Assembly (NCBI GenBank): GCA_913774665.1
Contig: CAJYHN010000007.1
Location: forward strand, 1-64,000
Direction: 5' to 3'
DNA: 64,000 nucleotides
From: an uncultured Microbacterium sp.
GTDB taxonomy: Bacteria > Actinomycetota > Actinomycetes > Actinomycetales > Microbacteriaceae
Shown: positions 1 to 64,000 of the stretch, one piece after another
Layout of the letters: the number at the start of each line of letters is the position of its first letter
Numbering within the stretch: position 1 is the first letter of the stretch
The notes under the pieces: generated by a model
Databases searched by the model: none
The model's input: only the letters and a program-made list of their open reading frames with translations
Told to the model about the DNA's origin: nothing
Made by a program: the position numbers and the translations under genes

Positions 1-583
1 TGCAGGAGTTGTGCGCCCGAGCCGGTGTTCCTCCTAGGGTCGGGCGGACGGGCGCTGCGCCACGTCGGGGCGGTGAGGCGTGCACAACTCCTGCAGATGG
101 GTGGGTTGTGGGCCCGGTGAGGGCTGGGTGTGCGTGATGTGCAGGAGTTGTGCGCCCGAGCCGTGGTTCCTGCGGTCTTTCCGGTTGAGCTGGGCGGCCG
201 GTCTGCTGTGTGACGCCACGTTGGGGCGGTGGGGTGAGCACAACTCCTGCAGATGGGTGGGTTGCGGGCCCGGTGAGGGCCGGGGGTGCGCGATGTGCAG
301 GAGTTGTGCGGCCGAGCCGTAGTTCCTGGTTGGAGCGGACGGCCGCTGCGTCACGTCGGGGCGGTGAGGCGTGCACAACTCCTGCAGATGGGTGGGTTGT
401 GCGCACGGCGAGGGCTGGGTGTGCGCGATGTGCAGGAGTTGTGGGCCCGAGCCGTAGTTCCGGCTGGGGCCGGGCGAACGGGCGCTGAGCCACGCAGGGG
501 CGGTGGGGCTTGCATGACTCCTGCAGATGGGCGGGTTGTGGGCCCGGCGAGGGTCTGCGGTGCGTGATGTGCAGGAGTTGCGC
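1..583. repeat. Array of 72-bp palindromic elements (4 complete, 1 cut)
   Basis: Four elements of exactly 72 bp lie at 82-153, 238-309, 373-444 and 512-583. Each begins with GCACAACTCCTGCA and ends with its reverse complement TGCAGGAGTTGTGC, with one or two changes in the last two copies. The right arm of a fifth element is at 1-14 and is cut by the window edge. The 58-bp interiors and the 63-84 bp linkers also resemble one another, so the whole unit is tandemly duplicated. No gene can be supported here. The short open frames reading through the repeats are products of the repetition. Confidence 0.9.
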
Positions 584-821
584 GCCCGAGCCGGCAGCTC
601 TCCGGCGGAGCCTCCGCCCGACGCGCCGATTCCGGACGCCGAGACCCCGGTGCGTCGAAATCCCCCGGAGGGGCCGTGCTCGATGCATCGGCCGTCCCTT
701 CCCGTGGCCCAACGCGGGACGTCCGCGGGCGGCGCGCCTCCCGGTCGGGTGGAGACGCCCCGGCCGGGGCGACGCTCCTGCTTACGCGGCCGGGCCGGGC
801 GCGGGGCCAGCACATGAAGAA
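584..821. other. Gene-free stretch between repeat array and terminator
   Basis: This GC-rich DNA lies between the last palindromic unit and the terminator of the DUF916 gene. Open frames exist on both strands, but their composition is unlike the proteins nearby and no ribosome binding site or family is recognisable. I see nothing else in it. Confidence 0.5.
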
Positions 822-849
822 CGCCCGCCGTGCGCGAGCACGGCGGGCG
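822..849 (-). terminator. Hairpin terminator of the DUF916 gene
   Basis: A perfect 12-bp stem (822-833 with 838-849, arm CGCCCGCCGTGC) has a 4-base loop. In minus-strand reading it is followed by TTCTTCATG. It sits 52 bases beyond the stop at 901. The same stem-plus-TTCTTC layout occurs at 30933-30962. Confidence 0.75.
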
Positions 850-900
850 AGGTCGATCGCTCGCGGCGCGGGGTGTCCCTCCCCACGCCGCGAGCGGGTC

Positions 901-2250
901 TCAGGGCGACCGGCGCGAGGCGCGGGTCGGGGCGGGGGAGAGAGCCTCGGGAGCTCCTTCGGTGTCGGATACGCCGCCGGCCGGCACCTGCTCGCGCTGG
1001 GCGGCCGCACCCGTCACGGCATCGGCCCCCGCGGCACCGGCCCCCGCGGCACCGGCCCCCGCGGCATCGGCCCCCGCGGCATCGGCCCCTACGGCATCGG
1101 CCCCTACGGCATCGGCCCCCGCGGCACCGGCGACAGCGCCATCCGCCCCTGCGGCATCCGCCCCCACGGCATCGGCCCCCGCGCCATCCGCCCCCGCGGC
1201 GTCCGCTCGCGCAGCGGCCACCGCGGCGGCGATCTCGCGAGCGTGTGCCGCTCGGCGGCGCCGCGAGGCGATGATGCGCCAGGCCACGAGCAGGGCGATC
1301 ACGGCGAGGATCGCGAGCGTCGTCCACGGCACGGCGGCCGTGGCGGCCGCGCCCTGCGACACGAGGGGGTCGAGGGTCGACGGCTCCGCGCCGGCCAGTG
1401 TGCGCGAGACGACCTGCGAGGTGGCGGTGACGTTGGCCGACAGCACCACGAGGGGGACGACCCCGGCGACCTCGACGGTGCGCTTCAGCGAGCTGCCGGG
1501 GAGCAGCTCGGGCGCATCGTCGGCCGCGGTCACCCGCGCCCAGCCGAAGGGACCGCCGAGGGCGACCTCGACGTTCGGGTCGAGGCGGGTATTGCCGGTA
1601 TTGGTGAGGGTGTAGCCCACGGTCGCGGATCCCGTCTCGGCGGGATTCGCGGTGCCATGGTAGTCGACGACGACGTCGCCGATCGCGAGCGAGGGGACGA
1701 GGTCGCCCTGCACGCGGAGGTGCACGCGCGAGCCCAGGCGACGTTCGGTGACGGTGCCGTTGTCGGCGGTGACGAGCATGGATGCCACGATGCCGGCCGC
1801 GTAATCGCCCGGGGCGGCGTCGGCGGGCACGGCGACGGTGAAGGGGACCTCGGCGCTCGCGCCGCTGTCGAGGGTGAGCTCGGGGGATGCGATCGAGACC
1901 CAGCTGCCGAGGTCGGTGGATTCCGCGCCCCCGGCGAGGATGTCGAGGGCTCCGTCATCGGTGAGGAAGCCGTCGGCGGCGTACACGCGCAGGGTGATCG
2001 GCTGGGGGCTGCGATTCGCGACGTACAGGGCGTCGCCGACCGTGCCGCCGGGCAGCAGGTCGTAGGCGTAGTTGGGCCGGTCGCGCCCTTGCGCGGTGTC
2101 GGCGGGTTTGACGCTCCACGTGACCGTGGTGTCGGGGGAGGGGGCGGCGGCCGCGGAGGCGGCGAGCGGGCTGGCGAGCAGCAGCGCGAGGCCGGTGAAA
2201 AACGACAGGAGCAGTCGGAGCGGATGGGGAGTGGTCTTCGCCTGGGACAT
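901..2250 (-). CDS. DUF916-type cell-surface protein (WxL partner) with pentapeptide tail
   Basis: The 449-residue protein starts at ATG 2250. A signal peptide (about residues 1-32, ending AASAA) is followed by a DUF916-type extracellular region (from TVTWSVKPA to about residue 260). A membrane segment near residue 300 (LAILAVIALLVAW) and a basic RRRR stop-transfer come next. The cytoplasmic tail is dominated by GADAA/GADAV pentapeptides. In lactobacilli, DUF916 proteins are the membrane-anchored partners of WxL wall proteins in Csc-type complexes. The gene immediately upstream (2325-3596) is WxL-like, so the pairing holds here. A hairpin separates the two genes, so co-transcription is possible but may be attenuated. 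The family assignment is from sequence pattern only. Confidence 0.75.
   Translation of the reverse strand: MSQAKTTPHPLRLLLSFFTGLALLLASPLAASAAAAPSPDTTVTWSVKPADTAQGRDRPNYAYDLLPGGTVGDALYVANRSPQPITLRVYAADGFLTDDGALDILAGGAESTDLGSWVSIASPELTLDSGASAEVPFTVAVPADAAPGDYAAGIVASMLVTADNGTVTERRLGSRVHLRVQGDLVPSLAIGDVVVDYHGTANPAETGSATVGYTLTNTGNTRLDPNVEVALGGPFGWARVTAADDAPELLPGSSLKRTVEVAGVVPLVVLSANVTATSQVVSRTLAGAEPSTLDPLVSQGAAATAAVPWTTLAILAVIALLVAWRIIASRRRRAAHAREIAAAVAAARADAAGADGAGADAVGADAAGADGAVAGAAGADAVGADAVGADAAGADAAGAGAAGAGAAGADAVTGAAAQREQVPAGGVSDTEGAPEALSPAPTRASRRSP
1018..1205. repeat. 15-bp coding tandem repeat (GADAx pentapeptides)
   Basis: Repeats of about 15 bp, GGCATCGGCCCCCGC and variants, run in frame on the minus strand and encode GADAA, GADAV and GAGAA units in the C-terminal tail of the DUF916 protein. 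The period is a multiple of three, so copy-number change would not break the frame. Confidence 0.85.
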
Positions 2251-2275
2251 GGGCGTGGCTTTCGTGTGGAAGGGA

Positions 2276-2318
2276 TCCCGTCGGGGCCGCGCTCTCGAGG
2301 GGCGCGACCCCGACGGGA
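2276..2318 (-). terminator. Hairpin between WxL-like and DUF916 genes
   Basis: The arms 2276-2292 and 2302-2318 pair over 17 positions with one mismatch around a 9-base loop. The hairpin lies directly after the stop of the WxL-like gene at 2325 and before the DUF916 start. There is no long T tract, so it may be a partial terminator or an mRNA-stabilising hairpin. Confidence 0.6.
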
Positions 2319-2324
2319 AGGGGA

Positions 2325-3596
2325 TCAGCTGAGGGCGGTCAGCGTCACGGTCGCGGTGTAGGTGCCGCGGGGGGTCTCGAGCGGGAGCTTGAGATCCAGG
2401 TCGGCACCCACGAGCGAGCTGCCCCGCTCGTGGCCGTCGTTCGCCTGCGCCAGGGTGCGGGCGACCGAGAGGCCCTGGCCGCTGTCGAAGCCCGAGGGCA
2501 CGGGAGCCCCGGCGACGGCACCGCCCTGCGTCTCGAGGACCTCGGGCGTCCAGCCGAGGTACTTGCTCGACACCTCCTGGCCGTCGGCGGCGAAGTTCGA
2601 CACCTGAGCGGTCAGCGACCATCCGGGGTTGCCGGCCCGGGTGTCCTGGACGCGGATCGGGACGATCTCGCCCGCCGCTGCGTAGTGATCGAGGTTCTCG
2701 GTCGCCACTCCGAGATCGACGAGTCGGGAGGTGCCCTCGATCGACCAGGTGAGCTCTCCCGAGCCCTGACCGGGAACGGTCACCGCGATCGACTGGTCAC
2801 CCGCGGGAGGGGCGGTCGGCGCCTCACCCGTGTAGTCGCCGGTGGTCGAGCCGGCGCGCACGCCCGCGCCGAACGCCGCCGCCGGGGTGTTCCCGTCGAG
2901 GGCGAGAGCGCCGTACACGGTCGTGTTCGCCACACGCAGGTTCGCGGTGTTCCCGGTGAGCGAGAGGCCCCCGCCGATCGAGTTGGCGAAGGCGTCGGAG
3001 CCGCCGTCGGCCGTCGCGCCGATGAGCACGTCGCGCGAGCTGCCGCTCACGGTGACGTCGCCCTTGACGACGGCGCCGGTCATCGACACGCCCCAGCCCG
3101 AGCCGTCGATCGACACGTCGGCACCGACCGACGTGCGCACGACGTCGACGTAGGTGGCCTGCTGCGTGAGCAGCGAGCCCGAGATCGCGCTGTCGACGAC
3201 CTCGACGTCGATGCCGCCGGCTTCCACCGAGCCCCCGACCCTCAGGTCGTTGACGTAGAGGAAGCCCACGGTGGTGTCGGCGGAATAGGCGCTGACGTCG
3301 CCGGCGACGCTCGTTCCGTCGAGCGAGACGCCGTACGCGTCGGTGGCGACGACATCACCCGTGACGGTGACCGAGGTGGCATCCAGCCATCCCCCGGCCT
3401 CGACGACGATGTCGCCCTCGACGGTCGCGCCGCCGAGGACGCAGTCCGCTCCTCCCGGGACGATGAGGTTGCCCGAGACGGTCTGGCTGCCCAGGTCGTC
3501 GGTGCACGTGAGGTCGGCCGCGTACGCGGGGACGGCAACCACGCTGCCCCCGATGACGAGAAGTCCGACGGTGGTCAGTTTCGTGATTCTGTTCAT
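2325..3596 (-). CDS. Secreted WxL-like surface protein with repetitive beta-rich N-terminus
   Basis: The 423-residue protein starts at ATG 3596, with GAGGAG about 5 bases upstream. A signal peptide ends at AYA (about residue 26). Residues 30-270 are repetitive, with short strands rich in G, V, D and T (VEGDIVVEAGG, VTGDVVATDAYG, VKGDVTVSGSS), as in a polymer-forming or right-handed beta-helix fold. The C-terminal 100 residues fit the WxL pattern: GWSL at about 325-328, then LGWTP, and a terminal GTYTATVTLTALS. WxL domains bind peptidoglycan non-covalently in Firmicutes. The gene is 17 bases downstream of the Tat-exported isomerase gene and precedes the DUF916 partner. Ligand unknown. Confidence 0.7.
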   Translation of the reverse strand: MNRITKLTTVGLLVIGGSVVAVPAYAADLTCTDDLGSQTVSGNLIVPGGADCVLGGATVEGDIVVEAGGWLDATSVTVTGDVVATDAYGVSLDGTSVAGDVSAYSADTTVGFLYVNDLRVGGSVEAGGIDVEVVDSAISGSLLTQQATYVDVVRTSVGADVSIDGSGWGVSMTGAVVKGDVTVSGSSRDVLIGATADGGSDAFANSIGGGLSLTGNTANLRVANTTVYGALALDGNTPAAAFGAGVRAGSTTGDYTGEAPTAPPAGDQSIAVTVPGQGSGELTWSIEGTSRLVDLGVATENLDHYAAAGEIVPIRVQDTRAGNPGWSLTAQVSNFAADGQEVSSKYLGWTPEVLETQGGAVAGAPVPSGFDSGQGLSVARTLAQANDGHERGSSLVGADLDLKLPLETPRGTYTATVTLTALS

Positions 3597-3613
3597 CAGT
3601 TTCTCCTCGTCGC

Positions 3614-4642
3614 TCAGCCGCGCAGGGCCGCGATGTTCTCGTAGCTGCGGTCGGCGTTCTCGAGCGAGTTGCCGGGGTTGACCGGCACCGTGGAGGCGTT
3701 GTCCTGTTCGAACATGCCGAAGCGCTGGCCGCGGTCGCGCAGCTGCGACAGGAACGCCGTGTAGTCGATGTTCCCGGCGCCGAACTCGACGATGTCGTAG
3801 CCGTTGGCGCTGTTCGGGTTGAGCTTGCCGTCCTTGAGGTGGAGGATCGGGAAGCGTCGGGGGTCGCGCGTGAGGTAGTCGATCGGCTCGAACCCGGGGT
3901 AGAGGAACTTGCCGACGTGCGCCCAGTAGACGTCCATCTCGAAGAACACCGTCTCGGGGTTGAGGTTCTCCCAGTACAGGTCGTACACGCGTTCGTTGGT
4001 GTCGGTGGTGAAGCCCCACTCCTGCGCGTGATTGTGCAGATAGAGCTTGATCCCGGCGGCCCGGCCCTTCTCGCCCATCTCATTCCACGTGCCGATGGCC
4101 TGCATCCACGGGTCCTTGGCGAGCGGCCCGCCGAAGCCTCCGACGATGGGTCCGCCCTGGCCCAGGTGCGGCATGCCCAGCACGTGGGCGATCTCGAGCT
4201 GCTGGTCGATGTTGGCCGGGGTGAGGTTGACGTGCGCGCCGGTCGCGCGCAGGCCGTTGTCGTCGAGCAACTGGCGGATCTGCTGCGGCGTGATGGCGCC
4301 GACGCCGCCCTGGGTATAGCCCGCGAACTCGATCTCGGAGTAACCGATACGCGCCAGTTCCTCGAACACCGCGCGGAATCCCAGCGAGCTGACCTTGTCG
4401 CGGACGGTGTAGAGCTGGATGCCGATGCGGTTGACGGGGACGAGACGCTTCCCGGCGCTGACCGGGGGAGCGGCGGCCGCGGCGCGGGCGCCGAAGCCGG
4501 TGGATGCCGAGGCGGCGGCGGGCAGAGCGGCGGCGCCGATGCCGACGGCGACGGATGACGCCGCCAGGGCCTTGAGCAGCGTGCGCCGGCTCATGGGCCG
4601 ATCCGGCACCGTGGGGTGCGCGTGGTCGTGGTGGTGACTCAT
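3614..4642 (-). CDS. Tat-exported sugar phosphate isomerase/epimerase-like protein
   Basis: The 342-residue protein has an AP-endonuclease-2-like TIM barrel, the fold of sugar isomerases/epimerases such as IolE and of keto-sugar enzymes. The twin-arginine signal SRRTLLKALAAS starts at about residue 18, so it is predicted to be exported folded. Before it is a His-rich stretch (MSHHHDHAHP). AAGGAGA sits about 6 bases before ATG 4642, so this extension appears to be translated. Likely metal-site residues are in SEIEFAGY, HVNLTP, LHNHAQEWGF, EMDVYW and LHLKDGKL. Exported members of this fold occur beside DUF1080 3-keto-glycoside hydrolases in other bacteria, and such a protein is encoded at 13568-16915. 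The substrate is inferred, not shown. Confidence 0.8.
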   Translation of the reverse strand: MSHHHDHAHPTVPDRPMSRRTLLKALAASSVAVGIGAAALPAAASASTGFGARAAAAAPPVSAGKRLVPVNRIGIQLYTVRDKVSSLGFRAVFEELARIGYSEIEFAGYTQGGVGAITPQQIRQLLDDNGLRATGAHVNLTPANIDQQLEIAHVLGMPHLGQGGPIVGGFGGPLAKDPWMQAIGTWNEMGEKGRAAGIKLYLHNHAQEWGFTTDTNERVYDLYWENLNPETVFFEMDVYWAHVGKFLYPGFEPIDYLTRDPRRFPILHLKDGKLNPNSANGYDIVEFGAGNIDYTAFLSQLRDRGQRFGMFEQDNASTVPVNPGNSLENADRSYENIAALRG

Positions 4643-4693
4643 GACTCTCCTTCGAGGTAGGTCCGCCCCGGGACCGGGGACGACCGTGAGGGT

Positions 4694-4722
4694 GGTGGGG
4701 GCCGCGGTGCGCGACCCCCACC
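4694..4722 (-). terminator. Hairpin after the sugar dehydrogenase gene
   Basis: This hairpin lies within the gap between the isomerase and dehydrogenase genes, just upstream (minus-strand sense) of the isomerase gene and right after the dehydrogenase stop. The 8-bp arms are GGTGGGGG (4694-4701) and CCCCCACC (4715-4722). It could attenuate read-through from the dehydrogenase into the isomerase and WxL genes. Confidence 0.55.
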
Positions 4723-4728
4723 GGGGTG

Positions 4729-7700
4729 TTACTTCTTGACGGTCAGGTTCGCGCTGCCGCTGCTCTTCGCGATCCCGGTCGAACCGGTGTACGACGCCTG
4801 CACCTGGTAGGCGCCCTCCGCGCTGAGCTTGGGCAGGGTCACCTGGACGGTGCCGTCGGCGCCGAGCGTGCCGGTGAGGGTGGTGACGACCGCGTTGTTG
4901 CGACGGATGGTCACCGTGGCGTCGCCGGTCGGGACGATGCCCGTCGACGAGGCCACCTGGACCGTGGCGGTGGCCGCCACGGCGGGCTTAACCGGCGTCG
5001 GCGAGACGGCGACCGAGGTCGTCGACTTCGCCTGCGAGACCGTGAGGCGACCGATGCCGGCCGACCCCTTGAAGGTCTGGTCGGCTCCGTAGGTGGCCCG
5101 CAGGGTGTGCGTGCCGACCGGGAGGTCCGCCGGGAGGGCGACCACGGCGTTGCCGTCGGCGTCCAGGGTCGCGCGACCGAGCTCGGTGTCGCCGACCGTG
5201 AGCACGACCTCGCCCGTGGGGGCACCGCCTTCTCCGCGCACCGACACCGTCACGTCGCCCGGGGCGCCGTAGGTGACCCGCGGGGAGCCGAGCGAGACGA
5301 GCGTGCGGGTGTCGACGGTCGGCTCGTTGGGAGCGTCGAGGTCGATCGTGAACGACACCGAACCGAGCTCCGACACATTTCCACCGGTGTCGGTGGCGCG
5401 GTAGCGGATGTCGTACGCGCCGTCCTGATCGAACGTCACCCCGTACTGCTGGTTCGCCGCGAGGTTCACCCAGGTCGCGCCGTTGTCGCGCGAGTATTGG
5501 ACGCTCGCGAGCGTGCCGTTGTCGGCGGCCTGCACCGAGAAGCGGACCGGCTCGTTGAACACGCCGCCGACACCCGTCGGGGTGGCGGGGGTCAGCGTGT
5601 GGGCGACGGTGGGGGGTGTGACGTCTCCGACGCCGTCGCCGACCATGGTCAGCGCGTCGACGGCCAGCTCGTCGGCCGAGGTGACGTAGAGCGCTCCGGT
5701 GCCCTCGGGGGCCTCGAAGGCGATCTCGACGTCCTGCCAGCCCGCGCCCCCGGGGATGGCCGCCGTGGCGAAGGGCTCGGCGTCGGCCGCTCCCCAGCGC
5801 AGCTGGACCTCGCCCGCGCCGCTGGCGCGGACCACGGCCCCGTCGATCCCGGCGAAGTTCACCGGGTCGAAGGCGAGGTAGTCGCCCGATCCCAGGCCGC
5901 GGATGGCGTTGCCGCCCGAGGCGTCGGTGTCGGCGTAGGTGGTGACACCCTCGCGACGGATCGCGTGCTCGGCCTGCTGCAGCTTCGGGTTCAGGCGAAC
6001 GGTCGCCTCACCCGTGGCCGCCGGCAGCCCGTTGGCGCCGGCATCGGTGTAGGTGACCACGACCGCGCCGTAGAGCAGGGCGCCGGGGCCGTGCTCGGGC
6101 GAGTTCGGGTCGGTGCGGAAGACCCCGGTGCAGCCCGTGCCCGAGACCTCGGGGTGGGCGTGCTCGTCGTGGCCGAGACCGTAGGTCCAGCTCACGCGCG
6201 AGCATTCCGTGGCGTCGCCGTCCTCGGCATCGGTCGTGGTGACCTGGAACGGGATCGCCTGACCCCAGTCGAAGAACGCGCCGTTGCCCGGGAAGGCGAC
6301 GGTGACCTCGGGGGCCTGGTTGCCCACCGAGATGGTGCGCGAGGTGACGCCGAAGCGTCCACCCGGGTCGGACACGCGGAGGCGGGCGCTGTAGGTGCCC
6401 AGCTCCGTGTACGTGTACGAGGCGGTGACGCCCGTGGCGTCGAAGGCGCCGTCACCGTCGAAGTCCCACTCGTAGGTGAGGGCGTCTCCGTCGGGGTCGA
6501 CCGAGCCGGAGGCGTCGAACTGCACCGTCAGGGGAGCCTGCGACGACGAGGTCGGCGTCGCGGTGAAGCTCGCCTGGGGCGACTTGTTGCCGGCGACGTA
6601 GTCGATGCGGTAGAGGCCGGCATCCGGGTTCGCGCGGAAGAAGCCGTCACCGTAGTCGAGCACGTACATCGAGCCGTCGGGCCCGATCTCCATGTCCATG
6701 GGGTTGTCGTGCGGCGGCTGGCCGAGCGTGCTCAGCGCGGCGTTCGGCAGGAAGTCCTCGATCGCGCTGACCTCGAAGGTGTCCCAGTCGAGCGTGAACG
6801 CGGCGATGTAGTCCTGCGAGAACTCGCCCATGAACGCCTTGCGGTCCCAGTGCTGGGGCAGCTTCGTGGGGGAGGGGTTCGTCTCGTCGTAGTGGTAGAC
6901 GGGACCGCCCATGGGACCCTGGCCGTTGCCGGCGCCGAAGTTCACCAGCTCGTCCCACGGCTGGTCGCCGGGATTGTCGCCGTACCAGAGGGTGGCGGGC
7001 TGAGCGGGGGGAAGATCGACGAGGCCGGTGTTCCACCGGGACTCGTTCTTGAGGTTCTGCGGGTCGAAGAACGCACCCGGAGTGGCGGTGGCGAAGTCCC
7101 AGTCGTTGTAGGCCTGGTTGTCGGCGTGGACGTAGGGCCACCCGGCGTTCTGGGGCTCGTCGAGGCTGATCGCGTTCCACTCGACCAGACCCATGGGTCC
7201 GCGACCCGCGGTCTCGGCGACGGCCTTCGTCGCGTCGGGGCCGTAGTCGCCCCACGACAGTGAGTTGGTCTCGATGTCGACCTCGATGCGGAACGGATTG
7301 CGCACACCCATCACGAAGATCTCGGGGCGGGTGAGCTCGGTCCCGGGCGCGAAGAGGTTGCCCTCGGGGATCGTGTACGAGCCGTCGTCCTCGACGTGGA
7401 TGCGCAGGATCTTTCCGCGCAGGTCGTTGGTGTTGCCGGCTCCGCGGCGCGAGTCGAAGCCCGGGTTGTAGCCGGGTGCATCGTTGTTCGGTGCGAAGCC
7501 GTTGGCTCCCGGAGTGGATGCCGGAGTGTTGTCGCCCGTGCTCAGGTAGAGGTTGCCGTCACCGTCGAACCCGATGTCGGCGCCGACGTGGCAGCACTGC
7601 CCGCGCTGGACCTCGACGTCGAGGACGACCTGCTCGCTCGCGAGGTCGAGGGAGTCGCCGTTCCACTGGAAGCGGGCGAGGCGGTTCACGCCGACCCACT

Positions 7701-8262
7701 GGTCCCAGTAGGACTCGTCGGCTCCCGCGGGGAGGGTGTTGGGCGAGTTGCCCGCCGGGGTGTCGGCCACACCGTCACCGTCGGCGTCGCGCGGGGAGTA
7801 CACGAGGTACACCCAGTTGTTCTCGGCGAAGTCCGGGTCGAGGGCGACCGTCTGCAGGCCGTCCTCCGAGTTGGCGTAGACGTCGAGGCTGTTGGTGACG
7901 CGGGTGACTCCCGTCGCGGGATCGGTCAGGCGCACGTCGCCGTTGCGGGCGGTGTGCAGGACGCGCTTGTCGGGGAGGACGGCGAGGTCGATGGGCTCGC
8001 CCACGTCCTTCGTGAGCAGCACGCGCTCGTAGTTGCTCCAGTCGAGGGCGCCGCCGTCTTCGCCGGTGTCGCCGGGGTCGGGGGTGCCGGGGTCGGTGGG
8101 GTCTCCGTGGTCGCCCCCGGGGTCCGTGGTGCCGTGGTCGTGCCCGTCGTGCGCGAAGGCGGGGACGGGGGCGGCGGCGATGGCGCCCAGACCCAGTGCG
8201 GTGGCCGCGAGGACCGCCGTCAACCGGGACCGGACGATCGGATGCCGAGAAGTAGAGTTCAT
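4729..8262 (-). CDS. Secreted PQQ-type sugar dehydrogenase with PKD, CBM6-like and Ig-like domains
   Basis: The 1177-residue protein starts at ATG 8262, with AGGAG 9 bases upstream. A Sec-type signal peptide ends at AFA (about residue 38). The mature N-terminus is His-rich (HDGHDHG). Residues about 75-560 form a glucose/sorbosone dehydrogenase six-bladed propeller, with GLQTVALDPDF, CCHVGADIGFDGDGNLY, RGKILRIHV, GVRNPFRI and the closing DNPMDMEIGPDG. A PKD domain follows (YEWDFDGDG, about 590-660), then a CBM6-like module (LQQAEHAIRR to DALTMVG, about 765-900). The last 300 residues are Ig-like repeats. This family oxidises aldose sugars with PQQ. No PQQ synthesis genes are visible, so the cofactor would come from elsewhere. 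It is probably the first gene of a group with the isomerase and WxL/DUF916 genes. Confidence 0.85.
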   Translation of the reverse strand: MNSTSRHPIVRSRLTAVLAATALGLGAIAAAPVPAFAHDGHDHGTTDPGGDHGDPTDPGTPDPGDTGEDGGALDWSNYERVLLTKDVGEPIDLAVLPDKRVLHTARNGDVRLTDPATGVTRVTNSLDVYANSEDGLQTVALDPDFAENNWVYLVYSPRDADGDGVADTPAGNSPNTLPAGADESYWDQWVGVNRLARFQWNGDSLDLASEQVVLDVEVQRGQCCHVGADIGFDGDGNLYLSTGDNTPASTPGANGFAPNNDAPGYNPGFDSRRGAGNTNDLRGKILRIHVEDDGSYTIPEGNLFAPGTELTRPEIFVMGVRNPFRIEVDIETNSLSWGDYGPDATKAVAETAGRGPMGLVEWNAISLDEPQNAGWPYVHADNQAYNDWDFATATPGAFFDPQNLKNESRWNTGLVDLPPAQPATLWYGDNPGDQPWDELVNFGAGNGQGPMGGPVYHYDETNPSPTKLPQHWDRKAFMGEFSQDYIAAFTLDWDTFEVSAIEDFLPNAALSTLGQPPHDNPMDMEIGPDGSMYVLDYGDGFFRANPDAGLYRIDYVAGNKSPQASFTATPTSSSQAPLTVQFDASGSVDPDGDALTYEWDFDGDGAFDATGVTASYTYTELGTYSARLRVSDPGGRFGVTSRTISVGNQAPEVTVAFPGNGAFFDWGQAIPFQVTTTDAEDGDATECSRVSWTYGLGHDEHAHPEVSGTGCTGVFRTDPNSPEHGPGALLYGAVVVTYTDAGANGLPAATGEATVRLNPKLQQAEHAIRREGVTTYADTDASGGNAIRGLGSGDYLAFDPVNFAGIDGAVVRASGAGEVQLRWGAADAEPFATAAIPGGAGWQDVEIAFEAPEGTGALYVTSADELAVDALTMVGDGVGDVTPPTVAHTLTPATPTGVGGVFNEPVRFSVQAADNGTLASVQYSRDNGATWVNLAANQQYGVTFDQDGAYDIRYRATDTGGNVSELGSVSFTIDLDAPNEPTVDTRTLVSLGSPRVTYGAPGDVTVSVRGEGGAPTGEVVLTVGDTELGRATLDADGNAVVALPADLPVGTHTLRATYGADQTFKGSAGIGRLTVSQAKSTTSVAVSPTPVKPAVAATATVQVASSTGIVPTGDATVTIRRNNAVVTTLTGTLGADGTVQVTLPKLSAEGAYQVQASYTGSTGIAKSSGSANLTVKK

Positions 8263-8501
8263 GGTGAAACAGCTCCTGTGAATGCGTTCGAGTTGTTTTC
8301 ACCGGGTCGCCACACAGTCGGTCTCAACGACTGATCGTGGCGGCCCGGGCTCTTCGTGCGGTGGCGGTCGGCCACGCGCGGTTTCTGCTCCTTACTCTTC
8401 GTCGAGTGGGAGGGGTCGCCGATCACCGCCTCTCGGGGCGGTTCGTGTGGCGAGCCTCGGGGGGATGAGGTGTCCGGTTGCAAAGGACTTCGCTCGTCGT
8501 C

Positions 8502-8530
8502 ATCCTGACCGATGTTTTTCCATAGGTCAA
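8502..8530 (-). promoter_or_regulatory. Candidate promoter of the sugar dehydrogenase group
   Basis: In minus-strand reading there is TTGACC (8530-8525), a 17-base spacer and CAGGAT (8507-8502). The -35 is good and the -10 moderate. It lies about 240 bases upstream of the dehydrogenase start, in the AT-rich part of the gap. Confidence 0.45.
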
Positions 8531-8579
8531 TCAAAAGTTGCGTAATGACCACACAACAAAAGAATGCGTAACGCGAACC

Positions 8580-8609
8580 TTGTGGTTTTCTTTCGCCGCG
8601 GGCTAGCAT
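8580..8609 (+). promoter_or_regulatory. Candidate tatA promoter
   Basis: TTGTGG (8580-8585), an 18-base spacer and TAGCAT (8604-8609) lie about 70 bases before the tatA start. Confidence 0.45.
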
Positions 8610-8679
8610 CGCCGCACGGTGCGTCTCGCGCCGATCCCCCACCCGTCGGCGAAGGCGCCGACACGGCCGAGGAGGCCCC

Positions 8680-8919
8680 ATGCTCCATGGACTGACCGGA
8701 TGGCACCTGCTGATCGTCCTGGCGGTGATCGTCCTCCTCTTCGGAGCCGCGAAGCTGCCGGCTCTGGCTCAGAGCGTGGGGAGATCGGCTCGCCTGTTCA
8801 AGGGCGAGTGGAAGGCGATGAAGGACGACGACGCGGCGCCCTCCGCCGAATCGGCCGTGCCTACGGCTCCCGAAGTCCGTGCCTCGGCGGTCGTCGCCGA
8901 CCCGCCCCCGACCCGCTGA
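8680..8919 (+). CDS. tatA: Sec-independent translocase subunit TatA
   Basis: The 79-residue protein has the TatA layout: a short N-terminal membrane helix (WHLLIVLAVIVLLFGAAKLPAL, residues 8-29) with the FGAAKLP hinge, an amphipathic helix (AQSVGRSARLFKGEWKAMKDD) and a disordered acidic tail. It forms the pore part of the twin-arginine translocase, which exports folded proteins. GGAGG lies 5 bases before ATG 8680. A tatB-like gene follows after 53 bases. No tatC is present in the window. The adjacent minus-strand group includes a clear Tat substrate (3614-4642), so this pair may serve it, though it could equally be the genome's main TatA. Confidence 0.9.
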   Translation: MLHGLTGWHLLIVLAVIVLLFGAAKLPALAQSVGRSARLFKGEWKAMKDDDAAPSAESAVPTAPEVRASAVVADPPPTR

Positions 8920-8972
8920 TCCGCCGCGTTCCGATGGTCGGCCCCCGCCACCCCCGAGCGGGGGAGTAGCCC

Positions 8973-9374
8973 GTGGTCTTCGGCCTCACCATCGAGAAGC
9001 TGATCCTCATCGGCGTCATCGCGGCGCTCATCATCGGTCCGGAGCGGCTTCCCGCCGCGGCGGAGTCCCTGCGGCGTGCCCTCATCCGCGCCCGGGGCTT
9101 CGCGAAAACCGCCCAGGAGCGGATGCGTGACGAGCTCGGCGCCGAGGTGACCGACGTGGACTGGCAGCGACTCGACCCCCGCCAGTACGATCCGCGCCGC
9201 ATCATCCGAGAGGCTCTGCTCGCGGATCCGGAGCCGGCCATCGCGCCGCGCACCGCTCCGGCGGACGTCGACGACCCCACCGCCGCCGATCTTCAGGCGG
9301 GTCCCGATGACCCCTCCGCCACCCGCGCCGACACCGACCGCAACGCCGACAGCACACGCCGTACGGCCGCGTAG
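8973..9374 (+). CDS. tatB: Sec-independent translocase subunit TatB
   Basis: The 133-residue protein starts at GTG 8973, with GGGGAG upstream. Its N-terminal helix LTIEKLILIGVIAALIIGPERLP contains the GPERLP hinge typical of TatB and TatA. An amphipathic helix (AESLRRALIRARGFAKTAQERM) and a charged tail with LDPRQYDPRRIIREAL follow, as in actinobacterial TatB. The helix and the long tail fit TatB better than TatA. The last 82 bases overlap the 3' end of the convergent LysR gene. Confidence 0.8.
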   Translation: MVFGLTIEKLILIGVIAALIIGPERLPAAAESLRRALIRARGFAKTAQERMRDELGAEVTDVDWQRLDPRQYDPRRIIREALLADPEPAIAPRTAPADVDDPTAADLQAGPDDPSATRADTDRNADSTRRTAA

Positions 9375-10210
9375 GCCAGGGCGTCGGGGCGGGCCAGCGC
9401 GTCCACGTGACGCACCAGGGCGAGATCGGCGAGGGGGCGGAGCACGAGCCCGTCGACGGCGAGCGGGGTCGTCGTGGTCCGGGGCATGACGGCGACCGCC
9501 GCGCCCGCGCGGACGATCTCGGCCGTGATTGAGAACTCGTTGATGCGGTGGGCGACGTCGAGACGGCGTCCGACGTGCGCCGACAGGTGGTCGAGGACCC
9601 CGGCGAGGGGGAACCCGGCGTGCACCGACACCCATCTCTCACCGACGAGGTCGGCTGCGCGCAGCTCTGAGCGTCGAGCGAGCGGGTGGTCGGCGGGGAG
9701 TGCGATGTCGAGGGGCTCCTCGAGCAGCGGCACCGTCACCACGCGGTCCGCGGGCCACGGCTCGTCGTGGGCGAGGCGGTGGGCGATCACGAGGTCGTGG
9801 TCGGCGGTCAGCCCGGGAAAGTCGCGGTGCGCGACGTCGGCGTCGGCGAGGTGCAGGGGCGGAGAGCCGTCGAGTTCGCGCAGGAGGGGCCCGAAGAGCG
9901 CGAGGGCGGCGCTGTGGAAGGCCGAGACGCGCACCGGGCGATCGCTCGCGTCGAGAAAGGCGCCGACGGCCTCGCGCGCACGCACGAGGGCCTCGTCGAC
10001 CCGCGTTCCCGCTGCGGCGAGGGCTTCGCCCGCCGGGGTGAGCGCGAGGGTTCGCCCGCGACGCCGGGTGAGGGGAACGGGGACGTGGGCCTGCAGGGCG
10101 GCGAGCTGTTGCGAGATCGCGGAGGCCGACACGTGCTGCGCCGCCGCGACGGCGGCCACGCTCCCCCGGTCGCGGAGTTCGCGCAGCACGCGCAGGTGAG
10201 CCAGATCCAT
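9293..10210 (-). CDS. LysR-family transcriptional regulator
   Basis: The 305-residue protein starts at ATG 10210; a TTG three codons upstream is possible. The N-terminal winged helix-turn-helix (LAHLRVLRELRDRGSVAAVAAAQHVSASAISQQLAALQ) is of LysR type, and residues 90-300 form the substrate-binding-like effector domain. The gene diverges from the EamA permease gene with a 72-base gap. LysR regulators commonly control the divergent gene, so the permease is the likely target. Its 3' end overlaps tatB by 82 bases tail to tail. The ligand is unknown. Confidence 0.85.
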   Translation of the reverse strand: MDLAHLRVLRELRDRGSVAAVAAAQHVSASAISQQLAALQAHVPVPLTRRRGRTLALTPAGEALAAAGTRVDEALVRAREAVGAFLDASDRPVRVSAFHSAALALFGPLLRELDGSPPLHLADADVAHRDFPGLTADHDLVIAHRLAHDEPWPADRVVTVPLLEEPLDIALPADHPLARRSELRAADLVGERWVSVHAGFPLAGVLDHLSAHVGRRLDVAHRINEFSITAEIVRAGAAVAVMPRTTTTPLAVDGLVLRPLADLALVRHVDALARPDALAYAAVRRVLSALRSVSARVAEGSSGPA

Positions 10211-10282
10211 AAGCCACAACTTATCTCACAATGAAGAACATGCCGCTTGTTCTTCCGGGTAGACGCGGGGGATCGTGAAGAA

Positions 10283-11260
10283 GTGACCCGCCGCGTTCCC
10301 GAGATCCTCGTCGACGTCCTCCTCATCGCCGTCGCGGCGGTGTGGGGAGCGAGCTTCCTTGCCGCGAAAGGCTTGGTCGCCGAGACGGGGGTCGCTTCAG
10401 GCGTGGCCCTGCGCTTCGTCGTCGCGGCGGGCGCCCTCGGCATCCTGTGTCTCCTTCGTCGGGAGCGGATGCCGCGCGGCCGCGGTCTCGTGATCGCCAT
10501 GCTCCTCGGCTGCTCGCAGGCGGCGGTGATCGGGCTCGAGACCGCGGGCGTGCACGTGACCTCGGCGACGAACGCGGGCCTGCTCATCAGTCTGGCCCTG
10601 GTCTTCACCCCGGTGCTCGAGAGCGTCGCGGCGCGCTCGTGGCTCCCGCGTTCGTCCTTCATCGCGGCTGCGGCTGCGCTCGCGGGAGTCGCCCTGCTGG
10701 TCTCGGGCGGGGGCCTCCGAACCCCCAACCCCGGTGATGCACTCGTCGTCGCGGCGGCGGTCGTCCGCGCCGTACATGTCACCGCGAGCGGGCACCTCAC
10801 CCGTGGGCGAGAGGACAGCGCCCTCGCGGTCGTGTTCGTGCAGCTCGTCGTCTGCGCCCTCGCCTCGACCGCCGTGGCCGGGGCCGATCTCCCGCCCGCG
10901 GTGGCGGGGCTCTCGGCAGCCGGCTGGGTGGACGTGATCTTCCTCGGCCTGCTGTGCTCGGTGTTCGCCTTCGTGGTTCAGCTCTGGGCGGTGCGGCGCA
11001 CCTCGGCGACCCGCGCGAGCATCCTGATGGGCACGGAGCCGGTCTGGGCCCTCGCCGTGGGTGTGGCGATCGGAGGCGAAGCCCTCGGTCTTCCCGGACT
11101 CGCCGGTGCCGTGCTCATCGTCGCCGCGTCGTACGCGGGACAGGCGATCGAGCGTCGGCACCGCCGCTCGCGCGCGGAGGCGAGCGGCGACGCCGACGGT
11201 GACGCGGTCAGCTCCGGTCGGAGGTCGGTCGCCGCCACCGGCCCCAGGCCGTCGCCGTGA
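10283..11260 (+). CDS. EamA/DMT-family permease
   Basis: The 325-residue integral membrane protein has about ten hydrophobic helices and the two-EamA-repeat layout (ILVDVLLIAVAAVWGASFLAAKGL at the start; VDVIFLGLLCSVFAFVVQLWAV in the second half). The family exports metabolites such as amino acids. I chose GTG 10283, preceded by a GGGGGA stretch. An in-frame TTG at 10247 would add 12 residues, but its sequence is unlike a transporter N-terminus. The C-terminal 35 residues are hydrophilic and overlap the mini LPXTG gene tail to tail. Divergent LysR control is likely. Confidence 0.85.
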   Translation: MTRRVPEILVDVLLIAVAAVWGASFLAAKGLVAETGVASGVALRFVVAAGALGILCLLRRERMPRGRGLVIAMLLGCSQAAVIGLETAGVHVTSATNAGLLISLALVFTPVLESVAARSWLPRSSFIAAAAALAGVALLVSGGGLRTPNPGDALVVAAAVVRAVHVTASGHLTRGREDSALAVVFVQLVVCALASTAVAGADLPPAVAGLSAAGWVDVIFLGLLCSVFAFVVQLWAVRRTSATRASILMGTEPVWALAVGVAIGGEALGLPGLAGAVLIVAASYAGQAIERRHRRSRAEASGDADGDAVSSGRRSVAATGPRPSP

Positions 11261-11468
11261 GCCCCGCCGCCACCAACGCGACGGCGAGGAGGACCGAGGC
11301 GATCTCGCCTCCGGTGACCGGCAGCCCGCCCGCGGGGGATCCGGGGCCGGCGCCGGGCGGCGGCGAGCAGTCGACGGTGCAGGTGGCGGTCGGGAGGGGA
11401 GTGATCTCGACGGTGACGCCCACGCCGTCGTCGGCGACGGCCGTGGGGACGAAGAGGATGTCGCTCAT
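11208..11468 (-). CDS. Small LPXTG-anchored protein (CscD-like)
   Basis: The 86-residue protein has a complete sortase signal: LPVTGGE, a membrane helix (IASVLLAVALVAAGLTATAW) and the positive tail GRWRRPTSDRS. The N-terminal 45 residues are short and include a Cys pair (TATCTVDC) and a Pro/Gly-rich linker. No clear signal peptide is visible. The ATG at 11468 overlaps the stop of the DUF916 gene (ATGA), so the two are translationally coupled. Mini LPXTG proteins of this kind accompany DUF916 and WxL proteins in the Csc clusters of lactobacilli. Confidence 0.7.
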   Translation of the reverse strand: MSDILFVPTAVADDGVGVTVEITPLPTATCTVDCSPPPGAGPGSPAGGLPVTGGEIASVLLAVALVAAGLTATAWGRWRRPTSDRS

Positions 11469-12487
11469 GAGACCTCCACCGCCTCACGCCGGCCCTCTTC
11501 GCGAGCGCGGGCGACGAGGTCGTCGAGGCGCTGACGGGAACGCCGACGACCCGACGCGACGGCCGCGACGATGAGGGCGACGCCGACCGCGGCGGCGAGG
11601 TGCACCCACGGAACCGCCCACACCGTCACGCTGCGCGTCACGGGCGCCGCGGCGAGCGTCGAGTCGGGCACCGCGGCATCCACCGTCACGTCCTTCGTCA
11701 GCACGAACAGCGGCCAGGCGGGCTGGGGCTCGGAGCGCACGTCCCGGGATTCTCCGGGCAGCAGCACTCCGCGCTCCGTCGTGCTCGCCTCGGCCGCGTC
11801 GCTCACGGCGAGGGCGGTGTTCCCGGTGTTCTCCACCGTGTAGGCGTAGGCGATCGACCCCGGCGCGAAGAGGTTCCACGACGGCGTGTATTCCGCGCGG
11901 ACCTCGCCGACGCCCACCGACGGGGCGAGCTGGCCCGTCACGCGGGTCGATACGCGGAAGCCGACGCGACTGTCGACACCCACCCTCGTCCCGTCCGCTC
12001 CCGCGGAGGTGGACCGGACGGATGCCGAGACCCCGGCCGCGTGATCGCCGGGGGTGGCGTTCGGCGGCACGGCGATCTCGAACGACACGACCCGCGTCTC
12101 GTTGGGCGCGAGCGTGACCGTCGGTTCGACCGTGATCCACGTGCCGGCGTCGGTCGAGGCGCGGTCGGCGGGGAGCATCGTGAAGCGCCCGGTGTCGGTG
12201 TAGTAGCCGTCCGCGGCGCTCAGGGCGAAGGTCGCCTCGCGCTCGCTGAAGTTCTTCACGGCGAGGTGCTCGGTGACGCGTTGACCCGGGTCGAGTTCGA
12301 CCTGCATCACGCGGCGACCGTCCGGCCCCGCGGCCGAGGCCGGGGTGACCGACCACGTGACCGCGGAGTCGGCCGCATCGTCGGCCAGGACGGGCGGGGC
12401 CCACGCGAGGGCGATCGCGGCCACGAAGACACCCGCCATGCCGGCGGATGCTCCGTGCGCGAGCGACACCCTCATCTCGGTGCTCAC
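11465..12487 (-). CDS. DUF916-type cell-surface protein (CscA-like)
   Basis: The 340-residue protein starts at GTG 12487, overlapping the upstream stop as GTGA. A signal peptide is followed by a DUF916-type ectodomain (SAVTWSVTPAS, TEHLAVKNFS, DAGTWITVEP, VSFEIAVPPNATPGDHAAGV). Near residue 300 is a membrane helix (VHLAAAVGVALIVAAVA), followed by a basic, charged cytoplasmic tail (RRRSRQRLDDLVARAREEGRREA). It parallels the protein at 901-2250 but lacks the pentapeptide tail. It is the central gene of a tight three-gene operon with a WxL-like and an LPXTG partner, which supports a wall-associated complex. Confidence 0.75.
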   Translation of the reverse strand: MSTEMRVSLAHGASAGMAGVFVAAIALAWAPPVLADDAADSAVTWSVTPASAAGPDGRRVMQVELDPGQRVTEHLAVKNFSEREATFALSAADGYYTDTGRFTMLPADRASTDAGTWITVEPTVTLAPNETRVVSFEIAVPPNATPGDHAAGVSASVRSTSAGADGTRVGVDSRVGFRVSTRVTGQLAPSVGVGEVRAEYTPSWNLFAPGSIAYAYTVENTGNTALAVSDAAEASTTERGVLLPGESRDVRSEPQPAWPLFVLTKDVTVDAAVPDSTLAAAPVTRSVTVWAVPWVHLAAAVGVALIVAAVASGRRRSRQRLDDLVARAREEGRREAVEVS

Positions 12488-13104
12488 CCCTCGAGCAGGG
12501 TCAGGGTGATGGTGGCCGAGTACGCCCCGGGTGCCACGGTGGCCGGCGTCTTCAAGAGCAGGCCGGCGGTGGCGGAGTACGAACCGCCGGCGGCATCCGC
12601 TGCGCTGTCGACGTTGGCGAGGAGCTCGGCGTCGACGAAGCCACCCGTGCCGGGGTCGACGTCGTCTCCGGGGGCGACCACCTGCGACCCGCCTGCGGGG
12701 TTGCCCGAGACGATGTCGGGGTACCAGCCGAAGCTGTCCGCCGACGAGATCGCGGGCTGGCCGGCGCTGCCGGTGAAGTCGGTGATCGCTCCCATGACGT
12801 ACCAGAACGATTCCGGGTCGACGTTCTCGGCGAGACGGGTGTCGGTGACGGTGACCGTGGGCAGGGTGCCCGCGAAGGTGCGGTCGGTGCCGGACGCCTC
12901 GCCTTCGGTCAGCGTGGTCGCGTCGTCCGCGACAGTGAGGGCGAGGACGCCGGGCTCCGCCGCGGGGGCGATCTCGACCTGCACGTCGATGCTGTCCTCG
13001 TCGGCGGCGAAGGCGCTGCCGCCGCCCGCGGCGGCGAGGATGCCGACCCCGAGGGCGGCGACTCCGATGCGGGCCGACAGGCCGCGACGGGAGGTGAAGG
13101 ACAT
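12484..13104 (-). CDS. Secreted WxL-like protein (CscB/C-like)
   Basis: The 206-residue protein starts at ATG 13104, with GGAG 6 bases upstream. A signal peptide ends at AFA (about residue 33). The mature part resembles the C-terminal domain of the protein at 2325-3596: WYVMGAITDF at about 101-110 replaces the WxL motif, then SFGWYPDI, and the terminal strand APGAYSATITLTLLEG. The first motif is W-x-V rather than W-x-L, so it is a divergent member. It is the first gene of the operon with the DUF916 and mini LPXTG genes. Confidence 0.65.
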   Translation of the reverse strand: MSFTSRRGLSARIGVAALGVGILAAAGGGSAFAADEDSIDVQVEIAPAAEPGVLALTVADDATTLTEGEASGTDRTFAGTLPTVTVTDTRLAENVDPESFWYVMGAITDFTGSAGQPAISSADSFGWYPDIVSGNPAGGSQVVAPGDDVDPGTGGFVDAELLANVDSAADAAGGSYSATAGLLLKTPATVAPGAYSATITLTLLEG

Positions 13105-13567
13105 GAGTGCTCCGTTCTTCCACCGGGGGTCGGTGGAGTCGTCGGCGGTCGCCGGCGGGTGGTCGGGACGACCGGCGAGGCGCCGATCGGCGAACGAGGG
13201 ATGCCGTCGCTCAGGCGGGCGCGGTGGACTCGGGGGAGCCTCGTGGCGGCGCTGTCACGGGTCGGTTCTGCGGGTTCGTTGCGACAGTAGTGCGGCTTCG
13301 GTGAGTCGTCAAGCAAAAGATGACTGATCTTCGATCTACCGCAGCTCAGGCCATTTTCCGCCCTCTACCTCGGATGTTTGGTGGCATCTGCGCGGGTGGG
13401 GATGTTCAGGAGCGACTCGGACTCCCCATTTTCAGCAGTTCTTAACGCAAATTAGTCAGGTTTTGTAGACGTATCGACAAAAGACTCCTACAGTGACCAC
13501 GGTCGAGGGCGACCTGTGCGATCCGGGTGGTCGACGCCGCCCCCGCCGCTGATCCGAAGGAGCAATG
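13105..13567. other. Divergent promoter region (WxL operon / DUF1080 protein)
   Basis: A gene-free region of 463 bp. The minus-strand side has a good promoter (separate entry) and a leader of about 170 nt. The plus-strand side is AT-rich from about 13435 to 13500 and contains a TACAGT -10-like box at about 13490, but no convincing -35 at standard spacing. I see no clear operator. Confidence 0.6.
13284..13312 (-). promoter_or_regulatory. Promoter of the WxL/DUF916/LPXTG operon
   Basis: In minus-strand reading there is TTGACG (13312-13307), a 17-base spacer and TACTGT (13289-13284). This is one of the best sigma-70-type matches in the window. Transcription would start near 13277. Confidence 0.6.
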
Positions 13568-16500
13568 ATGCCCGTACCCGCTGTCTTGTCCGGCCCCCGC
13601 CGGCGCAGCACCCGTGTCGCGAGGACCCTCGCGGCCGGTCTCCTGGGCGGAGCACTCGTGGCCACAGGAGCGATCCTGCCCGCCGGTGCCGCCGTCGCCC
13701 CCGCCGTCAACACCCCGGCGGACCTGCCCAAGCAAGAACCGGGTGTGACGCTTCGCACCTACTCCACCCCACCCCTCACCGAGCTCTGCACGCTCAAGTC
13801 GGGCCAGACCCCGAACGTCGACAAGCTCATGTCGACGATCGACTGGCGCACCGACGAGCAGTTCGGCGCGGGCGACAACTTCATCACGCACGCCCTGGCC
13901 AACCTCACCGTCAGCACGCCCGGTGAGTACGCCTTCCGCCTGACGAGCGACGACGGCTCGCGCCTCACCCTCGATGGCACGCAGCTGATCGACAACGACG
14001 GACTGCACGGAGCGGAATCCGTCGAGGGCACCGTGACGCTCGACGTGGGAGTCCACGATCTGTTCGTCGAGATGTTCGAGGCCACCAACGGCCAGCAGCT
14101 CACCGTCGAATGGAAGGTCCCCGGCTCCTCGAGCTTCACCGTCATCCCGAACAGTGTGCTCAGCACCGAGGCGGGTGTCGTGCGCGTCACCGCCCCCGGG
14201 ACGAAGTACTGCGAGGGCAGCACCGACTCCGCGGGAGACGGGCTGCGCCTGGATGCCGTGAACCCCGACTACACGCTCGTGAACCTGCGCCCCGAGGGCT
14301 TCACCCCGAAGGTCTCGGGCCTGGCCTTCCTCGGCAACGGCGATCTCGCCGTGCTGACCACCGGCTCGGTCAACTCCGGCGGATGGGACACCTCGACCCC
14401 CGGCAAGGTCTTCGTGCTGAAGGGCGCCCAGGCGGCCGACGGACCCGAGGACGTCACCGTCGTCGAGGCGGCCGGCGGTCTGCTCAACCCGATGGGCATC
14501 GACGTCATCGACGACAAGATCTACGTCTCGGAGCGCTACCAGCTCACCGAGCTCAGCGACACGAACGGCGACGGCTCGTACGAGACGAAGCGCAAGGTCG
14601 CCGAGTACCCCTCGGGCAACAACTTCCACGAGTTCGCCTTCGGCCTGATCCACGACGAGCAGAACTTCTACGTGAACCTCTCGGTCGCCATCGACAACGG
14701 CGGGGCGACCACCAACCCGCAGCCGGCGAAGAACCGCGGCACGTCGGTCAAGATCGACCGTGCCACCGGGGCGATCAGCTACGTCGCCGGCGGTCTGCGG
14801 ACCCCCAACGGTGTGGCCTTCGGCCCCGAGAACGAACTCTTCGCGATGGACAACCAGGGTGCCTGGCTGCCCGCGAACAAGCTCGTCAACGTCAAGCAGG
14901 ATCGCTTCTTCAACCACTACACGAACCCCGCGGGCCCGTTCGATCAGAACCCCGTCACGCCTCCCGTCGTGTGGATCCCGCAGAACGAGATCGGCAACTC
15001 CCCGAGCACGCCCATCATGCTGAAGGACGGTCCCTTCGCGGGACAGATGATGTTCGGTGACGTCACCTACGGCGGCCTGCAGCGCGCCTTCCTCGAGAAG
15101 GTCGACGGTGAGTTCCAGGGTGCGGTCTTCCGTCACTCCGCGGGCTTCGAGGTCGGCGTCAACCGCGTGATCGAGGGCCCCGACGCCTCGCTGTACATCG
15201 GTGGCACCGGAGAAGGCGGCAACTGGGGCGAGGCGGGCAAGCTCACCTACGGCCTGCAGAAGCTCGTCCCGAACACCACGCAGAACGCCTTCGACATGAA
15301 ATCCATGAAGGTCGTCGAGGGCGGGTTCGAGATCGAGTACACCCAGCCCCTGTCCGACGAGACGCTGGCGAACCTCGCCTCGGCGTACCGCGCCGAGCAG
15401 TGGCGCTACCTGCCCACCTCCACCTACGGCGGACCCAAGGTCGACGAGGAGATCCTCTCGCTCACCGGCGCGACGGCATCCGCCGACCGCAAGACGGTCA
15501 CGGTCTCGTTCGACGGTCTCAAGCAGGGCCGTGTCGTCCACCTGCGCTCGCCGCAGCCCTTCGCCGCAGCCAGCGGCGACAAGCTGTGGAGCACCGAGGC
15601 CTGGTACACGCTCAACTCGCTGCCGGGCTACGTCTCGCCGGCCGACCAGGGCTGGTACGAGGCCGAGGAGGCCCGCCTGATCGGCGGCGCCAAGTTCGAC
15701 GCCGAGCACAGCGGCTACTCCGGCGCCGGTTTCGCCGGCGGCATGTGGCAGGCCGGTTCCGCGTTCGAGTTCACGGTGAACGCCGAGACCGCGGGCACCG
15801 TCCCGGTCTCCGTGCGCTACTCCAACGGGCCCAACCCGGCTCCCGGCACCAAGGACGTGAACCTGTACGTCAACGGCCAGAACCTCGGGAAGTGGGACTT
15901 CCCCTCCACGGGCGACTGGAAGACCTGGGCCACGATCACGCGGGACATGCCGCTGGTCGCCGGGACGAACACCATCGCGCTGAAGTACGAGACGGGCAAC
16001 AAGGGCAACATCAACGTCGACGTCCTGTCGATCGGCACCGCCGACATCTGCGCCCCGGCGCAGGTCGAGGACGGCTACCGCTCGCTGTTCGACGGCACGC
16101 TCGAGAGCCTGAACGCCGGCTGGCGCATGGCCGGCCCCGGGGGCTTCGGTCGTCAGAACGACTGCAGCATTCGCGGCGAGGGCGGCATGGGCCTGCTCTG
16201 GTACAAGGCGCAGGAGCTGAACGAGTACAGCCTCAAGCTGGACTGGAAGCTCATCGCCGACCACAACGGCGGCGTCTTCGTCGGGTTCCCCGACCCGAAG
16301 AACGACCCGTGGATCGCGGTCAACCAGGGCTACGAGATCCAGATCGACGCGTCCGACGCCGCCGATCGCACCACCGGTGCGATCTACACCTTCCAGGGTG
16401 CGGATGCCGACGCGGTGAAGGCCTCGCTCAAGCCCGTCGGCCAGTGGAACGCATACGAGATCGTCGTGAAGGGGCAGACCATCAAGATCTTCCTCAACGG

Positions 16501-16915
16501 CACGCTGGTGAACGACTTCACCAGCACCGATCCCGCTCGCGACCTCTCGCAGGGCTTCATCGGCCTGCAGAACCACGGCGGTGGGGAGGCGGTGTCGTAC
16601 CGCAACGTCCGCGTCAAGGACATCGACGAGCCGGCGCCCCTCGCGGTGACCGCCTCGGCCGAGGTCAAGTGCCTGGCCAAGAAAGCGTCGGTGACGGCGC
16701 GCGCGACCAACACCGACACGGTGCCGGTCGACGTGACGCTCACGACGGCGTGGGGCGAGTGGGTCATCCCCGCCGTCCAGCCCGGGGCGACGGTGTTCCA
16801 CACCTTCACCACCCGCGCCGCGTCCGTCCCCGCGGGCGAGGCGACGGTGACCGCGACCGGAGACGGTCGCGCCGGCGGGGCCTCGGCCTCGTACGCAGCC
16901 AAGAGCTGCGGCTGA
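13568..16915 (+). CDS. Secreted PA14 / beta-propeller / CBM6-like / DUF1080 protein
   Basis: The 1115-residue protein starts at ATG 13568, 5 bases after AAGGAG; the adjacent ATG 13565 is too close. After the signal peptide (ends AAVA, about residue 44) comes a PA14-like domain (GEYAFRLTSDDGSRLTLDG, about 120-210). Residues about 235-650 form a propeller related to PQQ-type sugar dehydrogenases (FTPKVSGLAFLGNGDLAV, NPMGIDVIDDKIYV). A CBM6/35-like module follows (WYEAEEARLIGGA, about 697-820). A DUF1080 domain (about 830-1020) shows SLFDGTLESLNAGW, NGGVFVGFP, GYEIQIDAS, GAIYTF, GQWNAYEIVVKG and GFIGLQNHGGG. DUF1080 proteins include 3-keto-disaccharide hydrolases. It probably acts outside the cell on a plant glycoside. 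Confidence 0.85.
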   Translation: MPVPAVLSGPRRRSTRVARTLAAGLLGGALVATGAILPAGAAVAPAVNTPADLPKQEPGVTLRTYSTPPLTELCTLKSGQTPNVDKLMSTIDWRTDEQFGAGDNFITHALANLTVSTPGEYAFRLTSDDGSRLTLDGTQLIDNDGLHGAESVEGTVTLDVGVHDLFVEMFEATNGQQLTVEWKVPGSSSFTVIPNSVLSTEAGVVRVTAPGTKYCEGSTDSAGDGLRLDAVNPDYTLVNLRPEGFTPKVSGLAFLGNGDLAVLTTGSVNSGGWDTSTPGKVFVLKGAQAADGPEDVTVVEAAGGLLNPMGIDVIDDKIYVSERYQLTELSDTNGDGSYETKRKVAEYPSGNNFHEFAFGLIHDEQNFYVNLSVAIDNGGATTNPQPAKNRGTSVKIDRATGAISYVAGGLRTPNGVAFGPENELFAMDNQGAWLPANKLVNVKQDRFFNHYTNPAGPFDQNPVTPPVVWIPQNEIGNSPSTPIMLKDGPFAGQMMFGDVTYGGLQRAFLEKVDGEFQGAVFRHSAGFEVGVNRVIEGPDASLYIGGTGEGGNWGEAGKLTYGLQKLVPNTTQNAFDMKSMKVVEGGFEIEYTQPLSDETLANLASAYRAEQWRYLPTSTYGGPKVDEEILSLTGATASADRKTVTVSFDGLKQGRVVHLRSPQPFAAASGDKLWSTEAWYTLNSLPGYVSPADQGWYEAEEARLIGGAKFDAEHSGYSGAGFAGGMWQAGSAFEFTVNAETAGTVPVSVRYSNGPNPAPGTKDVNLYVNGQNLGKWDFPSTGDWKTWATITRDMPLVAGTNTIALKYETGNKGNINVDVLSIGTADICAPAQVEDGYRSLFDGTLESLNAGWRMAGPGGFGRQNDCSIRGEGGMGLLWYKAQELNEYSLKLDWKLIADHNGGVFVGFPDPKNDPWIAVNQGYEIQIDASDAADRTTGAIYTFQGADADAVKASLKPVGQWNAYEIVVKGQTIKIFLNGTLVNDFTSTDPARDLSQGFIGLQNHGGGEAVSYRNVRVKDIDEPAPLAVTASAEVKCLAKKASVTARATNTDTVPVDVTLTTAWGEWVIPAVQPGATVFHTFTTRAASVPAGEATVTATGDGRAGGASASYAAKSCG

Positions 16916-16922
16916 TCCCCCC

Positions 16923-16964
16923 AGCGCCCCCGGCGGCGGACTCACGTCCGTTGCCGGGGGCGCT
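16923..16964 (+). terminator. Terminator after the DUF1080 gene
   Basis: A perfect 12-bp stem (AGCGCCCCCGGC at 16923-16934 with 16953-16964) and an 18-base loop lie immediately after the stop. There is no T tract downstream. Confidence 0.7.
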
Positions 16965-16986
16965 CCCTCATGTCCCAGAGGTCCCC

Positions 16987-19149
16987 ATGCTCTCCTCCCT
17001 CGGCCGCCGCATGAGTCGGCACCGTCTTCTCGTCCTCCTCGCCTGGTCCGTGTTCGTCGTGGTCGGCGGGGCCCTCGCGGGCGACGCCTTCGACCGCACC
17101 GTCTCGGTCGCCGACGCCCCGGCCGGCAGCGAGTCGCTGCGCGCCGACGAACGCCTCGACGCCCTCGACCCCGAGGGCGAGATCGTCACCGCCGTCGTCC
17201 GCGGCGAGGACTTCTTCTCCCCGACGCTGCGCGACAGCGCGACCGCCGTCATGGCCTCGATCCGCGCCGTCCCCGGGGTCGCCGAGGTCACCGACGCCTA
17301 CACCGCGGGCGGGGCGATCGGTGACGACGGCCGCTCGTCCCTGGTGGTCGTCGAACTCGCCCTCGGTCTCACCGGCGACGAGGCCGTCGCCACGGCATCC
17401 GTCGTCTCCGACCTCCTCCACACGATCGACGCGCCCGAGGTCCTCGTCGGCGGACCTCTCCTGGCGCAAGAGGCCTTCGTCGATCGGGCGACCACCGACG
17501 CGGCGATCGGCGAGGGCGTGGCGATCCTCGTCCTCGTCGTGCTGCTCACCCTCGCGCTCGGCTCGCTGCGCATCGCCCTCGTCCCCGTCGTCGCCGCGCT
17601 CGCCGCGATCGCCCCGACCCTCGCGATCCTGGGTCTGCTCGCCCGCGTCGTCGACGTCAACGAGTTCGCGGTGAACGTCGTGACGATCCTGGGCCTCGGC
17701 CTCGCCGTCGACTACAGCCTCCTCGTGGTGCTGCGCCTCCGCGAGGAGCGCACCGCCGATCCCACCGCGCCCCTCGACGAGCTCGTCGCCCGTGCCGTCT
17801 CGGGTGCCGGCCGCGCGGTTCTCGTGTCGGGTCTCGCCGTGGCCGTGGCCCTTCTCGGCATCCTGGTCCTCGGCGATCCCCTGCTCTCGGGGATGGCGCT
17901 CGGCGGTGCGGTCGTCGTCGCGGTCGCCACCCTCGCGGGCGTGACGCTCGTACCGGCCACGCTGTCGTTCCTGCATCGCGCGCTCCCCTCCGCCGAAGCG
18001 CGCACCTGGGCCCGCCCGTGGGCGGGCCGCGCGTCGCGCGAGGGACTGCTCGCCCGCTCGACCCGTCTGGCCCAGCGCCGACCGGGGATCGTCGCCGTCT
18101 CGACCGCGGCGGTGATGCTGCTGCTCGCCGCTCCCGTGGCATCCCTCGCGCTCGACGACTCCGACATCCGCTCCCTCCCCGCGGCGGCCGAGGAACGACG
18201 CGCGTACGAGGCGACGACGACGGGCTTCACCGGAATCGGGATCGAGCCCGTCACGGTCGTGCTCGAGGGATCGATCCAGGATGCCGCCGTCACCGGTGTC
18301 CTCGACCGGATCGCGGCCCTGCCCGACGTCGCCGACGCCGACGTGGTGCAGGGGCTGCCGCCCGAGATCACCGCGGTCGCCTTCACCCCCGTCGGCGACA
18401 GCGCCACGGGGGACGCGGCGCAGCGGCTCGCGGCGGAGGTGCGCGGTCTTGCGACGCCCATCCCCCTCGAGGTCACGGGGCCCGCCGCGTCTCTCATCGA
18501 CACGCGCGACCACCTGGCCGTGCGCCTGCCGTGGGCCCTGGTGATCGTCGCCGCGGCGAGCTTCGCCCTGCTCTTCGCGCTCACCCGCTCGCTCGTGGTC
18601 CCCCTGAAGGCGCTCCTGCTCGCCGCCCTCACGGTGGCCTCGACCCTGGGCGTGCTCACCGCCGTCTTCGGGTGGGGCTGGGGCGCCCCTCTGCTCGGTT
18701 TCGAGCCCCGCGGCACGCTCGACGTGACCACCCCCCTGTTGATCGGGCTCCTCGCCTTCGGGCTCACGATGGACTACGAGGTGTTCCTGCTGTCGCGCAT
18801 CACCGAGGGGTGGCGCGCGCGAGAGCGCTCCGCCGACCCGCGCGCGGCGAACGCCGAGGCCGTGCGTCACGGCATCGCCCGCACCGGCCCCGTCGTGACG
18901 CTGGCCGCGGCGGCGATCTGCGTCGTCTTCGCCGGATTCGCGTTCGGCGAGCTGGTGGCGATGAAAGAGATCGGGGTGGGCATGGTGATCGCGGTGGTCC
19001 TCGACGTCACCGTCGTGCGCGGGCTCCTGCTCCCCGCGCTGATGACGCTGCTCGGTCGCGCGAACTGGTGGCCGCACGCGCGTCGCCCGATCCCGGTGCC
19101 CGCCGAACCGACGCCCGCCGTCGATCGCCGCGTGCCCGTGCGGTCGTAG
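16987..19149 (+). CDS. MMPL/RND-family transporter
   Basis: The 720-residue membrane protein has the two-half MMPL layout: one N-terminal helix, a periplasmic-type loop, five or six helices (from IGEGVAILVLVVLLTLALGSLRIALVPVVAAL), and then the same arrangement again after about residue 370. VDYSLLVVLRLREER and TMDYEVFLLSRITEGWR are the paired family motifs with the proton-relay Asp-Tyr. Actinobacterial relatives export lipids, siderophores or drugs. No regulator or lipid synthesis gene is adjacent, so the substrate is unknown. The start at ATG 16987 follows a weak AGAGG. A lipoate ligase gene follows 9 bases later. Confidence 0.9.
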   Translation: MLSSLGRRMSRHRLLVLLAWSVFVVVGGALAGDAFDRTVSVADAPAGSESLRADERLDALDPEGEIVTAVVRGEDFFSPTLRDSATAVMASIRAVPGVAEVTDAYTAGGAIGDDGRSSLVVVELALGLTGDEAVATASVVSDLLHTIDAPEVLVGGPLLAQEAFVDRATTDAAIGEGVAILVLVVLLTLALGSLRIALVPVVAALAAIAPTLAILGLLARVVDVNEFAVNVVTILGLGLAVDYSLLVVLRLREERTADPTAPLDELVARAVSGAGRAVLVSGLAVAVALLGILVLGDPLLSGMALGGAVVVAVATLAGVTLVPATLSFLHRALPSAEARTWARPWAGRASREGLLARSTRLAQRRPGIVAVSTAAVMLLLAAPVASLALDDSDIRSLPAAAEERRAYEATTTGFTGIGIEPVTVVLEGSIQDAAVTGVLDRIAALPDVADADVVQGLPPEITAVAFTPVGDSATGDAAQRLAAEVRGLATPIPLEVTGPAASLIDTRDHLAVRLPWALVIVAAASFALLFALTRSLVVPLKALLLAALTVASTLGVLTAVFGWGWGAPLLGFEPRGTLDVTTPLLIGLLAFGLTMDYEVFLLSRITEGWRARERSADPRAANAEAVRHGIARTGPVVTLAAAAICVVFAGFAFGELVAMKEIGVGMVIAVVLDVTVVRGLLLPALMTLLGRANWWPHARRPIPVPAEPTPAVDRRVPVRS

Positions 19150-19158
19150 GCTGGAGAC

Positions 19159-20208
19159 ATGCACGGCGAGTACAAGGTCCCCGGCGGGAAGCTGGTCGTC
19201 GTCGACCTCGAAGAGCGCGAGGGTCGTATCCACGGCTTCCACCTCGCGGGCGACTTCTTCCTCGAGCCCGACGACGCCCTCGACGACATCGACGCGGCCG
19301 TCAACGGCCTCGCGGTGGAGTCCGACGTCCCCACGATCGCCGCGGCGATCCGCGCGGCCCTTCCCGAGGGTGCCCAGCTGCTCGGCTTCACCCCCGAATC
19401 GGTGGCGACAGCGATCCGCCGCGCTCTGGTCACCGCGCCGGGATGGGCCGACTTCGAGTGGGAGGTCGTCCACGACGGCCCCGTCTCCCCGCGCATGAAC
19501 CTCGCGCTCGACGAGGTCCTCACCACCCGCGTCGGGGCGGGGCTGCGCAAGCCGACGCTGCGCCTGTGGGAGTGGGACGAGAGCGCCGTCGTCATCGGCT
19601 CGTTCCAGTCGCTGCGCAACGAGGTCGACCCCGAGGGGGCGGCGAAGCACGGTTTCGACGTCGTGCGCCGCATCTCGGGCGGGGGCGCCATGATGATGGC
19701 CGCCAACTCGATCGTGACGTACTCGCTGTACGTGCCGGCATCCCTCGTCGCCGGTATGACGTTCGCCGACTCGTACGCGTTCCTCGACGACTGGGTGCTG
19801 CAGGCGTTGCGCTCGCTCGGCATCGACGCGGTGTACCAGCCGCTCAACGACATCGCGGGTCCCCACGGCAAGATCGGCGGGGCCGCCCAGAAGCGCCTCG
19901 CCAACGGCGGCGTGCTGCACCACGCCACCCTCAGCTACGACATGGACGGCCAGGTGCTCACCGAGGTGCTGCGCATCGGCCGCGAGAAGCTCAGCGACAA
20001 GGGCACGGTGTCGGCCGCCAAGCGCGTCGACCCCCTGCGCAGTCAGACGGGTCTGCCCCGCGCCGAGGTCATCGAACGGTTCATCCAGACCTTCACCACG
20101 CTCTACGGAGCGACGCCCGGGCACATCAGCGACGAGGAGTACGCCGAGGCCCAGGCCCTGGTCGACTCGAAGTTCGCCACCGACGCCTGGCTGCAGCGCG
20201 TCCCGTGA
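19159..20208 (+). CDS. lplA: Lipoate-protein ligase family protein
   Basis: The 349-residue protein attaches lipoate (or a related acyl group) to lysine residues of E2 and GcvH proteins. The catalytic domain begins at about residue 100 (PVSPRMNLALDEVL) and has the family motif RRISGGGAMM and the conserved lysine segment HGKIGGAAQKR. The first 95 residues (YKVPGGKLVVVDLEEREGRIHGF to AIRRALVTAPG) match the small accessory domain that sits C-terminal in E. coli LplA, here placed first. The start at ATG 19159 follows TGGAG. The stop overlaps the GTG of the DNA methyltransferase gene, so the two are coupled. Confidence 0.85.
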   Translation: MHGEYKVPGGKLVVVDLEEREGRIHGFHLAGDFFLEPDDALDDIDAAVNGLAVESDVPTIAAAIRAALPEGAQLLGFTPESVATAIRRALVTAPGWADFEWEVVHDGPVSPRMNLALDEVLTTRVGAGLRKPTLRLWEWDESAVVIGSFQSLRNEVDPEGAAKHGFDVVRRISGGGAMMMAANSIVTYSLYVPASLVAGMTFADSYAFLDDWVLQALRSLGIDAVYQPLNDIAGPHGKIGGAAQKRLANGGVLHHATLSYDMDGQVLTEVLRIGREKLSDKGTVSAAKRVDPLRSQTGLPRAEVIERFIQTFTTLYGATPGHISDEEYAEAQALVDSKFATDAWLQRVP

Positions 20209-21158
20209 GCGCCGAGAACCTCGCCGACGTTCCCGCACCGGGTGGCGTCGAGATCCACCACGCCGACAATCTGAGCGTCACGCCGCGCTACCCCGACGGC
20301 TCCTTCGCTCTCGTCTACCTCGACCCGCCCTTCAACACGGGGCGCACCCGCTCGAAGGCCGTGGAGTCCGCGACGCGCAAGGCGCCGGTGGACGAGACTC
20401 CGGATGCCGCCGCGCCCGAGGCCGCGGCATCCGTCGACGATCCGAACATGCTCGACTTCCCCGAGGAGGAGCCGCCTCCACCGCCGGTCGTGCAGCGGGG
20501 CTTCCACGGCCGGGAGTACGCGCGCCTGCGCGGCGACCTGCGCACCTACGACGACCGGTTCGACGACTACTGGGGCTTCCTCGAGCCGCGGCTCGTCGAG
20601 GCCTGGCGCCTGCTCGCCGACGACGGCACGCTCTACCTGCACCTGGACTACCGCGAGGTGCACTACGCCAAGGTCATGTGCGATGCGCTGTTCGGCCGCG
20701 ACCACTTCTTGAACGAGCTGATCTGGGCGTACGACTACGGCGCCAAGACCAAGCGCCGCTGGCCCACCAAGCACGAGACGATCCTCGTGTACGTCAAGAA
20801 CCCGTCGTCGTACTTCTTCGACTCCGACGCCGTCGACCGCGAGCCCTACATGGCGCCGGGGCTGGTCACGGCCGAGAAGGCCGCGCGCGGCAAGATGCCC
20901 ACCGACGTCTGGTGGCACACGATCGTGCCGACCACGGGCCGCGAGAAGACCGGCTACCCGACGCAGAAGCCCGAGGGGGTGCTGCGCCGCATGGTGCAGG
21001 CGTCCTCGCGCCCCGGTGATCGGGTGCTCGACATGTTCGCCGGCAGCGGCACGCTCGGCGCGGTCGCCGCCCCTCTGGGACGGAACTCGGTGCTCATCGA
21101 CGACAACGCCGACGCGGTGGCCGTGATGAGAACTCGGCTGGAGCCGTTCGTCGGCTGA
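20205..21158 (+). CDS. Orphan DNA methyltransferase (N6-adenine/N4-cytosine, beta type)
   Basis: The 317-residue protein starts at GTG 20205 (GTGA overlap with lplA). Motif IV, LDPPFNTG (D40-), comes first and motif I, DMFAGSGT (D276-), comes near the C-terminus. This is the beta order seen in Mod and DpnA/RsrI-type enzymes. In between are DDGTLYLHLDYREVHYAK and YPTQKPEGVLRRMV, the latter a typical pre-motif-I stretch. After motif IV there is an acidic, proline-rich insert (residues 50-95, with EEEPPPPP). No restriction endonuclease or specificity gene is nearby, so this is a solitary methyltransferase, possibly regulatory. Target site unknown. Confidence 0.85.
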   Translation: MSAENLADVPAPGGVEIHHADNLSVTPRYPDGSFALVYLDPPFNTGRTRSKAVESATRKAPVDETPDAAAPEAAASVDDPNMLDFPEEEPPPPPVVQRGFHGREYARLRGDLRTYDDRFDDYWGFLEPRLVEAWRLLADDGTLYLHLDYREVHYAKVMCDALFGRDHFLNELIWAYDYGAKTKRRWPTKHETILVYVKNPSSYFFDSDAVDREPYMAPGLVTAEKAARGKMPTDVWWHTIVPTTGREKTGYPTQKPEGVLRRMVQASSRPGDRVLDMFAGSGTLGAVAAPLGRNSVLIDDNADAVAVMRTRLEPFVG

Positions 21159-21174
21159 CGCCGTCGGATTCGCG

Positions 21175-22170
21175 TCAGAGGCGCGTCGCGACGAGCGCGT
21201 CGACGAGCTGCGCAATCTCGTCCTCGCCCACGGCGTAGGGAAGCACCGGCCGTCCGCTCGTCGCGATGAGCACGGCGACCGGCCGTTCGGAGCCGAGGTC
21301 GAGCGCCTGGGCGAGCTGTCCGCCGAGGTCGAGGGCGGCCGGTGTGCGCGGCCCGTCCGCCGCGCGTGCGGGGGCGTTCCAGTCGACGCCCGGGCCGACC
21401 GCGTACACGACGCGCGCGTCGAGGAACTCTCCCAGAGCGTCGGCGTTGCGGTCGAGCAGCTCGACCGCTCGTTCGCACCGCCCGCACAGCGGCTGCCCGA
21501 ACAGCAGGAGCTGCCCCCGACCCTGGACGGCCTCGGTGACCACGTCGAAGATCAGTCCGTCCTCACGCAGCAGGGGCGGGCGGCGGTGGATGATGTCGGG
21601 TGCGGGAAGCGTGCCGCGGCGACCGGCGCGCGCCGCGACGAAGCCCGCGGCCACGAGCGACCAGCTCGCGCCGAGGGTCAGGGCTCCGGCGAGGGGCGCC
21701 GTGACCAGGATGACCGCCGCCGACGGCGCCTGCACCAGAGAGGCCGCCGATGCCGCGCCGCCCATGACCAGCGCTGCCAGGGTGAGCACGCCGTTGCGCT
21801 GCACCAGCGCGGGCGAGAGCGGCGTGCGCGACCAGCGCCCGAGGCATCCGCAGGCCTCGGTCGAGCCCTGCGTCACCGCCCGTGTGACGACGATCGTGAA
21901 GGCGGCGAGCAGGGCGACCAGTCCCGCCGAGGCGACGACCCGGGCGAAACCGTCCGCGAGGGCCAGGATCAGCCCCAGGGCGATCTCTCCGAGCGAGACG
22001 ATCGCGACCACGGTGCGCGGGGCGCTCAGGGGCAGGCGCAACGCCGAGAGCGTGCTCCGCGCGTCGTCGAGGGCCACCAACTTGGCGACGCCGCTGAGGA
22101 CGAGCGCGGGGGCGGCGACGCAGACGAGCGCGAGGACGACGGGGGCGAGGAGAGGCAGGAAGGGGGGCAT
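21175..22170 (-). CDS. MauE/DoxX-type membrane protein fused to a thioredoxin-like domain
   Basis: The 331-residue protein starts at ATG 22170, after GGGGA. The N-terminal half has four or five helices of the MauE type, with the cysteine pair in STEACGCLGRW (about residue 110). The C-terminal 130 residues are hydrophilic and thioredoxin-like, with a CGRC redox motif (GQPLCGRCERAVELL). MauE proteins are involved in disulphide formation and export of redox enzymes, and this fusion could relay electrons between the membrane and a soluble disulphide. The gene converges on the methyltransferase gene with a gap of 16 bases. The client is unknown. Confidence 0.75.
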   Translation of the reverse strand: MPPFLPLLAPVVLALVCVAAPALVLSGVAKLVALDDARSTLSALRLPLSAPRTVVAIVSLGEIALGLILALADGFARVVASAGLVALLAAFTIVVTRAVTQGSTEACGCLGRWSRTPLSPALVQRNGVLTLAALVMGGAASAASLVQAPSAAVILVTAPLAGALTLGASWSLVAAGFVAARAGRRGTLPAPDIIHRRPPLLREDGLIFDVVTEAVQGRGQLLLFGQPLCGRCERAVELLDRNADALGEFLDARVVYAVGPGVDWNAPARAADGPRTPAALDLGGQLAQALDLGSERPVAVLIATSGRPVLPYAVGEDEIAQLVDALVATRL

Positions 22171-22342
22171 GATTCCCCAGAATGACCCGGTCGACGGTGG
22201 CGATGAAGGGCCTCGGGCCGCCATTCACCCCTGGCGACCCCGCACCTCGCCCGCTTCGCTCGACGGCGGTGTCCGCGGAGCCGGGCGAAGCGGGTTCCGC
22301 CCCCACGCCCCGCGGGGAGCGCGACGCGCCTAGGGTGAGGCC

Positions 22343-23326
22343 ATGGACTTCGGCATCTTCGTTCCGCAGGGCTGGCGCTTCGACCTCGTGGGGATCGACC
22401 CCGCAGAGCACTGGCGGGTGATGAACTCCCTCGCCCAGAGCGCCGACGACGGCCCCTGGACCTCGCTGTGGGTCTACGACCACTTCCACACCACTCCGGT
22501 GCCGAGCAGGGAGGCCACGCACGAGGCCTGGACGCTCATGGCCGCCTTCGCCGCCGCGACCGACCGCGTGCGCCTCGGCCAGATGTGCACGTGCATGGGC
22601 TACCGCAACCCCGCCTATCTCGCGAAGGTCGCGGCCACGGTCGATGCGATCTCGGGCGGTCGCGCCGAGATGGGGATCGGCGGCGGCTGGTACGAGCACG
22701 AGTGGAAGGCCTACGGCTACGGCTTCCCGCCCATCGCCGAGCGCCTCGGACGTCTGCGCGAGGGCGTCGAGATCATGCACCAGGCGTGGACCACCGGCGA
22801 GGCGACCCTGTCGGGGAAGTACTACCAGGTCGACGGCGCGATCGTTCAGCCGATGCCCCTGCAAGCCGGTGGCATCCCGCTGTGGATCGCCGGCGGGGGC
22901 GAGAAGGTCACTCTCAAGATCGCGGCGAAGTACGCCTCGTACACGAACTTCGGCGGCTCGCTCGAGGAGTTCGATCACAAGTCCGAGGTGCTGCGGGGGC
23001 ACTGCGAGTCCCTCGGCCGCGACGCGTCCGAGATCACCCGCTCGACCAACTTCAACACGATCGTCGCCGAGACCGAGGCCGAGGCATCCGACCGCCTGGC
23101 CGCGGTGGTCGCGCGCCTGCGACCGCACGTCGGCGACGAGCGGGCGGATGCCATCGAGGCCGACTACCGCTCCTCCGACGCCTTCGGCACCCCCGAGCAG
23201 ATCGTCGAGCGCCTGCGCGAGCGAGCCGACCACGGCCTCGGCTACGCGATCCACTACTTCCCCGAGGCCGCGTACGACACCTCGGGCATCTCCCTCTTCG
23301 AGCGCGAGGTCATCCCGCAGCTCTGA
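22343..23326 (+). CDS. F420-type LLM-class oxidoreductase
   Basis: The 327-residue TIM-barrel protein is of the luciferase-like monooxygenase superfamily, in the actinobacterial branch that usually uses coenzyme F420. Recognisable segments are MDFGIFVPQGW, SLWVYDHFHT, VRLGQMCTCMGYRNPAYLAKVAATVDAISGGRAEMGIGGGW and GIPLWIAGGGEKVTLKIAAKYA. It starts at ATG 22343. There is a 172-base gap from the divergent MauE gene. The substrate cannot be deduced from the sequence. Confidence 0.85.
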   Translation: MDFGIFVPQGWRFDLVGIDPAEHWRVMNSLAQSADDGPWTSLWVYDHFHTTPVPSREATHEAWTLMAAFAAATDRVRLGQMCTCMGYRNPAYLAKVAATVDAISGGRAEMGIGGGWYEHEWKAYGYGFPPIAERLGRLREGVEIMHQAWTTGEATLSGKYYQVDGAIVQPMPLQAGGIPLWIAGGGEKVTLKIAAKYASYTNFGGSLEEFDHKSEVLRGHCESLGRDASEITRSTNFNTIVAETEAEASDRLAAVVARLRPHVGDERADAIEADYRSSDAFGTPEQIVERLRERADHGLGYAIHYFPEAAYDTSGISLFEREVIPQL

Positions 23327-23338
23327 CCCGCCCGTTCT

Positions 23339-23408
23339 CGCGCGTCGGTCGCCAGGTTTTGTCGCGTCCACCGCCCGCGAAGCGACGATTCCCGGCGAAT
23401 CACGCGCG
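23339..23408. repeat. Palindromic intergenic element, GGCGACTCACGCG family, copy 1
   Basis: A 70-bp imperfect palindrome with outer arms CGCGCGT (23339-23345) and ACGCGCG (23402-23408), inner arms TCGCC/GGCGA and a second inner pair GTCGC/GCGAC. It resembles elements at 39519-39584 and 40644-40705. It lies between the convergent oxidoreductase and esterase genes, so it may also terminate transcription. Confidence 0.7.
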
Positions 23409-23422
23409 ACGGCGGGCGGGAG

Positions 23423-24886
23423 TCAGACCAGCGGCGCGACGTCGGCGTACGCGTCGGCCTCGACGACGGGCGCGGATGCCGCGGCGCCGAACACCCGCGC
23501 GCGCCGGGTCGCGGCATCCCACGTCGGCCACCCCGGGTCTCGGTCACGCGCGAACGCGACCGCCGCAGCGTGCAGCTGGTCGGCGAGGGCGGACGGGGGA
23601 GCGTCGCCCGCGATGCGGTCGACCCCCTCGGCGTCCAGGTGGTCGAACCAGAACGGCACGTCGAGGCAGTGGCAGGCGACGCCGATCGAGGGCACGGGCG
23701 ACGCCCACGCGAAGCGGTAGAGCCAGGTGGTGGCCTTCCCGCGCGCCCGGGCGGTCTTGCTCACGGTCGCGCGGATGACGCGATCGGTGACGAATCCGCC
23801 GAGCAGGGCCGCGGCCCCGCGCCGTCGGCTGCGTGCGAGATACGCGCGTCGCCGCGAGCGCCCGAGACCCAGAACGGCCAGGGCGAGGCTCACGGGGACG
23901 AGACGCAGGGCACCGGCGAAACGGGCGGTCAGGGCCGTGAATTCGTCGTCCGTCGACCCGATGACGAGGGGGATGTCGGCCCCGACGCCGTCGGCGAGAG
24001 CGGCGAGCGGATGCCGGGGCAGCACGTCGCCGTCGATCACCGGCCCGAGCGGCAAGCCGTCGTCGAGCAGCGTCGCGAGCGACGACAGCGCGCGGATCAG
24101 GTGCGGCGTAAGGGCGCTCTTCTGTGCCGCGAGGATCCGTCCCTCGGAGACCGAGGCGAAGCCCGCGCGGTCGGCGCGCACCCCGGCGCGGGCGGCCACC
24201 CGTTCGGCGAAATGCCTGGCCGCCTCGAGCGGCACCGCGCCGATCGCGGGCGAGATCGCCAGGGCCGCCGAGAAGAGTCCGGATGCCGCGGGGCTCGACA
24301 TCAGCGCGAGCACCGACCCTCCGCCCGCCGACTGTCCGGCCACGGTCACCCGGGAGGGATCGCCGCCGAACGCGCGGATCTCGTCGCGCACCCACTCCAG
24401 CGCGGCGATCTGGTCGCGCAGGCCCCGGTTGGCGGGAGCTCCGTCGATGAGGCCGAAGCCGTCGAAGCCGATCCGGTACGAGACCGCCACGGTGATCACC
24501 CCGTCCCGCGCGAAGGCATCGCCGTCGTACCAGCGGCTCGCGGGGGAGCCCGAGGTGAACCCGCCGCCGTGGATCCACACGAGCACCGGCAGAGCGGCAT
24601 CCGCGTCTGCGTCCACCGGGGCGAAGACGTTGACGTTCAGAGTGGCATCCCCCGGCACGCTCGGCTCGGGGATGAGGGTGATCCCCGTGTCGCCCCGTTG
24701 CGCCGTGGGACCGTACGCGGTCGCGTCCCGCTCGCCCTCCCACGCCGGCACCGGCACGGGAGCGGCGAAGCGCAGCGCCCCGAGGGGAGCCTGAGCGAAC
24801 GGGATGCCGAGGAACACGGCCGTCGTCCCGCGGCGGAACCCGCGGACGGTACCTTTCGACGTGCGCACGAGCGGGGCGGCATCCAT
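23423..24886 (-). CDS. Type-B carboxylesterase
   Basis: The 487-residue alpha/beta hydrolase is of the carboxylesterase/para-nitrobenzyl esterase family. It has the N-terminal signature GTVRGFRRGTTAVFLGIPFAQAP, the oxyanion segment WIHGGGF, the nucleophile elbow VAGQSAGGGS and a Glu in GSTDDEFT. The catalytic His is likely in the CHCLDVPFWF region. No signal peptide is present, so it is cytoplasmic. The start at ATG 24886 gives the canonical N-terminus. It is read from the same strand as galTK, but a strong hairpin separates them, so it is probably expressed independently. Confidence 0.9.
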   Translation of the reverse strand: MDAAPLVRTSKGTVRGFRRGTTAVFLGIPFAQAPLGALRFAAPVPVPAWEGERDATAYGPTAQRGDTGITLIPEPSVPGDATLNVNVFAPVDADADAALPVLVWIHGGGFTSGSPASRWYDGDAFARDGVITVAVSYRIGFDGFGLIDGAPANRGLRDQIAALEWVRDEIRAFGGDPSRVTVAGQSAGGGSVLALMSSPAASGLFSAALAISPAIGAVPLEAARHFAERVAARAGVRADRAGFASVSEGRILAAQKSALTPHLIRALSSLATLLDDGLPLGPVIDGDVLPRHPLAALADGVGADIPLVIGSTDDEFTALTARFAGALRLVPVSLALAVLGLGRSRRRAYLARSRRRGAAALLGGFVTDRVIRATVSKTARARGKATTWLYRFAWASPVPSIGVACHCLDVPFWFDHLDAEGVDRIAGDAPPSALADQLHAAAVAFARDRDPGWPTWDAATRRARVFGAAASAPVVEADAYADVAPLV

Positions 24887-24957
24887 CCCCTCATCCTGCC
24901 CTGCTGGCTCGCGTCGGCGGCGCCGTGCCCGGGGCGACGGTCGGCGTGTGCGTTCGT

Positions 24958-24989
24958 GGCCCCGGGGCGAAGATTCTCGCCCCGGGGCC
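24958..24989 (-). terminator. Strong hairpin between galK and the esterase gene
   Basis: A perfect 13-bp stem (GGCCCCGGGGCGA, 24958-24970, with 24977-24989) has the 6-base loop AGATTC. It lies after the galK stop. Its core (GGGGCG, GATTCTCGCCCC) and the preceding GCGTTCG resemble the elements at 30763-30814 and 37511-37558, so it may be a diverged copy of that family used as a terminator. Confidence 0.7.
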
Positions 24990-25050
24990 ATGGACGGGAC
25001 CCCGGCCGGCCCCCGCTCCGAGCCTCAGCTCACCCGCACGAACGCGCGGG

Positions 25051-26214
25051 TCACGCGTCGCGGCGCGCGCCCTCCGAGGGGGTCACCGTGAAGATGTTCG
25101 GGGCGCGGAAATCGGATGCCGCGAACGCGGCGCGCACGGCCGCCGTCGCCGCCGGGACGAGTCCGGTGGGGATCAGCGCGATGGCCGCTCCGCCGAAGCC
25201 GCCGCCCGTCATGCGGGCACCGAGGGCGCCGTTCGCGAGCGTCGTCTCGACGGCGAGATCGAGCTCGGGCACCGAGATCTCGAAGTCGTCGCGCATCGAC
25301 GCGTGCGAGGCGACCAGCAGATCGCCGATCGCGGACGGGCCGTCGGCATCGAGGGCGGCCACGGTGTCGAGCACGCGCTGGTTCTCGGTGATGACGTGGC
25401 GGACGCGGCGGAAGGTCACGTCGTCGAGGATCTCCTCGGCGCGCGGCAGGTCGTCGACGGTGAGGTCGCGCAGCGATCCGACGCCGAACGCCGCCGCTCC
25501 CCGCTCACAGGCCTCGCGACGCTCGCGATAGCCGCCGGTGGAGTGGGCGTGCTCGACGAGGGTGTCGGTCACGAGGATCGAGAGCCCCGCGTCGGCGAAG
25601 CCGAGGGCCACGGCGCGCGTCTCGAGGCTGCGGCAGTCGAGGAAGGTCGCGGCATCCGCCACGCCCAGCATCGACGCCATCTGGTCCATGATCCCGGTGG
25701 GAGCGCCCACGGCGTCGTTCTCGGCGACGCGGCCGACCCGCGCGAGAGCGACCTTGTCGAGGCCGGCGGCCCACACGTCGTTCAGGGCGGAGGCCACGGC
25801 CCCCTCGATCGCGGCGGACGACGACAGGCCGGCACCCACCGGCACGTCGGAGGCCAGGGCGATGTCGACGCCCCGGGTCACGGCATCCGGAGCCGCCCGA
25901 CGCAGCGCCCACGCCACACCCAGGGGATAGCCCGCCCAGTCGAGGCCGCCGGCGGCGATCCGCGCATCGAGCTCCGAGAGCGGGACCTCGACCGCCGCGT
26001 CGGCGAACGTCGAGTGCACGCGGATCACGTCGTCGTCGCGCAGGGCCACGGCGGCAGCGGTGCGCTGGGCGATCGCGAAGGGGAAGACGAAGCCCTCGTT
26101 GTAATCGGTGTGCTCGCCGATGAGGTTGGCGCGGCCGGGGGCCGACCAGACTCCGACCTCGGGAGCCTCGGCGAGGGTGGCGAGAAGGGTGCGGGCGTCG
26201 TCGACGGCGGTCAT
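25051..26214 (-). CDS. galK: Galactokinase
   Basis: The 387-residue enzyme phosphorylates alpha-D-galactose at C1 with ATP, the first step of the Leloir pathway. All three GHMP-kinase signatures are present: GRANLIGEHTDYNEGFVFPF (about residues 27-46), VPVGAGLSSSAAIE (ATP loop) and ARMTGGGFGGAAIAL (C-terminal). Length is normal for the family. The start ATG overlaps the galT stop (ATGA), so galT-galK is a coupled operon. It lies next to the galactan locus, whose enzymes release galactose. Confidence 0.97.
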   Translation of the reverse strand: MTAVDDARTLLATLAEAPEVGVWSAPGRANLIGEHTDYNEGFVFPFAIAQRTAAAVALRDDDVIRVHSTFADAAVEVPLSELDARIAAGGLDWAGYPLGVAWALRRAAPDAVTRGVDIALASDVPVGAGLSSSAAIEGAVASALNDVWAAGLDKVALARVGRVAENDAVGAPTGIMDQMASMLGVADAATFLDCRSLETRAVALGFADAGLSILVTDTLVEHAHSTGGYRERREACERGAAAFGVGSLRDLTVDDLPRAEEILDDVTFRRVRHVITENQRVLDTVAALDADGPSAIGDLLVASHASMRDDFEISVPELDLAVETTLANGALGARMTGGGFGGAAIALIPTGLVPAATAAVRAAFAASDFRAPNIFTVTPSEGARRDA

Positions 26215-27386
26215 GCCGTCACCTCCGGAACGGTGTCGAGGGCGGCGCGCAGGCGTTCGGCCTGCGACTCGGGGGTCACGTCACCGATCCAGGCGCCCAT
26301 GGCGGCCTCGGATCCGGCGAGGTACTTCAGCTTGTCGGCGGCGCGACGCGGAGAGGTGATCTGCAGGTTGAGGCGAACGGCATCGCGGCCTCGCCCGACC
26401 GGCGCCTGGTGCCAGGCGGCGATGTAGGGCGTGGGGGTGTCGTACAGGGCGTCGATCCCCCGCAGCAGGCGCAGGTAGAACGGTGCGAGCTCGTCGCGCT
26501 CGGCGTCGGTCGTCTCGGCCAGGTCGGCGACGTGGCGGTGCGGCAGCACGTGCACCTCGATGGGCCAGCGGGCGGCGAAGGGCACGAACGCCGTCCAGTG
26601 CTCGCCGCGCAGGACGACGCGCTCGCCGGCCTGTTCGAACTCGAGGATGCGCGGGAACAGGTCGTTCGAGCTGCGCGCGATCGTGTCGAGCAGGCGGTGC
26701 GTGCGCGGGGTCACGTACGGGTAGGCGTAGATCTGGCCGTGCGGGTGGGGGAGGGTGACGCCGATCTCCTGCCCGCGGTTCTCGAACGGGAACACCTGGC
26801 GGATGCCGGGCAGAGCCGACAGCGCCGCGGTGCGGTCGGCCCACGCCTCGATGACGGTGCGGGCGCGCGTGCGCGAGAGAGAACCGAACGACCCCTCGTG
26901 CTGGGGGCTGAAGCACACGACCTCGCAGCGACCGACCGAGGTGCGGGTGCGGCCGAGACCGAGGTGCTCGAGGTCGTCGTCGCTGCGGGGCGGGTCGACG
27001 GCGGCCGGGGCGTCGCCGACGGCGGTGTCGAGGGCGGGGCCGAACGACGGCGACTTGTTCTCGAAGACCGCGACGTCGTAGAGCGAGGGGATCTCGGACG
27101 GGTTCGTCGGCGTCTGCGGCGAGAGCGGGTCGAGGTGCGCCGGGGGCAGGAATGCGCGGTTCTGACGATTGGATGCCACGGTGATCCAGTCGCCGGTGAG
27201 CACATCCTGGCGCATGGAGGCGGTGGCGGGGCGCGGATCGAGGGTGCGGGCGTCGATCGCGCGCTCAGCGCCGAGCGTGGTGCCGGGGTCGTCGAAGTAC
27301 ATCAGTTCGCGGCCGTCGGCGAGGTGCGTCGTCCGCTTGACGACGCCGGCGCCGAGGGGCACGACGGAGGGGGTGTCCGTGTTCAC
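26211..27386 (-). CDS. galT: Galactose-1-phosphate uridylyltransferase
   Basis: The 391-residue class I GalT exchanges UDP between UDP-glucose and galactose-1-phosphate. The active-site motif LPHPHGQIYAYPYV is intact, and VVCFSPQHEGSF and HVLPHRHVADL are the typical flanking segments. The start is GTG 27386 (NTDTPSVVPLG). No ribosome binding site precedes it, and a -10 box ends 6 bases upstream, so the mRNA is probably leaderless. It is the first gene of galT-galK, divergent from a LacI regulator whose operators overlap this promoter. galE is not in the window. Confidence 0.95.
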   Translation of the reverse strand: MNTDTPSVVPLGAGVVKRTTHLADGRELMYFDDPGTTLGAERAIDARTLDPRPATASMRQDVLTGDWITVASNRQNRAFLPPAHLDPLSPQTPTNPSEIPSLYDVAVFENKSPSFGPALDTAVGDAPAAVDPPRSDDDLEHLGLGRTRTSVGRCEVVCFSPQHEGSFGSLSRTRARTVIEAWADRTAALSALPGIRQVFPFENRGQEIGVTLPHPHGQIYAYPYVTPRTHRLLDTIARSSNDLFPRILEFEQAGERVVLRGEHWTAFVPFAARWPIEVHVLPHRHVADLAETTDAERDELAPFYLRLLRGIDALYDTPTPYIAAWHQAPVGRGRDAVRLNLQITSPRRAADKLKYLAGSEAAMGAWIGDVTPESQAERLRAALDTVPEVTA

Positions 27387-27423
27387 GATAACACGCTACA
27401 TTTCGGGCGTGCTATCGTCAACA
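27379..27423. promoter_or_regulatory. galT promoter with paired LacI-type operators
   Basis: In minus-strand reading there is TTGACG (27421-27416), a 17-base spacer and TAGCGT (27398-27393), then 6 bases to the galT GTG. Two CG-centred palindromes cover it: GTGTTCACGATAACAC (27379-27394, over the start) and TGCTATCGTCAACA (27410-27423, over the -35). Their centres are 30 bp apart. The divergent LacI regulator would repress galTK and probably itself from these sites. Confidence 0.65.
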
Positions 27424-27435
27424 TCGGAGGGCGAG

Positions 27436-28401
27436 ATGCGAATATCCATGGCCGACGTCGCGGAGCGGGCCGGAGTGTCCGCCCAGACGGTGTCGCGCGT
27501 CGCGAACGGCAGCCCTCGCGTCGATCCCGCCACCCGCGCCCGGGTCGAGAGGGCCATGGCCGACCTCGGCTATCGCATGCATCGCGCCGCCCGGGCCCTG
27601 CGCACCGGCCAGACCTCGACGATCGGGCTCGTGGTGTCGACCCTGGCGACGGTCGGCAACTCGCGCATGCTGCAGGCGATCTCGGAGGCCGCCGCCGAGC
27701 GCGACTACGCGCTGGCCGTGGTGACGGTGGGGGAGCGCGGCATCCGCGAAGCCTTCGCGCGACTGCGGTCCCAGGGCGTCGACGGCGCCGTCGTGCTCAA
27801 TGAGGCGACCGAGCTCGCCCGCGACACCGAGCCGCCCGCCGACCTGCACCTCGTCGTGGTGGATTCACCCCCCGACGCGCGATTCTCGATCGTGCAGACA
27901 GACCACGCCGGCGGTGCCCACGCCGCGACGCGCCACCTCCTCGACCTCGGTCACCCCGTCGTGCACCACCTCGCGGGGCCGGCGCGATCCTTCGCCGCCG
28001 CCGAGCGGGAGCGCGGGTGGCGCGAGGCGCTCGCCGAGGCCGGTGTCGCGCCGCCGGAGCCCGTGCGCGGCGACTGGAGCTCGGCATCCGGAAACGCCGC
28101 CGTCAGGCGTCTCGCCGACGCCACCGCGATCTTCGTCGCCAACGACCAGATGGCGCTCGGTGCCCTCCGCGCGCTCGCCGACGCGGGTCGACGCGTCCCC
28201 GAAGACGTCTCGCTGGTGGGGTTCGACGACATCGCGGATGCCGCGGAGTTCCGCCCACCGCTGACCACGGTCCGCCAGGATTTCGACGCCCTCGGCCGTC
28301 GCGCGGTCGCGGCGCTCGTCGAGGCGATCGAGGGCGGAGCGCCGGTCGCCGAGACGGTGGCCGCGGCGGTGGTCACCCGCTCGAGCAGCGGCGTCGCCTG
28401 A
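27436..28401 (+). CDS. LacI-family regulator of galTK
   Basis: The 321-residue protein starts at ATG 27436, with GGAGG 5 bases upstream. The helix-turn-helix and hinge are SMADVAERAGVSAQTVSRVANGSPRVDPATRARV, with the AARALRTG minor-groove hinge. A periplasmic-binding-protein-like effector domain follows (TIGLVVSTL, FVANDQMALGALRAL, VSLVGFDDIADAAEFRPPLTTVRQ). It diverges from galT and the intergenic region has two CG-centred operators, so it probably controls galactose catabolism. It is closely similar in its DNA-binding helix to the regulator at 47616-48662. Confidence 0.9.
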   Translation: MRISMADVAERAGVSAQTVSRVANGSPRVDPATRARVERAMADLGYRMHRAARALRTGQTSTIGLVVSTLATVGNSRMLQAISEAAAERDYALAVVTVGERGIREAFARLRSQGVDGAVVLNEATELARDTEPPADLHLVVVDSPPDARFSIVQTDHAGGAHAATRHLLDLGHPVVHHLAGPARSFAAAERERGWREALAEAGVAPPEPVRGDWSSASGNAAVRRLADATAIFVANDQMALGALRALADAGRRVPEDVSLVGFDDIADAAEFRPPLTTVRQDFDALGRRAVAALVEAIEGGAPVAETVAAAVVTRSSSGVA

Positions 28402-28426
28402 GAAGGGTGTTGTCCCGGGACGGGAG

Positions 28427-28455
28427 GTGTACCACCTCTTTGCAAGGTGGTACAC
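28427..28455. promoter_or_regulatory. Palindromic operator/promoter of the VapBC module
   Basis: A perfect 11-bp inverted repeat GTGTACCACCT (28427-28437) / AGGTGGTACAC (28445-28455) has a 7-base centre. TACACT (28451-28456) looks like a -10 box and is followed 6 bases later by the vapB ATG, suggesting a leaderless message and autoregulation by the toxin-antitoxin complex. Confidence 0.65.
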
Positions 28456-28462
28456 TCGCCTC

Positions 28463-28726
28463 ATGCCCACGACGAGGCCTCGAACGCAGGTGACGCACAC
28501 CGACGAGGTCGAAGAGGCTCTGCGTATCGCGCGCTCGCGCTGGCCCGACGAGTCGCCGAGCGCGTTGATCGCGCACCTCGTCGTCGCGGGTGCGCACGCC
28601 CTGCGCGTTGAGGAAGGCCAGCGCGACGACGCGCGGAGCCGTCGCATCGACGTGGCGATCGGCCGATTCGCCGGAATCTACGGGCCGGGGTATCTGCCGG
28701 ACCTGCGCGCGGACTGGCCGGAGTGA
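28463..28726 (+). CDS. VapB-like antitoxin
   Basis: The 87-residue protein starts at ATG 28463. It is predicted to be mostly helical and charged (VTHTDEVEEALRIARSRWPDESPSALIAHLVVAGAHAL), compatible with a ribbon-helix-helix-like N-terminal DNA-binding part and a toxin-neutralising C-terminus (FAGIYGPGYLPDLRADWPE). The assignment rests mainly on its position: the stop overlaps the PIN toxin start (GTGA), and a perfect palindrome lies upstream. Confidence 0.7.
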   Translation: MPTTRPRTQVTHTDEVEEALRIARSRWPDESPSALIAHLVVAGAHALRVEEGQRDDARSRRIDVAIGRFAGIYGPGYLPDLRADWPE

Positions 28727-29118
28727 TCGTCCTCGACGCCGGAGTCGTCATCGCTTTGTTCACTCCCGGCGACGCCCACCACGAGCGGGCGAAGAGGGTG
28801 ATCGCCGATGGCCAGGGTCCGTTCGTCATGCACTCGCTGACCGTGGCCGAGACGCTGGTGGGGGCGGCGCGCGTCGGTCGCGAAGCGGAGATGTGGCGAA
28901 CCCTGCGCGGACTCGACATCGACGTCGTCGCGATGGGCACCGATGAGCCCCTCCTGCTGGCCGGATTGCGCGCCCGGCACGCGCTGAAGATGCCCGACGC
29001 GTGCGTGCTCGCCGCGGCCGTCCACCTGAACGCGCCGCTCGTGACCTTCGACGAGCGGCTCGGTGCGGTCGCCGCGGGGATGGCGTTGCGCACCGACCTG
29101 CTCCCCGGGGGCGAGTGA
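28723..29118 (+). CDS. VapC-like PIN-domain toxin
   Basis: The 131-residue PIN-fold ribonuclease has the expected acidic residues: D5 (MIVLDAGVVIALF), E43 (TVAETLVGA), D92 (LKMPDACVLAAA) and D110 (LVTFDERLG). Such toxins cleave tRNA or rRNA with Mg2+ until neutralised by the antitoxin. GTG 28723 overlaps the antitoxin stop. The active site looks intact. It lies between the galTK regulator and the VOC/WYL pair, with no signs of a mobile element. Confidence 0.85.
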   Translation: MIVLDAGVVIALFTPGDAHHERAKRVIADGQGPFVMHSLTVAETLVGAARVGREAEMWRTLRGLDIDVVAMGTDEPLLLAGLRARHALKMPDACVLAAAVHLNAPLVTFDERLGAVAAGMALRTDLLPGGE

Positions 29119-29244
29119 CGCCGCAGGGCGTCGATCCCGCCCCGCGGGCGCTCGGACGGCCCCGCGCGGCGGGAGGGTGCGGTGCACGCGCGACGCGGGC
29201 GCGTGCGGTCGGGGCCGGTCGCCGGGCCCCGACCGCGGGGCGGT

Positions 29245-29661
29245 TCAGCCGTTCCAGGGGGCGATCACGTCGATGATCCACACGACGCCGAACCGGTCGA
29301 CGAGCTTGCCGTAGAGCGGCGAGAACGCCGAGGGTCCGAAGGGGGCGAGGATCTCGGCATCCTGACTCAGCCCCTCCCACGCGGCGCGCACCTCGTCCGC
29401 GTCATGACCGCGGAGAGCGAGGTAGAACGGGTTGACCCCGCGGTCGTGGGGGAGCGAGCGCTGGATGTCGTACGCCATGACGTGCACGCCGCTCGGTGCG
29501 ATCATCTCGCCCCAGACGATCTGCTCGCGCTGCTCGGGCACCTCGGCCGTGTCGCCGTACGGCACAGCCGTGACGGTGCCGCCGAAGACCTCGGCATAGA
29601 AGGCGAGGGCGTCGGCCGCCTGGCCGTCGAAGTTGACGTGGAGGGTGGTGGTGAGGCTCAT
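29245..29661 (-). CDS. VOC-family (PhnB/glyoxalase-like) protein
   Basis: The 138-residue protein starts at ATG 29661, after AGGAGCAGAC. The fold is two beta-alpha-beta-beta-beta units, with LHVNFDGQAADALAFYAEVFGGTV at the start and VNPFYLALRGHDADEVRAAWEGL and FGPSAFSPLYGKLVDRFGVVWIIDV later, as in PhnB/YjdN proteins. These bind metals or small ligands, and specific function is rarely predictable. It diverges from a WYL regulator, which likely controls it. A GC-rich 126-base gap separates it from vapC. Confidence 0.85.
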   Translation of the reverse strand: MSLTTTLHVNFDGQAADALAFYAEVFGGTVTAVPYGDTAEVPEQREQIVWGEMIAPSGVHVMAYDIQRSLPHDRGVNPFYLALRGHDADEVRAAWEGLSQDAEILAPFGPSAFSPLYGKLVDRFGVVWIIDVIAPWNG

Positions 29662-29748
29662 GTCTGCTCCTGTGTGGTGCCGGGAGATTCCGGATGCCAT
29701 GACTCTGTCTCCCATTGCGGTCAGGGAACGTCCGCAATACGTCGCAGA

Positions 29749-30723
29749 ATGGATGCCGTGCCGGAGAGTTCCGCCCCCTCGACGTCGCGTCGGCTGCTGT
29801 CGCTGCTGACCGTGCTGCAGTCGCGCCGCGACTGGTCGGCCGCTGCGCTCGCCGGGCGTCTCGCCGTGAGCGAGCGCACCGTCCGTCGTGATGTCGACCG
29901 CCTTCGCGAGCTCGGGTACGAGATCGACGCGACGCCCGGACCCGCGGGCGGATACCGTCTGCGCGCGGGAGCGCAGCTGCCACCCGTGGCCTTCGACGCG
30001 GAGCAGGCCGTGACGGTCGCCGTGGCACTGCGGATCGCCGCGTCGACGGGCGGTCCGTTCGCCGATGCCGCCGACGAGGCGCTGAGCGTGCTCTCGCGCC
30101 TGCTGCCCGAGGCGCTCGGGCGGCGGGCACAGCGGTTCGCTGTCGAGGCCGTGGCTCCGGCGGGGGCGGTGAGCGTCGACCCGGCCGTGCTCGGGGCGAT
30201 CGAAGCGGCCATCGCTGCCCGCGAAGAGGTGCGTTTCGACTACTCCGGCTCGGACGGGCCCGCGCGTGCGACCGAGCCGCACCACCTGCTGTGGGGCCGC
30301 GGGCGGTGGTACCTCATCGGGTACACCCCCGAGCGCGCGGACTGGCGCGTCTACCGCGTCGATCGGATGACGCTCAAGAGCCACCGGGGGCGGGCCTTCT
30401 CCCGGCGGGATCTTCCCGGCGGTGATCCGGTGCGCTATCTCGAGGGGCGCTTCCGCGGGGGCGACGAGAGCGGCCGATGGCCGTGCCGGGGCGAGGTCGT
30501 GGTCGCCGCCTCGCGCAGCGAGCTCGAGCCCTACGTGGTGGAGGGCACCCTCGCCGCCACCGACGACGGTCGCACCCGCGTGTCGCTGGGGTCGTGGTCG
30601 TGGGGCGCGCTCGCCGCGGAGTGCCTGCGGTTCGACCGGCCGATCGCCGACGCTCGCCCCGCGGCTCTGCGTCGGGCGCTCGCCGAGGTCGCGCGCCGCG
30701 CCGCGGCCGCGGCGGCGGACTGA
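29749..30723 (+). CDS. HTH/WYL-domain transcriptional regulator
   Basis: The 324-residue protein starts at ATG 29749. It has an N-terminal HTH_11/DeoR-type helix-turn-helix (RRLLSLLTVLQSRRDWSAAALAGRLAVSERTVRRDVDRLRELGYEI) and the GPAGGYRL turn. A WYL domain follows at about 140-230 (HHLLWGRGRWYLIGYTPERADWRVYRVDRM) and a WCX-type C-terminus. WYL proteins sense nucleic acids or small ligands. The divergent VOC gene is 87 bases away and is the likely target. Confidence 0.9.
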   Translation: MDAVPESSAPSTSRRLLSLLTVLQSRRDWSAAALAGRLAVSERTVRRDVDRLRELGYEIDATPGPAGGYRLRAGAQLPPVAFDAEQAVTVAVALRIAASTGGPFADAADEALSVLSRLLPEALGRRAQRFAVEAVAPAGAVSVDPAVLGAIEAAIAAREEVRFDYSGSDGPARATEPHHLLWGRGRWYLIGYTPERADWRVYRVDRMTLKSHRGRAFSRRDLPGGDPVRYLEGRFRGGDESGRWPCRGEVVVAASRSELEPYVVEGTLAATDDGRTRVSLGSWSWGALAAECLRFDRPIADARPAALRRALAEVARRAAAAAAD

Positions 30724-30762
30724 GCCCGCGTGCCTGCCTCCCCCGGTGTGGGGCGTAATCGT

Positions 30763-30814
30763 GCGTTCGGGGCGGGAGATTCTCGCCCCGAGCGGCGGAA
30801 TGCGCCCCGAACGC
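30763..30814. repeat. Palindromic element, GTTCGGGGCG family, copy A
   Basis: A 52-bp element has perfect 12-bp terminal arms GCGTTCGGGGCG (30763-30774) and CGCCCCGAACGC (30803-30814), and an inner GGGGC...GAGATTCTC...GCCCC palindrome. It shares arms and interior with 37511-37558 and its core with 24958-24989. The rest of the 259-base gap up to 30982 is extremely GC-rich with no gene. Confidence 0.8.
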
Positions 30815-30932
30815 GTACCCCGGCGCCCGCCCGGCCCGCCCCGCGCACCGCGCCCGCCGCGCACCGCGCCCGACGCCCCGCCCCGCGCGCGCCGCGCCGC
30901 GCCCCACCCAACCGGCATCCGGAAACGAAGAA

Positions 30933-30962
30933 CGCCCGCGGATGCCGGAGCATCCGCGGGCG
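30933..30962 (-). terminator. Terminator of the GH42/ABC operon
   Basis: A perfect 13-bp stem (30933-30945 with 30950-30962, arm CGCCCGCGGATGC) has a 4-base loop. In minus-strand reading it is followed by TTCTTCGTTT. It lies 21 bases after the stop of the sugar-binding protein. Confidence 0.85.
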
Positions 30963-30982
30963 CCTCTCGTGGGGAGAGCCTG

Positions 30983-32311
30983 TTACTTCTTCACGGGGAT
31001 CGACTGCGACTCGAGCGCGCCGATCGTGGCGTCCTGTCCCTTCTGGAGGGCATCGGCGAGGGTGCCGTTACCGCTGACCGCGGCCTTGAAGCCGTCCGAG
31101 ACGTCGGCGTAGGTCTTGGTCATGGTCGGACCCCAGGTGAAGTCCGGGGTGACCTCGGTGGCCGCCTTCGCGAAGACGTCGTAGATCTTCTGGCCGCCGT
31201 AGAAGTCGACGCCCTTCGCGAGCGAGGGGAGCTTGAGACCCTCGGTCGTGGCCGGGTAGATGTTGGCCTCCTCGTTCAGGGCGGTGAGCGCCTCCTGCGA
31301 CGTGTTCAGCCACAGTGCGAACTTCGTGGCCTCGTAGGCGTGCTTGCTGCCCTTGAGCACGGCGATGGACGAGCCGCCCCAGTTGCCCGAGACCGCGTCC
31401 CCGGCCTTCCACTGCGGCAGATCGGCGACGGCCCAATTGCCGGTCGTGTCGGGAGCACCGCTCGAGATGGAGTTGGCACCCCAGACGGCGGAGTTCCACG
31501 TCCACACCTTGCTGGAGTTGTAGGCGTTGTTCCACTCGTCGGTCCACGCCGGGTAGGTCGAGACGAGGTCCTGGTCGATGAGCGACTGCCAGTAGTCGGC
31601 GACCTTCTTCGAGGCGGGGTCGGTCAGCGAGACCGTCCAGCCGTCGGAGTCGTTGCCGAACCACTGTCCGCCGGCCTGCCAGACGAAGCCCGCGAACTGG
31701 TTGATGTCGGACTGCGAGAAGTTCGTGATGTACCCGCCGAGTGCGCGGACCTTCTTGGCGGCCTCGGTGTACTCGTCCCACGTGGTGGGGATCGCGATGC
31801 CGTTCGCCGCGAACAGGTCCTTGCGGTAGAACAGCGCCATCGGGCCGATGTCCTGCGGGATGCCGTAGACGGCGTTGTCCTGGCCGAGGGTGGCCTGGTT
31901 CCAGGCCCAGCCGACGAACTGGTCCTTCGCGGCCATCACGTCGGCGCAGCCCGCGATGTTCTCGACGCCGTCCTGCACGAGGAAGTTGGGGAGGGCGTCG
32001 TACTCGATCTGGCCGAGGTCGGGCGCGTTGCCCGCTGCGATCTGGTTGAAGAAGTTCTGGTAGGTGCCGTTGTTGCCGTTGGGGCCGGTCTGCACCTTCA
32101 CCTGGATGTCGGGGTTCGCCGAGTTCCACAGGTCGACGACCTTCTCGATGCCCGGGATCCACGAGGTGAACTCCAGCGTGACAGGACCGTCCGAGGGGGC
32201 GCAGTCGGCCGCGGCCGCGGCACCGGATCCGCTTCCGCCGCCGGCGCAGCCGGCCAGCAGGAGAGCCGACAGGGCGACGCCCGCGGTCGCCGTGAGGATT
32301 CTGGTCTTCAT
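30983..32311 (-). CDS. Sugar ABC transporter substrate-binding lipoprotein
   Basis: The 442-residue extracytoplasmic solute-binding protein is of family 1. A lipoprotein signal peptide ends in ALLLAGC, with the lipidated Cys at about residue 22. The mature protein has VTLEFTSWIPGIEKVVDLWNSANPDIQVKV and GIPQDIGPMALFYRKDLFAANGIAIPTTWDEY, typical of oligosaccharide-binding members. It is the last gene of the GH42-permease-permease-SBP operon. Cargo is inferred to be a galacto-oligosaccharide because a GH42 beta-galactosidase leads the operon. No ATPase gene is present, so a shared MsiK-type ATPase elsewhere is likely. Confidence 0.92.
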   Translation of the reverse strand: MKTRILTATAGVALSALLLAGCAGGGSGSGAAAAADCAPSDGPVTLEFTSWIPGIEKVVDLWNSANPDIQVKVQTGPNGNNGTYQNFFNQIAAGNAPDLGQIEYDALPNFLVQDGVENIAGCADVMAAKDQFVGWAWNQATLGQDNAVYGIPQDIGPMALFYRKDLFAANGIAIPTTWDEYTEAAKKVRALGGYITNFSQSDINQFAGFVWQAGGQWFGNDSDGWTVSLTDPASKKVADYWQSLIDQDLVSTYPAWTDEWNNAYNSSKVWTWNSAVWGANSISSGAPDTTGNWAVADLPQWKAGDAVSGNWGGSSIAVLKGSKHAYEATKFALWLNTSQEALTALNEEANIYPATTEGLKLPSLAKGVDFYGGQKIYDVFAKAATEVTPDFTWGPTMTKTYADVSDGFKAAVSGNGTLADALQKGQDATIGALESQSIPVKK

Positions 32312-32383
32312 GGAATGCCTTTCTCTGGGGGCCCGGGTGGGCCATTCCGCCCGGGAGGAGGGGCGACCGGGGTCGCCGGAGGG

Positions 32384-33301
32384 TTACTTCAGCGCGCCGG
32401 TGCCGAGACCGTTGCGCCAGAAGCGCTGGAGGAGCAGGAAGATGACGATCAGGGGGATGACCGACAGCAGGGCGCCGATCAGCACGAGACCGCGGAGCTC
32501 CGGGATCTGGTTGAGCTGGTTGTTCCAGCCGTAGAGACCGAAGACCACGGGGAAGAGCTCTTCGCTGCGCAGCATGATCAGCGGCAGGAAGAAGTTGTTC
32601 CAGATCGCGACGAACTGGAAGAGGAACATCGTCACCAGCGCGGGGCTCATGAGCCGCAGGCTCACGGTGAAGAAGGTGCGGATCTCGCCCGCGCCGTCGA
32701 GGCGGCTGGCCTCGAGCAGCTCGTCGGGGACCGAGGATGCGGCGAAGATGCGCGCGAGGTAGACCCCGAACGGGCTGACGAGCGACGGCAGGAACACGGC
32801 CCAGAAGGTGTTGGTGAGCTGGACCTGGCTGAAGATGAGGAACAGCGGGAGGGCCAGGGCCGTCGCGGGGACGAGCACACCGCCGAGGACGACGTCGAAG
32901 ATGATCTCGCGGCCCGGGAAGCGGTACTTCGCCAGCGCGTATCCGGCCATCGCCGCCAGCAGCGTCGCCACCGCGCCGCCGAGACCGGCGTAGAGCAGCG
33001 AGTTGCCCAGCCAGCGCAGGAAGACGCCGTCGCGGTAGGCGAACAGGTCGCCGATGTTCGAGAACAGCCGCATGTCGGCGAACCACAGCGGGTTGGTCGT
33101 GAGGATGTCGCCGGTGCTCTTGCTCGAGGCGACCAGCAGCCACCACAGCGGCAGCAGGAAGTAGACCGTGAACACGGCCATGATGAGCATCGCCGAGGTG
33201 CGCGAGACCAGCGGCTCGCGGATGGCGCGCGAGCGCGGGGAGTCCGAGCGCGGAGCGCCGGAACGGCCGACGCGGGGGCGGGAGGTGGTGACGGCGCTCA
33301 T
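32384..33301 (-). CDS. Sugar ABC transporter permease (MalG type)
   Basis: The 305-residue inner-membrane permease has six helices and the MalG-like EAA loop VPDELLEASRLDGAGEIRTFFTVSLRLMSPAL, which contacts the ATPase. It starts at ATG 33301 and overlaps the upstream permease stop (ATGA). The C-terminus (FWRNGLGTGALK) is typical. It works with the permease at 33298-34239 and the binding protein downstream. A GC-rich hairpin-forming gap of 72 bases separates it from the binding-protein gene. Confidence 0.95.
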   Translation of the reverse strand: MSAVTTSRPRVGRSGAPRSDSPRSRAIREPLVSRTSAMLIMAVFTVYFLLPLWWLLVASSKSTGDILTTNPLWFADMRLFSNIGDLFAYRDGVFLRWLGNSLLYAGLGGAVATLLAAMAGYALAKYRFPGREIIFDVVLGGVLVPATALALPLFLIFSQVQLTNTFWAVFLPSLVSPFGVYLARIFAASSVPDELLEASRLDGAGEIRTFFTVSLRLMSPALVTMFLFQFVAIWNNFFLPLIMLRSEELFPVVFGLYGWNNQLNQIPELRGLVLIGALLSVIPLIVIFLLLQRFWRNGLGTGALK

Positions 33302-34239
33302 GCGTTGCCCTTCTTCTGCATCCACTTCATGAACCCGAACGACAGCACGAAGGTGGTGACGGCGAGCACCACGGAGAAGGCCGCGGCGAGGTTGGAGTTG
33401 GGGATGGATGCCGTGGCGTAGACGGTCATGTTCGGGGTGAAGGTGCTCGTGACGGCCGAGCTGAACGAGCGGAACACCTGGGGTTCGGCGAGCAACTGCA
33501 GGGTGCCGATGATCGAGAAGATCGCGGTCATCACGATCGCGGGCCGCACGAGGGGGATCTTGATGGACCACGCGATGCGGAATTGCCCCGCGCCGTCGAG
33601 GCGGGCCGCCTCGTAGATCTCGCTGGGGATCGACAGCAGCGACGAGTAGATGATCAGCATGTTGTAGCCGACGTACACCCACGTCACGACGTTCGCGATC
33701 GACCACAGCACGAGGTCGGCGCCGAGGAAGTCGACCTTCTCGGTGAGGGCGGTGAAGGGCGACAGGTTGGGGGAGAAGAGCGAGCCCCACATGATCGCGG
33801 CGATGACGCCCGGGACGGCGTAGGGCACGAAGAAGGCGAGCCGGAAGAAGCGCTTGCCCTTCAGCAGCGGCGAATCCAGCAGCAGGGCGAACAGCAGAGC
33901 GAGTCCGAGCATGATCGGCACCTGCACGACGCCGAAGGCGAGCATGCGCAGCATCGAGGCCCAGAACGCCTCGTTCTGGAACACGAGCGCGTACTGCGAG
34001 AGCCCGCCGAAGACGAGCTCGGCTTTGCCGAACGTGCCTTCGCGTCGCACCACGAGCAGCGACTGCCCGATGGCGAAGATGATCGGCAGCACGTAGAAGA
34101 GCGCGAACAGGATGCCGAAGGGGGCGAGCAGGATCGCGATGGAGCCCTTGTGCAGCACGCGCGGGCGTCGGCGGGGGCGCGCGGCCCCGGTCGCGCTCGC
34201 GCGCTTCGTGCCCGTCGGGGCGGGGGCGGTGGTGGTCAC
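33298..34239 (-). CDS. Sugar ABC transporter permease (MalF type)
   Basis: The 313-residue permease has six helices and the EAA loop IPSEIYEAARLDGAGQFRIAWSIKIPLVRPAI. It starts at GTG 34239, overlapping the GH42 stop (GTGA), and its own stop overlaps the next permease start. This tight coupling places hydrolase and importer in one transcript. The N-terminal 40 residues are basic and precede the first helix (IAILLAPFGILFALFYVLPIIFAIG). Confidence 0.95.
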   Translation of the reverse strand: MTTTAPAPTGTKRASATGAARPRRRPRVLHKGSIAILLAPFGILFALFYVLPIIFAIGQSLLVVRREGTFGKAELVFGGLSQYALVFQNEAFWASMLRMLAFGVVQVPIMLGLALLFALLLDSPLLKGKRFFRLAFFVPYAVPGVIAAIMWGSLFSPNLSPFTALTEKVDFLGADLVLWSIANVVTWVYVGYNMLIIYSSLLSIPSEIYEAARLDGAGQFRIAWSIKIPLVRPAIVMTAIFSIIGTLQLLAEPQVFRSFSSAVTSTFTPNMTVYATASIPNSNLAAAFSVVLAVTTFVLSFGFMKWMQKKGNA

Positions 34240-36299
34240 GAGGCCTCCTCGATGATGCGGACGGCACCGCCGGCGACGGCGACCGAGCCGTCGATGGGGT
34301 CGCCGCTGATCGCGTCGCGGCCGTGCGCTGCGATCTCGACGGTGTCGGTGGTGTGGTTGATGACGAACAGGAACGCGCGCTCGGCGTCGGCGCGGCGGAC
34401 CACCTCGACCCCGGGGCGGGTGTCGACGGTGCGGATGCCGGCGGCCTGGGCCGCACGGGCGAGCAGCGCGCGGTAGGCCGACGGCTCCGGGAGGGTCGCG
34501 AGGTACCAGGCCTGACCGTCGCCGACCGCGCGGCGGGTGCGGGCGGGGAGTCCCGCGGCCGGGCCGTCGCTGAAGCGGGCGTCGACCTCGGCGTCGACGG
34601 CGCGCAGGCGCTCCGACCACACGGTGCCGGTCGAGCCGTCGTCGAGGGTGACCGACTGGGCCGGGCCGAGGGGCGAGAACTCCTCCGACACGATGCCGAG
34701 CAGGTCGCGGAACGCGCCGGGGTATCCGCCGAGACGGACGCGGTCGTCCTGGTCGACGATTCCGCTGGCGAAGGTGATCACGGCGGTGCCGCCGTCCTCC
34801 ACGAAGCGCGCGATCGCGTCGGCGTCGGCGTCGCGCACGAGGTGCAGCGCGGGCACGACGATGAGGCGGTAGTCCGACAGGTCGGCGGAGGCCGAGACGA
34901 CGTCGGTCGAGATGCCGGCGGCGGCCAGGGCCGCGTGCGCGGCGTGCACCTGGTCGAGGTAGCGCAGGTCTTCGCTGGGGCGTCCCTCGTTCTCGAGCGA
35001 CCACCAGCTCTCCCAGTCGAACAGGACCGCGGCGTCCGAGGCGACGCGCGACCCCGCGACCGGCTGCAGTGAACGCAGAGTCCGGCCGACCTCGAGCACA
35101 CTCCGCCACTGGGCGGTCTCGGTGCCCGCGTGGGGGAGCAGGGCCGAGTGGAACTTCTCGGCGCCCTGCGCCGACGCGCGCCACTGGAAGAAGCAGATGC
35201 CGTCGGCGCCGCGCGCCACGTGCGAGACGACGTTGCGCAGCAGCTCGCCCTCGCCCTTGGCGAGGTTGTGCGGCTGCCAGTTGACCGCGCCGGTGGAGGT
35301 CTCCATCAGCAGCCAGGGCGTCCCGGCGGCGAGGCCGCGGGTGAGGTCGGCCGCGAAAGACAGCTCGGCGAGCGGGTCGGGGAGGCGCCGGTCGAGGTAG
35401 TGGTCGTTCGCGATGACGTCCATCTCGCCGGCCCACGAGAAGTAGTCGAGAGCGCGGATGTGCGCGGTCACCATGAAGTTGGTCGTGACGGGCGCCGTGC
35501 TGCGCTCGCGGATCACGCGCGCCTCGGCGCGGTAGAGCTCGAGCTGCTGGTCGGACGAGAAGCGCTGGAAGTCGAGCAGCTGCGCGGGGTTGCGCAGCGA
35601 CAGCGCGGCCATCGGCGGGAGGATCTGGTCCCATGCGCTGTAGCGCTGGCTCCAGAAAGAGGTGCCCCAGGCCGTGTTGAGCGCGGCCACCGTGCCGTAG
35701 CGCGCCCCGAGCCACTCGCGGAACGCGACGGCACTGGCGTCGCAGTAGCAGAGGGCGTTGTGGCATCCGAGTTCGTTCGAGACGTGCCACATGGCCAGGG
35801 CGGGGTGATCGGCGTAGCGCTCGACGACGCGACGACTGACCTCCGCCGCGTAGGCGCGGAAGACCGGGGAGCTCGGGCAGTACGCCTGTCGACCTCCCGG
35901 GAATCGGCGTGTGCCGTCCTCGGTCACGGGGAGGATCTCGGGATGCCGCGTGGTCACCCAGGGCGCGGGGGATGAGGTCGCGGTTCCGAGGTTGACCCGG
36001 ATGCCGTGCGAGTGGGCGAGGTCCATGACCTCGTCGAGCTCGTCGAAGGTCCAGACGCCGGGGGCGGGGTTGATCCACGACCAGCCGAAGATGTTGACGG
36101 CGACGAGTCCGACGCCCGCTTCGACCATGAGCCGCATGTCCTCGTCCCAGACGGCGCGGTCCCACTGCTCGGGGTTGTAGTCGCAGCCGAAGACGAGACC
36201 CTCGCGGGTCAGGGCCGACAGAGCGTCACCCGTGCGGGTCAGATCGGCCGGACGATCGCTTTCGCGATCGAGCGGGGCCAGATGGTCGACGGCAAGCAT
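34236..36299 (-). CDS. Beta-galactosidase, GH42
   Basis: The 687-residue cytoplasmic enzyme has usual GH42 length and starts at ATG 36299 after AAGGAGC. The barrel begins FGCDYNPEQWDRAVWDEDMRLM. The acid/base is E176 in HVSNELGCHN and the nucleophile E333 in METSTGAVNW. A trimerisation domain (about 400-610) and a C-terminal beta domain follow. GH42 enzymes cleave terminal beta-galactose from galacto-oligosaccharides. Two cysteine-containing segments (CDASAVAF, CHNALCYCD) suggest a structural zinc site. It is the first gene of the operon with its importer, behind LacI operators at 36326-36385. Confidence 0.95.
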   Translation of the reverse strand: MLAVDHLAPLDRESDRPADLTRTGDALSALTREGLVFGCDYNPEQWDRAVWDEDMRLMVEAGVGLVAVNIFGWSWINPAPGVWTFDELDEVMDLAHSHGIRVNLGTATSSPAPWVTTRHPEILPVTEDGTRRFPGGRQAYCPSSPVFRAYAAEVSRRVVERYADHPALAMWHVSNELGCHNALCYCDASAVAFREWLGARYGTVAALNTAWGTSFWSQRYSAWDQILPPMAALSLRNPAQLLDFQRFSSDQQLELYRAEARVIRERSTAPVTTNFMVTAHIRALDYFSWAGEMDVIANDHYLDRRLPDPLAELSFAADLTRGLAAGTPWLLMETSTGAVNWQPHNLAKGEGELLRNVVSHVARGADGICFFQWRASAQGAEKFHSALLPHAGTETAQWRSVLEVGRTLRSLQPVAGSRVASDAAVLFDWESWWSLENEGRPSEDLRYLDQVHAAHAALAAAGISTDVVSASADLSDYRLIVVPALHLVRDADADAIARFVEDGGTAVITFASGIVDQDDRVRLGGYPGAFRDLLGIVSEEFSPLGPAQSVTLDDGSTGTVWSERLRAVDAEVDARFSDGPAAGLPARTRRAVGDGQAWYLATLPEPSAYRALLARAAQAAGIRTVDTRPGVEVVRRADAERAFLFVINHTTDTVEIAAHGRDAISGDPIDGSVAVAGGAVRIIEEAS

Positions 36300-36325
36300 C
36301 CGGTGGGCGCTCCTTTGCGAGGTTC

Positions 36326-36385
36326 TGTGAACGTGCACACATTTATCCAACCGCAACGGGGAGGGGAAATGTGTGAACGTGCACA
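36326..36385. promoter_or_regulatory. Paired operators between GH42 and its LacI regulator
   Basis: TGTGAACGTGCACA occurs at 36326-36339 and again, identically, at 36372-36385, in direct orientation 46 bp apart. Each is a near-perfect CG-centred palindrome (12 of 14 positions), as expected for a LacI-family site. They lie in the AT-richer gap between the divergent GH42 operon and the regulator. Confidence 0.75.
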
Positions 36386-36440
36386 TACTGACACGGCGCC
36401 GCACGATCGTCAACTTCCGCGGCCCGATAGGGTGAAGAGC

Positions 36441-37457
36441 ATGACGCCTCCTCCGCCCGGGCGCCGGCGCAGCACCGTGCACGACGTCGCCAAGGTCGCG
36501 GGGGTTTCGCGGGGCACCGTGAGCCGCGTCCTCAACGGCGGCTACGTCTCGGATCACGCCCGCGAGGCCATCCAGGCGGCCATCCGCGAGGTGGGCTACG
36601 TGCCCAACAACGCCGCTCGGAACCTCGTGCGTCAGCGCACGCAGGCGGTCGGATTCATCGTGCACGAGCCGCACTCGCTGTTCCTCGAAGACCCCAACAT
36701 CGGCGGCATCATGCTCGGCGCCAACACCGCGCTGTCGAACGCCGACTATCAGATGGTGTGCGTCGTGGTCGATACGGACCGTGACACCGAGAGGGTCGCG
36801 CGCTACCTCAGCGGCGGCTTCGTCGACGGCGCGGTCATCGTCTCGGCCAGACACCACGACCCGATCACCGACGTCGTCGAACGCCTCGGGCTGCCCGTCG
36901 CCTACGTGGGCCATCCTCCCGGCATCCGTCGCCCCTGGGTCGGCATCGACAACCTGGGCGCGGCCCGGGCCATCACGGCACGCGTGCGCGCATCGGGCCG
37001 CCGACGCATCGGCATGATCGCCGCGGCCCTCGATCGCGACTCCGGAAGCGATCGGCTCGCGGGCTTCCGCGAAGCCCTCGGGGCGGATTTCGACGACACC
37101 CTCGTCGAGCCCGTGCCCCTCTACGCCTTCGCCGACGGCGAGGCCGGAATGCGGCGCCTTCTCGAGCGCGCTCCCGATATCGACGCGGTTTTCGGAGCCT
37201 CGGATGCCGTGGCCGCCGGCGCCGTGCAGGCCCTTCGCGCCGCCGGTCGCCGCGTGCCCGACGACGTCGGCGTTGTCGGCTTCGACGACAGCGCGTGGGC
37301 GGTGCGCACCGACCCGCCGCTCACCACGATCGATCAGCCCGCCGAGGGGCTGGGCGCGGCGGCCGCGGAGGCCGTGCTCTTGCAGCTGTCAGGTGGGGTG
37401 GCCGATGCCGGCGGCATCCTGCTCGACGCCCCGATCGTCTGGCGCGCCTCGGTCTAG
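36441..37457 (+). CDS. LacI-family regulator of the GH42/ABC operon
   Basis: The 338-residue protein starts at ATG 36441. The DNA-binding domain is STVHDVAKVAGVSRGTVSRVLNGGYVSDHAREAIQAAI, with the hinge NNAARNLVRQRT. The effector domain has VGFIVHEPHSLF, GGFVDGAVIVSA, AVFGASDAVAAGAVQAL and VGVVGFDDSAWAVRTDPPLTTIDQ. Two identical palindromes separate it from the GH42 operon, which is the probable target. The inducer is likely galactose or a galacto-oligosaccharide. Confidence 0.92.
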   Translation: MTPPPPGRRRSTVHDVAKVAGVSRGTVSRVLNGGYVSDHAREAIQAAIREVGYVPNNAARNLVRQRTQAVGFIVHEPHSLFLEDPNIGGIMLGANTALSNADYQMVCVVVDTDRDTERVARYLSGGFVDGAVIVSARHHDPITDVVERLGLPVAYVGHPPGIRRPWVGIDNLGAARAITARVRASGRRRIGMIAAALDRDSGSDRLAGFREALGADFDDTLVEPVPLYAFADGEAGMRRLLERAPDIDAVFGASDAVAAGAVQALRAAGRRVPDDVGVVGFDDSAWAVRTDPPLTTIDQPAEGLGAAAAEAVLLQLSGGVADAGGILLDAPIVWRASV

Positions 37458-37510
37458 CGGTGCTCCCCGCCGCGGCCGGTCGCGGTCGTCGGGTCGGGGC
37501 GCGATCGTTC

Positions 37511-37558
37511 GTTCGGGGCGTGAAAATCCTGCCCCGAGCGCCGGAATCCGCCCCGAAC
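37511..37558. repeat. Palindromic element, GTTCGGGGCG family, copy B
   Basis: The terminal arms GTTCGGGGCG (37511-37520) and CGCCCCGAAC (37549-37558) are perfect. The interior matches the element at 30763-30814 (CCCCGAGCG.CGGAAT.CGCCCCGAAC). It lies between the convergent LacI and TetR genes. Confidence 0.8.
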
Positions 37559-37575
37559 CGCCCACCGGGCCGGCG

Positions 37576-38160
37576 TCAGCGCGGCTCACTCCATCCCCGC
37601 TCGAGAAGGCGGAAGCCCGCCTCGATCGTCCCCGCGGCGTCGTCGTGCTCGAACGCGAGGATCTGCAACTGCAGCACCATCCGCGCGTAGACCCGGGTCT
37701 CGGCATCCGGAGTGTCCTGCCCCGTCGTCTCGGCGATCGCCTGGGCGAGGGCGTCCTCGTGGCGGAGCCACATGCGCGAGGCGTAATCGTGCAGGGCGGG
37801 CGTCTCGGTGATCAGCTTCATGAACTGCCGCCGATGCGCGCCCGTGGGGTCGAACGCCAGGCCGATGAGTTCGCGACGGTAGAGCTCGCGCAGGGCGTCC
37901 GACACCGAGGTGCCCGGGGTGCGGTCGCGCACGGCAGCGACGAGCAGGTCGCGCTGGGCATCGTCCTCGTCGAAGACGAGCGCCTCCTTCTGCGGGAAGT
38001 GGGCGAACACCGTTGTCGGCGAGACGTCAGCGGCGTCGGCGACCTCGCGGACGCTGACCTCGTCGAAGCCCCGTTCGATGAAGAGCATCGTCGCGGCATC
38101 GGAGATGGCCTTGCGGGTGGCGGCCTTCTTGCGCTCTCGACGACCCACGTCTGTGCTCAT
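37576..38160 (-). CDS. TetR-family regulator
   Basis: The 194-residue protein starts at ATG 38160; a GTG two codons upstream is possible. The N-terminal helix-turn-helix is AISDAATMLFIERGFDEVSVREVADAADVSPTTVFAHFPQKEALV. The C-terminal ligand domain has no recognisable specificity. It diverges from an MFS exporter gene 68 bases away, the standard repressor-pump arrangement. Confidence 0.92.
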   Translation of the reverse strand: MSTDVGRRERKKAATRKAISDAATMLFIERGFDEVSVREVADAADVSPTTVFAHFPQKEALVFDEDDAQRDLLVAAVRDRTPGTSVSDALRELYRRELIGLAFDPTGAHRRQFMKLITETPALHDYASRMWLRHEDALAQAIAETTGQDTPDAETRVYARMVLQLQILAFEHDDAAGTIEAGFRLLERGWSEPR

Positions 38161-38194
38161 GCGCACAGTCTACCGGTCTCGCTCCAAAAGTGTA

Positions 38195-38222
38195 TTGACA
38201 ACAAAACTGGTACGAGTACAGT
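38195..38222 (+). promoter_or_regulatory. Leaderless-type promoter of the MFS gene
   Basis: TTGACA (38195-38200), a 16-base spacer and TACAGT (38217-38222) are followed by only 6 bases before the GTG start at 38229, so transcription should begin at or next to the start codon. The region is AT-rich compared with its surroundings. Confidence 0.7.
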
Positions 38223-38228
38223 TGCGGC

Positions 38229-39500
38229 GTGACTTCACCTTCCCTCCCCGCTCCCCAGGGCTGCCGCGCCTGGATCATGCTCGTGGTCATCACGACGCTC
38301 ACGACCGCGGGCATGACCGTCGTGCTCCCGGTGCTGCCCTTCGTCGTGCTCCGCTACGTCTCGAACCCCGCCGACCTGGCCGTCTGGGTCGGCATCCTCG
38401 AGACCGTCAACGCGCTCTGCGCGTTCCTCGTCGCCCCCTTCCTCGGCCGCATCTCCGACCGCTTCGGCCGTCGACCGGTGATCATCGTCGCCGGCTTCGG
38501 CGCCGCCCTCGGCTTCCTGCTCTTCGGCATCGGCGGGGCGATCTGGGTGCTGCTGCTCGGCCGCATCGTGCAGGGCGTGACCGCCGGCGACCTTCCGGCC
38601 CTTTTCGCGTACCTTGCCGACATCACCCCGCCGGACAAGCGCGCTCGCCGCTTCGGCGTGCTCGGCGCGACCGCCGGCATCGGCACGATGGTCGGCCCGG
38701 CCCTCGGTGGAACCCTCGCCGCGATCGACGTCGACCTGCCCGTCTTCGTCACCGCGGGCCTCGCCCTGACGGTCGCGATCTTCAGCATCTTCCTGCTGCC
38801 CGAGAGCCTCGCCCCCGACAAGCGAATCGCCTCCCTCGACCTGCGCGCGGTGCACCCCTTCGCGGTGTTCCGCGGCGTGTTCCGCCGCCCCGAGCTGCGC
38901 GGCCTCATGATCGGTCTGATCCTCGTCGGCCTGCCGTTCGGGTTCTTCGTCAACAACTTCAGCGTGCTCGCGCTCGACGCGATCTCGTGGAGTCCCACCG
39001 CGATCGGCCTGCTCACCGCGTGCGTCGGCATCATCGACATCGCCATCCAGGGCGTGCTGCTGGGCTTCCTGCTGCCACGCATCGGCGAGCGGGGCGTCGT
39101 GGTCAGCGGCATCGTCACCCAGGCGATCGGGCTGGTCGCCCTCGCCGGGGTCGCGTCGCTGTTCGCGCAGCCGTGGTTGTTCGTCGTCGGCGCCCTCACG
39201 CTCGCCGCGGGCCAGGGCGCGGCCCAGGCCACGATGGACGGTCTGCTCTCCAACGCCGTCGGAGACGACGAGCAGGGCTGGATCGCCGGAGCCGCCCAAT
39301 CGCTCAACGCCGCGGTCGGAACCGTCGCTCCCCTCGTCGCGGGCCTGCTCTACGCCCACGTCGCGCACGCCGCGCCCTACGTGCTGGGAGCCGCGCTCAT
39401 GGTCGCCGCCGCCGTGGTGATCGGGCGGGCTCGCTTCACCAGCCCCTCCCTGCGCACGAAGGCCCCGGATGCCGCAGAGCTCCCGCTCGCGGCACAGTGA
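38229..39500 (+). CDS. MFS transporter (TetA/multidrug-like)
   Basis: The 423-residue membrane protein has 12 helices. The motif-A loop GRISDRFGRRPVIIVAG (about residues 73-89) and a motif-C-like stretch LGATAGIGTMVGPALGG in helix 5 are typical of drug/H+ antiporters (DHA1). It starts at GTG 38229, with no ribosome binding site but a promoter ending 6 bases upstream. It is likely controlled by the divergent TetR protein. The substrate is unknown. Confidence 0.9.
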   Translation: MTSPSLPAPQGCRAWIMLVVITTLTTAGMTVVLPVLPFVVLRYVSNPADLAVWVGILETVNALCAFLVAPFLGRISDRFGRRPVIIVAGFGAALGFLLFGIGGAIWVLLLGRIVQGVTAGDLPALFAYLADITPPDKRARRFGVLGATAGIGTMVGPALGGTLAAIDVDLPVFVTAGLALTVAIFSIFLLPESLAPDKRIASLDLRAVHPFAVFRGVFRRPELRGLMIGLILVGLPFGFFVNNFSVLALDAISWSPTAIGLLTACVGIIDIAIQGVLLGFLLPRIGERGVVVSGIVTQAIGLVALAGVASLFAQPWLFVVGALTLAAGQGAAQATMDGLLSNAVGDDEQGWIAGAAQSLNAAVGTVAPLVAGLLYAHVAHAAPYVLGAALMVAAAVVIGRARFTSPSLRTKAPDAAELPLAAQ

Positions 39501-39518
39501 CGGTCCCGATCGGGTGAT

Positions 39519-39584
39519 CGCGTGGGTCGCCGGAAGTCGTCGCTCAAGCAGGCCTCGAAGCGACAGTTCTCGGCGACTCACGCG
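39519..39584. repeat. Palindromic intergenic element, GGCGACTCACGCG family, copy 2
   Basis: A 66-bp palindrome has left arm 39519-39531 and right arm 39572-39584 (GGCGACTCACGCG), paired over 13 positions with one mismatch. Inner GTCGTCGC/GCGAC parts match the copies at 23339-23408 and 40644-40705. It lies between convergent MFS and cupin genes. Confidence 0.75.
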
Positions 39585-39615
39585 AACGGATGCCGTGCGC
39601 CGCGGCATCCGGGAT

Positions 39616-40056
39616 CTACGCCGGGGAGCTCCAGGGCATCGGCCGCTCGGGATCGCGCGAGCTGTCGTCGGGGATGTGGGGGAGCGCCTCGCCGCCCGCG
39701 CGGATGCACAGCCACCGCAGTTCGCCGTCGCTGTCCGGGAGCGCGCGCCAGGTGCGCCACACGTTCTGCCCGACCCGCACGACGCTGCCCGGGCCGACGT
39801 CGACCACGTCGTCGTCGAGGCCCATCTGGCCGCGCCCCTCGAGGAACACGTACAGCTCCTCGACGCGGGTGTGCGTGTGCCAGTACCCGGCTTCCTCGCC
39901 GGGGGCGAGGGCGTTCGCGGTCATGCCGATGAACTGCATCGTCAGCTCGTGATCGACCACGCGGCGCCCGTCGCGTGAGCGGGCGGGGACGAACCCGCCG
40001 AAGTGGTCGCGCCAGGCGTCGAGCCCGCCGATCTCGGTGATCTCGTAGTCGCTCAT
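39616..40056 (-). CDS. Cupin-domain protein
   Basis: The 146-residue small cupin has the metal-binding motif GYWHTHTRVEELYVFLEGRG (H59, H61 and E65/E66 region) and a second motif around DVGPGSVVRVGQNVWRTWRAL. Such single-domain cupins act as isomerases, dioxygenases or sensors, and no specific role is visible. The ATG at 40056 overlaps the stop of the PNPOx-like gene (ATGA), so the two are coupled. Confidence 0.85.
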   Translation of the reverse strand: MSDYEITEIGGLDAWRDHFGGFVPARSRDGRRVVDHELTMQFIGMTANALAPGEEAGYWHTHTRVEELYVFLEGRGQMGLDDDVVDVGPGSVVRVGQNVWRTWRALPDSDGELRWLCIRAGGEALPHIPDDSSRDPERPMPWSSPA

Positions 40057-40616
40057 CGGTTCTCGCTCTCGGGGGAGGTCAGCTGCCAGCCGTCATCGGT
40101 GCGACGGTAGATCGTGCGCAGGTGCTTGCGGTCAGGAGAACCCTGCCAGAACTCCACGCGGTCGGCGATCAGTCGCCACAGCACCCACTGGCCCGGGCCG
40201 ATGCCGTCGCGGGCGGCGGCCGAGCGCGCGGCGAGATCCGCCGCCGACTCCTCGGCCGAGGCCTCCACCACGCGCCCGCGCACGCGGACACACCGCAGCA
40301 CCGCCGGCCACCAGAAGGTCAGTGCCGCGGCGGGATGGACGGCCAGCTGCGCCGCTTTCGCGGAGGCCCGGGGCCCGGCGAAAGCCCACCCGTCGGGGCC
40401 GAGGTCTTTGAGGATCAGCGTGCGGGCGTCCGGGATGCCCTCGGCATCGACGGTCGCGAGCGTGGCTCCGTGCGCTTCGGCGACGCCGGCGTCCACGGCC
40501 TGCCGGATCCATCGCTCGAACAGCTCCTCCGGCTGATCGGGGAGGGGCTCGGCATCCGGGCTCAGCGGGGTCCCGGTGAGGGAGGGGAGCGAGCGGAGCC
40601 AGGCGGCGAGGGTCAT
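40053..40616 (-). CDS. Pyridoxamine 5'-phosphate oxidase family protein
   Basis: The 187-residue protein starts at ATG 40616, preceded by GAGGAGCAGGATGGGGGC. It has the FMN-binding split-barrel signatures of the PdxH family: ATVDAEGIPDARTLILKDLGPDGWAFAG, SAKAAQLAVHPAAALTFWW, VRVRGRVVEAS and a C-terminal VEFWQGSPDRKH. The typical RLxP ending of PdxH is replaced by IYRRTDDGWQLTSPESENR, so it may be a PdxH-like flavin oxidase rather than the true vitamin B6 enzyme. It is coupled to the downstream cupin gene. Confidence 0.8.
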   Translation of the reverse strand: MTLAAWLRSLPSLTGTPLSPDAEPLPDQPEELFERWIRQAVDAGVAEAHGATLATVDAEGIPDARTLILKDLGPDGWAFAGPRASAKAAQLAVHPAAALTFWWPAVLRCVRVRGRVVEASAEESAADLAARSAAARDGIGPGQWVLWRLIADRVEFWQGSPDRKHLRTIYRRTDDGWQLTSPESENR

Positions 40617-40643
40617 GCCCCCATCCTGCTCCTCCCACGCCCC

Positions 40644-40705
40644 CGTGAGGCGCCAGGATCTGTCGCGTGCGAGTGCTTCCCGGCGGCAGTCTTTGGCGAC
40701 TCGCG
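40644..40705. repeat. Palindromic intergenic element, GGCGACTCACGCG family, copy 3
   Basis: A 62-bp diverged copy has CGTGAGGCGCC (40644-40654) pairing 9 of 11 positions with GGCGACTCGCG (40695-40705). The inner CAGGATCTGTCGC and TTTGGCGACTCGCGCG match the other two copies. Confidence 0.6.
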
Positions 40706-40769
40706 CGTGGCGAGTGCGGGCGCGGGGCCGGTGCGGGAGGGGCATTGCCAGCAGAGCAGGGGATGCCAC

Positions 40770-40826
40770 GAGAACAGGCCGATCCGCGCGGGACCGGCCT
40801 GTTCTCGGCGTACGCGCCTGTTCTCG
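40770..40826 (-). terminator. Hairpin after the GH35 gene
   Basis: GAGAACAGGCC (40770-40780) pairs perfectly with GGCCTGTTCTC (40796-40806). A third CCTGTTCTCG lies at 40817-40826, so an alternative pairing is possible. It sits just after the GH35 stop in minus-strand reading and may terminate the ABC/GH51/GH35 operon. Confidence 0.65.
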
Positions 40827-40837
40827 TGACGGACTGA

Positions 40838-42559
40838 CTACTCCTCGAGCTGCCCCAACGAGGGCTCGGGGACGAAGCGCGCGATGGGCTCGACCGCGTG
40901 CTCGAGCTCGAGCACGCGGATCTCGTTCGCCCCGGCGCGGGTCACGGGACCCGGGACGTACAGCGTGTTCTGGGGGACGTTGTTCCAGTAGCGGCCGAGG
41001 AAGAAGCCGTTGACGAAGGCGTATCCCTTGCCCCACGACGTGGTGTCGAGGAACAGGTCGACGGGGGCGTCGAGCTCGAACGACCCCCGAAGCAGAGCGC
41101 GTCCGACCGTGCCGGTGCCCTCTCCCGTGGCGGCCTCGAGGGCGACCGGAGTCGCGGTCCACCCGGTGAGCGTCTCGCCATTGAGCGTGACGGAGCCGAC
41201 GAGCCCCTTCGCCTCGCCGAGGCGGTCGGCGTAGTTCACCCGCCCCTGGTCTTCGACGAGGACGGTGAGCCGTGCGCCCGCGGGGATCGTGAGAGCGCGC
41301 TCGTGCAGGCTCCGCGACAGTCGACCCACCGGGGTCCCGTCCACGTGCACCCACGCGAGGTCGCGGATCTCGTCGAAGACCAGGGCCGCGGGCCCCGCGA
41401 ACGCGGGCAGGTCGACGTCGTACCGGACGAGGGGGCCGAGGTGCGCGATCTGCTCGAAGCTCGGCGGGTCGTCGGCGATGGCGGCCGCGTCGAGGGGCGG
41501 CATCCAATCGCCCTCCCCCGAGAGGACGACCTCGAGCGCGGGAGCCGCGGGCCGCGGGCCGGGGACCTGCTCGGGGACGGGCGCGTACTTCGCGATGACC
41601 TCGCGGAAGGCGTGGAACTTCGCGGTCGGGTGTCCCGACTCGTCGATCGGTGCGTCGTAGTCGTACGAGGTCACGATGGGGTCGAAGCGGCCCTTGTCGT
41701 TCGCGCCGTTCGTCGTGCCGAAGTTGGTGCCGCCGTGCACCATGTAGATGTTGACCGAGGCGCCGGCCGCGAGCAGCACGTCCAGATCGTGGGCGGATGC
41801 CGCGGGGTCGGTCGTGTGATGGATGCTGCCCCACCAGTCGAACCAGCCGTCCCAGAACTCGCTGCACATGAGCGGACCGGTGCTCTGGTGCTCGCGAAGC
41901 GTCGCGAGGCGCTCGGCGGAGCGCGAGCCGAACGAGCCGGTCAGGTGGAGCTCGGGCAGGCTCCCCGCCTCGAGCATCCACGGCATCGGCTGATCGACGG
42001 TGGTCAGCGGCACCGTGATGCCGGCGTCCTTCGTCACCCGCACGAGCTCGCGCAGGTACTCCTTGTCGGAGCCGTAGGCGCCGTACTCATTCTCGATCTG
42101 CACGAGCACGACGTTGCCGCCGCGGTCGATCTGGCGGGGCGCCACGATCTCGTAGACCCGGCGCAGATACTCCGACACGGCATCCACGAACCGGGGTTCG
42201 GATCGACGGATGCCGATACCCGGCGTCGAGGTCAGCCACACGGGCAGTCCGCCGTTGTGCCACTCCGCACAGATGTAGGGACCGGGTCGCACGATCGCGT
42301 GCAGGCCCTCGGCGGCGATGAGGTCGAGGAAGCGGCCCAGGTCGTTCCAGCCGGTGGCATCCCACTCTCCTCGCACCGGCTCGTGGGCGTTCCACGCGAC
42401 GTAGGTCTCGATCGTGTTGAGACCCATCGCCTTGGCCGTGCGGATGCGGTCCGCCCAGTGCTCGGGGTGGATGCGGAAGTAGTGCAGGGTTCCGGAGATG
42501 ACCTGGTGGGGCTTCCCGTCGAGCAGGAAGTCGGTCTCGCCGATGGAGAAAGTCGTCAC
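40838..42559 (-). CDS. Beta-galactosidase, GH35
   Basis: The 573-residue enzyme starts at GTG 42559 (VTTFSIGETDFLLDG). The barrel has GTLHYFRIHPEHWADRI and RPGPYICAEWHNGGLPVWL, the hallmark of GH35. The acid/base is E158 in IENEYGAYG and the nucleophile E234 in CSEFWDGWFDWWG. The C-terminal half contains two beta-sandwich domains ending in NGFFLGRYWNNVPQNTLYVPG. There is no signal peptide, so it acts on imported oligosaccharides. It is the last gene after GH51 (14-base gap). Bacterial GH35 enzymes remove beta-1,3-, 1,4- or 1,6-galactose. Confidence 0.95.
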   Translation of the reverse strand: MTTFSIGETDFLLDGKPHQVISGTLHYFRIHPEHWADRIRTAKAMGLNTIETYVAWNAHEPVRGEWDATGWNDLGRFLDLIAAEGLHAIVRPGPYICAEWHNGGLPVWLTSTPGIGIRRSEPRFVDAVSEYLRRVYEIVAPRQIDRGGNVVLVQIENEYGAYGSDKEYLRELVRVTKDAGITVPLTTVDQPMPWMLEAGSLPELHLTGSFGSRSAERLATLREHQSTGPLMCSEFWDGWFDWWGSIHHTTDPAASAHDLDVLLAAGASVNIYMVHGGTNFGTTNGANDKGRFDPIVTSYDYDAPIDESGHPTAKFHAFREVIAKYAPVPEQVPGPRPAAPALEVVLSGEGDWMPPLDAAAIADDPPSFEQIAHLGPLVRYDVDLPAFAGPAALVFDEIRDLAWVHVDGTPVGRLSRSLHERALTIPAGARLTVLVEDQGRVNYADRLGEAKGLVGSVTLNGETLTGWTATPVALEAATGEGTGTVGRALLRGSFELDAPVDLFLDTTSWGKGYAFVNGFFLGRYWNNVPQNTLYVPGPVTRAGANEIRVLELEHAVEPIARFVPEPSLGQLEE

Positions 42560-42573
42560 GATGTCTTTCGGTA

Positions 42574-44094
42574 TCAGTCGGTCAGGCGCGCGGTCAGGCG
42601 CACCCAGGCGAGGGCGGGGAGGGTGAAGCGCAGGATGCCGTCGGAGCCGGCCTCGACCGCGAGGGGAGCCGGTGCGACGGGCTCGCCCTCGGCGGAGTTG
42701 GTGGTGTGTCGATCTCCGCCCTCGGGGACGGTGACGATCACGGCCTCGACGTCGCGGACGCGGCCGAGGTCCAGCTCGACCGGGGTCGCCGTCTCGAGGT
42801 CGCGGTGTGCGAGGAACACCGAGACGATGTCGCCGTCCACGGTCGCGACCGTGTCGACGGCGTCGACGCGGCCGTGGCGCGGAGTGTCGATCGTGGCACC
42901 CTCGACGCGGGGGACGACGACGCGACCGGATGCCGCCTTCGCGGTGAGGGCGAAGGGATGGAAGGTGGTCTGGCGCCAGGCGACCCCGCCACCGGGCTCG
43001 GTGCGGATCGGGGCGATGACGTTCACCAACTGGGCGAGGTTGGCCATCGACACGCGGTCGGAGCGGCGGATGAGGGTGATGAGGAGGGATCCGACGACGA
43101 CCGCGTCGGTGACGGTGTAGTCGTCCTCGATGAGGCGCGGCGCGATGGGCCAGTCGCCCGTGAAGACGCGAGGCTTGTCGACCTCGTTCCAGCGCGTCTG
43201 GTTCCAGACGTTCCACTCGTCGACACTGATGCCGACCGGACGCCCGTCCGGGGTGGTCGCCCCGACCTCGTCGATGATGTCGGCGACCTCGCCGATGTAC
43301 CGATCGAGGGCCGCGCCGCTGGCGAGGAAGCTCGCGGGATCGGCGGGGTCCTCCTCGTAGTACGCGTGCACGGAGATGTGGTCGATGAGGCCGGCCGTGT
43401 GACGGAGTACCGTGCGCTCCCACGCGCCGAAGGTCGGCATCTCGTGGTTCGAGCTGCCCGCGGCCACGAGCTCGATCGTCGGATCGATGAAGCGCATCAT
43501 GCGCGCGGTCTCGGCCGAGAGGCGACCGTACTCGTCGGCGGTCTTGTGGCCGATCTGCCAGGGACCGTCCATCTCGTTGCCCAGGCACCACAGCCGGATG
43601 CCGAAGGGGTCTTCGCGGCCGTTCTCACGCCGGCGATCGCTCAGGGCGGTGCCCGAGGGGTGGTTCGCGTACTCGAGCAGGTCGGCGGCCTCGGCGACGC
43701 CGCGCGTGCCGAGGTTCACGGCCTCCATGACCTCGAGGCCCGCGGCATCCGCCCAATCGGCGAACTCGTGCAGACCCACCTGATTGGTCTCGGTGCTGTG
43801 CCAGGCGGCATCCAGCCGGACCGGACGCTGCGAGCGAGCGCCCACGCCGTCCTCCCAGCGATAGCCCGACACGAAGTTTCCGCCGGGGTAGCGCACGACG
43901 GTGGCGCCCAGTTCGCGGACGAGCTCCAACACGTCGGCGCGGAAGCCCTCGGCGTCCGCGGTGTCGTGGCCGGGGGAGTGGATGCCGTCGTACACGCAAC
44001 GGCCCATGTGCTCGACGAACGAACCGAACAGGCGGCGGGGGATGGCGGCTCCGACCGCTGTGCGGTCGACGACGATGCGGGTGGGGGAGGTCAT
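42574..44094 (-). CDS. Alpha-L-arabinofuranosidase, GH51
   Basis: The 506-residue enzyme starts at ATG 44094 with AGGAGA upstream. The N-terminal barrel begins IPRRLFGSFVEHMGRCVYDGI, with RYPGGNFVSGYRWEDGVG. The acid/base is E174 in CLGNEMDGPW and the nucleophile E293 in VDEWNVWNQ. Length and motifs match intracellular GH51 enzymes, which remove arabinofuranose from arabino-oligosaccharides. Placed between the importer and GH35, it points to side-chain trimming of arabinogalactan or arabinan fragments. No arabinose catabolic genes are in the window. Confidence 0.95.
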   Translation of the reverse strand: MTSPTRIVVDRTAVGAAIPRRLFGSFVEHMGRCVYDGIHSPGHDTADAEGFRADVLELVRELGATVVRYPGGNFVSGYRWEDGVGARSQRPVRLDAAWHSTETNQVGLHEFADWADAAGLEVMEAVNLGTRGVAEAADLLEYANHPSGTALSDRRRENGREDPFGIRLWCLGNEMDGPWQIGHKTADEYGRLSAETARMMRFIDPTIELVAAGSSNHEMPTFGAWERTVLRHTAGLIDHISVHAYYEEDPADPASFLASGAALDRYIGEVADIIDEVGATTPDGRPVGISVDEWNVWNQTRWNEVDKPRVFTGDWPIAPRLIEDDYTVTDAVVVGSLLITLIRRSDRVSMANLAQLVNVIAPIRTEPGGGVAWRQTTFHPFALTAKAASGRVVVPRVEGATIDTPRHGRVDAVDTVATVDGDIVSVFLAHRDLETATPVELDLGRVRDVEAVIVTVPEGGDRHTTNSAEGEPVAPAPLAVEAGSDGILRFTLPALAWVRLTARLTD

Positions 44095-44122
44095 TCGGGT
44101 CTCTCCTGGCGAGGGAATGGGA

Positions 44123-44156
44123 GGGGCGGGCCGCATGCGTGCACGCGACCCGCCCC
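44123..44156 (-). terminator. Hairpin between binding-protein and GH51 genes
   Basis: GGGGCGGG (44123-44130) pairs with CCCGCCCC (44149-44156) across an 18-base loop. The hairpin follows the binding-protein stop and precedes GH51. Such hairpins often give higher expression of the binding protein than of the enzymes behind it. Confidence 0.55.
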
Positions 44157-44165
44157 GGGAACTGC

Positions 44166-45515
44166 TTACTTGTTGACCGAGAAGCCCTGGTCGTTGCCGT
44201 ACTGGACGAGCTGGTCCTGCCACGCGGTCAGTCCCGCGTTGAGGTCGCTCTTCTTCGAGTAGGCCTGGCCCACGGTGTCGCCGTAGATGCTGTTGGCGTA
44301 CACCTGGAACGGCAGGTAGCTCCAGCCCTCGCGGACCTCGCTCGAAGCCTGCGTGAGGACCTGGTTGATCTGCTGGCCGCCGAAGTAGTCCGACTTCTTG
44401 TCGACGAAAGAGGGGTCGCTCAGCTGAGCGGTGGTGGAGGGGAACCCACCCGACTCGGCGAAGATCTTCAGGCTCTCGTCGTCGTTGTTGAGCCACTTGA
44501 GGAAGCCGGCCGCGAGGGCGGGGTTCTTGCTCTGCTTGGTCACGGCCTGGCCGCCGCCGCCGTTCTCGGCCGTCACGGCCTTGCCGTCGTAGGTGGGGAT
44601 GGGGGCCACGGCCCACTTGCCCGAGCCGTCCTTCACCGAGGACTCCAGCACGCCGGGCATCCAGGCGCCGATGACGAGCGAGGCGATCGAGCCGTCACCG
44701 AGGCCCTTGAACCACTCGTCGCTCCAGCTGGGGGTGTCCGAGAGCAGGCCGCCCTCGATGAGACGGTTCCAGTTGTCGGCGAACTTCTTCGAGCCGCTGT
44801 CCTGCAGGTCGATCGTGACGTTCGTGCCCGAGGTCGTGAAGGGGGTGCCGCCGGCCTGCCAGATCATGCTGGTGGTGAAGCCGGAGTCGCCGGTGTCGGC
44901 GGTGATGTACTTGGTCGGGTCGGCGGCGTGGAGCTTCTCGGCCGCGGCGACGTACTCGTCCCACGTGGTCGGGACGGCGATGCCGAACTGGTCGAAGACC
45001 GACTTGTTGTAGAACAGGGCCATGGGGCCCGAGTCCTGCGGCAGGCCGTAGAGCTTGCCGTCGAAGTTGACCGAGCCCCAGGGGCCGGTCGCGTAGTCGC
45101 CCTTGAGGTCGGCGAACCCGTACGACGACAGGTCGAGCAGCGAGTCCGAGAGGGCGAACTGCGGGAAGGCGTAGTACTCGATCTGGACGACGTCGGGGGC
45201 ACCCGAGCCCGCCTTGATGGCGTTCTGGAGCTTGGTGTACTCCTCGGTGTTGGTGCCGGCGTTGACGTAGTTGACCTTGACCTTGGGGTACTTCGCCTCG
45301 AAGGCCTTGACCTGGGCCTCGGCCGACGGGGTCCAGGACCAGTACGTGATCTCGCCACCGGCCTCGAGGGCCTTCTCGATGTCGTCGGCCGATCCGCCGG
45401 CGGCGCCGCCGGCGTTACCGCCCGAGCACGCGGTCAGGGCGCCCACCGTCAGGGCGGTGGCGGCGACGGCGAAGACGGCCCGCCGAGCGGCGGTGCTCTT
45501 GCGCATGAATGTCAT
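44166..45515 (-). CDS. Sugar ABC transporter substrate-binding lipoprotein
   Basis: The 449-residue family 1 binding protein starts at ATG 45515, with AAGGAA 3 bases upstream. The lipobox is LTVGALTAC, with Cys at about residue 34. Typical segments are EITYWSWTPSAEAQVKAFEAKYPKVKVNY and GLPQDSGPMALFYNKSVFDQFGIAVPTTWDEY. It works with the two permeases upstream. Together with GH51 and GH35 downstream, the likely cargo is an arabinogalacto-oligosaccharide. Confidence 0.92.
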   Translation of the reverse strand: MTFMRKSTAARRAVFAVAATALTVGALTACSGGNAGGAAGGSADDIEKALEAGGEITYWSWTPSAEAQVKAFEAKYPKVKVNYVNAGTNTEEYTKLQNAIKAGSGAPDVVQIEYYAFPQFALSDSLLDLSSYGFADLKGDYATGPWGSVNFDGKLYGLPQDSGPMALFYNKSVFDQFGIAVPTTWDEYVAAAEKLHAADPTKYITADTGDSGFTTSMIWQAGGTPFTTSGTNVTIDLQDSGSKKFADNWNRLIEGGLLSDTPSWSDEWFKGLGDGSIASLVIGAWMPGVLESSVKDGSGKWAVAPIPTYDGKAVTAENGGGGQAVTKQSKNPALAAGFLKWLNNDDESLKIFAESGGFPSTTAQLSDPSFVDKKSDYFGGQQINQVLTQASSEVREGWSYLPFQVYANSIYGDTVGQAYSKKSDLNAGLTAWQDQLVQYGNDQGFSVNK

Positions 45516-45612
45516 CGGTTCCTTCACTTCGTTGTTGTGGAGTCGGGGCGGGAGCCCCGGGGTGTTGTGGTTCCGGGGCAGGACGCTCCGGTGGTGCGGT
45601 GTTGCGGGTTTG

Positions 45613-45627
45613 CGGGGCGATGCCCCG
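45613..45627 (-). promoter_or_regulatory. Small hairpin between permease and binding-protein genes
   Basis: CGGGGC GAT GCCCCG forms a 6-bp stem in the 133-base gap between the MalG-type permease and the binding-protein gene. It may stabilise the binding-protein message or mark a processing site. Confidence 0.4.
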
Positions 45628-45648
45628 ATCAGGGGGAGGTCGGGCGGA

Positions 45649-46584
45649 TCACTCCTTGACGCTGCCGGCGGTCAGACCCGACTGCCAGAAGCGCTGGAGC
45701 AGCAGGAACGCGGCGACGATCGGGATGATCGAGAGCAGCGATCCGGTGATCACGAGGTTGTAGATGGGCTGCGCGGCGACACCGGTCGCCTGCGCGTTCC
45801 ACTGGTTGAGGCCGACGGTGAGCGGGTACCAGGCGGGGTCGCTCAGCATGATCAGCGGGAGGAAGTAGTTGTTCCAGGTCGCCACCACGGCGAACAGCAG
45901 CACGGTGACGATGCCGGGCGTGAGCAGGCGGATCGAGATGGTGAAGAACGTGCGGAATTCTCCGGCCCCGTCCATGCGAGCGGCCTCGAGCAGCTCGGTG
46001 GGAATGGCGTCGGTCGCGTAGACCCAGATCAGGTAGAGGCCGAACGGGCTGATGAGCGACGGGATGATGATCGCCCAGGGGGTGTTGGTGATCCCGAGCT
46101 GGCTGAACAGCAGGAAGGTCGGCACGGCGAGGGCGGTACCCGGAACGGCGATCGCGCCGAGGACGACGGCGAACACCGCCTTGCGGCCGCGGAAGTTGTA
46201 CTTCGCCAGGCCGTAGCCCGCGAGCGTGGCGAGGAGCGTCGCTCCGCCGGCGCCGACGACGACATAGAGCAGCGTGTTGCCCAGCCAGCGCAGGAAGATC
46301 CCGTCGCGATAGGTCAGGGTCTGCGCGATGTTGTCGAACAGCGCGAAGCTGTTGCCCGGCCCGAGGCCGAAGGTGCTGAACAGATCGGGCTGGGTCTTGG
46401 TGGCATTGATGACCAGCCACGCGAGGGGCACGAGCGTGTACAGCAGGTACAGCGCCATCACGATGGTGAGGACGACCGACTTCTTGCTGTGGGTGGGCGA
46501 GGTGCGCGCGAAGCGGCGGCGGGCGCCCTGTCGTTCGGTGGTCACGGCGACGGTGTCGGTACGGGGTGCGGTCGCGGTGGTCAT
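45649..46584 (-). CDS. Sugar ABC transporter permease (MalG type)
   Basis: The 311-residue permease has six helices and the EAA loop IPTELLEAARMDGAGEFRTFFTISIRLLTPGI. It starts at ATG 46584, overlapping the stop of the first permease (ATGA). The C-terminus is FWQSGLTAGSVKE. It is close in sequence to the permease at 32384-33301, suggesting the two importers arose by duplication. Confidence 0.95.
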   Translation of the reverse strand: MTTATAPRTDTVAVTTERQGARRRFARTSPTHSKKSVVLTIVMALYLLYTLVPLAWLVINATKTQPDLFSTFGLGPGNSFALFDNIAQTLTYRDGIFLRWLGNTLLYVVVGAGGATLLATLAGYGLAKYNFRGRKAVFAVVLGAIAVPGTALAVPTFLLFSQLGITNTPWAIIIPSLISPFGLYLIWVYATDAIPTELLEAARMDGAGEFRTFFTISIRLLTPGIVTVLLFAVVATWNNYFLPLIMLSDPAWYPLTVGLNQWNAQATGVAAQPIYNLVITGSLLSIIPIVAAFLLLQRFWQSGLTAGSVKE

Positions 46585-47504
46585 CGCGCCTCCTGACGGG
46601 AGCCGCGCAGCTGCACGACGTAAGCGATGACGGCGGTGATGACGCCCATGATGATGGCGATCGTGGCCGCGTAGTTGTACTGCTGGCCGGCGAACGAGAG
46701 GTTGTACGCGTACATGTTCGGCGTGAAGAACGTCGAGATCACGTTGGGCGCGAGCGGCTTGAGGATGTTCGGCTCGTTGAAGAGCTGGAAGCTGCCGATG
46801 ATCGAGAAGATGGTCGCGATGACGACCGCGCCGCGGACCGCCGGGATCTTGATCGAGAAGATCGTGCGCCAGGCGCCGGCTCCGTCGATGGATGCCGCTT
46901 CGTACAGCTCGTTCGGGATGGTCTTCAACGAGGAGTAGAAGATCAGCATGTTGTAGCCGACGAACTGCCACGTGACGATATTGCCGATCGACAGCAGCAT
47001 CCATTCGGGCAGGAAGGGCTGCACGAACTGTCCGCCCAACAGGTCGTTGAGGTTGCGCGTCAAGCCGAACTGATCTCCGTAGATGTAGCCCCACATGAGC
47101 ACGGCCACGACGGCGGGCACCGCGTAGGGGAGGAAGATCACCATGCGGTAAAAACCGGCCGCGTGAAGCCGTGCGCTGTCGATCGCGAGAGCGGCGCCGA
47201 GGGCCAGCAGCAGCATGATCGGCACCTGCACGACGAGGAAGATCAGGACGCGCCCGAAGCCGTCCCAGAACTTCGAGTCGCCGAAGGCCGCGATGTAGTT
47301 GTCGAGACCGACGAAGGCGTTGCCGCCGATGAGCTGGTCGCGGAACAGGCTCAGGTAGACCGAGTACGCCAGCGGCGCCAGGAACACGAGAGCGAAGACG
47401 AGAGCGAACGGGGCCACGAACAGCCAGCCGCGGTCTTCGATTCGGGAGCGCCGCTTGCGCTGGGGGGTGCGCAGGGCGGGCGGGGGTGCCGCAGTGGTCG
47501 TCAT
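46581..47504 (-). CDS. Sugar ABC transporter permease (MalF type)
   Basis: The 307-residue permease starts at ATG 47504 (MTTTAAPPPAL), with AGAGG upstream. The basic N-terminus QRKRRSRIEDRG precedes the first helix. The EAA loop is IPNELYEAASIDGAGAWRTIFSIKIPAVRGAV. It is the first gene of the permease-permease-SBP-GH51-GH35 operon, and its promoter is overlapped by two LacI-type operators. Confidence 0.95.
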   Translation of the reverse strand: MTTTAAPPPALRTPQRKRRSRIEDRGWLFVAPFALVFALVFLAPLAYSVYLSLFRDQLIGGNAFVGLDNYIAAFGDSKFWDGFGRVLIFLVVQVPIMLLLALGAALAIDSARLHAAGFYRMVIFLPYAVPAVVAVLMWGYIYGDQFGLTRNLNDLLGGQFVQPFLPEWMLLSIGNIVTWQFVGYNMLIFYSSLKTIPNELYEAASIDGAGAWRTIFSIKIPAVRGAVVIATIFSIIGSFQLFNEPNILKPLAPNVISTFFTPNMYAYNLSFAGQQYNYAATIAIIMGVITAVIAYVVQLRGSRQEAR

Positions 47505-47552
47505 CGTCCGGTGCCTCTTCGTTGGTGCGCATTTCGGTCGGGTTGGCCGAGA

Positions 47553-47599
47553 TGTTGACGTAAACATAACTCGACCCCGCTAGTGTGTCAACGTCAACA
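47553..47599 (-). promoter_or_regulatory. Promoter of the ABC/GH51/GH35 operon with two LacI operators
   Basis: In minus-strand reading TTGACA (47591-47586), a 17-base spacer and TATGTT (47568-47563) form a near-consensus promoter. TGTTGACGTAAACA (47553-47566) covers the -10/start region and TGTCAACGTCAACA (47586-47599) covers the -35. Both are variants of the perfect palindrome TGTTGACGTCAACA found twice at 48917-48944, so the LacI protein encoded alongside (47616-48662) probably represses from both. Confidence 0.8.
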
Positions 47600-47615
47600 T
47601 CCCAAGGGGGCATGC

Positions 47616-48662
47616 ATGAGCGAGACGACGACGACGTCGACCGCGATTCCGACGCGCGAGCGTCGACGCGAAGTGTCGATGGCCGACGTGGCCGCGGCCG
47701 CGGGGGTGTCGGGCCAGACCGTCTCCCGGGTCGCCAATGGTCGCGCGAACGTCGACCCCGACACCCGGCAGCGGGTGCTCGACGCGATGTCCACCCTGGG
47801 GTACCGCCCGAACAGCGCCGCGCGGGCCCTGCGGTCGGGACGCTTCCGCAGCATCGGCGTCATCATGTTCTCGCTGAGCTCGTACGGCAACACGCGCACC
47901 CTCGACGCGCTCGCGTCGGTGGCCGCGGCATCCGGATACTCCATCACGCTCATCACCGTGCAGTCGGCCTCGCAGTCCGACGTGTCGGGCGCGTTCCTGC
48001 GCCTTCGCGAGCACGCGGTCGACGGGATCGTCATCCTCATCGAGACGCACCGACTCGGCGAGAACGAGCTCTCCCTGCCGACGGGGCTCCCGGTCGTCGT
48101 CGTGGATTCGAGCGCCGACTATCCCTACGCCGTCGTCGACAACGACCAGGCCCAGGGCGCGCGTCTGGCGACCGAGCACCTCCTCGACCTCGGCCACGAG
48201 ACCGTGTGGCACCTGTCGGGCCCGCCCGAGTCGTTCGCGGCGGAGCGGCGGCGCGACGCGTGGCGCTCGGCGCTCGAGGACCGCGGATGCCGTGTGCCCG
48301 AGGTGCAGATCGGCGACTGGACCGCCGACTCCGGGCACCGGATCGGTCAGGCGCTCGCTCAGAATCCGGCCGTGACGGCGGTCTTCGCCGCGAACGACCA
48401 GATGGCTCTCGGGGTGATTCGCGCGTTGCACGAGGCGGATCGCGTCGTGCCCCGCGACGTCAGCGTCGTGGGCTTCGACGACATGCCCGAGGCAGCGAAC
48501 TTCTGGCCGCCGCTCACCACCGTGCGTCAGCGCTTCGAGCGCGTCGGCGAAGAGGCGATGAGCGCCCTGATCGCCGACATCGAGGGCGAGGGCGGCGAGC
48601 ACGCCCGCACCCTCGTACCGACCTCCCTGGTCGTTCGCGCCAGCTCTGCGCCGCGGCTCTGA
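47616..48662 (+). CDS. LacI-family regulator of the arabinogalactan genes
   Basis: The 348-residue protein starts at ATG 47616 after AAGGGGG. The DNA-binding part is SMADVAAAAGVSGQTVSRVANGRANVDPDTRQRV with the hinge NSAARALRSGRF. The effector domain shows IGVIMFSLSSYGNTRTLDAL, VFAANDQMALGVIRAL and VSVVGFDDMPEAANFWPPLTTVRQ. It sits between the divergent importer operon and the GH30 gene, both with TGTTGACGTCAACA-type sites, so it is the likely common repressor. Its last 11 codons resemble the tandem repeat just downstream. Confidence 0.92.
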   Translation: MSETTTTSTAIPTRERRREVSMADVAAAAGVSGQTVSRVANGRANVDPDTRQRVLDAMSTLGYRPNSAARALRSGRFRSIGVIMFSLSSYGNTRTLDALASVAAASGYSITLITVQSASQSDVSGAFLRLREHAVDGIVILIETHRLGENELSLPTGLPVVVVDSSADYPYAVVDNDQAQGARLATEHLLDLGHETVWHLSGPPESFAAERRRDAWRSALEDRGCRVPEVQIGDWTADSGHRIGQALAQNPAVTAVFAANDQMALGVIRALHEADRVVPRDVSVVGFDDMPEAANFWPPLTTVRQRFERVGEEAMSALIADIEGEGGEHARTLVPTSLVVRASSAPRL

Positions 48663-48730
48663 GCGGCGCACGCGCCGCGCGCGCCGTGGCCGCGGGCAGC
48701 GAGCCCGCACCGTGGTGCCGCGCTCGCCGA

Positions 48731-48840
48731 TCGTTCGTGCCGGCTCCTCATCGCGGGCCGGTCGTTCGCGTCGGCTCCTGATCGCGGGGCCGATCGTTCG
48801 CCCCGGCTCCGCGCCGCGCTTTCGTCGTTCGTGCCGGCTC
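48731..48840. repeat. 31-32 bp tandem repeat downstream of lacI
   Basis: Four copies of TCGTTCGxxCCGGCTC start at 48731, 48762, 48794 and 48825, spaced 31-32 bp, with partly conserved spacers (CTCATCGCGGGCCG). A fifth, coding copy (TCGTTCGCGCCAGCTC) lies at 48631-48646, in the last codons of the LacI gene. The remaining gap up to 48981 contains the GH30 promoter. Confidence 0.7.
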
Positions 48841-48883
48841 GTCATTGCTGGCCGTGCACACAGCGTCAGGTTCTGGGGAAACG

Positions 48884-48944
48884 TTGCGGCAATCCATAGC
48901 GCTCCCTTAGGCTCGGTGTTGACGTCAACATGTTGACGTCAACA
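48884..48944 (+). promoter_or_regulatory. GH30 promoter with two abutting LacI operators
   Basis: TTGCGG (48884-48889), an 18-base spacer and TAGGCT (48908-48913) form a plausible promoter. Directly downstream, two perfect 14-bp palindromes TGTTGACGTCAACA stand back to back at 48917-48930 and 48931-48944, covering the expected transcription start. This is the strongest operator in the window and links GH30 to the importer/GH51/GH35 operon. Confidence 0.8.
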
Positions 48945-48981
48945 TCCCCCACTGAGGTCGCACCGTTGCGGCCGGATCGGA

Positions 48982-51900
48982 ATGACGATGAAGTCAGCTC
49001 GACTGTTGTCGATGACCTGCGCCGTGGCCCTCGCCGCGGGCGCGGTCACCGCCACGGCCGCCGTGGCCCCCGCGCCCGCCGAGGCGGCGACCGCCGCTGC
49101 CGTGCGCATCACCCCCAACCCCGCCACCGCCTCGGAGAAACCGTTCGAGGGGTGGGGCACGAGCCTCGTCTGGTTCGCCAACGCGACCGGCAACTACCCC
49201 GCCGACGTCCGGCAGAAGCTCTTCGACGCCGTGTTCGGCGAGGACGGGCTCAACCTCAACATCGCGCGGTACAACATCGGCGGCGGCAACGCGTCCGACG
49301 TTCCGTCGTACCTGCGCCCCGGCGGGGCGGTTCCCGGCTTCTGGAACCCCGATCTCCCGGCGACGGACGCCAACGGCGCGATCACGTCGAACTACGCCGA
49401 CCGTGCCCGGTACAAGGCGGCCTGGAATCCCGACGACCCGAACGCGTACGACTTCTCGAAAGACTCCGCCCAACGCTGGTGGCTCGACGCCCTCAAAGGC
49501 AAGGTCACCCACTGGGAAGCGTTCAGCAACTCGCCGCCCTACTTCCTCACCCAGAGCGGGTACGCCTCCGGAGGCATCAACAGCGCGACGAGCGAGCAGC
49601 TCGCGCCCGCCGACATGGACAAGTTCGCCGGCTACCTCGTGAACGTCGTCGACGAGCTCGAGAAGAAGCACGGCATCACGTTCGACACGATCGACCCGTT
49701 CAACGAGCCGAACACGAACTACTGGCAGACCCAGATCCCCAACGGCGCGACCTGGCCGACGGGCGGTCGCCAGGAGGGCGCACACATCGGGCCCCAGGCG
49801 CAGGATGCCATGGTCAAGGCGCTCGCGGCCCGCCTCGCGCAGTCGAGCACCACCACCGACGCCGTCATCTCGGCGATGGACGAGACCAACCCCGGCATCT
49901 TCTCCACCAACTGGAACGCATGGTCGGCTCAGTCCAAGAGCCTGGTCGACCAGCTCAACGTCCACACCTACGGCACCGACGGTCGCCAGGTCGTGCGCGA
50001 CATCGCCAAGGCCGCGGATAAGCCGCTGTGGATGAGCGAGGTCGAGGGCAACTGGACCGCCCAGAACAAGGGCTTCGTCACCGACGACATCGAGAACGGC
50101 CTCGGCATGGCCCAGCACATCGTGGGCGACCTGCGCGAGCTCGAGCCCGACGCGTGGGTGTTCTGGCAGCCGGTCGAAGACCTCTACAACATGGAGAAGG
50201 TCGAGAAGCTCAACTGGGGCAGCGTCTTCATCGACTTCGACTGCAACGCCCAGGGGCAGTCCGAGCGTCGTCTCAAGGACGGCGATGCCGACCCCTCCTG
50301 CCAGGTGCTGACGAACGAGAAGTTCAACACCGTGCGCAACTTCACGCACTACATCGCCCCCGGCGATCACCTCATGGCGACCGACAACGCGCAGTCGACG
50401 GCGGCGATCGACGCCGACGGCCAGGGGGCGACGATCGTGCACGTCAACTCCGAGGCCTCGGACCGCACCGTCGAGATCGACCTGCGCGACTTCGGCACCG
50501 TGGCGCCCGGGGCGACCGTCACCCCGATCGTCACGACCCAGTCGACGGCCGACGCCCCGTCGGTCAACGCGTTGAAGAAGGGACAGCCGGTCGTCGTCGA
50601 CGCGGCATCCCGGACCGCCACGCTCACGATCCCCGCCAAGTCCGTGGTGACGTTCGAGATCGACGGCGTCTCGGGTGTCTCTCCCGACGCTGCCGCGTTC
50701 CGCGACGGGCAGACGGTGCAGCTCACGGGGCTGCAGAGCGGCCTCGCCCTCGACGGCGGTTCGACGCTCGCCGTCCGTGCGCTCGGCACGACCACCGACG
50801 CGGCGCGCGCCCAGTCGTGGACCGTTCGCACGATCGACGGGGAGGGCACGAACCGCCACCGCTTCACCCTTCGGAACGGGAACGGGAAGTTCCTCGCCTC
50901 GAGCGGCAACGGCACGGCGTTGGTGGATGCCGATCCGGCCGCGGCCGCGTCGAACCCGGCGTTGCAGTGGATGGCGTCGACGACCGACGGCACGTACTAC
51001 TCCGTCCTGAACGTCGCGACCGAGCGCGTGCTCGACGTCAATGGCGCGAGCACCACTCCCGGCGCCTCCGTGGGGTTGTGGACCTCGAACGGCGGCGGCA
51101 ACCAGCAGTGGCGCATCGCCGGCACCGCGATCGTCGGCGCCGAGCCGGTGGCGGTCGCGACGGCCGTGGGGGCGACGCCGACGATGCCGAACGAGGTCGA
51201 GCTCCGCTACGCCGGTCGCGTCGTTCGCGCAGCCGCGGTCACCTGGCAGCTCGACGGCGTCGACTTCTCGCGGCTGGGCACCGTCCAGGTGCGCGGGACC
51301 GGCACCGATCTGTTCGGGGCGTCCTTCGACGCCGCCGCGACGGTCGAGGTGGGCCCGTACACCGCCACCCGCCCGGCATCCGTCACCGTCCCCGCCGGAA
51401 GCGCGCTGGACGTGGTCAAGAGCCACGCCGACGGCAGCGTGCAGGCCGAGCTCAGCCCCTCGGGTTCGGGATTCTGGGTACCCGTCGAGTGGGCGTGGGA
51501 CGGGCTGACCGACGAAGCCTTCGCCCAGACGGGAGCCGTGACCGTCACGGGCGTCGCAACCGGACCGAGCGGAGAGAAGCTCGACGCGCGGCTGACGGTC
51601 ATCGTCACTGCCGCGTCGGAGCGCAACGTCGCCCCGCAGAGCCGGCCCTCGGCGACCTTCACCGAGAGCTCGCAGTACGGCGTGGCCAACACGATCAACG
51701 GCAGCTCCACCGACAAGGGTTGGTCGAACTGGAAGTCCGGCACGAAGAACGATCAGGACACGCTGAGCTACGTCCTGCAGCAGCGCGAGACCCTCACCCA
51801 TGTCGCGGTGCAGTTCTACCGGGACGGCAGCACGTTGAGCTGGCCCGTCACCATGCGCGTCGATCGTCGTGTCAGCGGTGGCGACTGGATCCAGGGTGAG

Positions 51901-52875
51901 CTGGAGACCGTGCCCACCCCCGCGAGTGGTGCGCCGAGGGTGGACGTTGCGATCACCGGAGCGGCCGACGAGGTGCGCGTGGTCATGAACGCCCGTTCGC
52001 AGACGCACATGATCGTGTCCGAGGTCGAGATCTTCGCGGCGGCACCGGCCCCCGCGGGCATCGCCGACCTCGCCCGCCTGACCGTCGGCGACCGACCGGT
52101 CGAGGGGTTCGCTCCCGACACGCTCGACTACACCGTCAGCTCGGTCGGTGCGGAGTGGCCGACGTTGCACGCCCTGGCCCTCGACGAGGACGCGAGCGTC
52201 GTCATCACCCAACCCGGCGCCTCCGAGGCGCCCGACACCGCCCGGGTGGCGGCGCTCGCCGCGGCCGGCAACGTCGGAACCGTTCGGGTGACCGCCCCCG
52301 ACGGCGCGACGCGCACCTATTCGGTCACCGTCAACCGGGCCGTCGGCGTCTCGAGCGTCACGGTGACGGGCGAGCCCCGGGTGGGCTCCACCCTGCGGGC
52401 AGCAGCCGTGACCGACCCGGCCGATGCGGCCGCGACGTACGTGTGGATGCGCGACGGCGTCGCCATCGCCGGCGCCGCCGCCGACAGCTACGTGTTGACA
52501 GCAGCCGACGAGGGTCGTCACATCACGGTCGAGGCGACCGCGGCGGCGGCGGGCTTCGCCGCGGGCACCGCCCGATCGGCCGCGGTGGTCCCGACGGCGG
52601 CGGTGACCGACCCGGGAACGGGCGGCGGCACGGGGGGCGGCACGGGCGCCCCGGGCACGGGCTCCGGCTCGGCCGGATCGGGGGCCGGGGTGGGCAGCAG
52701 CGCGCCCGCGGGCTCCGTCCAGAGCGGGGCGGGTTCCACCGCGGCGAACGGCCGGGACCTGGCCACCACCGGCCAGAATACCGAGGGGCTGCTCGTCGTC
52801 AGCCTCGGCGCGTTCGTCCTGCTCCTGCTCGGAGCCGGGGCGATCGTGCTGCGGCGTCGCCGCTCGCGCGTGTGA
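48982..52875 (+). CDS. Multidomain wall-anchored GH30 endo-galactanase-like enzyme
   Basis: The 1297-residue protein starts at ATG 48982; the in-frame ATG two codons later is equally possible. After the signal peptide (ends AEA, about residue 35) is a GH30 barrel (FEGWGTSLVWFANATGNYP), with acid/base E242 in DPFNEPN and nucleophile E353 in WMSEVEGNW. The opening matches the subfamily containing endo-beta-1,6-galactanases. Modules follow: a ricin/CBM13-like trefoil (about 570-715), an Ig-like stretch, a discoidin/F5-8C-like domain (about 880-1015), a cadherin-like strand domain (LARLTVGDRPVEGFAPDTLDY) and an Ig-like repeat. The C-terminus is a Gly/Ser linker, LATTG, a membrane helix and RRRRSRV, a variant sortase signal. 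It would cut arabinogalactan at the wall and feed the importers. Confidence 0.85.
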   Translation: MTMKSARLLSMTCAVALAAGAVTATAAVAPAPAEAATAAAVRITPNPATASEKPFEGWGTSLVWFANATGNYPADVRQKLFDAVFGEDGLNLNIARYNIGGGNASDVPSYLRPGGAVPGFWNPDLPATDANGAITSNYADRARYKAAWNPDDPNAYDFSKDSAQRWWLDALKGKVTHWEAFSNSPPYFLTQSGYASGGINSATSEQLAPADMDKFAGYLVNVVDELEKKHGITFDTIDPFNEPNTNYWQTQIPNGATWPTGGRQEGAHIGPQAQDAMVKALAARLAQSSTTTDAVISAMDETNPGIFSTNWNAWSAQSKSLVDQLNVHTYGTDGRQVVRDIAKAADKPLWMSEVEGNWTAQNKGFVTDDIENGLGMAQHIVGDLRELEPDAWVFWQPVEDLYNMEKVEKLNWGSVFIDFDCNAQGQSERRLKDGDADPSCQVLTNEKFNTVRNFTHYIAPGDHLMATDNAQSTAAIDADGQGATIVHVNSEASDRTVEIDLRDFGTVAPGATVTPIVTTQSTADAPSVNALKKGQPVVVDAASRTATLTIPAKSVVTFEIDGVSGVSPDAAAFRDGQTVQLTGLQSGLALDGGSTLAVRALGTTTDAARAQSWTVRTIDGEGTNRHRFTLRNGNGKFLASSGNGTALVDADPAAAASNPALQWMASTTDGTYYSVLNVATERVLDVNGASTTPGASVGLWTSNGGGNQQWRIAGTAIVGAEPVAVATAVGATPTMPNEVELRYAGRVVRAAAVTWQLDGVDFSRLGTVQVRGTGTDLFGASFDAAATVEVGPYTATRPASVTVPAGSALDVVKSHADGSVQAELSPSGSGFWVPVEWAWDGLTDEAFAQTGAVTVTGVATGPSGEKLDARLTVIVTAASERNVAPQSRPSATFTESSQYGVANTINGSSTDKGWSNWKSGTKNDQDTLSYVLQQRETLTHVAVQFYRDGSTLSWPVTMRVDRRVSGGDWIQGELETVPTPASGAPRVDVAITGAADEVRVVMNARSQTHMIVSEVEIFAAAPAPAGIADLARLTVGDRPVEGFAPDTLDYTVSSVGAEWPTLHALALDEDASVVITQPGASEAPDTARVAALAAAGNVGTVRVTAPDGATRTYSVTVNRAVGVSSVTVTGEPRVGSTLRAAAVTDPADAAATYVWMRDGVAIAGAAADSYVLTAADEGRHITVEATAAAAGFAAGTARSAAVVPTAAVTDPGTGGGTGGGTGAPGTGSGSAGSGAGVGSSAPAGSVQSGAGSTAANGRDLATTGQNTEGLLVVSLGAFVLLLLGAGAIVLRRRRSRV

Positions 52876-52887
52876 CTCTCTGAATTC

Positions 52888-52929
52888 GAAGGCCGTGACG
52901 GTCGCCTCCCCGCGACTGCCACGGCCTTC
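52888..52929 (+). terminator. Terminator after the GH30 gene
   Basis: The 10-bp arms GAAGGCCGTG (52888-52897) and CACGGCCTTC (52920-52929) are perfect, with an inner GTCGC/GCGAC pair. The hairpin lies 12 bases after the stop and has no T tract. Confidence 0.7.
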
Positions 52930-53055
52930 GGCGTTCCGGAGGGCCGGGGTGCCGGCATCCCTTCCCCTTCGCGCACATCCGTGCAACCCCGACCTTTCGC
53001 ACCCCGACCCGGGGGAGGATGGACGAATCCGCATCAACCCCCACTGAGGAGACCC

Positions 53056-54102
53056 ATGCACGTCAACGCCTACGCGGCGTCGTCCGCGACCTCACCCCTC
53101 GAGCCCACGACCATCGAGCGCCGCGACGTCGGCCCGAAGGACGTCCTGATCGACATCGCCTACGCCGGCATCTGCCACTCCGACATCCACACCATCCGCG
53201 GCGAGTGGGGCGACGTGCCCTACCCCCTGACCGTCGGCCACGAGATCGTCGGCACGGTCGCCGAGGTCGGCTCCGAGGTCACCAGCCACAAGGTCGGCGA
53301 CCGCGTCGGCGTCGGCTGCATGGTCAACTCGTGCCGCGAGTGCGAGAACTGCCTCGCCGGCGAGGAGCAGTACTGCGAGAAGGGCAACATCGGTACGTAC
53401 GGCGCCAAGGACGTCGACGGCACGATCACCCAGGGCGGCTACAGCGAGAAGATCGTCGTCGACGAGCACTTCGTGCTGCGCGTTCCCGAGTCGATCCCCT
53501 ACGAGAAGGCCGCGCCGCTGCTGTGCGCCGGCATCACGACCTACTCGCCGCTGAACCACTGGAACGCCGGCCCCGGCAAGAAGGTCGCGGTCGTCGGTCT
53601 CGGTGGGCTCGGCCACATGGCCGTCAAGATCGCCCACGCCATGGGCGCCGAGGTCACCGTGCTCTCGCAGACGCTCAGCAAGAAGGACGACGGCCTGAAG
53701 ATGGGCGCCGACCACTACTACGCGACGAAGGACGAAGAGACCTTCGAGAAGCTCAAGAAGCACTTCGACCTCATCATCAACACCGTGAGCGCCCCGCTCG
53801 ACCTCAAGCAGTACCTGGGCCTGCTCGCGCTGAACGGCACGATGGTCAACGTCGGCGCCCCGCCGGAGCCGCTGCCCATCCAGGTCTTCACGCTGTTCAC
53901 CAACCGTCGTTCCTTCGCGGGTTCGTCCATCGGCGGCATCCGTGAGACCCAGGAGATGCTCGACTTCTGCGCCGAGAAGGGCATCGCGCCCGAGACCGAG
54001 CTCATCTCGGCCGACCAGATCAACGAGGCCTACGAGCGCGTGCTGAAGAGCGACGTGCGCTACCGCTTCGTCATCGACGCGAAGACCTTCGCCCCCGCCT
54101 GA
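53056..54102 (+). CDS. Zinc-dependent NAD(P) alcohol dehydrogenase (CAD-like)
   Basis: The 348-residue medium-chain dehydrogenase starts at ATG 53056 with GGAG upstream. The catalytic-zinc ligands lie in AGICHSD and VGHEIVGTV. The structural-zinc Cys cluster is [16 protein letters not shown]. The Rossmann motif is [15 protein letters not shown]. The cinnamyl-alcohol-dehydrogenase/YahK branch fits best ([19 protein letters not shown]), with broad aldehyde reduction as the likely activity. It has its own leader and no operon partners. Confidence 0.93.
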
Positions 54103-54183
54103 CCTCGGCTCCGGCCCCGGATGCCACGGCCCCGACGTTCCCCGGAGCGCCGGGGCCGCGGCATGCCCGCCCCCGCCCCCCGC

Positions 54184-54664
54184 CGATAAACGCTATTCGT
54201 GCGGAGAAACGCTGCGTCGCGGCGTGTTTCGGGAGGATCGGCGTTTATCGGCGGGGGCTGGGCTGGGGGCGCCTTCCGCAGCTTGCCGCGCCGCGTCGCG
54301 GCTTGCGCCGCCGCGCCGCGTCGCGCTGTCGCGCGCCGCGCTGCCGCCGCGGCCGCCCCCTCCTGCTCTTCGCGCCGATAAACGCTATTCGTGGGTAGAA
54401 ACGCTGCGTCGCGGCGTGTTTCGGGAGGATCGGCGTTCATCGGCGTGGGGTGGGCTGGGGGCGCCTTCCGCGGCTTGCCGCGCCGCGTAGCGGCTTGCGC
54501 CGCCGCGCCGGGTCCGCCGCGGCCTGCGCCGCCGCGCCGCGTCGCGCTATTGCGCGCCGGGTCCGCCGCCGAGGCCGCCTGCTCCTGCTCTTCGCGCCGA
54601 TAAACGCTATTTGTCGGTAGAAACGCTGCGTCGCGGCGTGTTTCGCGAGGATTGGCGTTTATCG
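54184..54664. repeat. Three tandem 67-bp palindromic elements (CGATAAACGC family)
   Basis: Elements at 54184-54250, 54376-54442 and 54598-54664 are each exactly 67 bp. They begin CGATAAACGC and end GCGTTTATCG, with one mismatch in copy 2. All share the interior TAGAAACGCTGCGTCGCGGC (copy 1 begins GGAGAAACGC) and an inner GAAACGC/GCGTGTTTC pair. They are separated by 125- and 155-bp GC-only linkers that also resemble each other. The gap 54103-54768 holds nothing else apart from a weak palindromic stretch just after the dehydrogenase stop and a short hairpin before pgm. Frames through it are repeat artefacts. Confidence 0.9.
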
Positions 54665-54768
54665 ACCCGTCGTCGCCCCCCAGGCGTCGCCGAACTCTCT
54701 GCGCTCCGCAACCCCGTAGCCGCCGGAAGCGGCGCCGCCCCGAGGGGCGACGCCGCTTTGCGCGAAGG

Positions 54769-56415
54769 TCAGGCCTGACCCAACGCGGCGGAGACGACCG
54801 TGCGCGCTTCTTCCTGCACCTCGCGCAGGTGGTCCTCGCCGCGGAGCGACTCGGCGTACAGCTTGTAGACGTCCTCGGTGCCCGAGGGGCGCGCGGCGAA
54901 CCACGCCGACTCCGTCTGCACCTTCAGTCCACCGATCGCGGCGCCGTTGCCCGGCGCGTGCGAGAGCTTCGCGGTGATGGGCTCTCCCGCGAGTTCCGTG
55001 GCCGACACGGCATCCGGAGACAGCTTCGACAGAGCCGCCTTCTGCGCGGACGACGCGGGCGCGTCGACGCGCTGGTAGGAGGACGAGCCGAACTGCTGCT
55101 CGAGCTCGGCGTAGCGCTGCGACGGGGTCTTGCCGGTGACGGCGAGGATCTCGGCGGCGAGCAGGCAGAGCAGGATGCCGTCCTTGTCGGTCGTCCAGAC
55201 CGTGCCGTCCTTGCGCAGGAACGACGCTCCGGCCGACTCCTCGCCGCCGAACGCGACGGAACCGTCGAGCAGGCCCGGGACGAACCACTTGAACCCGACG
55301 GGCACTTCGAGCAGCGTCTTGCCGAGGGCGTCGGCCACGCGGTCGATGATCATCGACGACACGAGCGTCTTGCCCACGGCGGCGTCGGTCGGCCAGTTCG
55401 GGCGGTGCGAGAACAGGTAATCGATGGCGACCGCGAGGTAGTGGTTCGGGTTCATCAGCCCGGCGTCGGGGGTGACGATGCCGTGGCGGTCGGCGTCGGC
55501 GTCGTTGCCGGTGAGGATGTCGTACTCGTCGCGCGCGGCGACGAGCGAGGCCATGGCGGACGGCGACGAGGGGTCCATGCGGATCTTCTCGTCCCAGTCG
55601 AGCGTCATGAACTTCCACGTCGGGTCGACCTCGGGGTTCACCACGGTGAGGTCGAGGCCGTAGACCTCGGCGATGAGCGCCCAGTACTCCACCGACGCCC
55701 CACCCAGCGGGTCGGCGCCGATGCGGACGCCGGCGCTCTTGATGGCGTCGACGTCGATGATGGATGCCAGATCTCTGACGTACACGTCGCGGAAGTCGTA
55801 CTGGCCCAGGCCGTCGAGGTCGATGTCCGCGTGCCGCGTGCGGCGCACGCCCTCGAGACCCGCGGCGATGAGCTCGTTCGCACGGTCGGCGATCCAGCCC
55901 GTCGCGTCGGTGTCGGCGGGTCCGCCGTGCGGAGGGTTGTACTTGAAGCCGCCGTCGCGGGGCGGGTTGTGGGAGGGCGTGACGACGATGCCGTCGGCGC
56001 GGCCCGGGTCGTCGGCCGCGCGGTCGCGGTTGTAGGTGAGGATCGCGTGACTGAGCGCGGGGGTCGGCACCCACGCGTCGCGGGAGTCGACGCGCACGTC
56101 GACGCCGTTGGCGACCAGCACCTCGATGGCGCTGCGCTCGGCGGGAAGCGACAGCCCGTGGGTGTCGCGGCCGAGGAACAGCGGACCGGTGATCCCCTGC
56201 GCGGCGCGGTAGTCGACGATCGCCTGGGTCGTGGCGAGGATGTGGTCTTCGTTGAAGCTCGTGCTCAGCGACGAGCCGCGGTGGCCACTGGTGCCGAAGG
56301 CGACGCGCTGCTCGGGCACCGCGGCATCCGGCTTGCGGTCGTAATACGCCGCGATCAGTTCGTCGATGTCGATGAGATCGGATGCCTCTGCGGGCTGCCC
56401 TGCGCGACTGCTCAT
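54769..56415 (-). CDS. pgm: Phosphoglucomutase (alpha-D-glucose phosphate-specific)
   Basis: The 548-residue enzyme starts at ATG 56415 and is about the same length as E. coli Pgm. It interconverts glucose-1- and glucose-6-phosphate, the exit of the Leloir pathway. The phosphoserine loop is [12 protein letters not shown] (S148). The metal loop is [11 protein letters not shown]. The sugar-binding loop is [13 protein letters not shown] and the phosphate-binding loop is [16 protein letters not shown]. It diverges from pheA. The link to galTK is by pathway, not by operon. Confidence 0.97.
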
Positions 56416-56550
56416 GCGCCCAGTCTGCCCGCTCCCTCCGACATGCGCACACGCTGTGACGCATTCTGAGAGAATCCGTGGTCGCGCCGCATCCGCGGGG
56501 GTCGAGGACCGAGGCATCCTGAATCATTCCCCCGGTCTAGGCTGGACGCC

Positions 56551-57513
56551 GTGCTGCCCGACACAGAGACCGTGCCCGCCCGCCGTACCTACAGCTACCT
56601 GGGCCCGGCCGGCACGTTCACCGAGGCGGCCCTGGCGCAGGTGCCCGAAGCGCGCGATCAGATCTGGCGTCCCGTGCGCAACGTCGGCGAAGCGCTCGCC
56701 GACGTCGTCGAAGGGCGGTCGGATGCCGCGATGATCGCGATCGAGAACTCCGTCGACGGCGGCGTCTCGACCGCGCAGGACGCCCTGGCCACGGTGCCGG
56801 GCCTGCGCATCGTGGGCGAGTACCTCGTTCCGGTGAACTTCGTGCTCGTCGGTCGCCCCGGAGCCACCCTCGCCGACGTCTCGCTCGTCGCCGCCCACCC
56901 GGTCGCCTACGGGCAGTGCCTCGGCTGGCTCAGCAAGAACCTCCCCGCCCATGCGCATCTCCCCGCCGAGAGCAATGTCGCGAGCGCGCTGGGTGTGCTC
57001 GACGGGACGAGTGCGGCGGATGCCGCGGTGGCGGCGCCCGGCATCGTCGCCCACCACGACCTCTCGGTGCTGGCCGAGAACATCGGCGACAACCCCAACG
57101 CGGTGACGCGTTTCGTGCTGGTCAGCCGCACGGTCGCGCCGGCGCCGCCCACCGGTGCCGATAAGACCTCGCTCATCGTCGAGCTCCCCGAGGACCACCC
57201 GGGTGCCCTGCTCGAACTCCTCGAGCAGTTCGCCACGCGCGGGATCAACCTGAGCCTGTTGGCATCCCGCCCCATCGGAGACGCGCTCGGCCGCTACCGC
57301 TTCGTGATCGATGCCGACGGGCACGTGCTCGACGAGCGGATGGCGGACGCCCTGCTGGGGCTTCGCCGGTTCAGCCCGAAGGTCATCTTCTTGGGGTCGT
57401 ACGCCCGCGCGGATCGCGCGATCGTCCGATACCCGCAGCGCTACAGCGACGACGTGTTCGTCGAGGCGCGCGATTGGCTGCGCGGCCTGCTGAGCGGCGA
57501 GCCCGAGACCTGA
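56551..57513 (+). CDS. pheA: Prephenate dehydratase
   Basis: The 320-residue enzyme converts prephenate to phenylpyruvate in phenylalanine synthesis. The catalytic domain has YSYLGPAGTFTEAAL, IAIENSVDGGVS and the active-site TRF motif in NAVTRFVLV. The C-terminal ACT domain has SLIVELPEDHPGALLELLEQF and LLASRPIGDALGRYRFVID, the GALL and ESRP-like motifs for phenylalanine feedback. It starts at GTG 56551; a GTG at 56569 is possible. It stands alone, divergent from pgm. Confidence 0.96.
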   Translation: MLPDTETVPARRTYSYLGPAGTFTEAALAQVPEARDQIWRPVRNVGEALADVVEGRSDAAMIAIENSVDGGVSTAQDALATVPGLRIVGEYLVPVNFVLVGRPGATLADVSLVAAHPVAYGQCLGWLSKNLPAHAHLPAESNVASALGVLDGTSAADAAVAAPGIVAHHDLSVLAENIGDNPNAVTRFVLVSRTVAPAPPTGADKTSLIVELPEDHPGALLELLEQFATRGINLSLLASRPIGDALGRYRFVIDADGHVLDERMADALLGLRRFSPKVIFLGSYARADRAIVRYPQRYSDDVFVEARDWLRGLLSGEPET

Positions 57514-57530
57514 CCCGTCGTCGGGTCCCG

Positions 57531-57578
57531 GAGCTCGTCGAAGGGCCTGCCCCCGTGACCGGTGCCTGCGACAGGCTC
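57531..57578. repeat. Degenerate GAGCTCGTCGAAGGG...CGACAGGCTC palindrome
   Basis: GAGCTCGTCG (57531-57540) pairs 8 of 10 positions with CGACAGGCTC (57569-57578). The wording (GAGCTnGTCGAAGGG / CGACAAGCTC) resembles a palindrome I know to be common between actinobacterial genes, but this copy is degenerate. It lies between convergent pheA and the monooxygenase gene. Confidence 0.5.
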
Positions 57579-57609
57579 AGCCACCCCGCGGCGGCGGTGC
57601 CGCGGAGCG

Positions 57610-58647
57610 TCAGGCCGCGACGGTCGCCGGAGCCGCGATGAGCTCGAGGGTCTGCACGCGCCCCTCCGAGCCCTCGCCCTCGTACGCTCCCGCCACCGGC
57701 GACACCATGATCTCGTCGACGCCGTGCTGCGCGGCGAACGCGCTCAGCTGCGCGCGCACATCCTCGCCGGTGCCTACGAACCACTTCTGACGGGTCGACG
57801 CCATGATCGATCCGGCCATCGCGTCGAACGGCTCGGCCTTCGCCTGCTCGACCGTCTCGAGCGGCACCATGGGGCGGTTCGTCCGGAGTCTCGCCATCAT
57901 GCGCAGCTGCGGCAGCGCGCGGTCCTCGGCCTCTTCGGCGGTCGGCGCGGCGACGACGTTGGCGGTGACGAAGGTGCGCGGGCCGTCACCCGACTCGTTG
58001 GGCACGAACTGGTCGCGGTACACCCCGAGCGCGTGGGCGAGCCCCTCACCCGAGAAGTGGTTCGCGAAGACGTAGGGCAGACCGAAGCTGGCCGCGAGCT
58101 GCGCCGAGTAGTCGCTCGACCCGAGAAGCCAGACCTGGGGCATTCCGGATGCCGCGGGCGTCGCCTTCACCTGATATTCGGTGCCCGAGGTGAAGCGCAC
58201 GGTGGCGCCATCCGGCGACGTGAGCGCCATGATGTCGGTCACGTGGTCGGGGAAGCGCGACACGTCACTCGTGGTGCCCGAGCGGTTCAGCAGCTGCGTG
58301 ATGACCGGGTCGCTGCCGGGGGCACGTCCGATGCCGAGGTCGATGCGCCCGGGGGCGATGGCCTCGAGGGCGGCGAACTGCTCGGCGACGATGAGGGGGG
58401 AGTGGTTGGGCAGCATCACGCCACCCGATCCGACGCGGATGCGCGATGTCCGCGCGGCGGCCGCGGCGATCAGCACGGGGGGCGTGGTCGACGCGACCGA
58501 CGGCATGTTGTGGTGCTCGGCGAACCAGTACCGGCGATACCCGAGGCGGTCGGCGCGCTCGACGAGGTCGAGGGCGGCGCTCACCGCCTGCGCGCTGTTC
58601 TGTCCGCTGCGGACGGGGACGAGATCGAGAACAGAGAGGGAGGGCAT
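57610..58647 (-). CDS. LLM-class flavin-dependent oxidoreductase (MsnO8-like)
   Basis: The 345-residue luciferase-like TIM barrel starts at ATG 58647 (MPSLSVLDLVPV); a GTG four codons earlier is possible. Typical segments are YRRYWFAEHHNMPSVASTTPPVLIAAAAARTSRIRVGSGGVMLPNHSPLIVAEQFAALEAIAPGRIDLGIGRAPG and VWLLGSSDYSAQLAASFGLPYVFANHF. This subgroup usually uses FMN. The substrate is unknown and there are no pathway neighbours. Confidence 0.88.
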   Translation of the reverse strand: MPSLSVLDLVPVRSGQNSAQAVSAALDLVERADRLGYRRYWFAEHHNMPSVASTTPPVLIAAAAARTSRIRVGSGGVMLPNHSPLIVAEQFAALEAIAPGRIDLGIGRAPGSDPVITQLLNRSGTTSDVSRFPDHVTDIMALTSPDGATVRFTSGTEYQVKATPAASGMPQVWLLGSSDYSAQLAASFGLPYVFANHFSGEGLAHALGVYRDQFVPNESGDGPRTFVTANVVAAPTAEEAEDRALPQLRMMARLRTNRPMVPLETVEQAKAEPFDAMAGSIMASTRQKWFVGTGEDVRAQLSAFAAQHGVDEIMVSPVAGAYEGEGSEGRVQTLELIAAPATVAA

Positions 58648-58850
58648 GGCGTCGTTCACCCCGAAGAAAACGCTCGATCGCGTCCAGCTATTCCTCTCGG
58701 GGTGTCGCGTCGGGTGACGAGGGGGCAGGGCGAAGCGGCATCCTTCTTCAGCTTTCTCGCAGGAAAACGGCGTGACGAAAGCGCCGCTCGCCGCGTCTCA
58801 TCTGTGACATCGCGGGACACACGGTCCCGGAACGACGGAAGGAAGCGAAC

Positions 58851-59270
58851 ATGGCTGAGAACACCACCACCACCGCCACCCCCACCACGAAGGACGGCGG
58901 CTCGACCGTCATCGTCGACGCCGTCGTCGCCAAGGTCGCCGGCATCGCCGCGGCCGAGGTCCCCGGCGTCCACGCCCTCGGCGGCGGAGCGGCCCGCGTC
59001 ATCGGCAACATCCGCCAGGCCGTGGGCGCCAAGGACCACGCCCAGGGCGTGAGCGTCGAGGTCGGCGAGACCGAGGTCGCCGCCGACATCGCGATCCAGG
59101 TCGACTACCCCGAGCAGCTCCAGCGCGTGGCCTCGAACGTCCGCTCGGCCGTGCACCAGGCCATCACCGAGCTCGTGGGCATGAAGGTCGCCGAGATCAA
59201 CGTCACCGTCGTCGACGTCTTCATCCCGGGCGACGACGAGGACGACGCTGACGAGCAGCGCGTCAACTGA
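58851..59270 (+). CDS. Asp23/Gls24 family envelope-stress protein
   Basis: The 139-residue protein starts at ATG 58851 after GGAAGGAAGC. The Asp23/Gls24 domain is recognisable (VVAKVAGIAAAEVPGVHALGGG, VAADIAIQVDYPEQLQRVASNVRSAVHQAITELVGMKVAEINVTVVDVF). The family is abundant in Gram-positives and linked to cell-envelope or alkaline stress. The N-terminal Thr-rich stretch and acidic C-terminus (DDEDDADEQRVN) are low-complexity. It is followed by its own terminator, so it is monocistronic. It lacks the usual neighbouring CsbD or AmaP-like genes. Confidence 0.9.
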   Translation: MAENTTTTATPTTKDGGSTVIVDAVVAKVAGIAAAEVPGVHALGGGAARVIGNIRQAVGAKDHAQGVSVEVGETEVAADIAIQVDYPEQLQRVASNVRSAVHQAITELVGMKVAEINVTVVDVFIPGDDEDDADEQRVN

Positions 59271-59283
59271 CAACCGTCGATGA

Positions 59284-59312
59284 GGGGCGTCACCGTGAGG
59301 TGGCGCCCCTTT
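59284..59312 (+). terminator. Terminator of the Asp23/Gls24 gene
   Basis: GGGGCGTCAC (59284-59293) pairs with GTGGCGCCCC (59300-59309) with one G-U, a 6-base loop and TTT following. Confidence 0.85.
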
Positions 59313-59412
59313 CGCGTACCCGGACACCGGCCCACGAGGTGTCCTCGGCGGCGAGGCGTCCCGCCGACGCTCCCGAAGCCGCCGACTCCGAGGCCCGCAC
59401 GCCCCGCGCCGC

Positions 59413-60783
59413 TCAGCCCCCGTGCCGCACGTGCGCGTACGCGTCCAGCGCGCGCTTGCGCGTCTCACCGAGGTCGACCATCGGCTCGGGCGGGTTCTCA
59501 CCCAGGTACTCCGGAGCCCACTCGCGCACATACTCGTCGTGCGGGTCGAACTTCTTGCGTTGCGTGTCGGGGTTGAATACGCGGAAGTACGGGGCGGCAT
59601 CCGCGCCGCTTCCCGCGACCCACTGCCAGTTGAAGGGGTTGCTCGCGGCATCCGCGTCGACGAGGCAGTCCCAGAACCACTGCTCGCCGTGGCGCCAGTC
59701 GATCAGCAGGTTCTTGATGAGGAACGATGCCGTCACCATGCGCACGCGGTTGTGCATGACGCCGGTCTTCCACAGCTGCCGCATCCCGGCATCCACCACG
59801 GCGACGCCCGTGTCGCCGCGCTGCCACTTCTCGAGGTGGGCGCGGTTGAGACGGGGCCAGGGGAAGGCGTCGAAGTTCTTCCGCCAGTTCGCGGTGGCGA
59901 TGTCGGGGGAGTGGTAGGTCACGTGCCATGCGAACTCGCGCCAGACGATCTCGGACAGGAAGCCGCTGGCGCTCTGCGCGTGCTGTCCCGAGCCCTTGTG
60001 CTCGAGGGTGTCGTGCCACACCTGGTAGGGGCTGAGCTCGCCCCAGCGCAGGCGGGGGGACAGGTTCGAGGTGGCACCGCCGGCGAACTCATCGCGGTAT
60101 TTCGAGTAGTCGCCGAGATCTTCGTCGAGGAACTCCCGCAGTCGCGCCTTGGCCGCCGGTTCGCCCGGTTCCCACATCTCGCGCAGGCCCCCGGCCCAGT
60201 CGGGTTTTGTGGGGAGCAACTCCCACGACGCGAGGTCGTCGGAGTCGATGGATGCCGAGACCCCGGGCACCTTCCGCGCCTCGGGCATCGGCGGGCGCGG
60301 CGCCGGAAGCTTCTGCACCGCCCGCGAGAACGGGCTGTACACGCCGTACGGTTTGTCGCCCTGTGTGCGGACGGTCCACGGTTCGTAGAGGAGGTTCGCC
60401 GCGAACGAGGCGACGGTCACCCCGTCGTCGCGCAGCTTCTCTTTGATGCCGGCGTCGATCTCACGCTCCGCACCGCCGTAGCGCCGGTTCCAGAACACCG
60501 CTCCGGCGTCGATCTCCTTCACCAGTGCGGGGACGACCTGGGCCGCCGTGCCGCGGCGCAGTACCAGCGACCCTCCGCGCTCGCTGAGGCGCTCGCCGAG
60601 CGAGGTCAGGGACCCGTGCAGCCACCAGCGCGCCGCCCCGCCGATCTCGCGGACGCCGTCGGACTCCTCGTCCAAGAGGTACAGCGCGACGACCGGCTCG
60701 TCACGGTCGAGGGCCGCACGAAGTGCAGGGTTGTCGGTCAGGCGGAGGTCGTCACGGAACCACACGATCGAGGGCGAAGCCAT
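59413..60783 (-). CDS. phrB: Deoxyribodipyrimidine photolyase (class I cryptochrome/photolyase)
   Basis: The 456-residue flavoprotein splits pyrimidine dimers with blue light. The N-terminal alpha/beta antenna domain begins IVWFRDDLRLTDNPALRAAL. The C-terminal FAD domain has SNLSPRLRWGELSPYQVW, FLSEIVWREFAWHVTYHSP, GDTGVAVVDAGMRQLWKTGVMHNRVRMVTASFLIKNLLIDW and NPFNWQWVAGSGADAAPYFRVFNP, including the Trp electron path. It starts at ATG 60783. The mutually convergent neighbour ends 143 bases away at the Gls24 gene. A 24-bp inverted repeat lies upstream. Confidence 0.95.
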   Translation of the reverse strand: MASPSIVWFRDDLRLTDNPALRAALDRDEPVVALYLLDEESDGVREIGGAARWWLHGSLTSLGERLSERGGSLVLRRGTAAQVVPALVKEIDAGAVFWNRRYGGAEREIDAGIKEKLRDDGVTVASFAANLLYEPWTVRTQGDKPYGVYSPFSRAVQKLPAPRPPMPEARKVPGVSASIDSDDLASWELLPTKPDWAGGLREMWEPGEPAAKARLREFLDEDLGDYSKYRDEFAGGATSNLSPRLRWGELSPYQVWHDTLEHKGSGQHAQSASGFLSEIVWREFAWHVTYHSPDIATANWRKNFDAFPWPRLNRAHLEKWQRGDTGVAVVDAGMRQLWKTGVMHNRVRMVTASFLIKNLLIDWRHGEQWFWDCLVDADAASNPFNWQWVAGSGADAAPYFRVFNPDTQRKKFDPHDEYVREWAPEYLGENPPEPMVDLGETRKRALDAYAHVRHGG

Positions 60784-60872
60784 CCTCCGACGCTATCCAC
60801 CGCCGCATCCGCCCGTCCGGCCTTGACACCCTCTCTCTCTCCCCCCTCCGCCGCTCACCGCGCCGCGGGCGC

Positions 60873-60951
60873 CGAGATCACACGAACGGCGCGAGATCAC
60901 CCGCTGCGGCCCCGCCGCTTCGTGTGCTCTCGCGCCGTTCGTGTGATCTCG
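60873..60951. repeat. 79-bp element with perfect 24-bp terminal inverted repeat
   Basis: The arm 60873-60896, beginning CGAGATCACACGAACGGC, is the exact reverse complement of 60928-60951. The 31-base centre repeats fragments of the arms (CGAGATCAC at 60892-60900, CGTGTGCTCTCG at 60921-60932), so the element looks built from one word written several times. It lies between the photolyase start and the kinase stop, both read from the minus strand. Confidence 0.9.
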
Positions 60952-61014
60952 CCGCGCACAGCGGCCCGCGACCAGCGCCTCGGCGGCGACGGAGGATGCC
61001 GCGAGGGTCGCGTG

Positions 61015-62316
61015 TCAGAGAGAGGAGGTGTCGTGGCCCTTCGGCAGCGCGACCACGAGCCCGCCGGCGATGATGCGCGTGTAGATGCGGGTCGCTTCGC
61101 CGAACTCGTCGCCGTCGAGCTCGATCGGCTGCGCGGGGGCCGTGGCCAGCTCGATCCCCGTGCCGCGGAGGTACCGGACCGACGTGTCCTTGCGGCGCTC
61201 GAGCACCCGCCGTCCGGCGCGGAACTTGCGCAGGACGGAGTTGTCCCACACGATCTTGCGCCAGACCCCCAGCCAGCCGAGCACGCCGCTCGGCTGCAGC
61301 ACAGCGACATCGAGGCTGCCATCGGCGATGGAGGCGTCGGGGATGAGCGCCACGCCGCCCTGCAGGGCACCGCAGTTCGCGAACAGCACGCTGTGCACCT
61401 TCGCCGAGTGCAGGCGGTGCCCGTCGAGCTGGTACATGACGCGGAAGGGCTTCGCCGAGACGAGCGACCGCGCCGCCCCGTCGACGTACGCGACCCACCC
61501 GACCTGCTTCTTCAGATCGTCGCGCGTGTTCTGGATCATCGCCGCGTCCAGACCGATGCCGGCCATGACCGAGAAGCCGTGCTCCTCGACCTCGCCGCTC
61601 GCGCGGCGGATGCGTGCGATTCCGGTGTCGATCGAGAGGCTGTCGCCCTCGAAGGTCGCGCGGATCATCGTGTCGCTGTCGGAGAGGGGGAGGTTCAGAT
61701 TGCGCGCGAGCAAGTTGCCCGTGCCGCTCGGAATGATCGTCAGCGGGATCCCCGTCGAGGTGAGAGCCTCGGCCACCGCCCGCACCGTGCCGTCGCCGCC
61801 CGCCACGAGCACGGCATCCACTTTCTCGTCGAGCGCGGCGCGGGTCGCGTCGTCGCCCAGGTCGTCGACCGTCGTCTCGTAGAACAGGGGCTCGGCCCAG
61901 CCCGCCGCGGCCGAGAGCTCGGCGACGCGGGCACGCAGGGTCTCCGGGTCCACTTTGACGGGGTTGTAGACGAGAGCCGCCCTCTTGTCCTGCGTCGTCT
62001 CGGCGTCGATGGGCGCCTCTTCGCCCCCGGCGTCGACGCGCTGCGTCTTGCCGGGCATCTCCGACGACGAGTCCGGTTCGATGTCTTCGGGCTGATGAAT
62101 GGTGTCATCAGGCTCGGCCGCGTCCTTCGGGTTCGGTACGTCCTTGCGCGGGTGGTCCGCGACGTCGTCGCCGAGGCGCGCAGCTTCGAAGTGCTCGTGG
62201 GAGCCGTCCGCGGCGGCGGCGTCGGCCTTCACCTCGGCGGGGGCTTCGGCGGGGACGTTCTCGGGGGATTCCGCGTCGTCACGCGGCTCGTCAGGGGCGG
62301 CCATGGCATCCACCAT
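61015..62316 (-). CDS. Diacylglycerol kinase-like lipid kinase with acidic N-terminal extension
   Basis: The 433-residue protein starts at ATG 62316; ATG 62304 is also possible. Residues 1-110 are acidic and low-complexity and are probably disordered. The catalytic domain follows: RAALVYNPVKVD, VLVAGGDGTVRAVAEALTSTGIPLTIIPSGTGNLLARNL with the GGDGT nucleotide motif, FSVMAGIGLDAAMI and the C-terminal LQGGVALIPDASIADGSLDVAVL. The family phosphorylates diacylglycerol, sphingoid bases or related lipids. The usual family length is about 300, so the extension is the unusual part. serS is divergent. Confidence 0.88.
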   Translation of the reverse strand: MVDAMAAPDEPRDDAESPENVPAEAPAEVKADAAAADGSHEHFEAARLGDDVADHPRKDVPNPKDAAEPDDTIHQPEDIEPDSSSEMPGKTQRVDAGGEEAPIDAETTQDKRAALVYNPVKVDPETLRARVAELSAAAGWAEPLFYETTVDDLGDDATRAALDEKVDAVLVAGGDGTVRAVAEALTSTGIPLTIIPSGTGNLLARNLNLPLSDSDTMIRATFEGDSLSIDTGIARIRRASGEVEEHGFSVMAGIGLDAAMIQNTRDDLKKQVGWVAYVDGAARSLVSAKPFRVMYQLDGHRLHSAKVHSVLFANCGALQGGVALIPDASIADGSLDVAVLQPSGVLGWLGVWRKIVWDNSVLRKFRAGRRVLERRKDTSVRYLRGTGIELATAPAQPIELDGDEFGEATRIYTRIIAGGLVVALPKGHDTSSL

Positions 62317-62470
62317 AGGACCGCGGGGAGCCCGCGAACCGGCCCGAGGGGTGGGCTTGACGGCAGGATGCCGCGGACGCATGCGCCGCGCGTGTCGCCC
62401 GCCGTTCCGCGGCCGGGGCGGGCCGGGCCCGGCGCCCGGAAGCAGTCGGGCGCGACCGTAGGATGGACGC

Positions 62471-63739
62471 GTGATCGACCTGACTCTGCTGCGTGAAGAT
62501 CCCGAGCTTGTGAAGCGCTCCCAGATCGCCCGCGGGGAGTCGCCGGATTCGGTGGACGAGGCCCTCGCCGCCGACCGCGACCGCCGCGCCGCCATCACCG
62601 CCTTCGAGGAGCTCCGCGCCGCGCAGAACGCGCACGGCAAGCGCGTCGCTCAGGCCCCGAAGCACGAGAAGGCCGCGCTCGTGGCCGAGGCCAAGCAGCT
62701 CAGCGAGCGGGTGAAGGCCGCGCAGCACGCCGCGACCGAGGCCGAGGCCGCCGCGGAGGCGGCTCTCGCGAAGATCGAGAACATCGTCATCGACGGCGTC
62801 CCCTCGGGCGGCGAAGAGAACTTCGTCACCCTGCGCACGCACGGCGAGGTCCCCACCTACGACTTCACCCCGCGCGACCACCTCGAGATCGGCGAGATGC
62901 TCGGCGCGATCGACATGGAACGCGGCACGAAGGTCTCGGGCAGTCGCTTCTACTTCCTCACCGGCATCGGCGCGCGCCTCGAGCTCGCGCTCATGACCCT
63001 CGCCCTCGACCGCGCTCTGCAGGCGGGCTTCACCCCGATGATCCCACCGACGCTCGTGCGTCCCGAGGTCATGCGCGGCACCGGGTTCCTCGGCCAGCAC
63101 GCCGATGAGGTGTACCACCTGCCCAAGGAGGACCTCTACCTCGTCGGCACGAGCGAGGTGCCCCTGGCCGGATACCACATGGACGAGATCCTCGATTTCG
63201 AGCGCGGCGCCAAGCGTTACGCCGGCTGGTCCACGTGCTACCGCAGCGAGGCGGGCTCGTACGGCAAGGACACCCGCGGCATCATCCGCGTGCACCAGTT
63301 CAACAAGCTCGAGATGTTCGTCTACACCGACCCGGCCGACGCCGAGGCCGAGCACGACCGTCTCGTCGCGATGCAGGAGCAGATGCTGCAAGACCTGGGC
63401 CTCGCCTACCGCGTGATCGACGTGGCCGCCGGCGACCTGGGATCCAGCGCCGCGCGCAAGTTCGACATCGAGGCCTGGGTGCCCACGCAGGACGCCTATC
63501 GCGAGCTGACGAGCACCTCGAACTGCACGACCTATCAGGCCCGTCGCCTCGAGACCCGGTTCCGCCCGACCGACGGCGGCAAGACCCAGCCGGTCGCGAC
63601 CCTCAACGGCACGCTCGCCACCACGCGGTGGATCGTGGCGCTGCTCGAGACGCACCAGCGCGCCGACGGCTCGGTGACGGTTCCCGAGGTGCTGCGCCCG
63701 TACCTCGGCGGGCTCGAGGTCATGGAGCCCATCGCGTGA
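62471..63739 (+). CDS. serS: Seryl-tRNA synthetase
   Basis: The 422-residue class II synthetase starts at GTG 62471 ([18 protein letters not shown]). The N-terminal coiled-coil arm (residues about 30-110, Ala/Glu-rich) binds the tRNA-Ser variable arm. The class II motifs are in the catalytic core: [20 protein letters not shown], the motif 2 region [22 protein letters not shown] and motif 3 [18 protein letters not shown]. The stop overlaps the GTG start of a HAD phosphatase gene (GTGA). Confidence 0.98.
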
Positions 63740-64000
63740 GCGACGAGGCCGCCCTTCCCCCCACCGGTGACGTCGAGAGCGCGCCGAAGCAGGAGGCGGC
63801 CGACCTGGTCGCCGATCTCGCCGACGCTCCTCACCTCGGGCGCCTGCTCATCGCCCTGGACATCGACGGAACGGTGCTGCTCGAGGACGACACCTTGAGC
63901 CCCGGGGTCGTGGAGGCGATCGCGGACGCGCACCGCGCGGGCCACGAGGTCATGCTCGCCACCGGTCGCAGCTGGGACAGCACCCACACGGTCATGGACC
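63736..64000 (+). CDS. HAD-family (Cof-type) hydrolase, 5' part only
   Basis: Only the first 88 codons are in the window. GTG 63736 overlaps the serS stop, so the two are coupled. After about 35 acidic residues ([20 protein letters not shown]) comes [44 protein letters not shown]. This has HAD motif I (DIDGT) with its nucleophilic Asp and the following ATGR segment (motif II region) of Cof/SupH-type phosphatases. A serS-HAD pair is common in actinobacteria. The substrate is unknown. Confidence 0.88.

Follow-up and report, generated by a model that had tools for sequence, protein, structure and literature searches.

The closest described relatives of the locus reported here are the Csc, or WxL-WxLIP, gene clusters of the Firmicutes, defined by the presence of all four of cscA–D, for which a passage of PMC1534035 suspects a role in carbohydrate use. 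Over 91% of 938 WxL sequences are from Firmicutes, according to a section of PMC9772566, and the large WxL proteins of these bacteria, together with WxLIP, are linked to host binding in a passage of PMC10599100. On the enzymatic side, LgdB1 and LgdB2 of the levoglucosan Lgd pathway are PF01261 proteins that carry out 3-keto elimination and hydration (as given in part of PMC7676230), and the oxidoreductases of that pathway are NAD-dependent members of the Gfo/Idh/MocA type. A literature search over titles and abstract openings found no WxL proteins of Actinobacteria, which is not proof of their absence, and no paper joining any three of PQQ dependence, a sugar dehydrogenase, ThuA, a PKD domain and a xylose isomerase-like protein.

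The window considered here is the whole 64,000-nucleotide stretch of an uncultured Microbacterium contig that was analysed, and four genes near its left end lie in series on the minus strand. First is an exported glucose/sorbosone dehydrogenase-type (GSDH) beta-propeller with a tail of PKD, CBM6 and Ig (Big_3_5/Big_13) modules (4729..8262; 1177 aa), followed after 86 bp by a xylose-isomerase-like TIM barrel (PF01261) with a Tat-type leader (3614..4642; 342 aa). After a further 17 bp comes a protein with a predicted beta-helix (residues about 30–260) and a C-terminal WxL-like domain (about 265–423) (2325..3596; 423 aa), and 74 bp beyond that a DUF916/WxLIP-like protein (901..2250; 449 aa). The strand, order and coordinates given for these genes in the first-pass annotation are all borne out. 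No mini-LPXTG gene is seen in 901–8262, and the set has one WxL protein, the next WxL-like gene (12484–13104) being more than four genes away. As judged from sequence and structural models, both the anatomy of the four proteins and their being kept together in the Micrococcales are established.

The names WxL and DUF916, which the first-pass annotation had assigned by inspection, are missed at the Pfam cut-offs (18.3 bits against 25 for PF13731, and 19.8 against 27.3 for PF06030) but are rescued by a fold match to WxLIP and by homology to accepted WxL proteins. The DUF916 protein is built from a signal peptide, two Ig-like domains, a long helix read by eye as transmembrane, and a low-complexity Ala/Gly/Asp tail. 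In Foldseek searches its predicted structure (mean pLDDT 75.3) has as its top three matches 9i1y_A, 9i1y_B and 9i25_C, all Enterococcus WxLIP (E 1.3e-13 to 3.5e-12), of which 9i25 is WxLIP in complex with a long WxL protein; the next fold follows at E 6e-9. The model has two Ig-like domains, a putative membrane helix and a WxLIP-like fold. NPCBM_assoc is above its cut-off in this protein and is found in 16 of 17 members, none of which matches DUF3324 (HBD) at E up to 0.1. Three DUF916 paralogues in the genome do score above the PF06030 cut-off.

The WxL-like protein also departs from its namesakes. The canonical arrangement of two Trp-x-Leu motifs, the first after Asp-x-Arg, is absent: the protein has DTRAGNPGWSL at the first position, and at the C-terminal one W-x-L is replaced by TLTALS, which has no Trp. 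All 13 orthologues do retain a W-x-[ILV] pair, near 284 and 326, but it differs from the canonical one. PF13731 matches nine of the 13 orthologues at E up to 0.1, and three related proteins of the genus are above the cut-off (L145, 46.9 bits; L126, 31.8; L127, 28.0). An HMM built solely from orthologues of the set matches these same Pfam-accepted proteins (L145, E 1.3e-25; L126:4844-7138, 6.9e-20; L127, 2.6e-11; E values from a database of 22 fetched loci), so the WxL-like domain is related to accepted WxL domains. A search of PDB sequences with the WxL alignment gave no match at E up to 1. Structure prediction, put forward earlier as a check and made here chain by chain, led from the DUF916 protein to a solved WxLIP; among the 50 matches shown of 637 for the WxL-protein model there is no WxL structure. 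That model does match phage tail fibres, at E 1.5e-4, and tailspikes, at E 3.5e-3 or weaker; two matches reach E 0.001 or better. We read these as indicating a probable beta-helix and nothing more.

Several likenesses to the Firmicutes clusters (PMC1534035, PMC10599100) emerge: a DUF916 protein with two Ig-like domains, a C-terminal membrane helix and a fold match to E. faecium WxLIP, and a partner with a variable N-terminal domain joined to a C-terminal WxL-like domain, in systems for which carbohydrate use is suspected. The differences are also substantial, in that the present set is actinobacterial and of high G+C, has a single WxL protein with neither a small WxL nor a mini LPXTG protein, lacks the second Trp-x-Leu motif, has NPCBM_assoc and not DUF3324 as its second Ig domain, and includes a GSDH and a TIM enzyme of Tat type in the same gene series. 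The likeness is extended by a second Csc-like set 3 kb away, also on the minus strand, consisting of a small WxL-like protein (12484..13104; 206 aa; no Pfam match, although its orthologues are matched by the WxL-like HMM at 29–41 bits), a DUF916 protein (11465..12475; 336 aa; PF06030 34.2 bits, above cut-off), and a mini LPVTG protein whose gene overlaps the DUF916 stop (11208..11468; 86 aa; no Pfam match) and whose signal peptide is not clear from the first start codon. By the published definitions neither is a complete Csc cluster, the four-gene set having only cscA- and cscC-like members and the second set A-, B- and D-like ones.

Divergent from the second set and beside it is a rightwards-transcribed gene for a secreted protein with PA14, CBM35/6 and 3-keto-disaccharide hydrolase domains (13565..16915, plus strand; PF06439, 130.2 bits), the genome's only PF06439 match above cut-off. 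This gene begins 5.3 kb past the start of GSDH. The same window contains a GH30 protein and sugar-binding proteins, and we note further genes that were read by eye as galactose-use genes. A tatA-like gene (8680..8919, plus strand; PF02416, 50.9 bits) is divergent from the four-gene set and is followed by a tatB-like gene (8973..9374, plus strand; PF02416, 26.2 bits). Dedicated Tat machinery as a core part of the set is ruled out by its incomplete linkage (tat genes are upstream in 14 of the 32 WxL loci having at least 6.5 kb upstream), by the lack of a tatC match in the window, and by other tat copies in the genome, which has two TatC and five TatA/B matches, two of those five in the window. 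The divergent tat genes are a habit of the lineage and lie outside the core.

Linkage of the four genes is well conserved. The full set is present in 14 of 21 fetched loci, and of 475 TIM loci the best 80 include 41 that encode a WxL-like domain; these two samples overlap and their counts are not independent. DUF916 comes next in all 34 WxL loci with room downstream, and GSDH precedes in all 37 with room upstream, whereas DUF916 is at none of the 39 TIM loci without WxL, three of which are too short to tell. This linkage, and its presence in other genera, rules out chance neighbours, and the gene order that the first-pass annotation had proposed to follow across Microbacteriaceae is kept beyond that family, in many actinobacteria of soil and plants. 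Together with the WxLIP fold match it upholds the central claim, that genes for exported sugar enzymes run in series with a pair of the Csc/WxL type. GSDH and TIM without WxL are nonetheless common (30 of the 39 non-WxL loci have GSDH), and locus L075 is inside the WxL clade yet has no WxL, so the anchor is dispensable. On a quick tree of TIM proteins the WxL state changes twice, read as one gain (44 rows, SH-aLRT 98) and one loss. In one genome the TIM-WxL unit is duplicated, and within the genus the set is patchy, being found in 18 of 198 genomes, its own included. Microbacterium testaceum StLB037 (L045) is among its carriers. The TIM of the Sphaerisporangium locus L058 is identical to that of Cellulosimicrobium L059; the L058 record may be misnamed or stem from contamination.

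Pairing of WxL with DUF916 is also seen across the genus, where at least 33 of 48 Pfam WxL matches are followed on their strand by a DUF916 no more than 2 kb away, set against 44 DUF916 entries picked by eye among the matches listed. The 15 without a counted DUF916 include G204 and G254, loci of the four-gene set whose DUF916 does exist. In 20 fetched WxL regions the WxL-like HMM finds the domain in 16 (not L129, L135, L138 or L140) and a DUF916 HMM matches 19 (not L145). In the genus, this genome included, four of ten scanned proteins join a WxL-like domain to a purple acid phosphatase and stand beside DUF916.

The explanation that we favor, at about even confidence, is that the set makes secreted enzymes for the processing of glycosides, and that a clamp of the WxL/WxLIP type keeps them at the cell wall. 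By analogy with Enterococcus, the WxL-like domain would grip peptidoglycan and the WxLIP-like protein would clamp it, while the beta-helix would act as a scaffold retaining GSDH, perhaps through the GSDH Ig tail. GSDH would bind and oxidise a glycoside, and the TIM enzyme, which would leave the cell already folded around its metal, may cleave or hydrate the oxidised (3-keto) sugar in the manner of the LgdB1/LgdB2-type PF01261 proteins, the freed sugar then presumably being imported.

For the TIM enzyme, the AP_endonuc_2 domain (PF01261) scores 53.7 bits against a Pfam cut-off of 31.1, and the leader SRRTLLKALAA is of the Tat type, although the Pfam TAT_signal model is below its cut-off (15.9 against 22.7). 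Residues E105, H203, H205, D237, H268, K270, D271 and E312 are invariant in 15 sequences, and we infer that these acidic and His positions may serve metal binding or catalysis. The nearest PDB sequences are 8tcd, 8tcs and 8tct, which we take to be the 3-keto-glycoside lyases of Nasseri et al. 2024. The set shares a Pfam family with LgdB1/LgdB2 and related 3-keto-glycoside enzymes, and the PF06439 protein of the window shares that of the 3-keto-disaccharide hydrolases (DUF1080), but the set differs from the Lgd proteins in the Tat-type leader of its TIM and in having the GSDH as its only oxidase candidate in place of an NAD-dependent oxidoreductase.

The GSDH itself is the sole PF07995 match of the genome (102.5 bits against a cut-off of 25), is also above the Pfam cut-offs for PKD_4, CBM_6 and Big_3_5, and shows no sorting signal at its C-terminus. 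It has the GSDH domain and the His, Arg-Asn and Gly-Pro blocks in common with the structurally solved soluble GSDH proteins 2g8s, 2ism, 3a9g and 7cdy, and differs in its longer propeller sequence, its PKD/CBM6/Ig modules and the lack of any PQQ synthesis gene found. The first-pass annotation had named PQQ as the cofactor, and this is not supported, as the genome has no PqqE above cut-off (best match 52.5 bits against 381.35, with all 14 control genomes also below, and hence no positive control). A sizeable, though less than even, possibility is that GSDH is something other than a PQQ sugar oxidase, namely a propeller with a different cofactor or with none (a binding platform), and that the TIM protein is an ordinary sugar isomerase or epimerase, or else acts on 3-keto sugars that some other oxidase supplies. 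The PDB relatives match in short blocks only, with the C-terminal Arg/Lys ligands not alignable, and the nearby secreted 3-keto-disaccharide hydrolase implies a source of 3-keto sugars, products not known from PF07995 enzymes. Against this, His225, Arg321-Asn322 and Gly341-Pro342, which we take to be candidate catalytic and PQQ/Ca ligand sites, are invariant across 12 orthologues and align with the same residues of the GSDH structures, and PQQ can come by uptake from other bacteria.

Sister lineages bear on the retention of the enzymes at the wall. Related secreted GSDH/TIM pairs in Streptomyces, Jiangella, Amycolatopsis and Nakamurella have a beta-helix protein beside some of them, but unlike the present set no WxL or DUF916 was found with them. 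The beta-helix domain is near TIM-GSDH without WxL at nine loci, and at two loci in Nakamurella it is fused to GSDH together with three SLH domains (E 1e-25 to 1e-39). Because Nakamurella carries an SLH anchor on the same enzyme polypeptide in place of WxL, the earlier suggestion that the set is wall-held is the most economical reading, and the WxL clamp would have the role that SLH domains have in Nakamurella. The first-pass annotation's further picture of a machine working on plant glycosides is conjectural, both in the physical complex that it implies and in its substrate. Matches to an Ig-tail HMM (45–111 bits) also occur at non-WxL loci outside the clade, so this tail is not confined to sets with WxL.

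A different account, which we consider unlikely, is that the beta-helix-WxL protein and DUF916 form an adhesin pair for plant or other surfaces, with GSDH and TIM diffusing freely and neighbours only through a common niche. The host binding linked to large WxL proteins and WxLIP of Firmicutes (in part of PMC10599100) and the weak fold similarity of the beta-helix to phage tail fibres and tailspikes are consistent with this, as are hairpins that part the GSDH and DUF916 genes from TIM-WxL. However, a beta-helix of this kind accompanies TIM-GSDH in some lineages without WxL, and in Nakamurella it is joined to GSDH itself, so that its tie seems to be with the enzyme and not with the WxL system. 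The hairpins, GC-rich and with no adjoining U-run, are in the GSDH-TIM gap (4694..4722, minus strand) and the WxL-DUF916 gap (2276..2318, minus strand), and could be terminators; a terminator-like hairpin is also present past the DUF916 gene (822..849, minus strand), one of four terminator-like sites in 700–9400, compared with 1.8 in shuffles. Stems of at least 10 bp follow GSDH in 34 of 37 loci and WxL in 36 of 40, but TIM in none of 41. With strong hairpins in two of its three gaps, a single simple transcript of the set is not assured, and the co-transcription envisaged in the first-pass annotation is not supported.

That the set remodels the cell's own wall polysaccharide instead of feeding on external glycans is quite improbable, for although the favored wall-clamp explanation holds everything at the wall and some other WxL/DUF916 sets of the genus go with phosphatases, the CBM6 and CBM35 modules, the GH30, sugar-binding and (by eye) galactose-use genes of the window, and the patchy distribution of the set all argue against it.

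We speculate on a broader form of the wall-clamp explanation, which as a whole we think rather improbable, in which a divergent WxL/WxLIP pair would be a general Micrococcales wall dock for secreted enzymes. Here it would retain a pathway that cleaves glycans by 3-keto chemistry outside the cytoplasm: a GSDH-type propeller would take the place of a cytosolic, NAD-dependent enzyme in making the keto sugar, a Tat-exported TIM lyase would then split that sugar, and the intercistronic hairpins would set the scaffold:enzyme ratio, as in cellulosome operons. Because this actinobacterial set puts a WxL protein directly in series with named enzymes, it offers the WxL system an enzymatic cargo that can be tested, and the sister lineages, in which the same enzyme has an SLH anchor or none that was found, allow anchors to be compared as they occur in nature. 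Should the 3-keto step prove true, Gram-positive cells would have an alternative way of cleaving glycans outside their membrane, possibly with a non-NAD oxidase.

The four genes lie on the minus strand from 8262 to 901, in the order that the first-pass annotation had described, and the window opens contig C7 in a genome of 3.58 Mb; going by the TIM-barrel protein (95–96% identity), the closest named relatives are Microbacterium testaceum strains. The first encodes a glucose/sorbosone dehydrogenase-type propeller protein (GSDH; 8262–4729, 1177 aa) with PKD, CBM6 and Ig-like domains, followed by a xylose-isomerase-like TIM-barrel protein (TIM; 4642–3614, 342 aa) with a twin-arginine-type leader, a WxL-like protein (3596–2325, 423 aa) that joins a stretch of repeated beta strands to a WxL-like C-terminus, and a DUF916 protein (2250–901, 449 aa) containing a long, putatively transmembrane helix; the successive gaps are 86, 17 and 74 bp. 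The starts at 3596 and 2250 were adopted because the longest ORFs begin too far upstream, and signal peptides were assigned by eye. The helix of the DUF916 protein is followed by a C-terminal tail of Ala/Gly/Asp repeats (901–1240), highly variable in length and sequence among relatives.

The naming of the last two proteins stands in part. Both fall below the Pfam cut-offs (18.3 bits against 25 for WxL; 19.8 against 27.3 for DUF916), but predicted fold, HMM kinship and linkage support them. Modelled with AlphaFold2 (mean pLDDT 75.3), the DUF916 protein shows a pair of Ig-like domains plus a helix. The model's top three PDB matches (E 1.3e-13 to 3.5e-12) are Enterococcus faecium WxLIP, the Firmicutes partner of WxL proteins (9i1y, and 9i25, in which a long WxL is bound), the following fold scores E 6e-9, and at the level of the modelled fold the protein is WxLIP-like. 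An HMM built solely from the WxL-like domains of the set, run against 22 fetched loci to which the E-values apply, matches three proteins of the genus that are themselves above the Pfam WxL cut-off, in L145 (E 1.3e-25; 46.9 bits), L126:4844–7138 (E 6.9e-20; 31.8 bits) and L127 (E 2.6e-11; 28.0 bits), and DUF916 lies within 2 kb downstream of at least 33 of the 48 WxL matches in the genus. The window protein retains the first WxL motif (DTR...GWSL) and has TLTALS in place of the C-terminal Trp-x-Leu, and this divergent domain is therefore named WxL-like; the C-terminal Trp is also absent from the printed tails of related proteins, including those above the cut-off.

The gene order proves to be conserved within the Microbacteriaceae and beyond, for example in Cellulomonas. 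The TIM protein has matches at E up to 1e-20 in 8 of the 199 family genomes and in 18 of the 198 from the genus, in each case counting this genome; neighbourhoods were retrieved for five of the seven further family hits and for 16 of the 17 remaining genus genomes. All four genes occur in the same order on one strand at 14 of these 21 loci (GSDH being cut by the contig end in L033), L015 and L039 are interrupted by short contigs, and the five distant TIMs (35–40% identical over the BLAST segments) lack any WxL or DUF916 match nearby, three of them having GSDH. Among the best 80 of 475 public TIM relatives, a sample biased to close ones and overlapping the family and genus genomes such that the counts are not independent, 41 loci have a WxL-like domain. 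DUF916 comes next in 34 of these, and in 34/34 on contigs with 2.6 kb or more of downstream sequence; GSDH precedes TIM in 37, the other four contigs starting at most 1,030 nt before the TIM match. DUF916 is found in none of the 39 loci without WxL, three of which have too little downstream sequence to tell, and GSDH is present in 30. The carriers belong to Microbacterium, Agromyces, Rathayibacter, Compostimonas, Cellulosimicrobium, Oerskovia, Cellulomonas, Georgenia and Oceanitalea, with two metagenome bins and one record named Sphaerisporangium cinnabarinum (L058), which has an identical TIM to Cellulosimicrobium funkei (L059) and is probably a contaminant or misnamed. They form one set on a quick ML tree of TIM (44 rows, SH-aLRT 98) that requires two changes of WxL state, interpreted as a single gain plus loss from M. 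halophytorum (L075), although the tree alone cannot separate gain from loss. In one genome (G308, L037) the TIM-WxL pair is duplicated in tandem between GSDH and DUF916.

Between 700 and 9400 there is no sigma-70 consensus promoter (0.1 expected) and there are four terminator-like sites (1.8 expected), the strongest, of 12 pairs, 3′ of the DUF916 gene. An uninterrupted stem of at least 10 bp within 60 nt follows GSDH at 34/37 loci, WxL at 36/40, TIM at 0/41 and DUF916 at 14/34; fold z-scores below −2 occur at 36/37, 33/40, 10/41 and 17/34, respectively. The hairpins differ in sequence and are mostly without an adjoining U-run (window and six other loci inspected), and L035 has five T a few bases past the WxL-DUF916 hairpin. 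Terminator function is one possibility and would weaken the case for an operon; by analogy, they could instead be processing or stability elements setting ratios, such as those described for cellulosome operons (PMC4423207, PMC8219983, PMC10311766).

The N-terminal part of the WxL-like protein is a predicted beta-helix (pLDDT about 90) that also turns up in 11 of the 39 WxL-free loci. Nine loci (Streptomyces, Nocardiopsis and related) encode it as a small protein of its own in the vicinity of TIM and GSDH, and two Nakamurella loci have it fused to the front of a GSDH whose polypeptide ends in three SLH domains (74.7 and 100.9 bits), a wall anchor of another kind than WxL. These matches have E 1e-25 to 1e-39 (set's HMM, fetched-loci database); repetitive beta-helices may match one another loosely, and kinship is read from position and a common N-terminal Cys-containing stretch. 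Because it lies near or is fused to GSDH without WxL, the beta-helix belongs with GSDH, and from these arrangements WxL/DUF916 and SLH would appear to be two alternative means of surface attachment for it. The Ig tail is lacking from GSDH in the three WxL-free loci of one alignment (A3), but is matched by its HMM at 45–111 bits in other WxL-free loci outside the clade, so it is no mark of the WxL form.

GSDH is the genome's sole PF07995 match. Its His, Arg-Asn and Gly-Pro blocks, candidate PQQ/Ca positions, can be aligned with GSDH proteins of solved structure and do not vary among 12 orthologues. No PqqE match above cut-off was found in the genome, so PQQ would need scavenging, or the cofactor differs. 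The nearest PDB sequences to TIM (8tcd, 8tcs, 8tct; E 1e-23 to 2.7e-19) are presumably 3-keto-glycoside lyases. A 3-keto-disaccharide hydrolase (DUF1080) gene at 13565–16915, encoding a PA14/CBM protein, is the genome's only one above cut-off, and proteins matching its product across the hydrolase domain lie within 10 kb of TIM at 13 of the 80 loci. LgdB1 and LgdB2, PF01261 members (PMC10066097), are described as carrying out beta-elimination of 3-keto-levoglucosan and glucal hydration, the latter aided by Mn (PMC7676230), and a DUF1080 protein is proposed as a periplasmic 3′-ketolactose hydrolase (PMC9007349). From these similarities we infer, with some support, that the set would serve a 3-keto route; GSDH as the 3-oxidase is a guess.

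Divergent from the hydrolase gene is a second minus-strand set (13104–11208) of small WxL-like, DUF916 (34.2 bits, above cut-off) and 86-aa LPVTG proteins, the first and last without a Pfam match. With its A-, B- and D-like genes it is nearer to a Csc cluster than the four-gene set is, and because it again adjoins a sugar-acting protein, the genome's sole above-cut-off hydrolase of this type (set and hydrolase together 11208–16915), the link to sugars is stronger than one locus could give. Several public relatives have elements of this second set along with the four genes (L045, L048, L056, L057, L060). Divergent from the four genes are tatA-like and tatB-like genes (8680–9374) with no tatC beside them, an arrangement seen in most Microbacterium loci and Compostimonas, but no such genes turned up in loci of M. 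gubbeenense, Cellulomonadaceae or Rathayibacter. Galactokinase and galactose-1-phosphate uridylyltransferase genes (by eye), a GH30_2 with ricin-type lectin domains and sugar-binding proteins (25051–27386, 48982–52875) make a possible galactan-use region. Positions 1–593 hold four direct repeats of about 163 nt (68–86% identity to the first) with inverted copies of CACAACTCCTGCA...TGCAGGAGTTGTG, a pair found at nine distinct genome places, three on C7, two on C8, three on C10 and one on C12 (13 strand matches against 0 in a reversed-pattern control).

The four-gene arrangement is confirmed. The earlier proposal of a wall-held sugar-oxidising machine is supported in part, in its conserved linkage and putative wall attachment but not in its use of PQQ; the wall-tether reading is better supported than the specific chemistry. 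Of the 10 WxL-like proteins scanned, 4 are purple acid phosphatases fused to a WxL-like domain and followed by DUF916, in four genomes of the genus (own genome, C12 near 317807–319500, L020; L133, L139 and L141). Judged from these predicted proteins, WxL carries enzymes in the genus Microbacterium.
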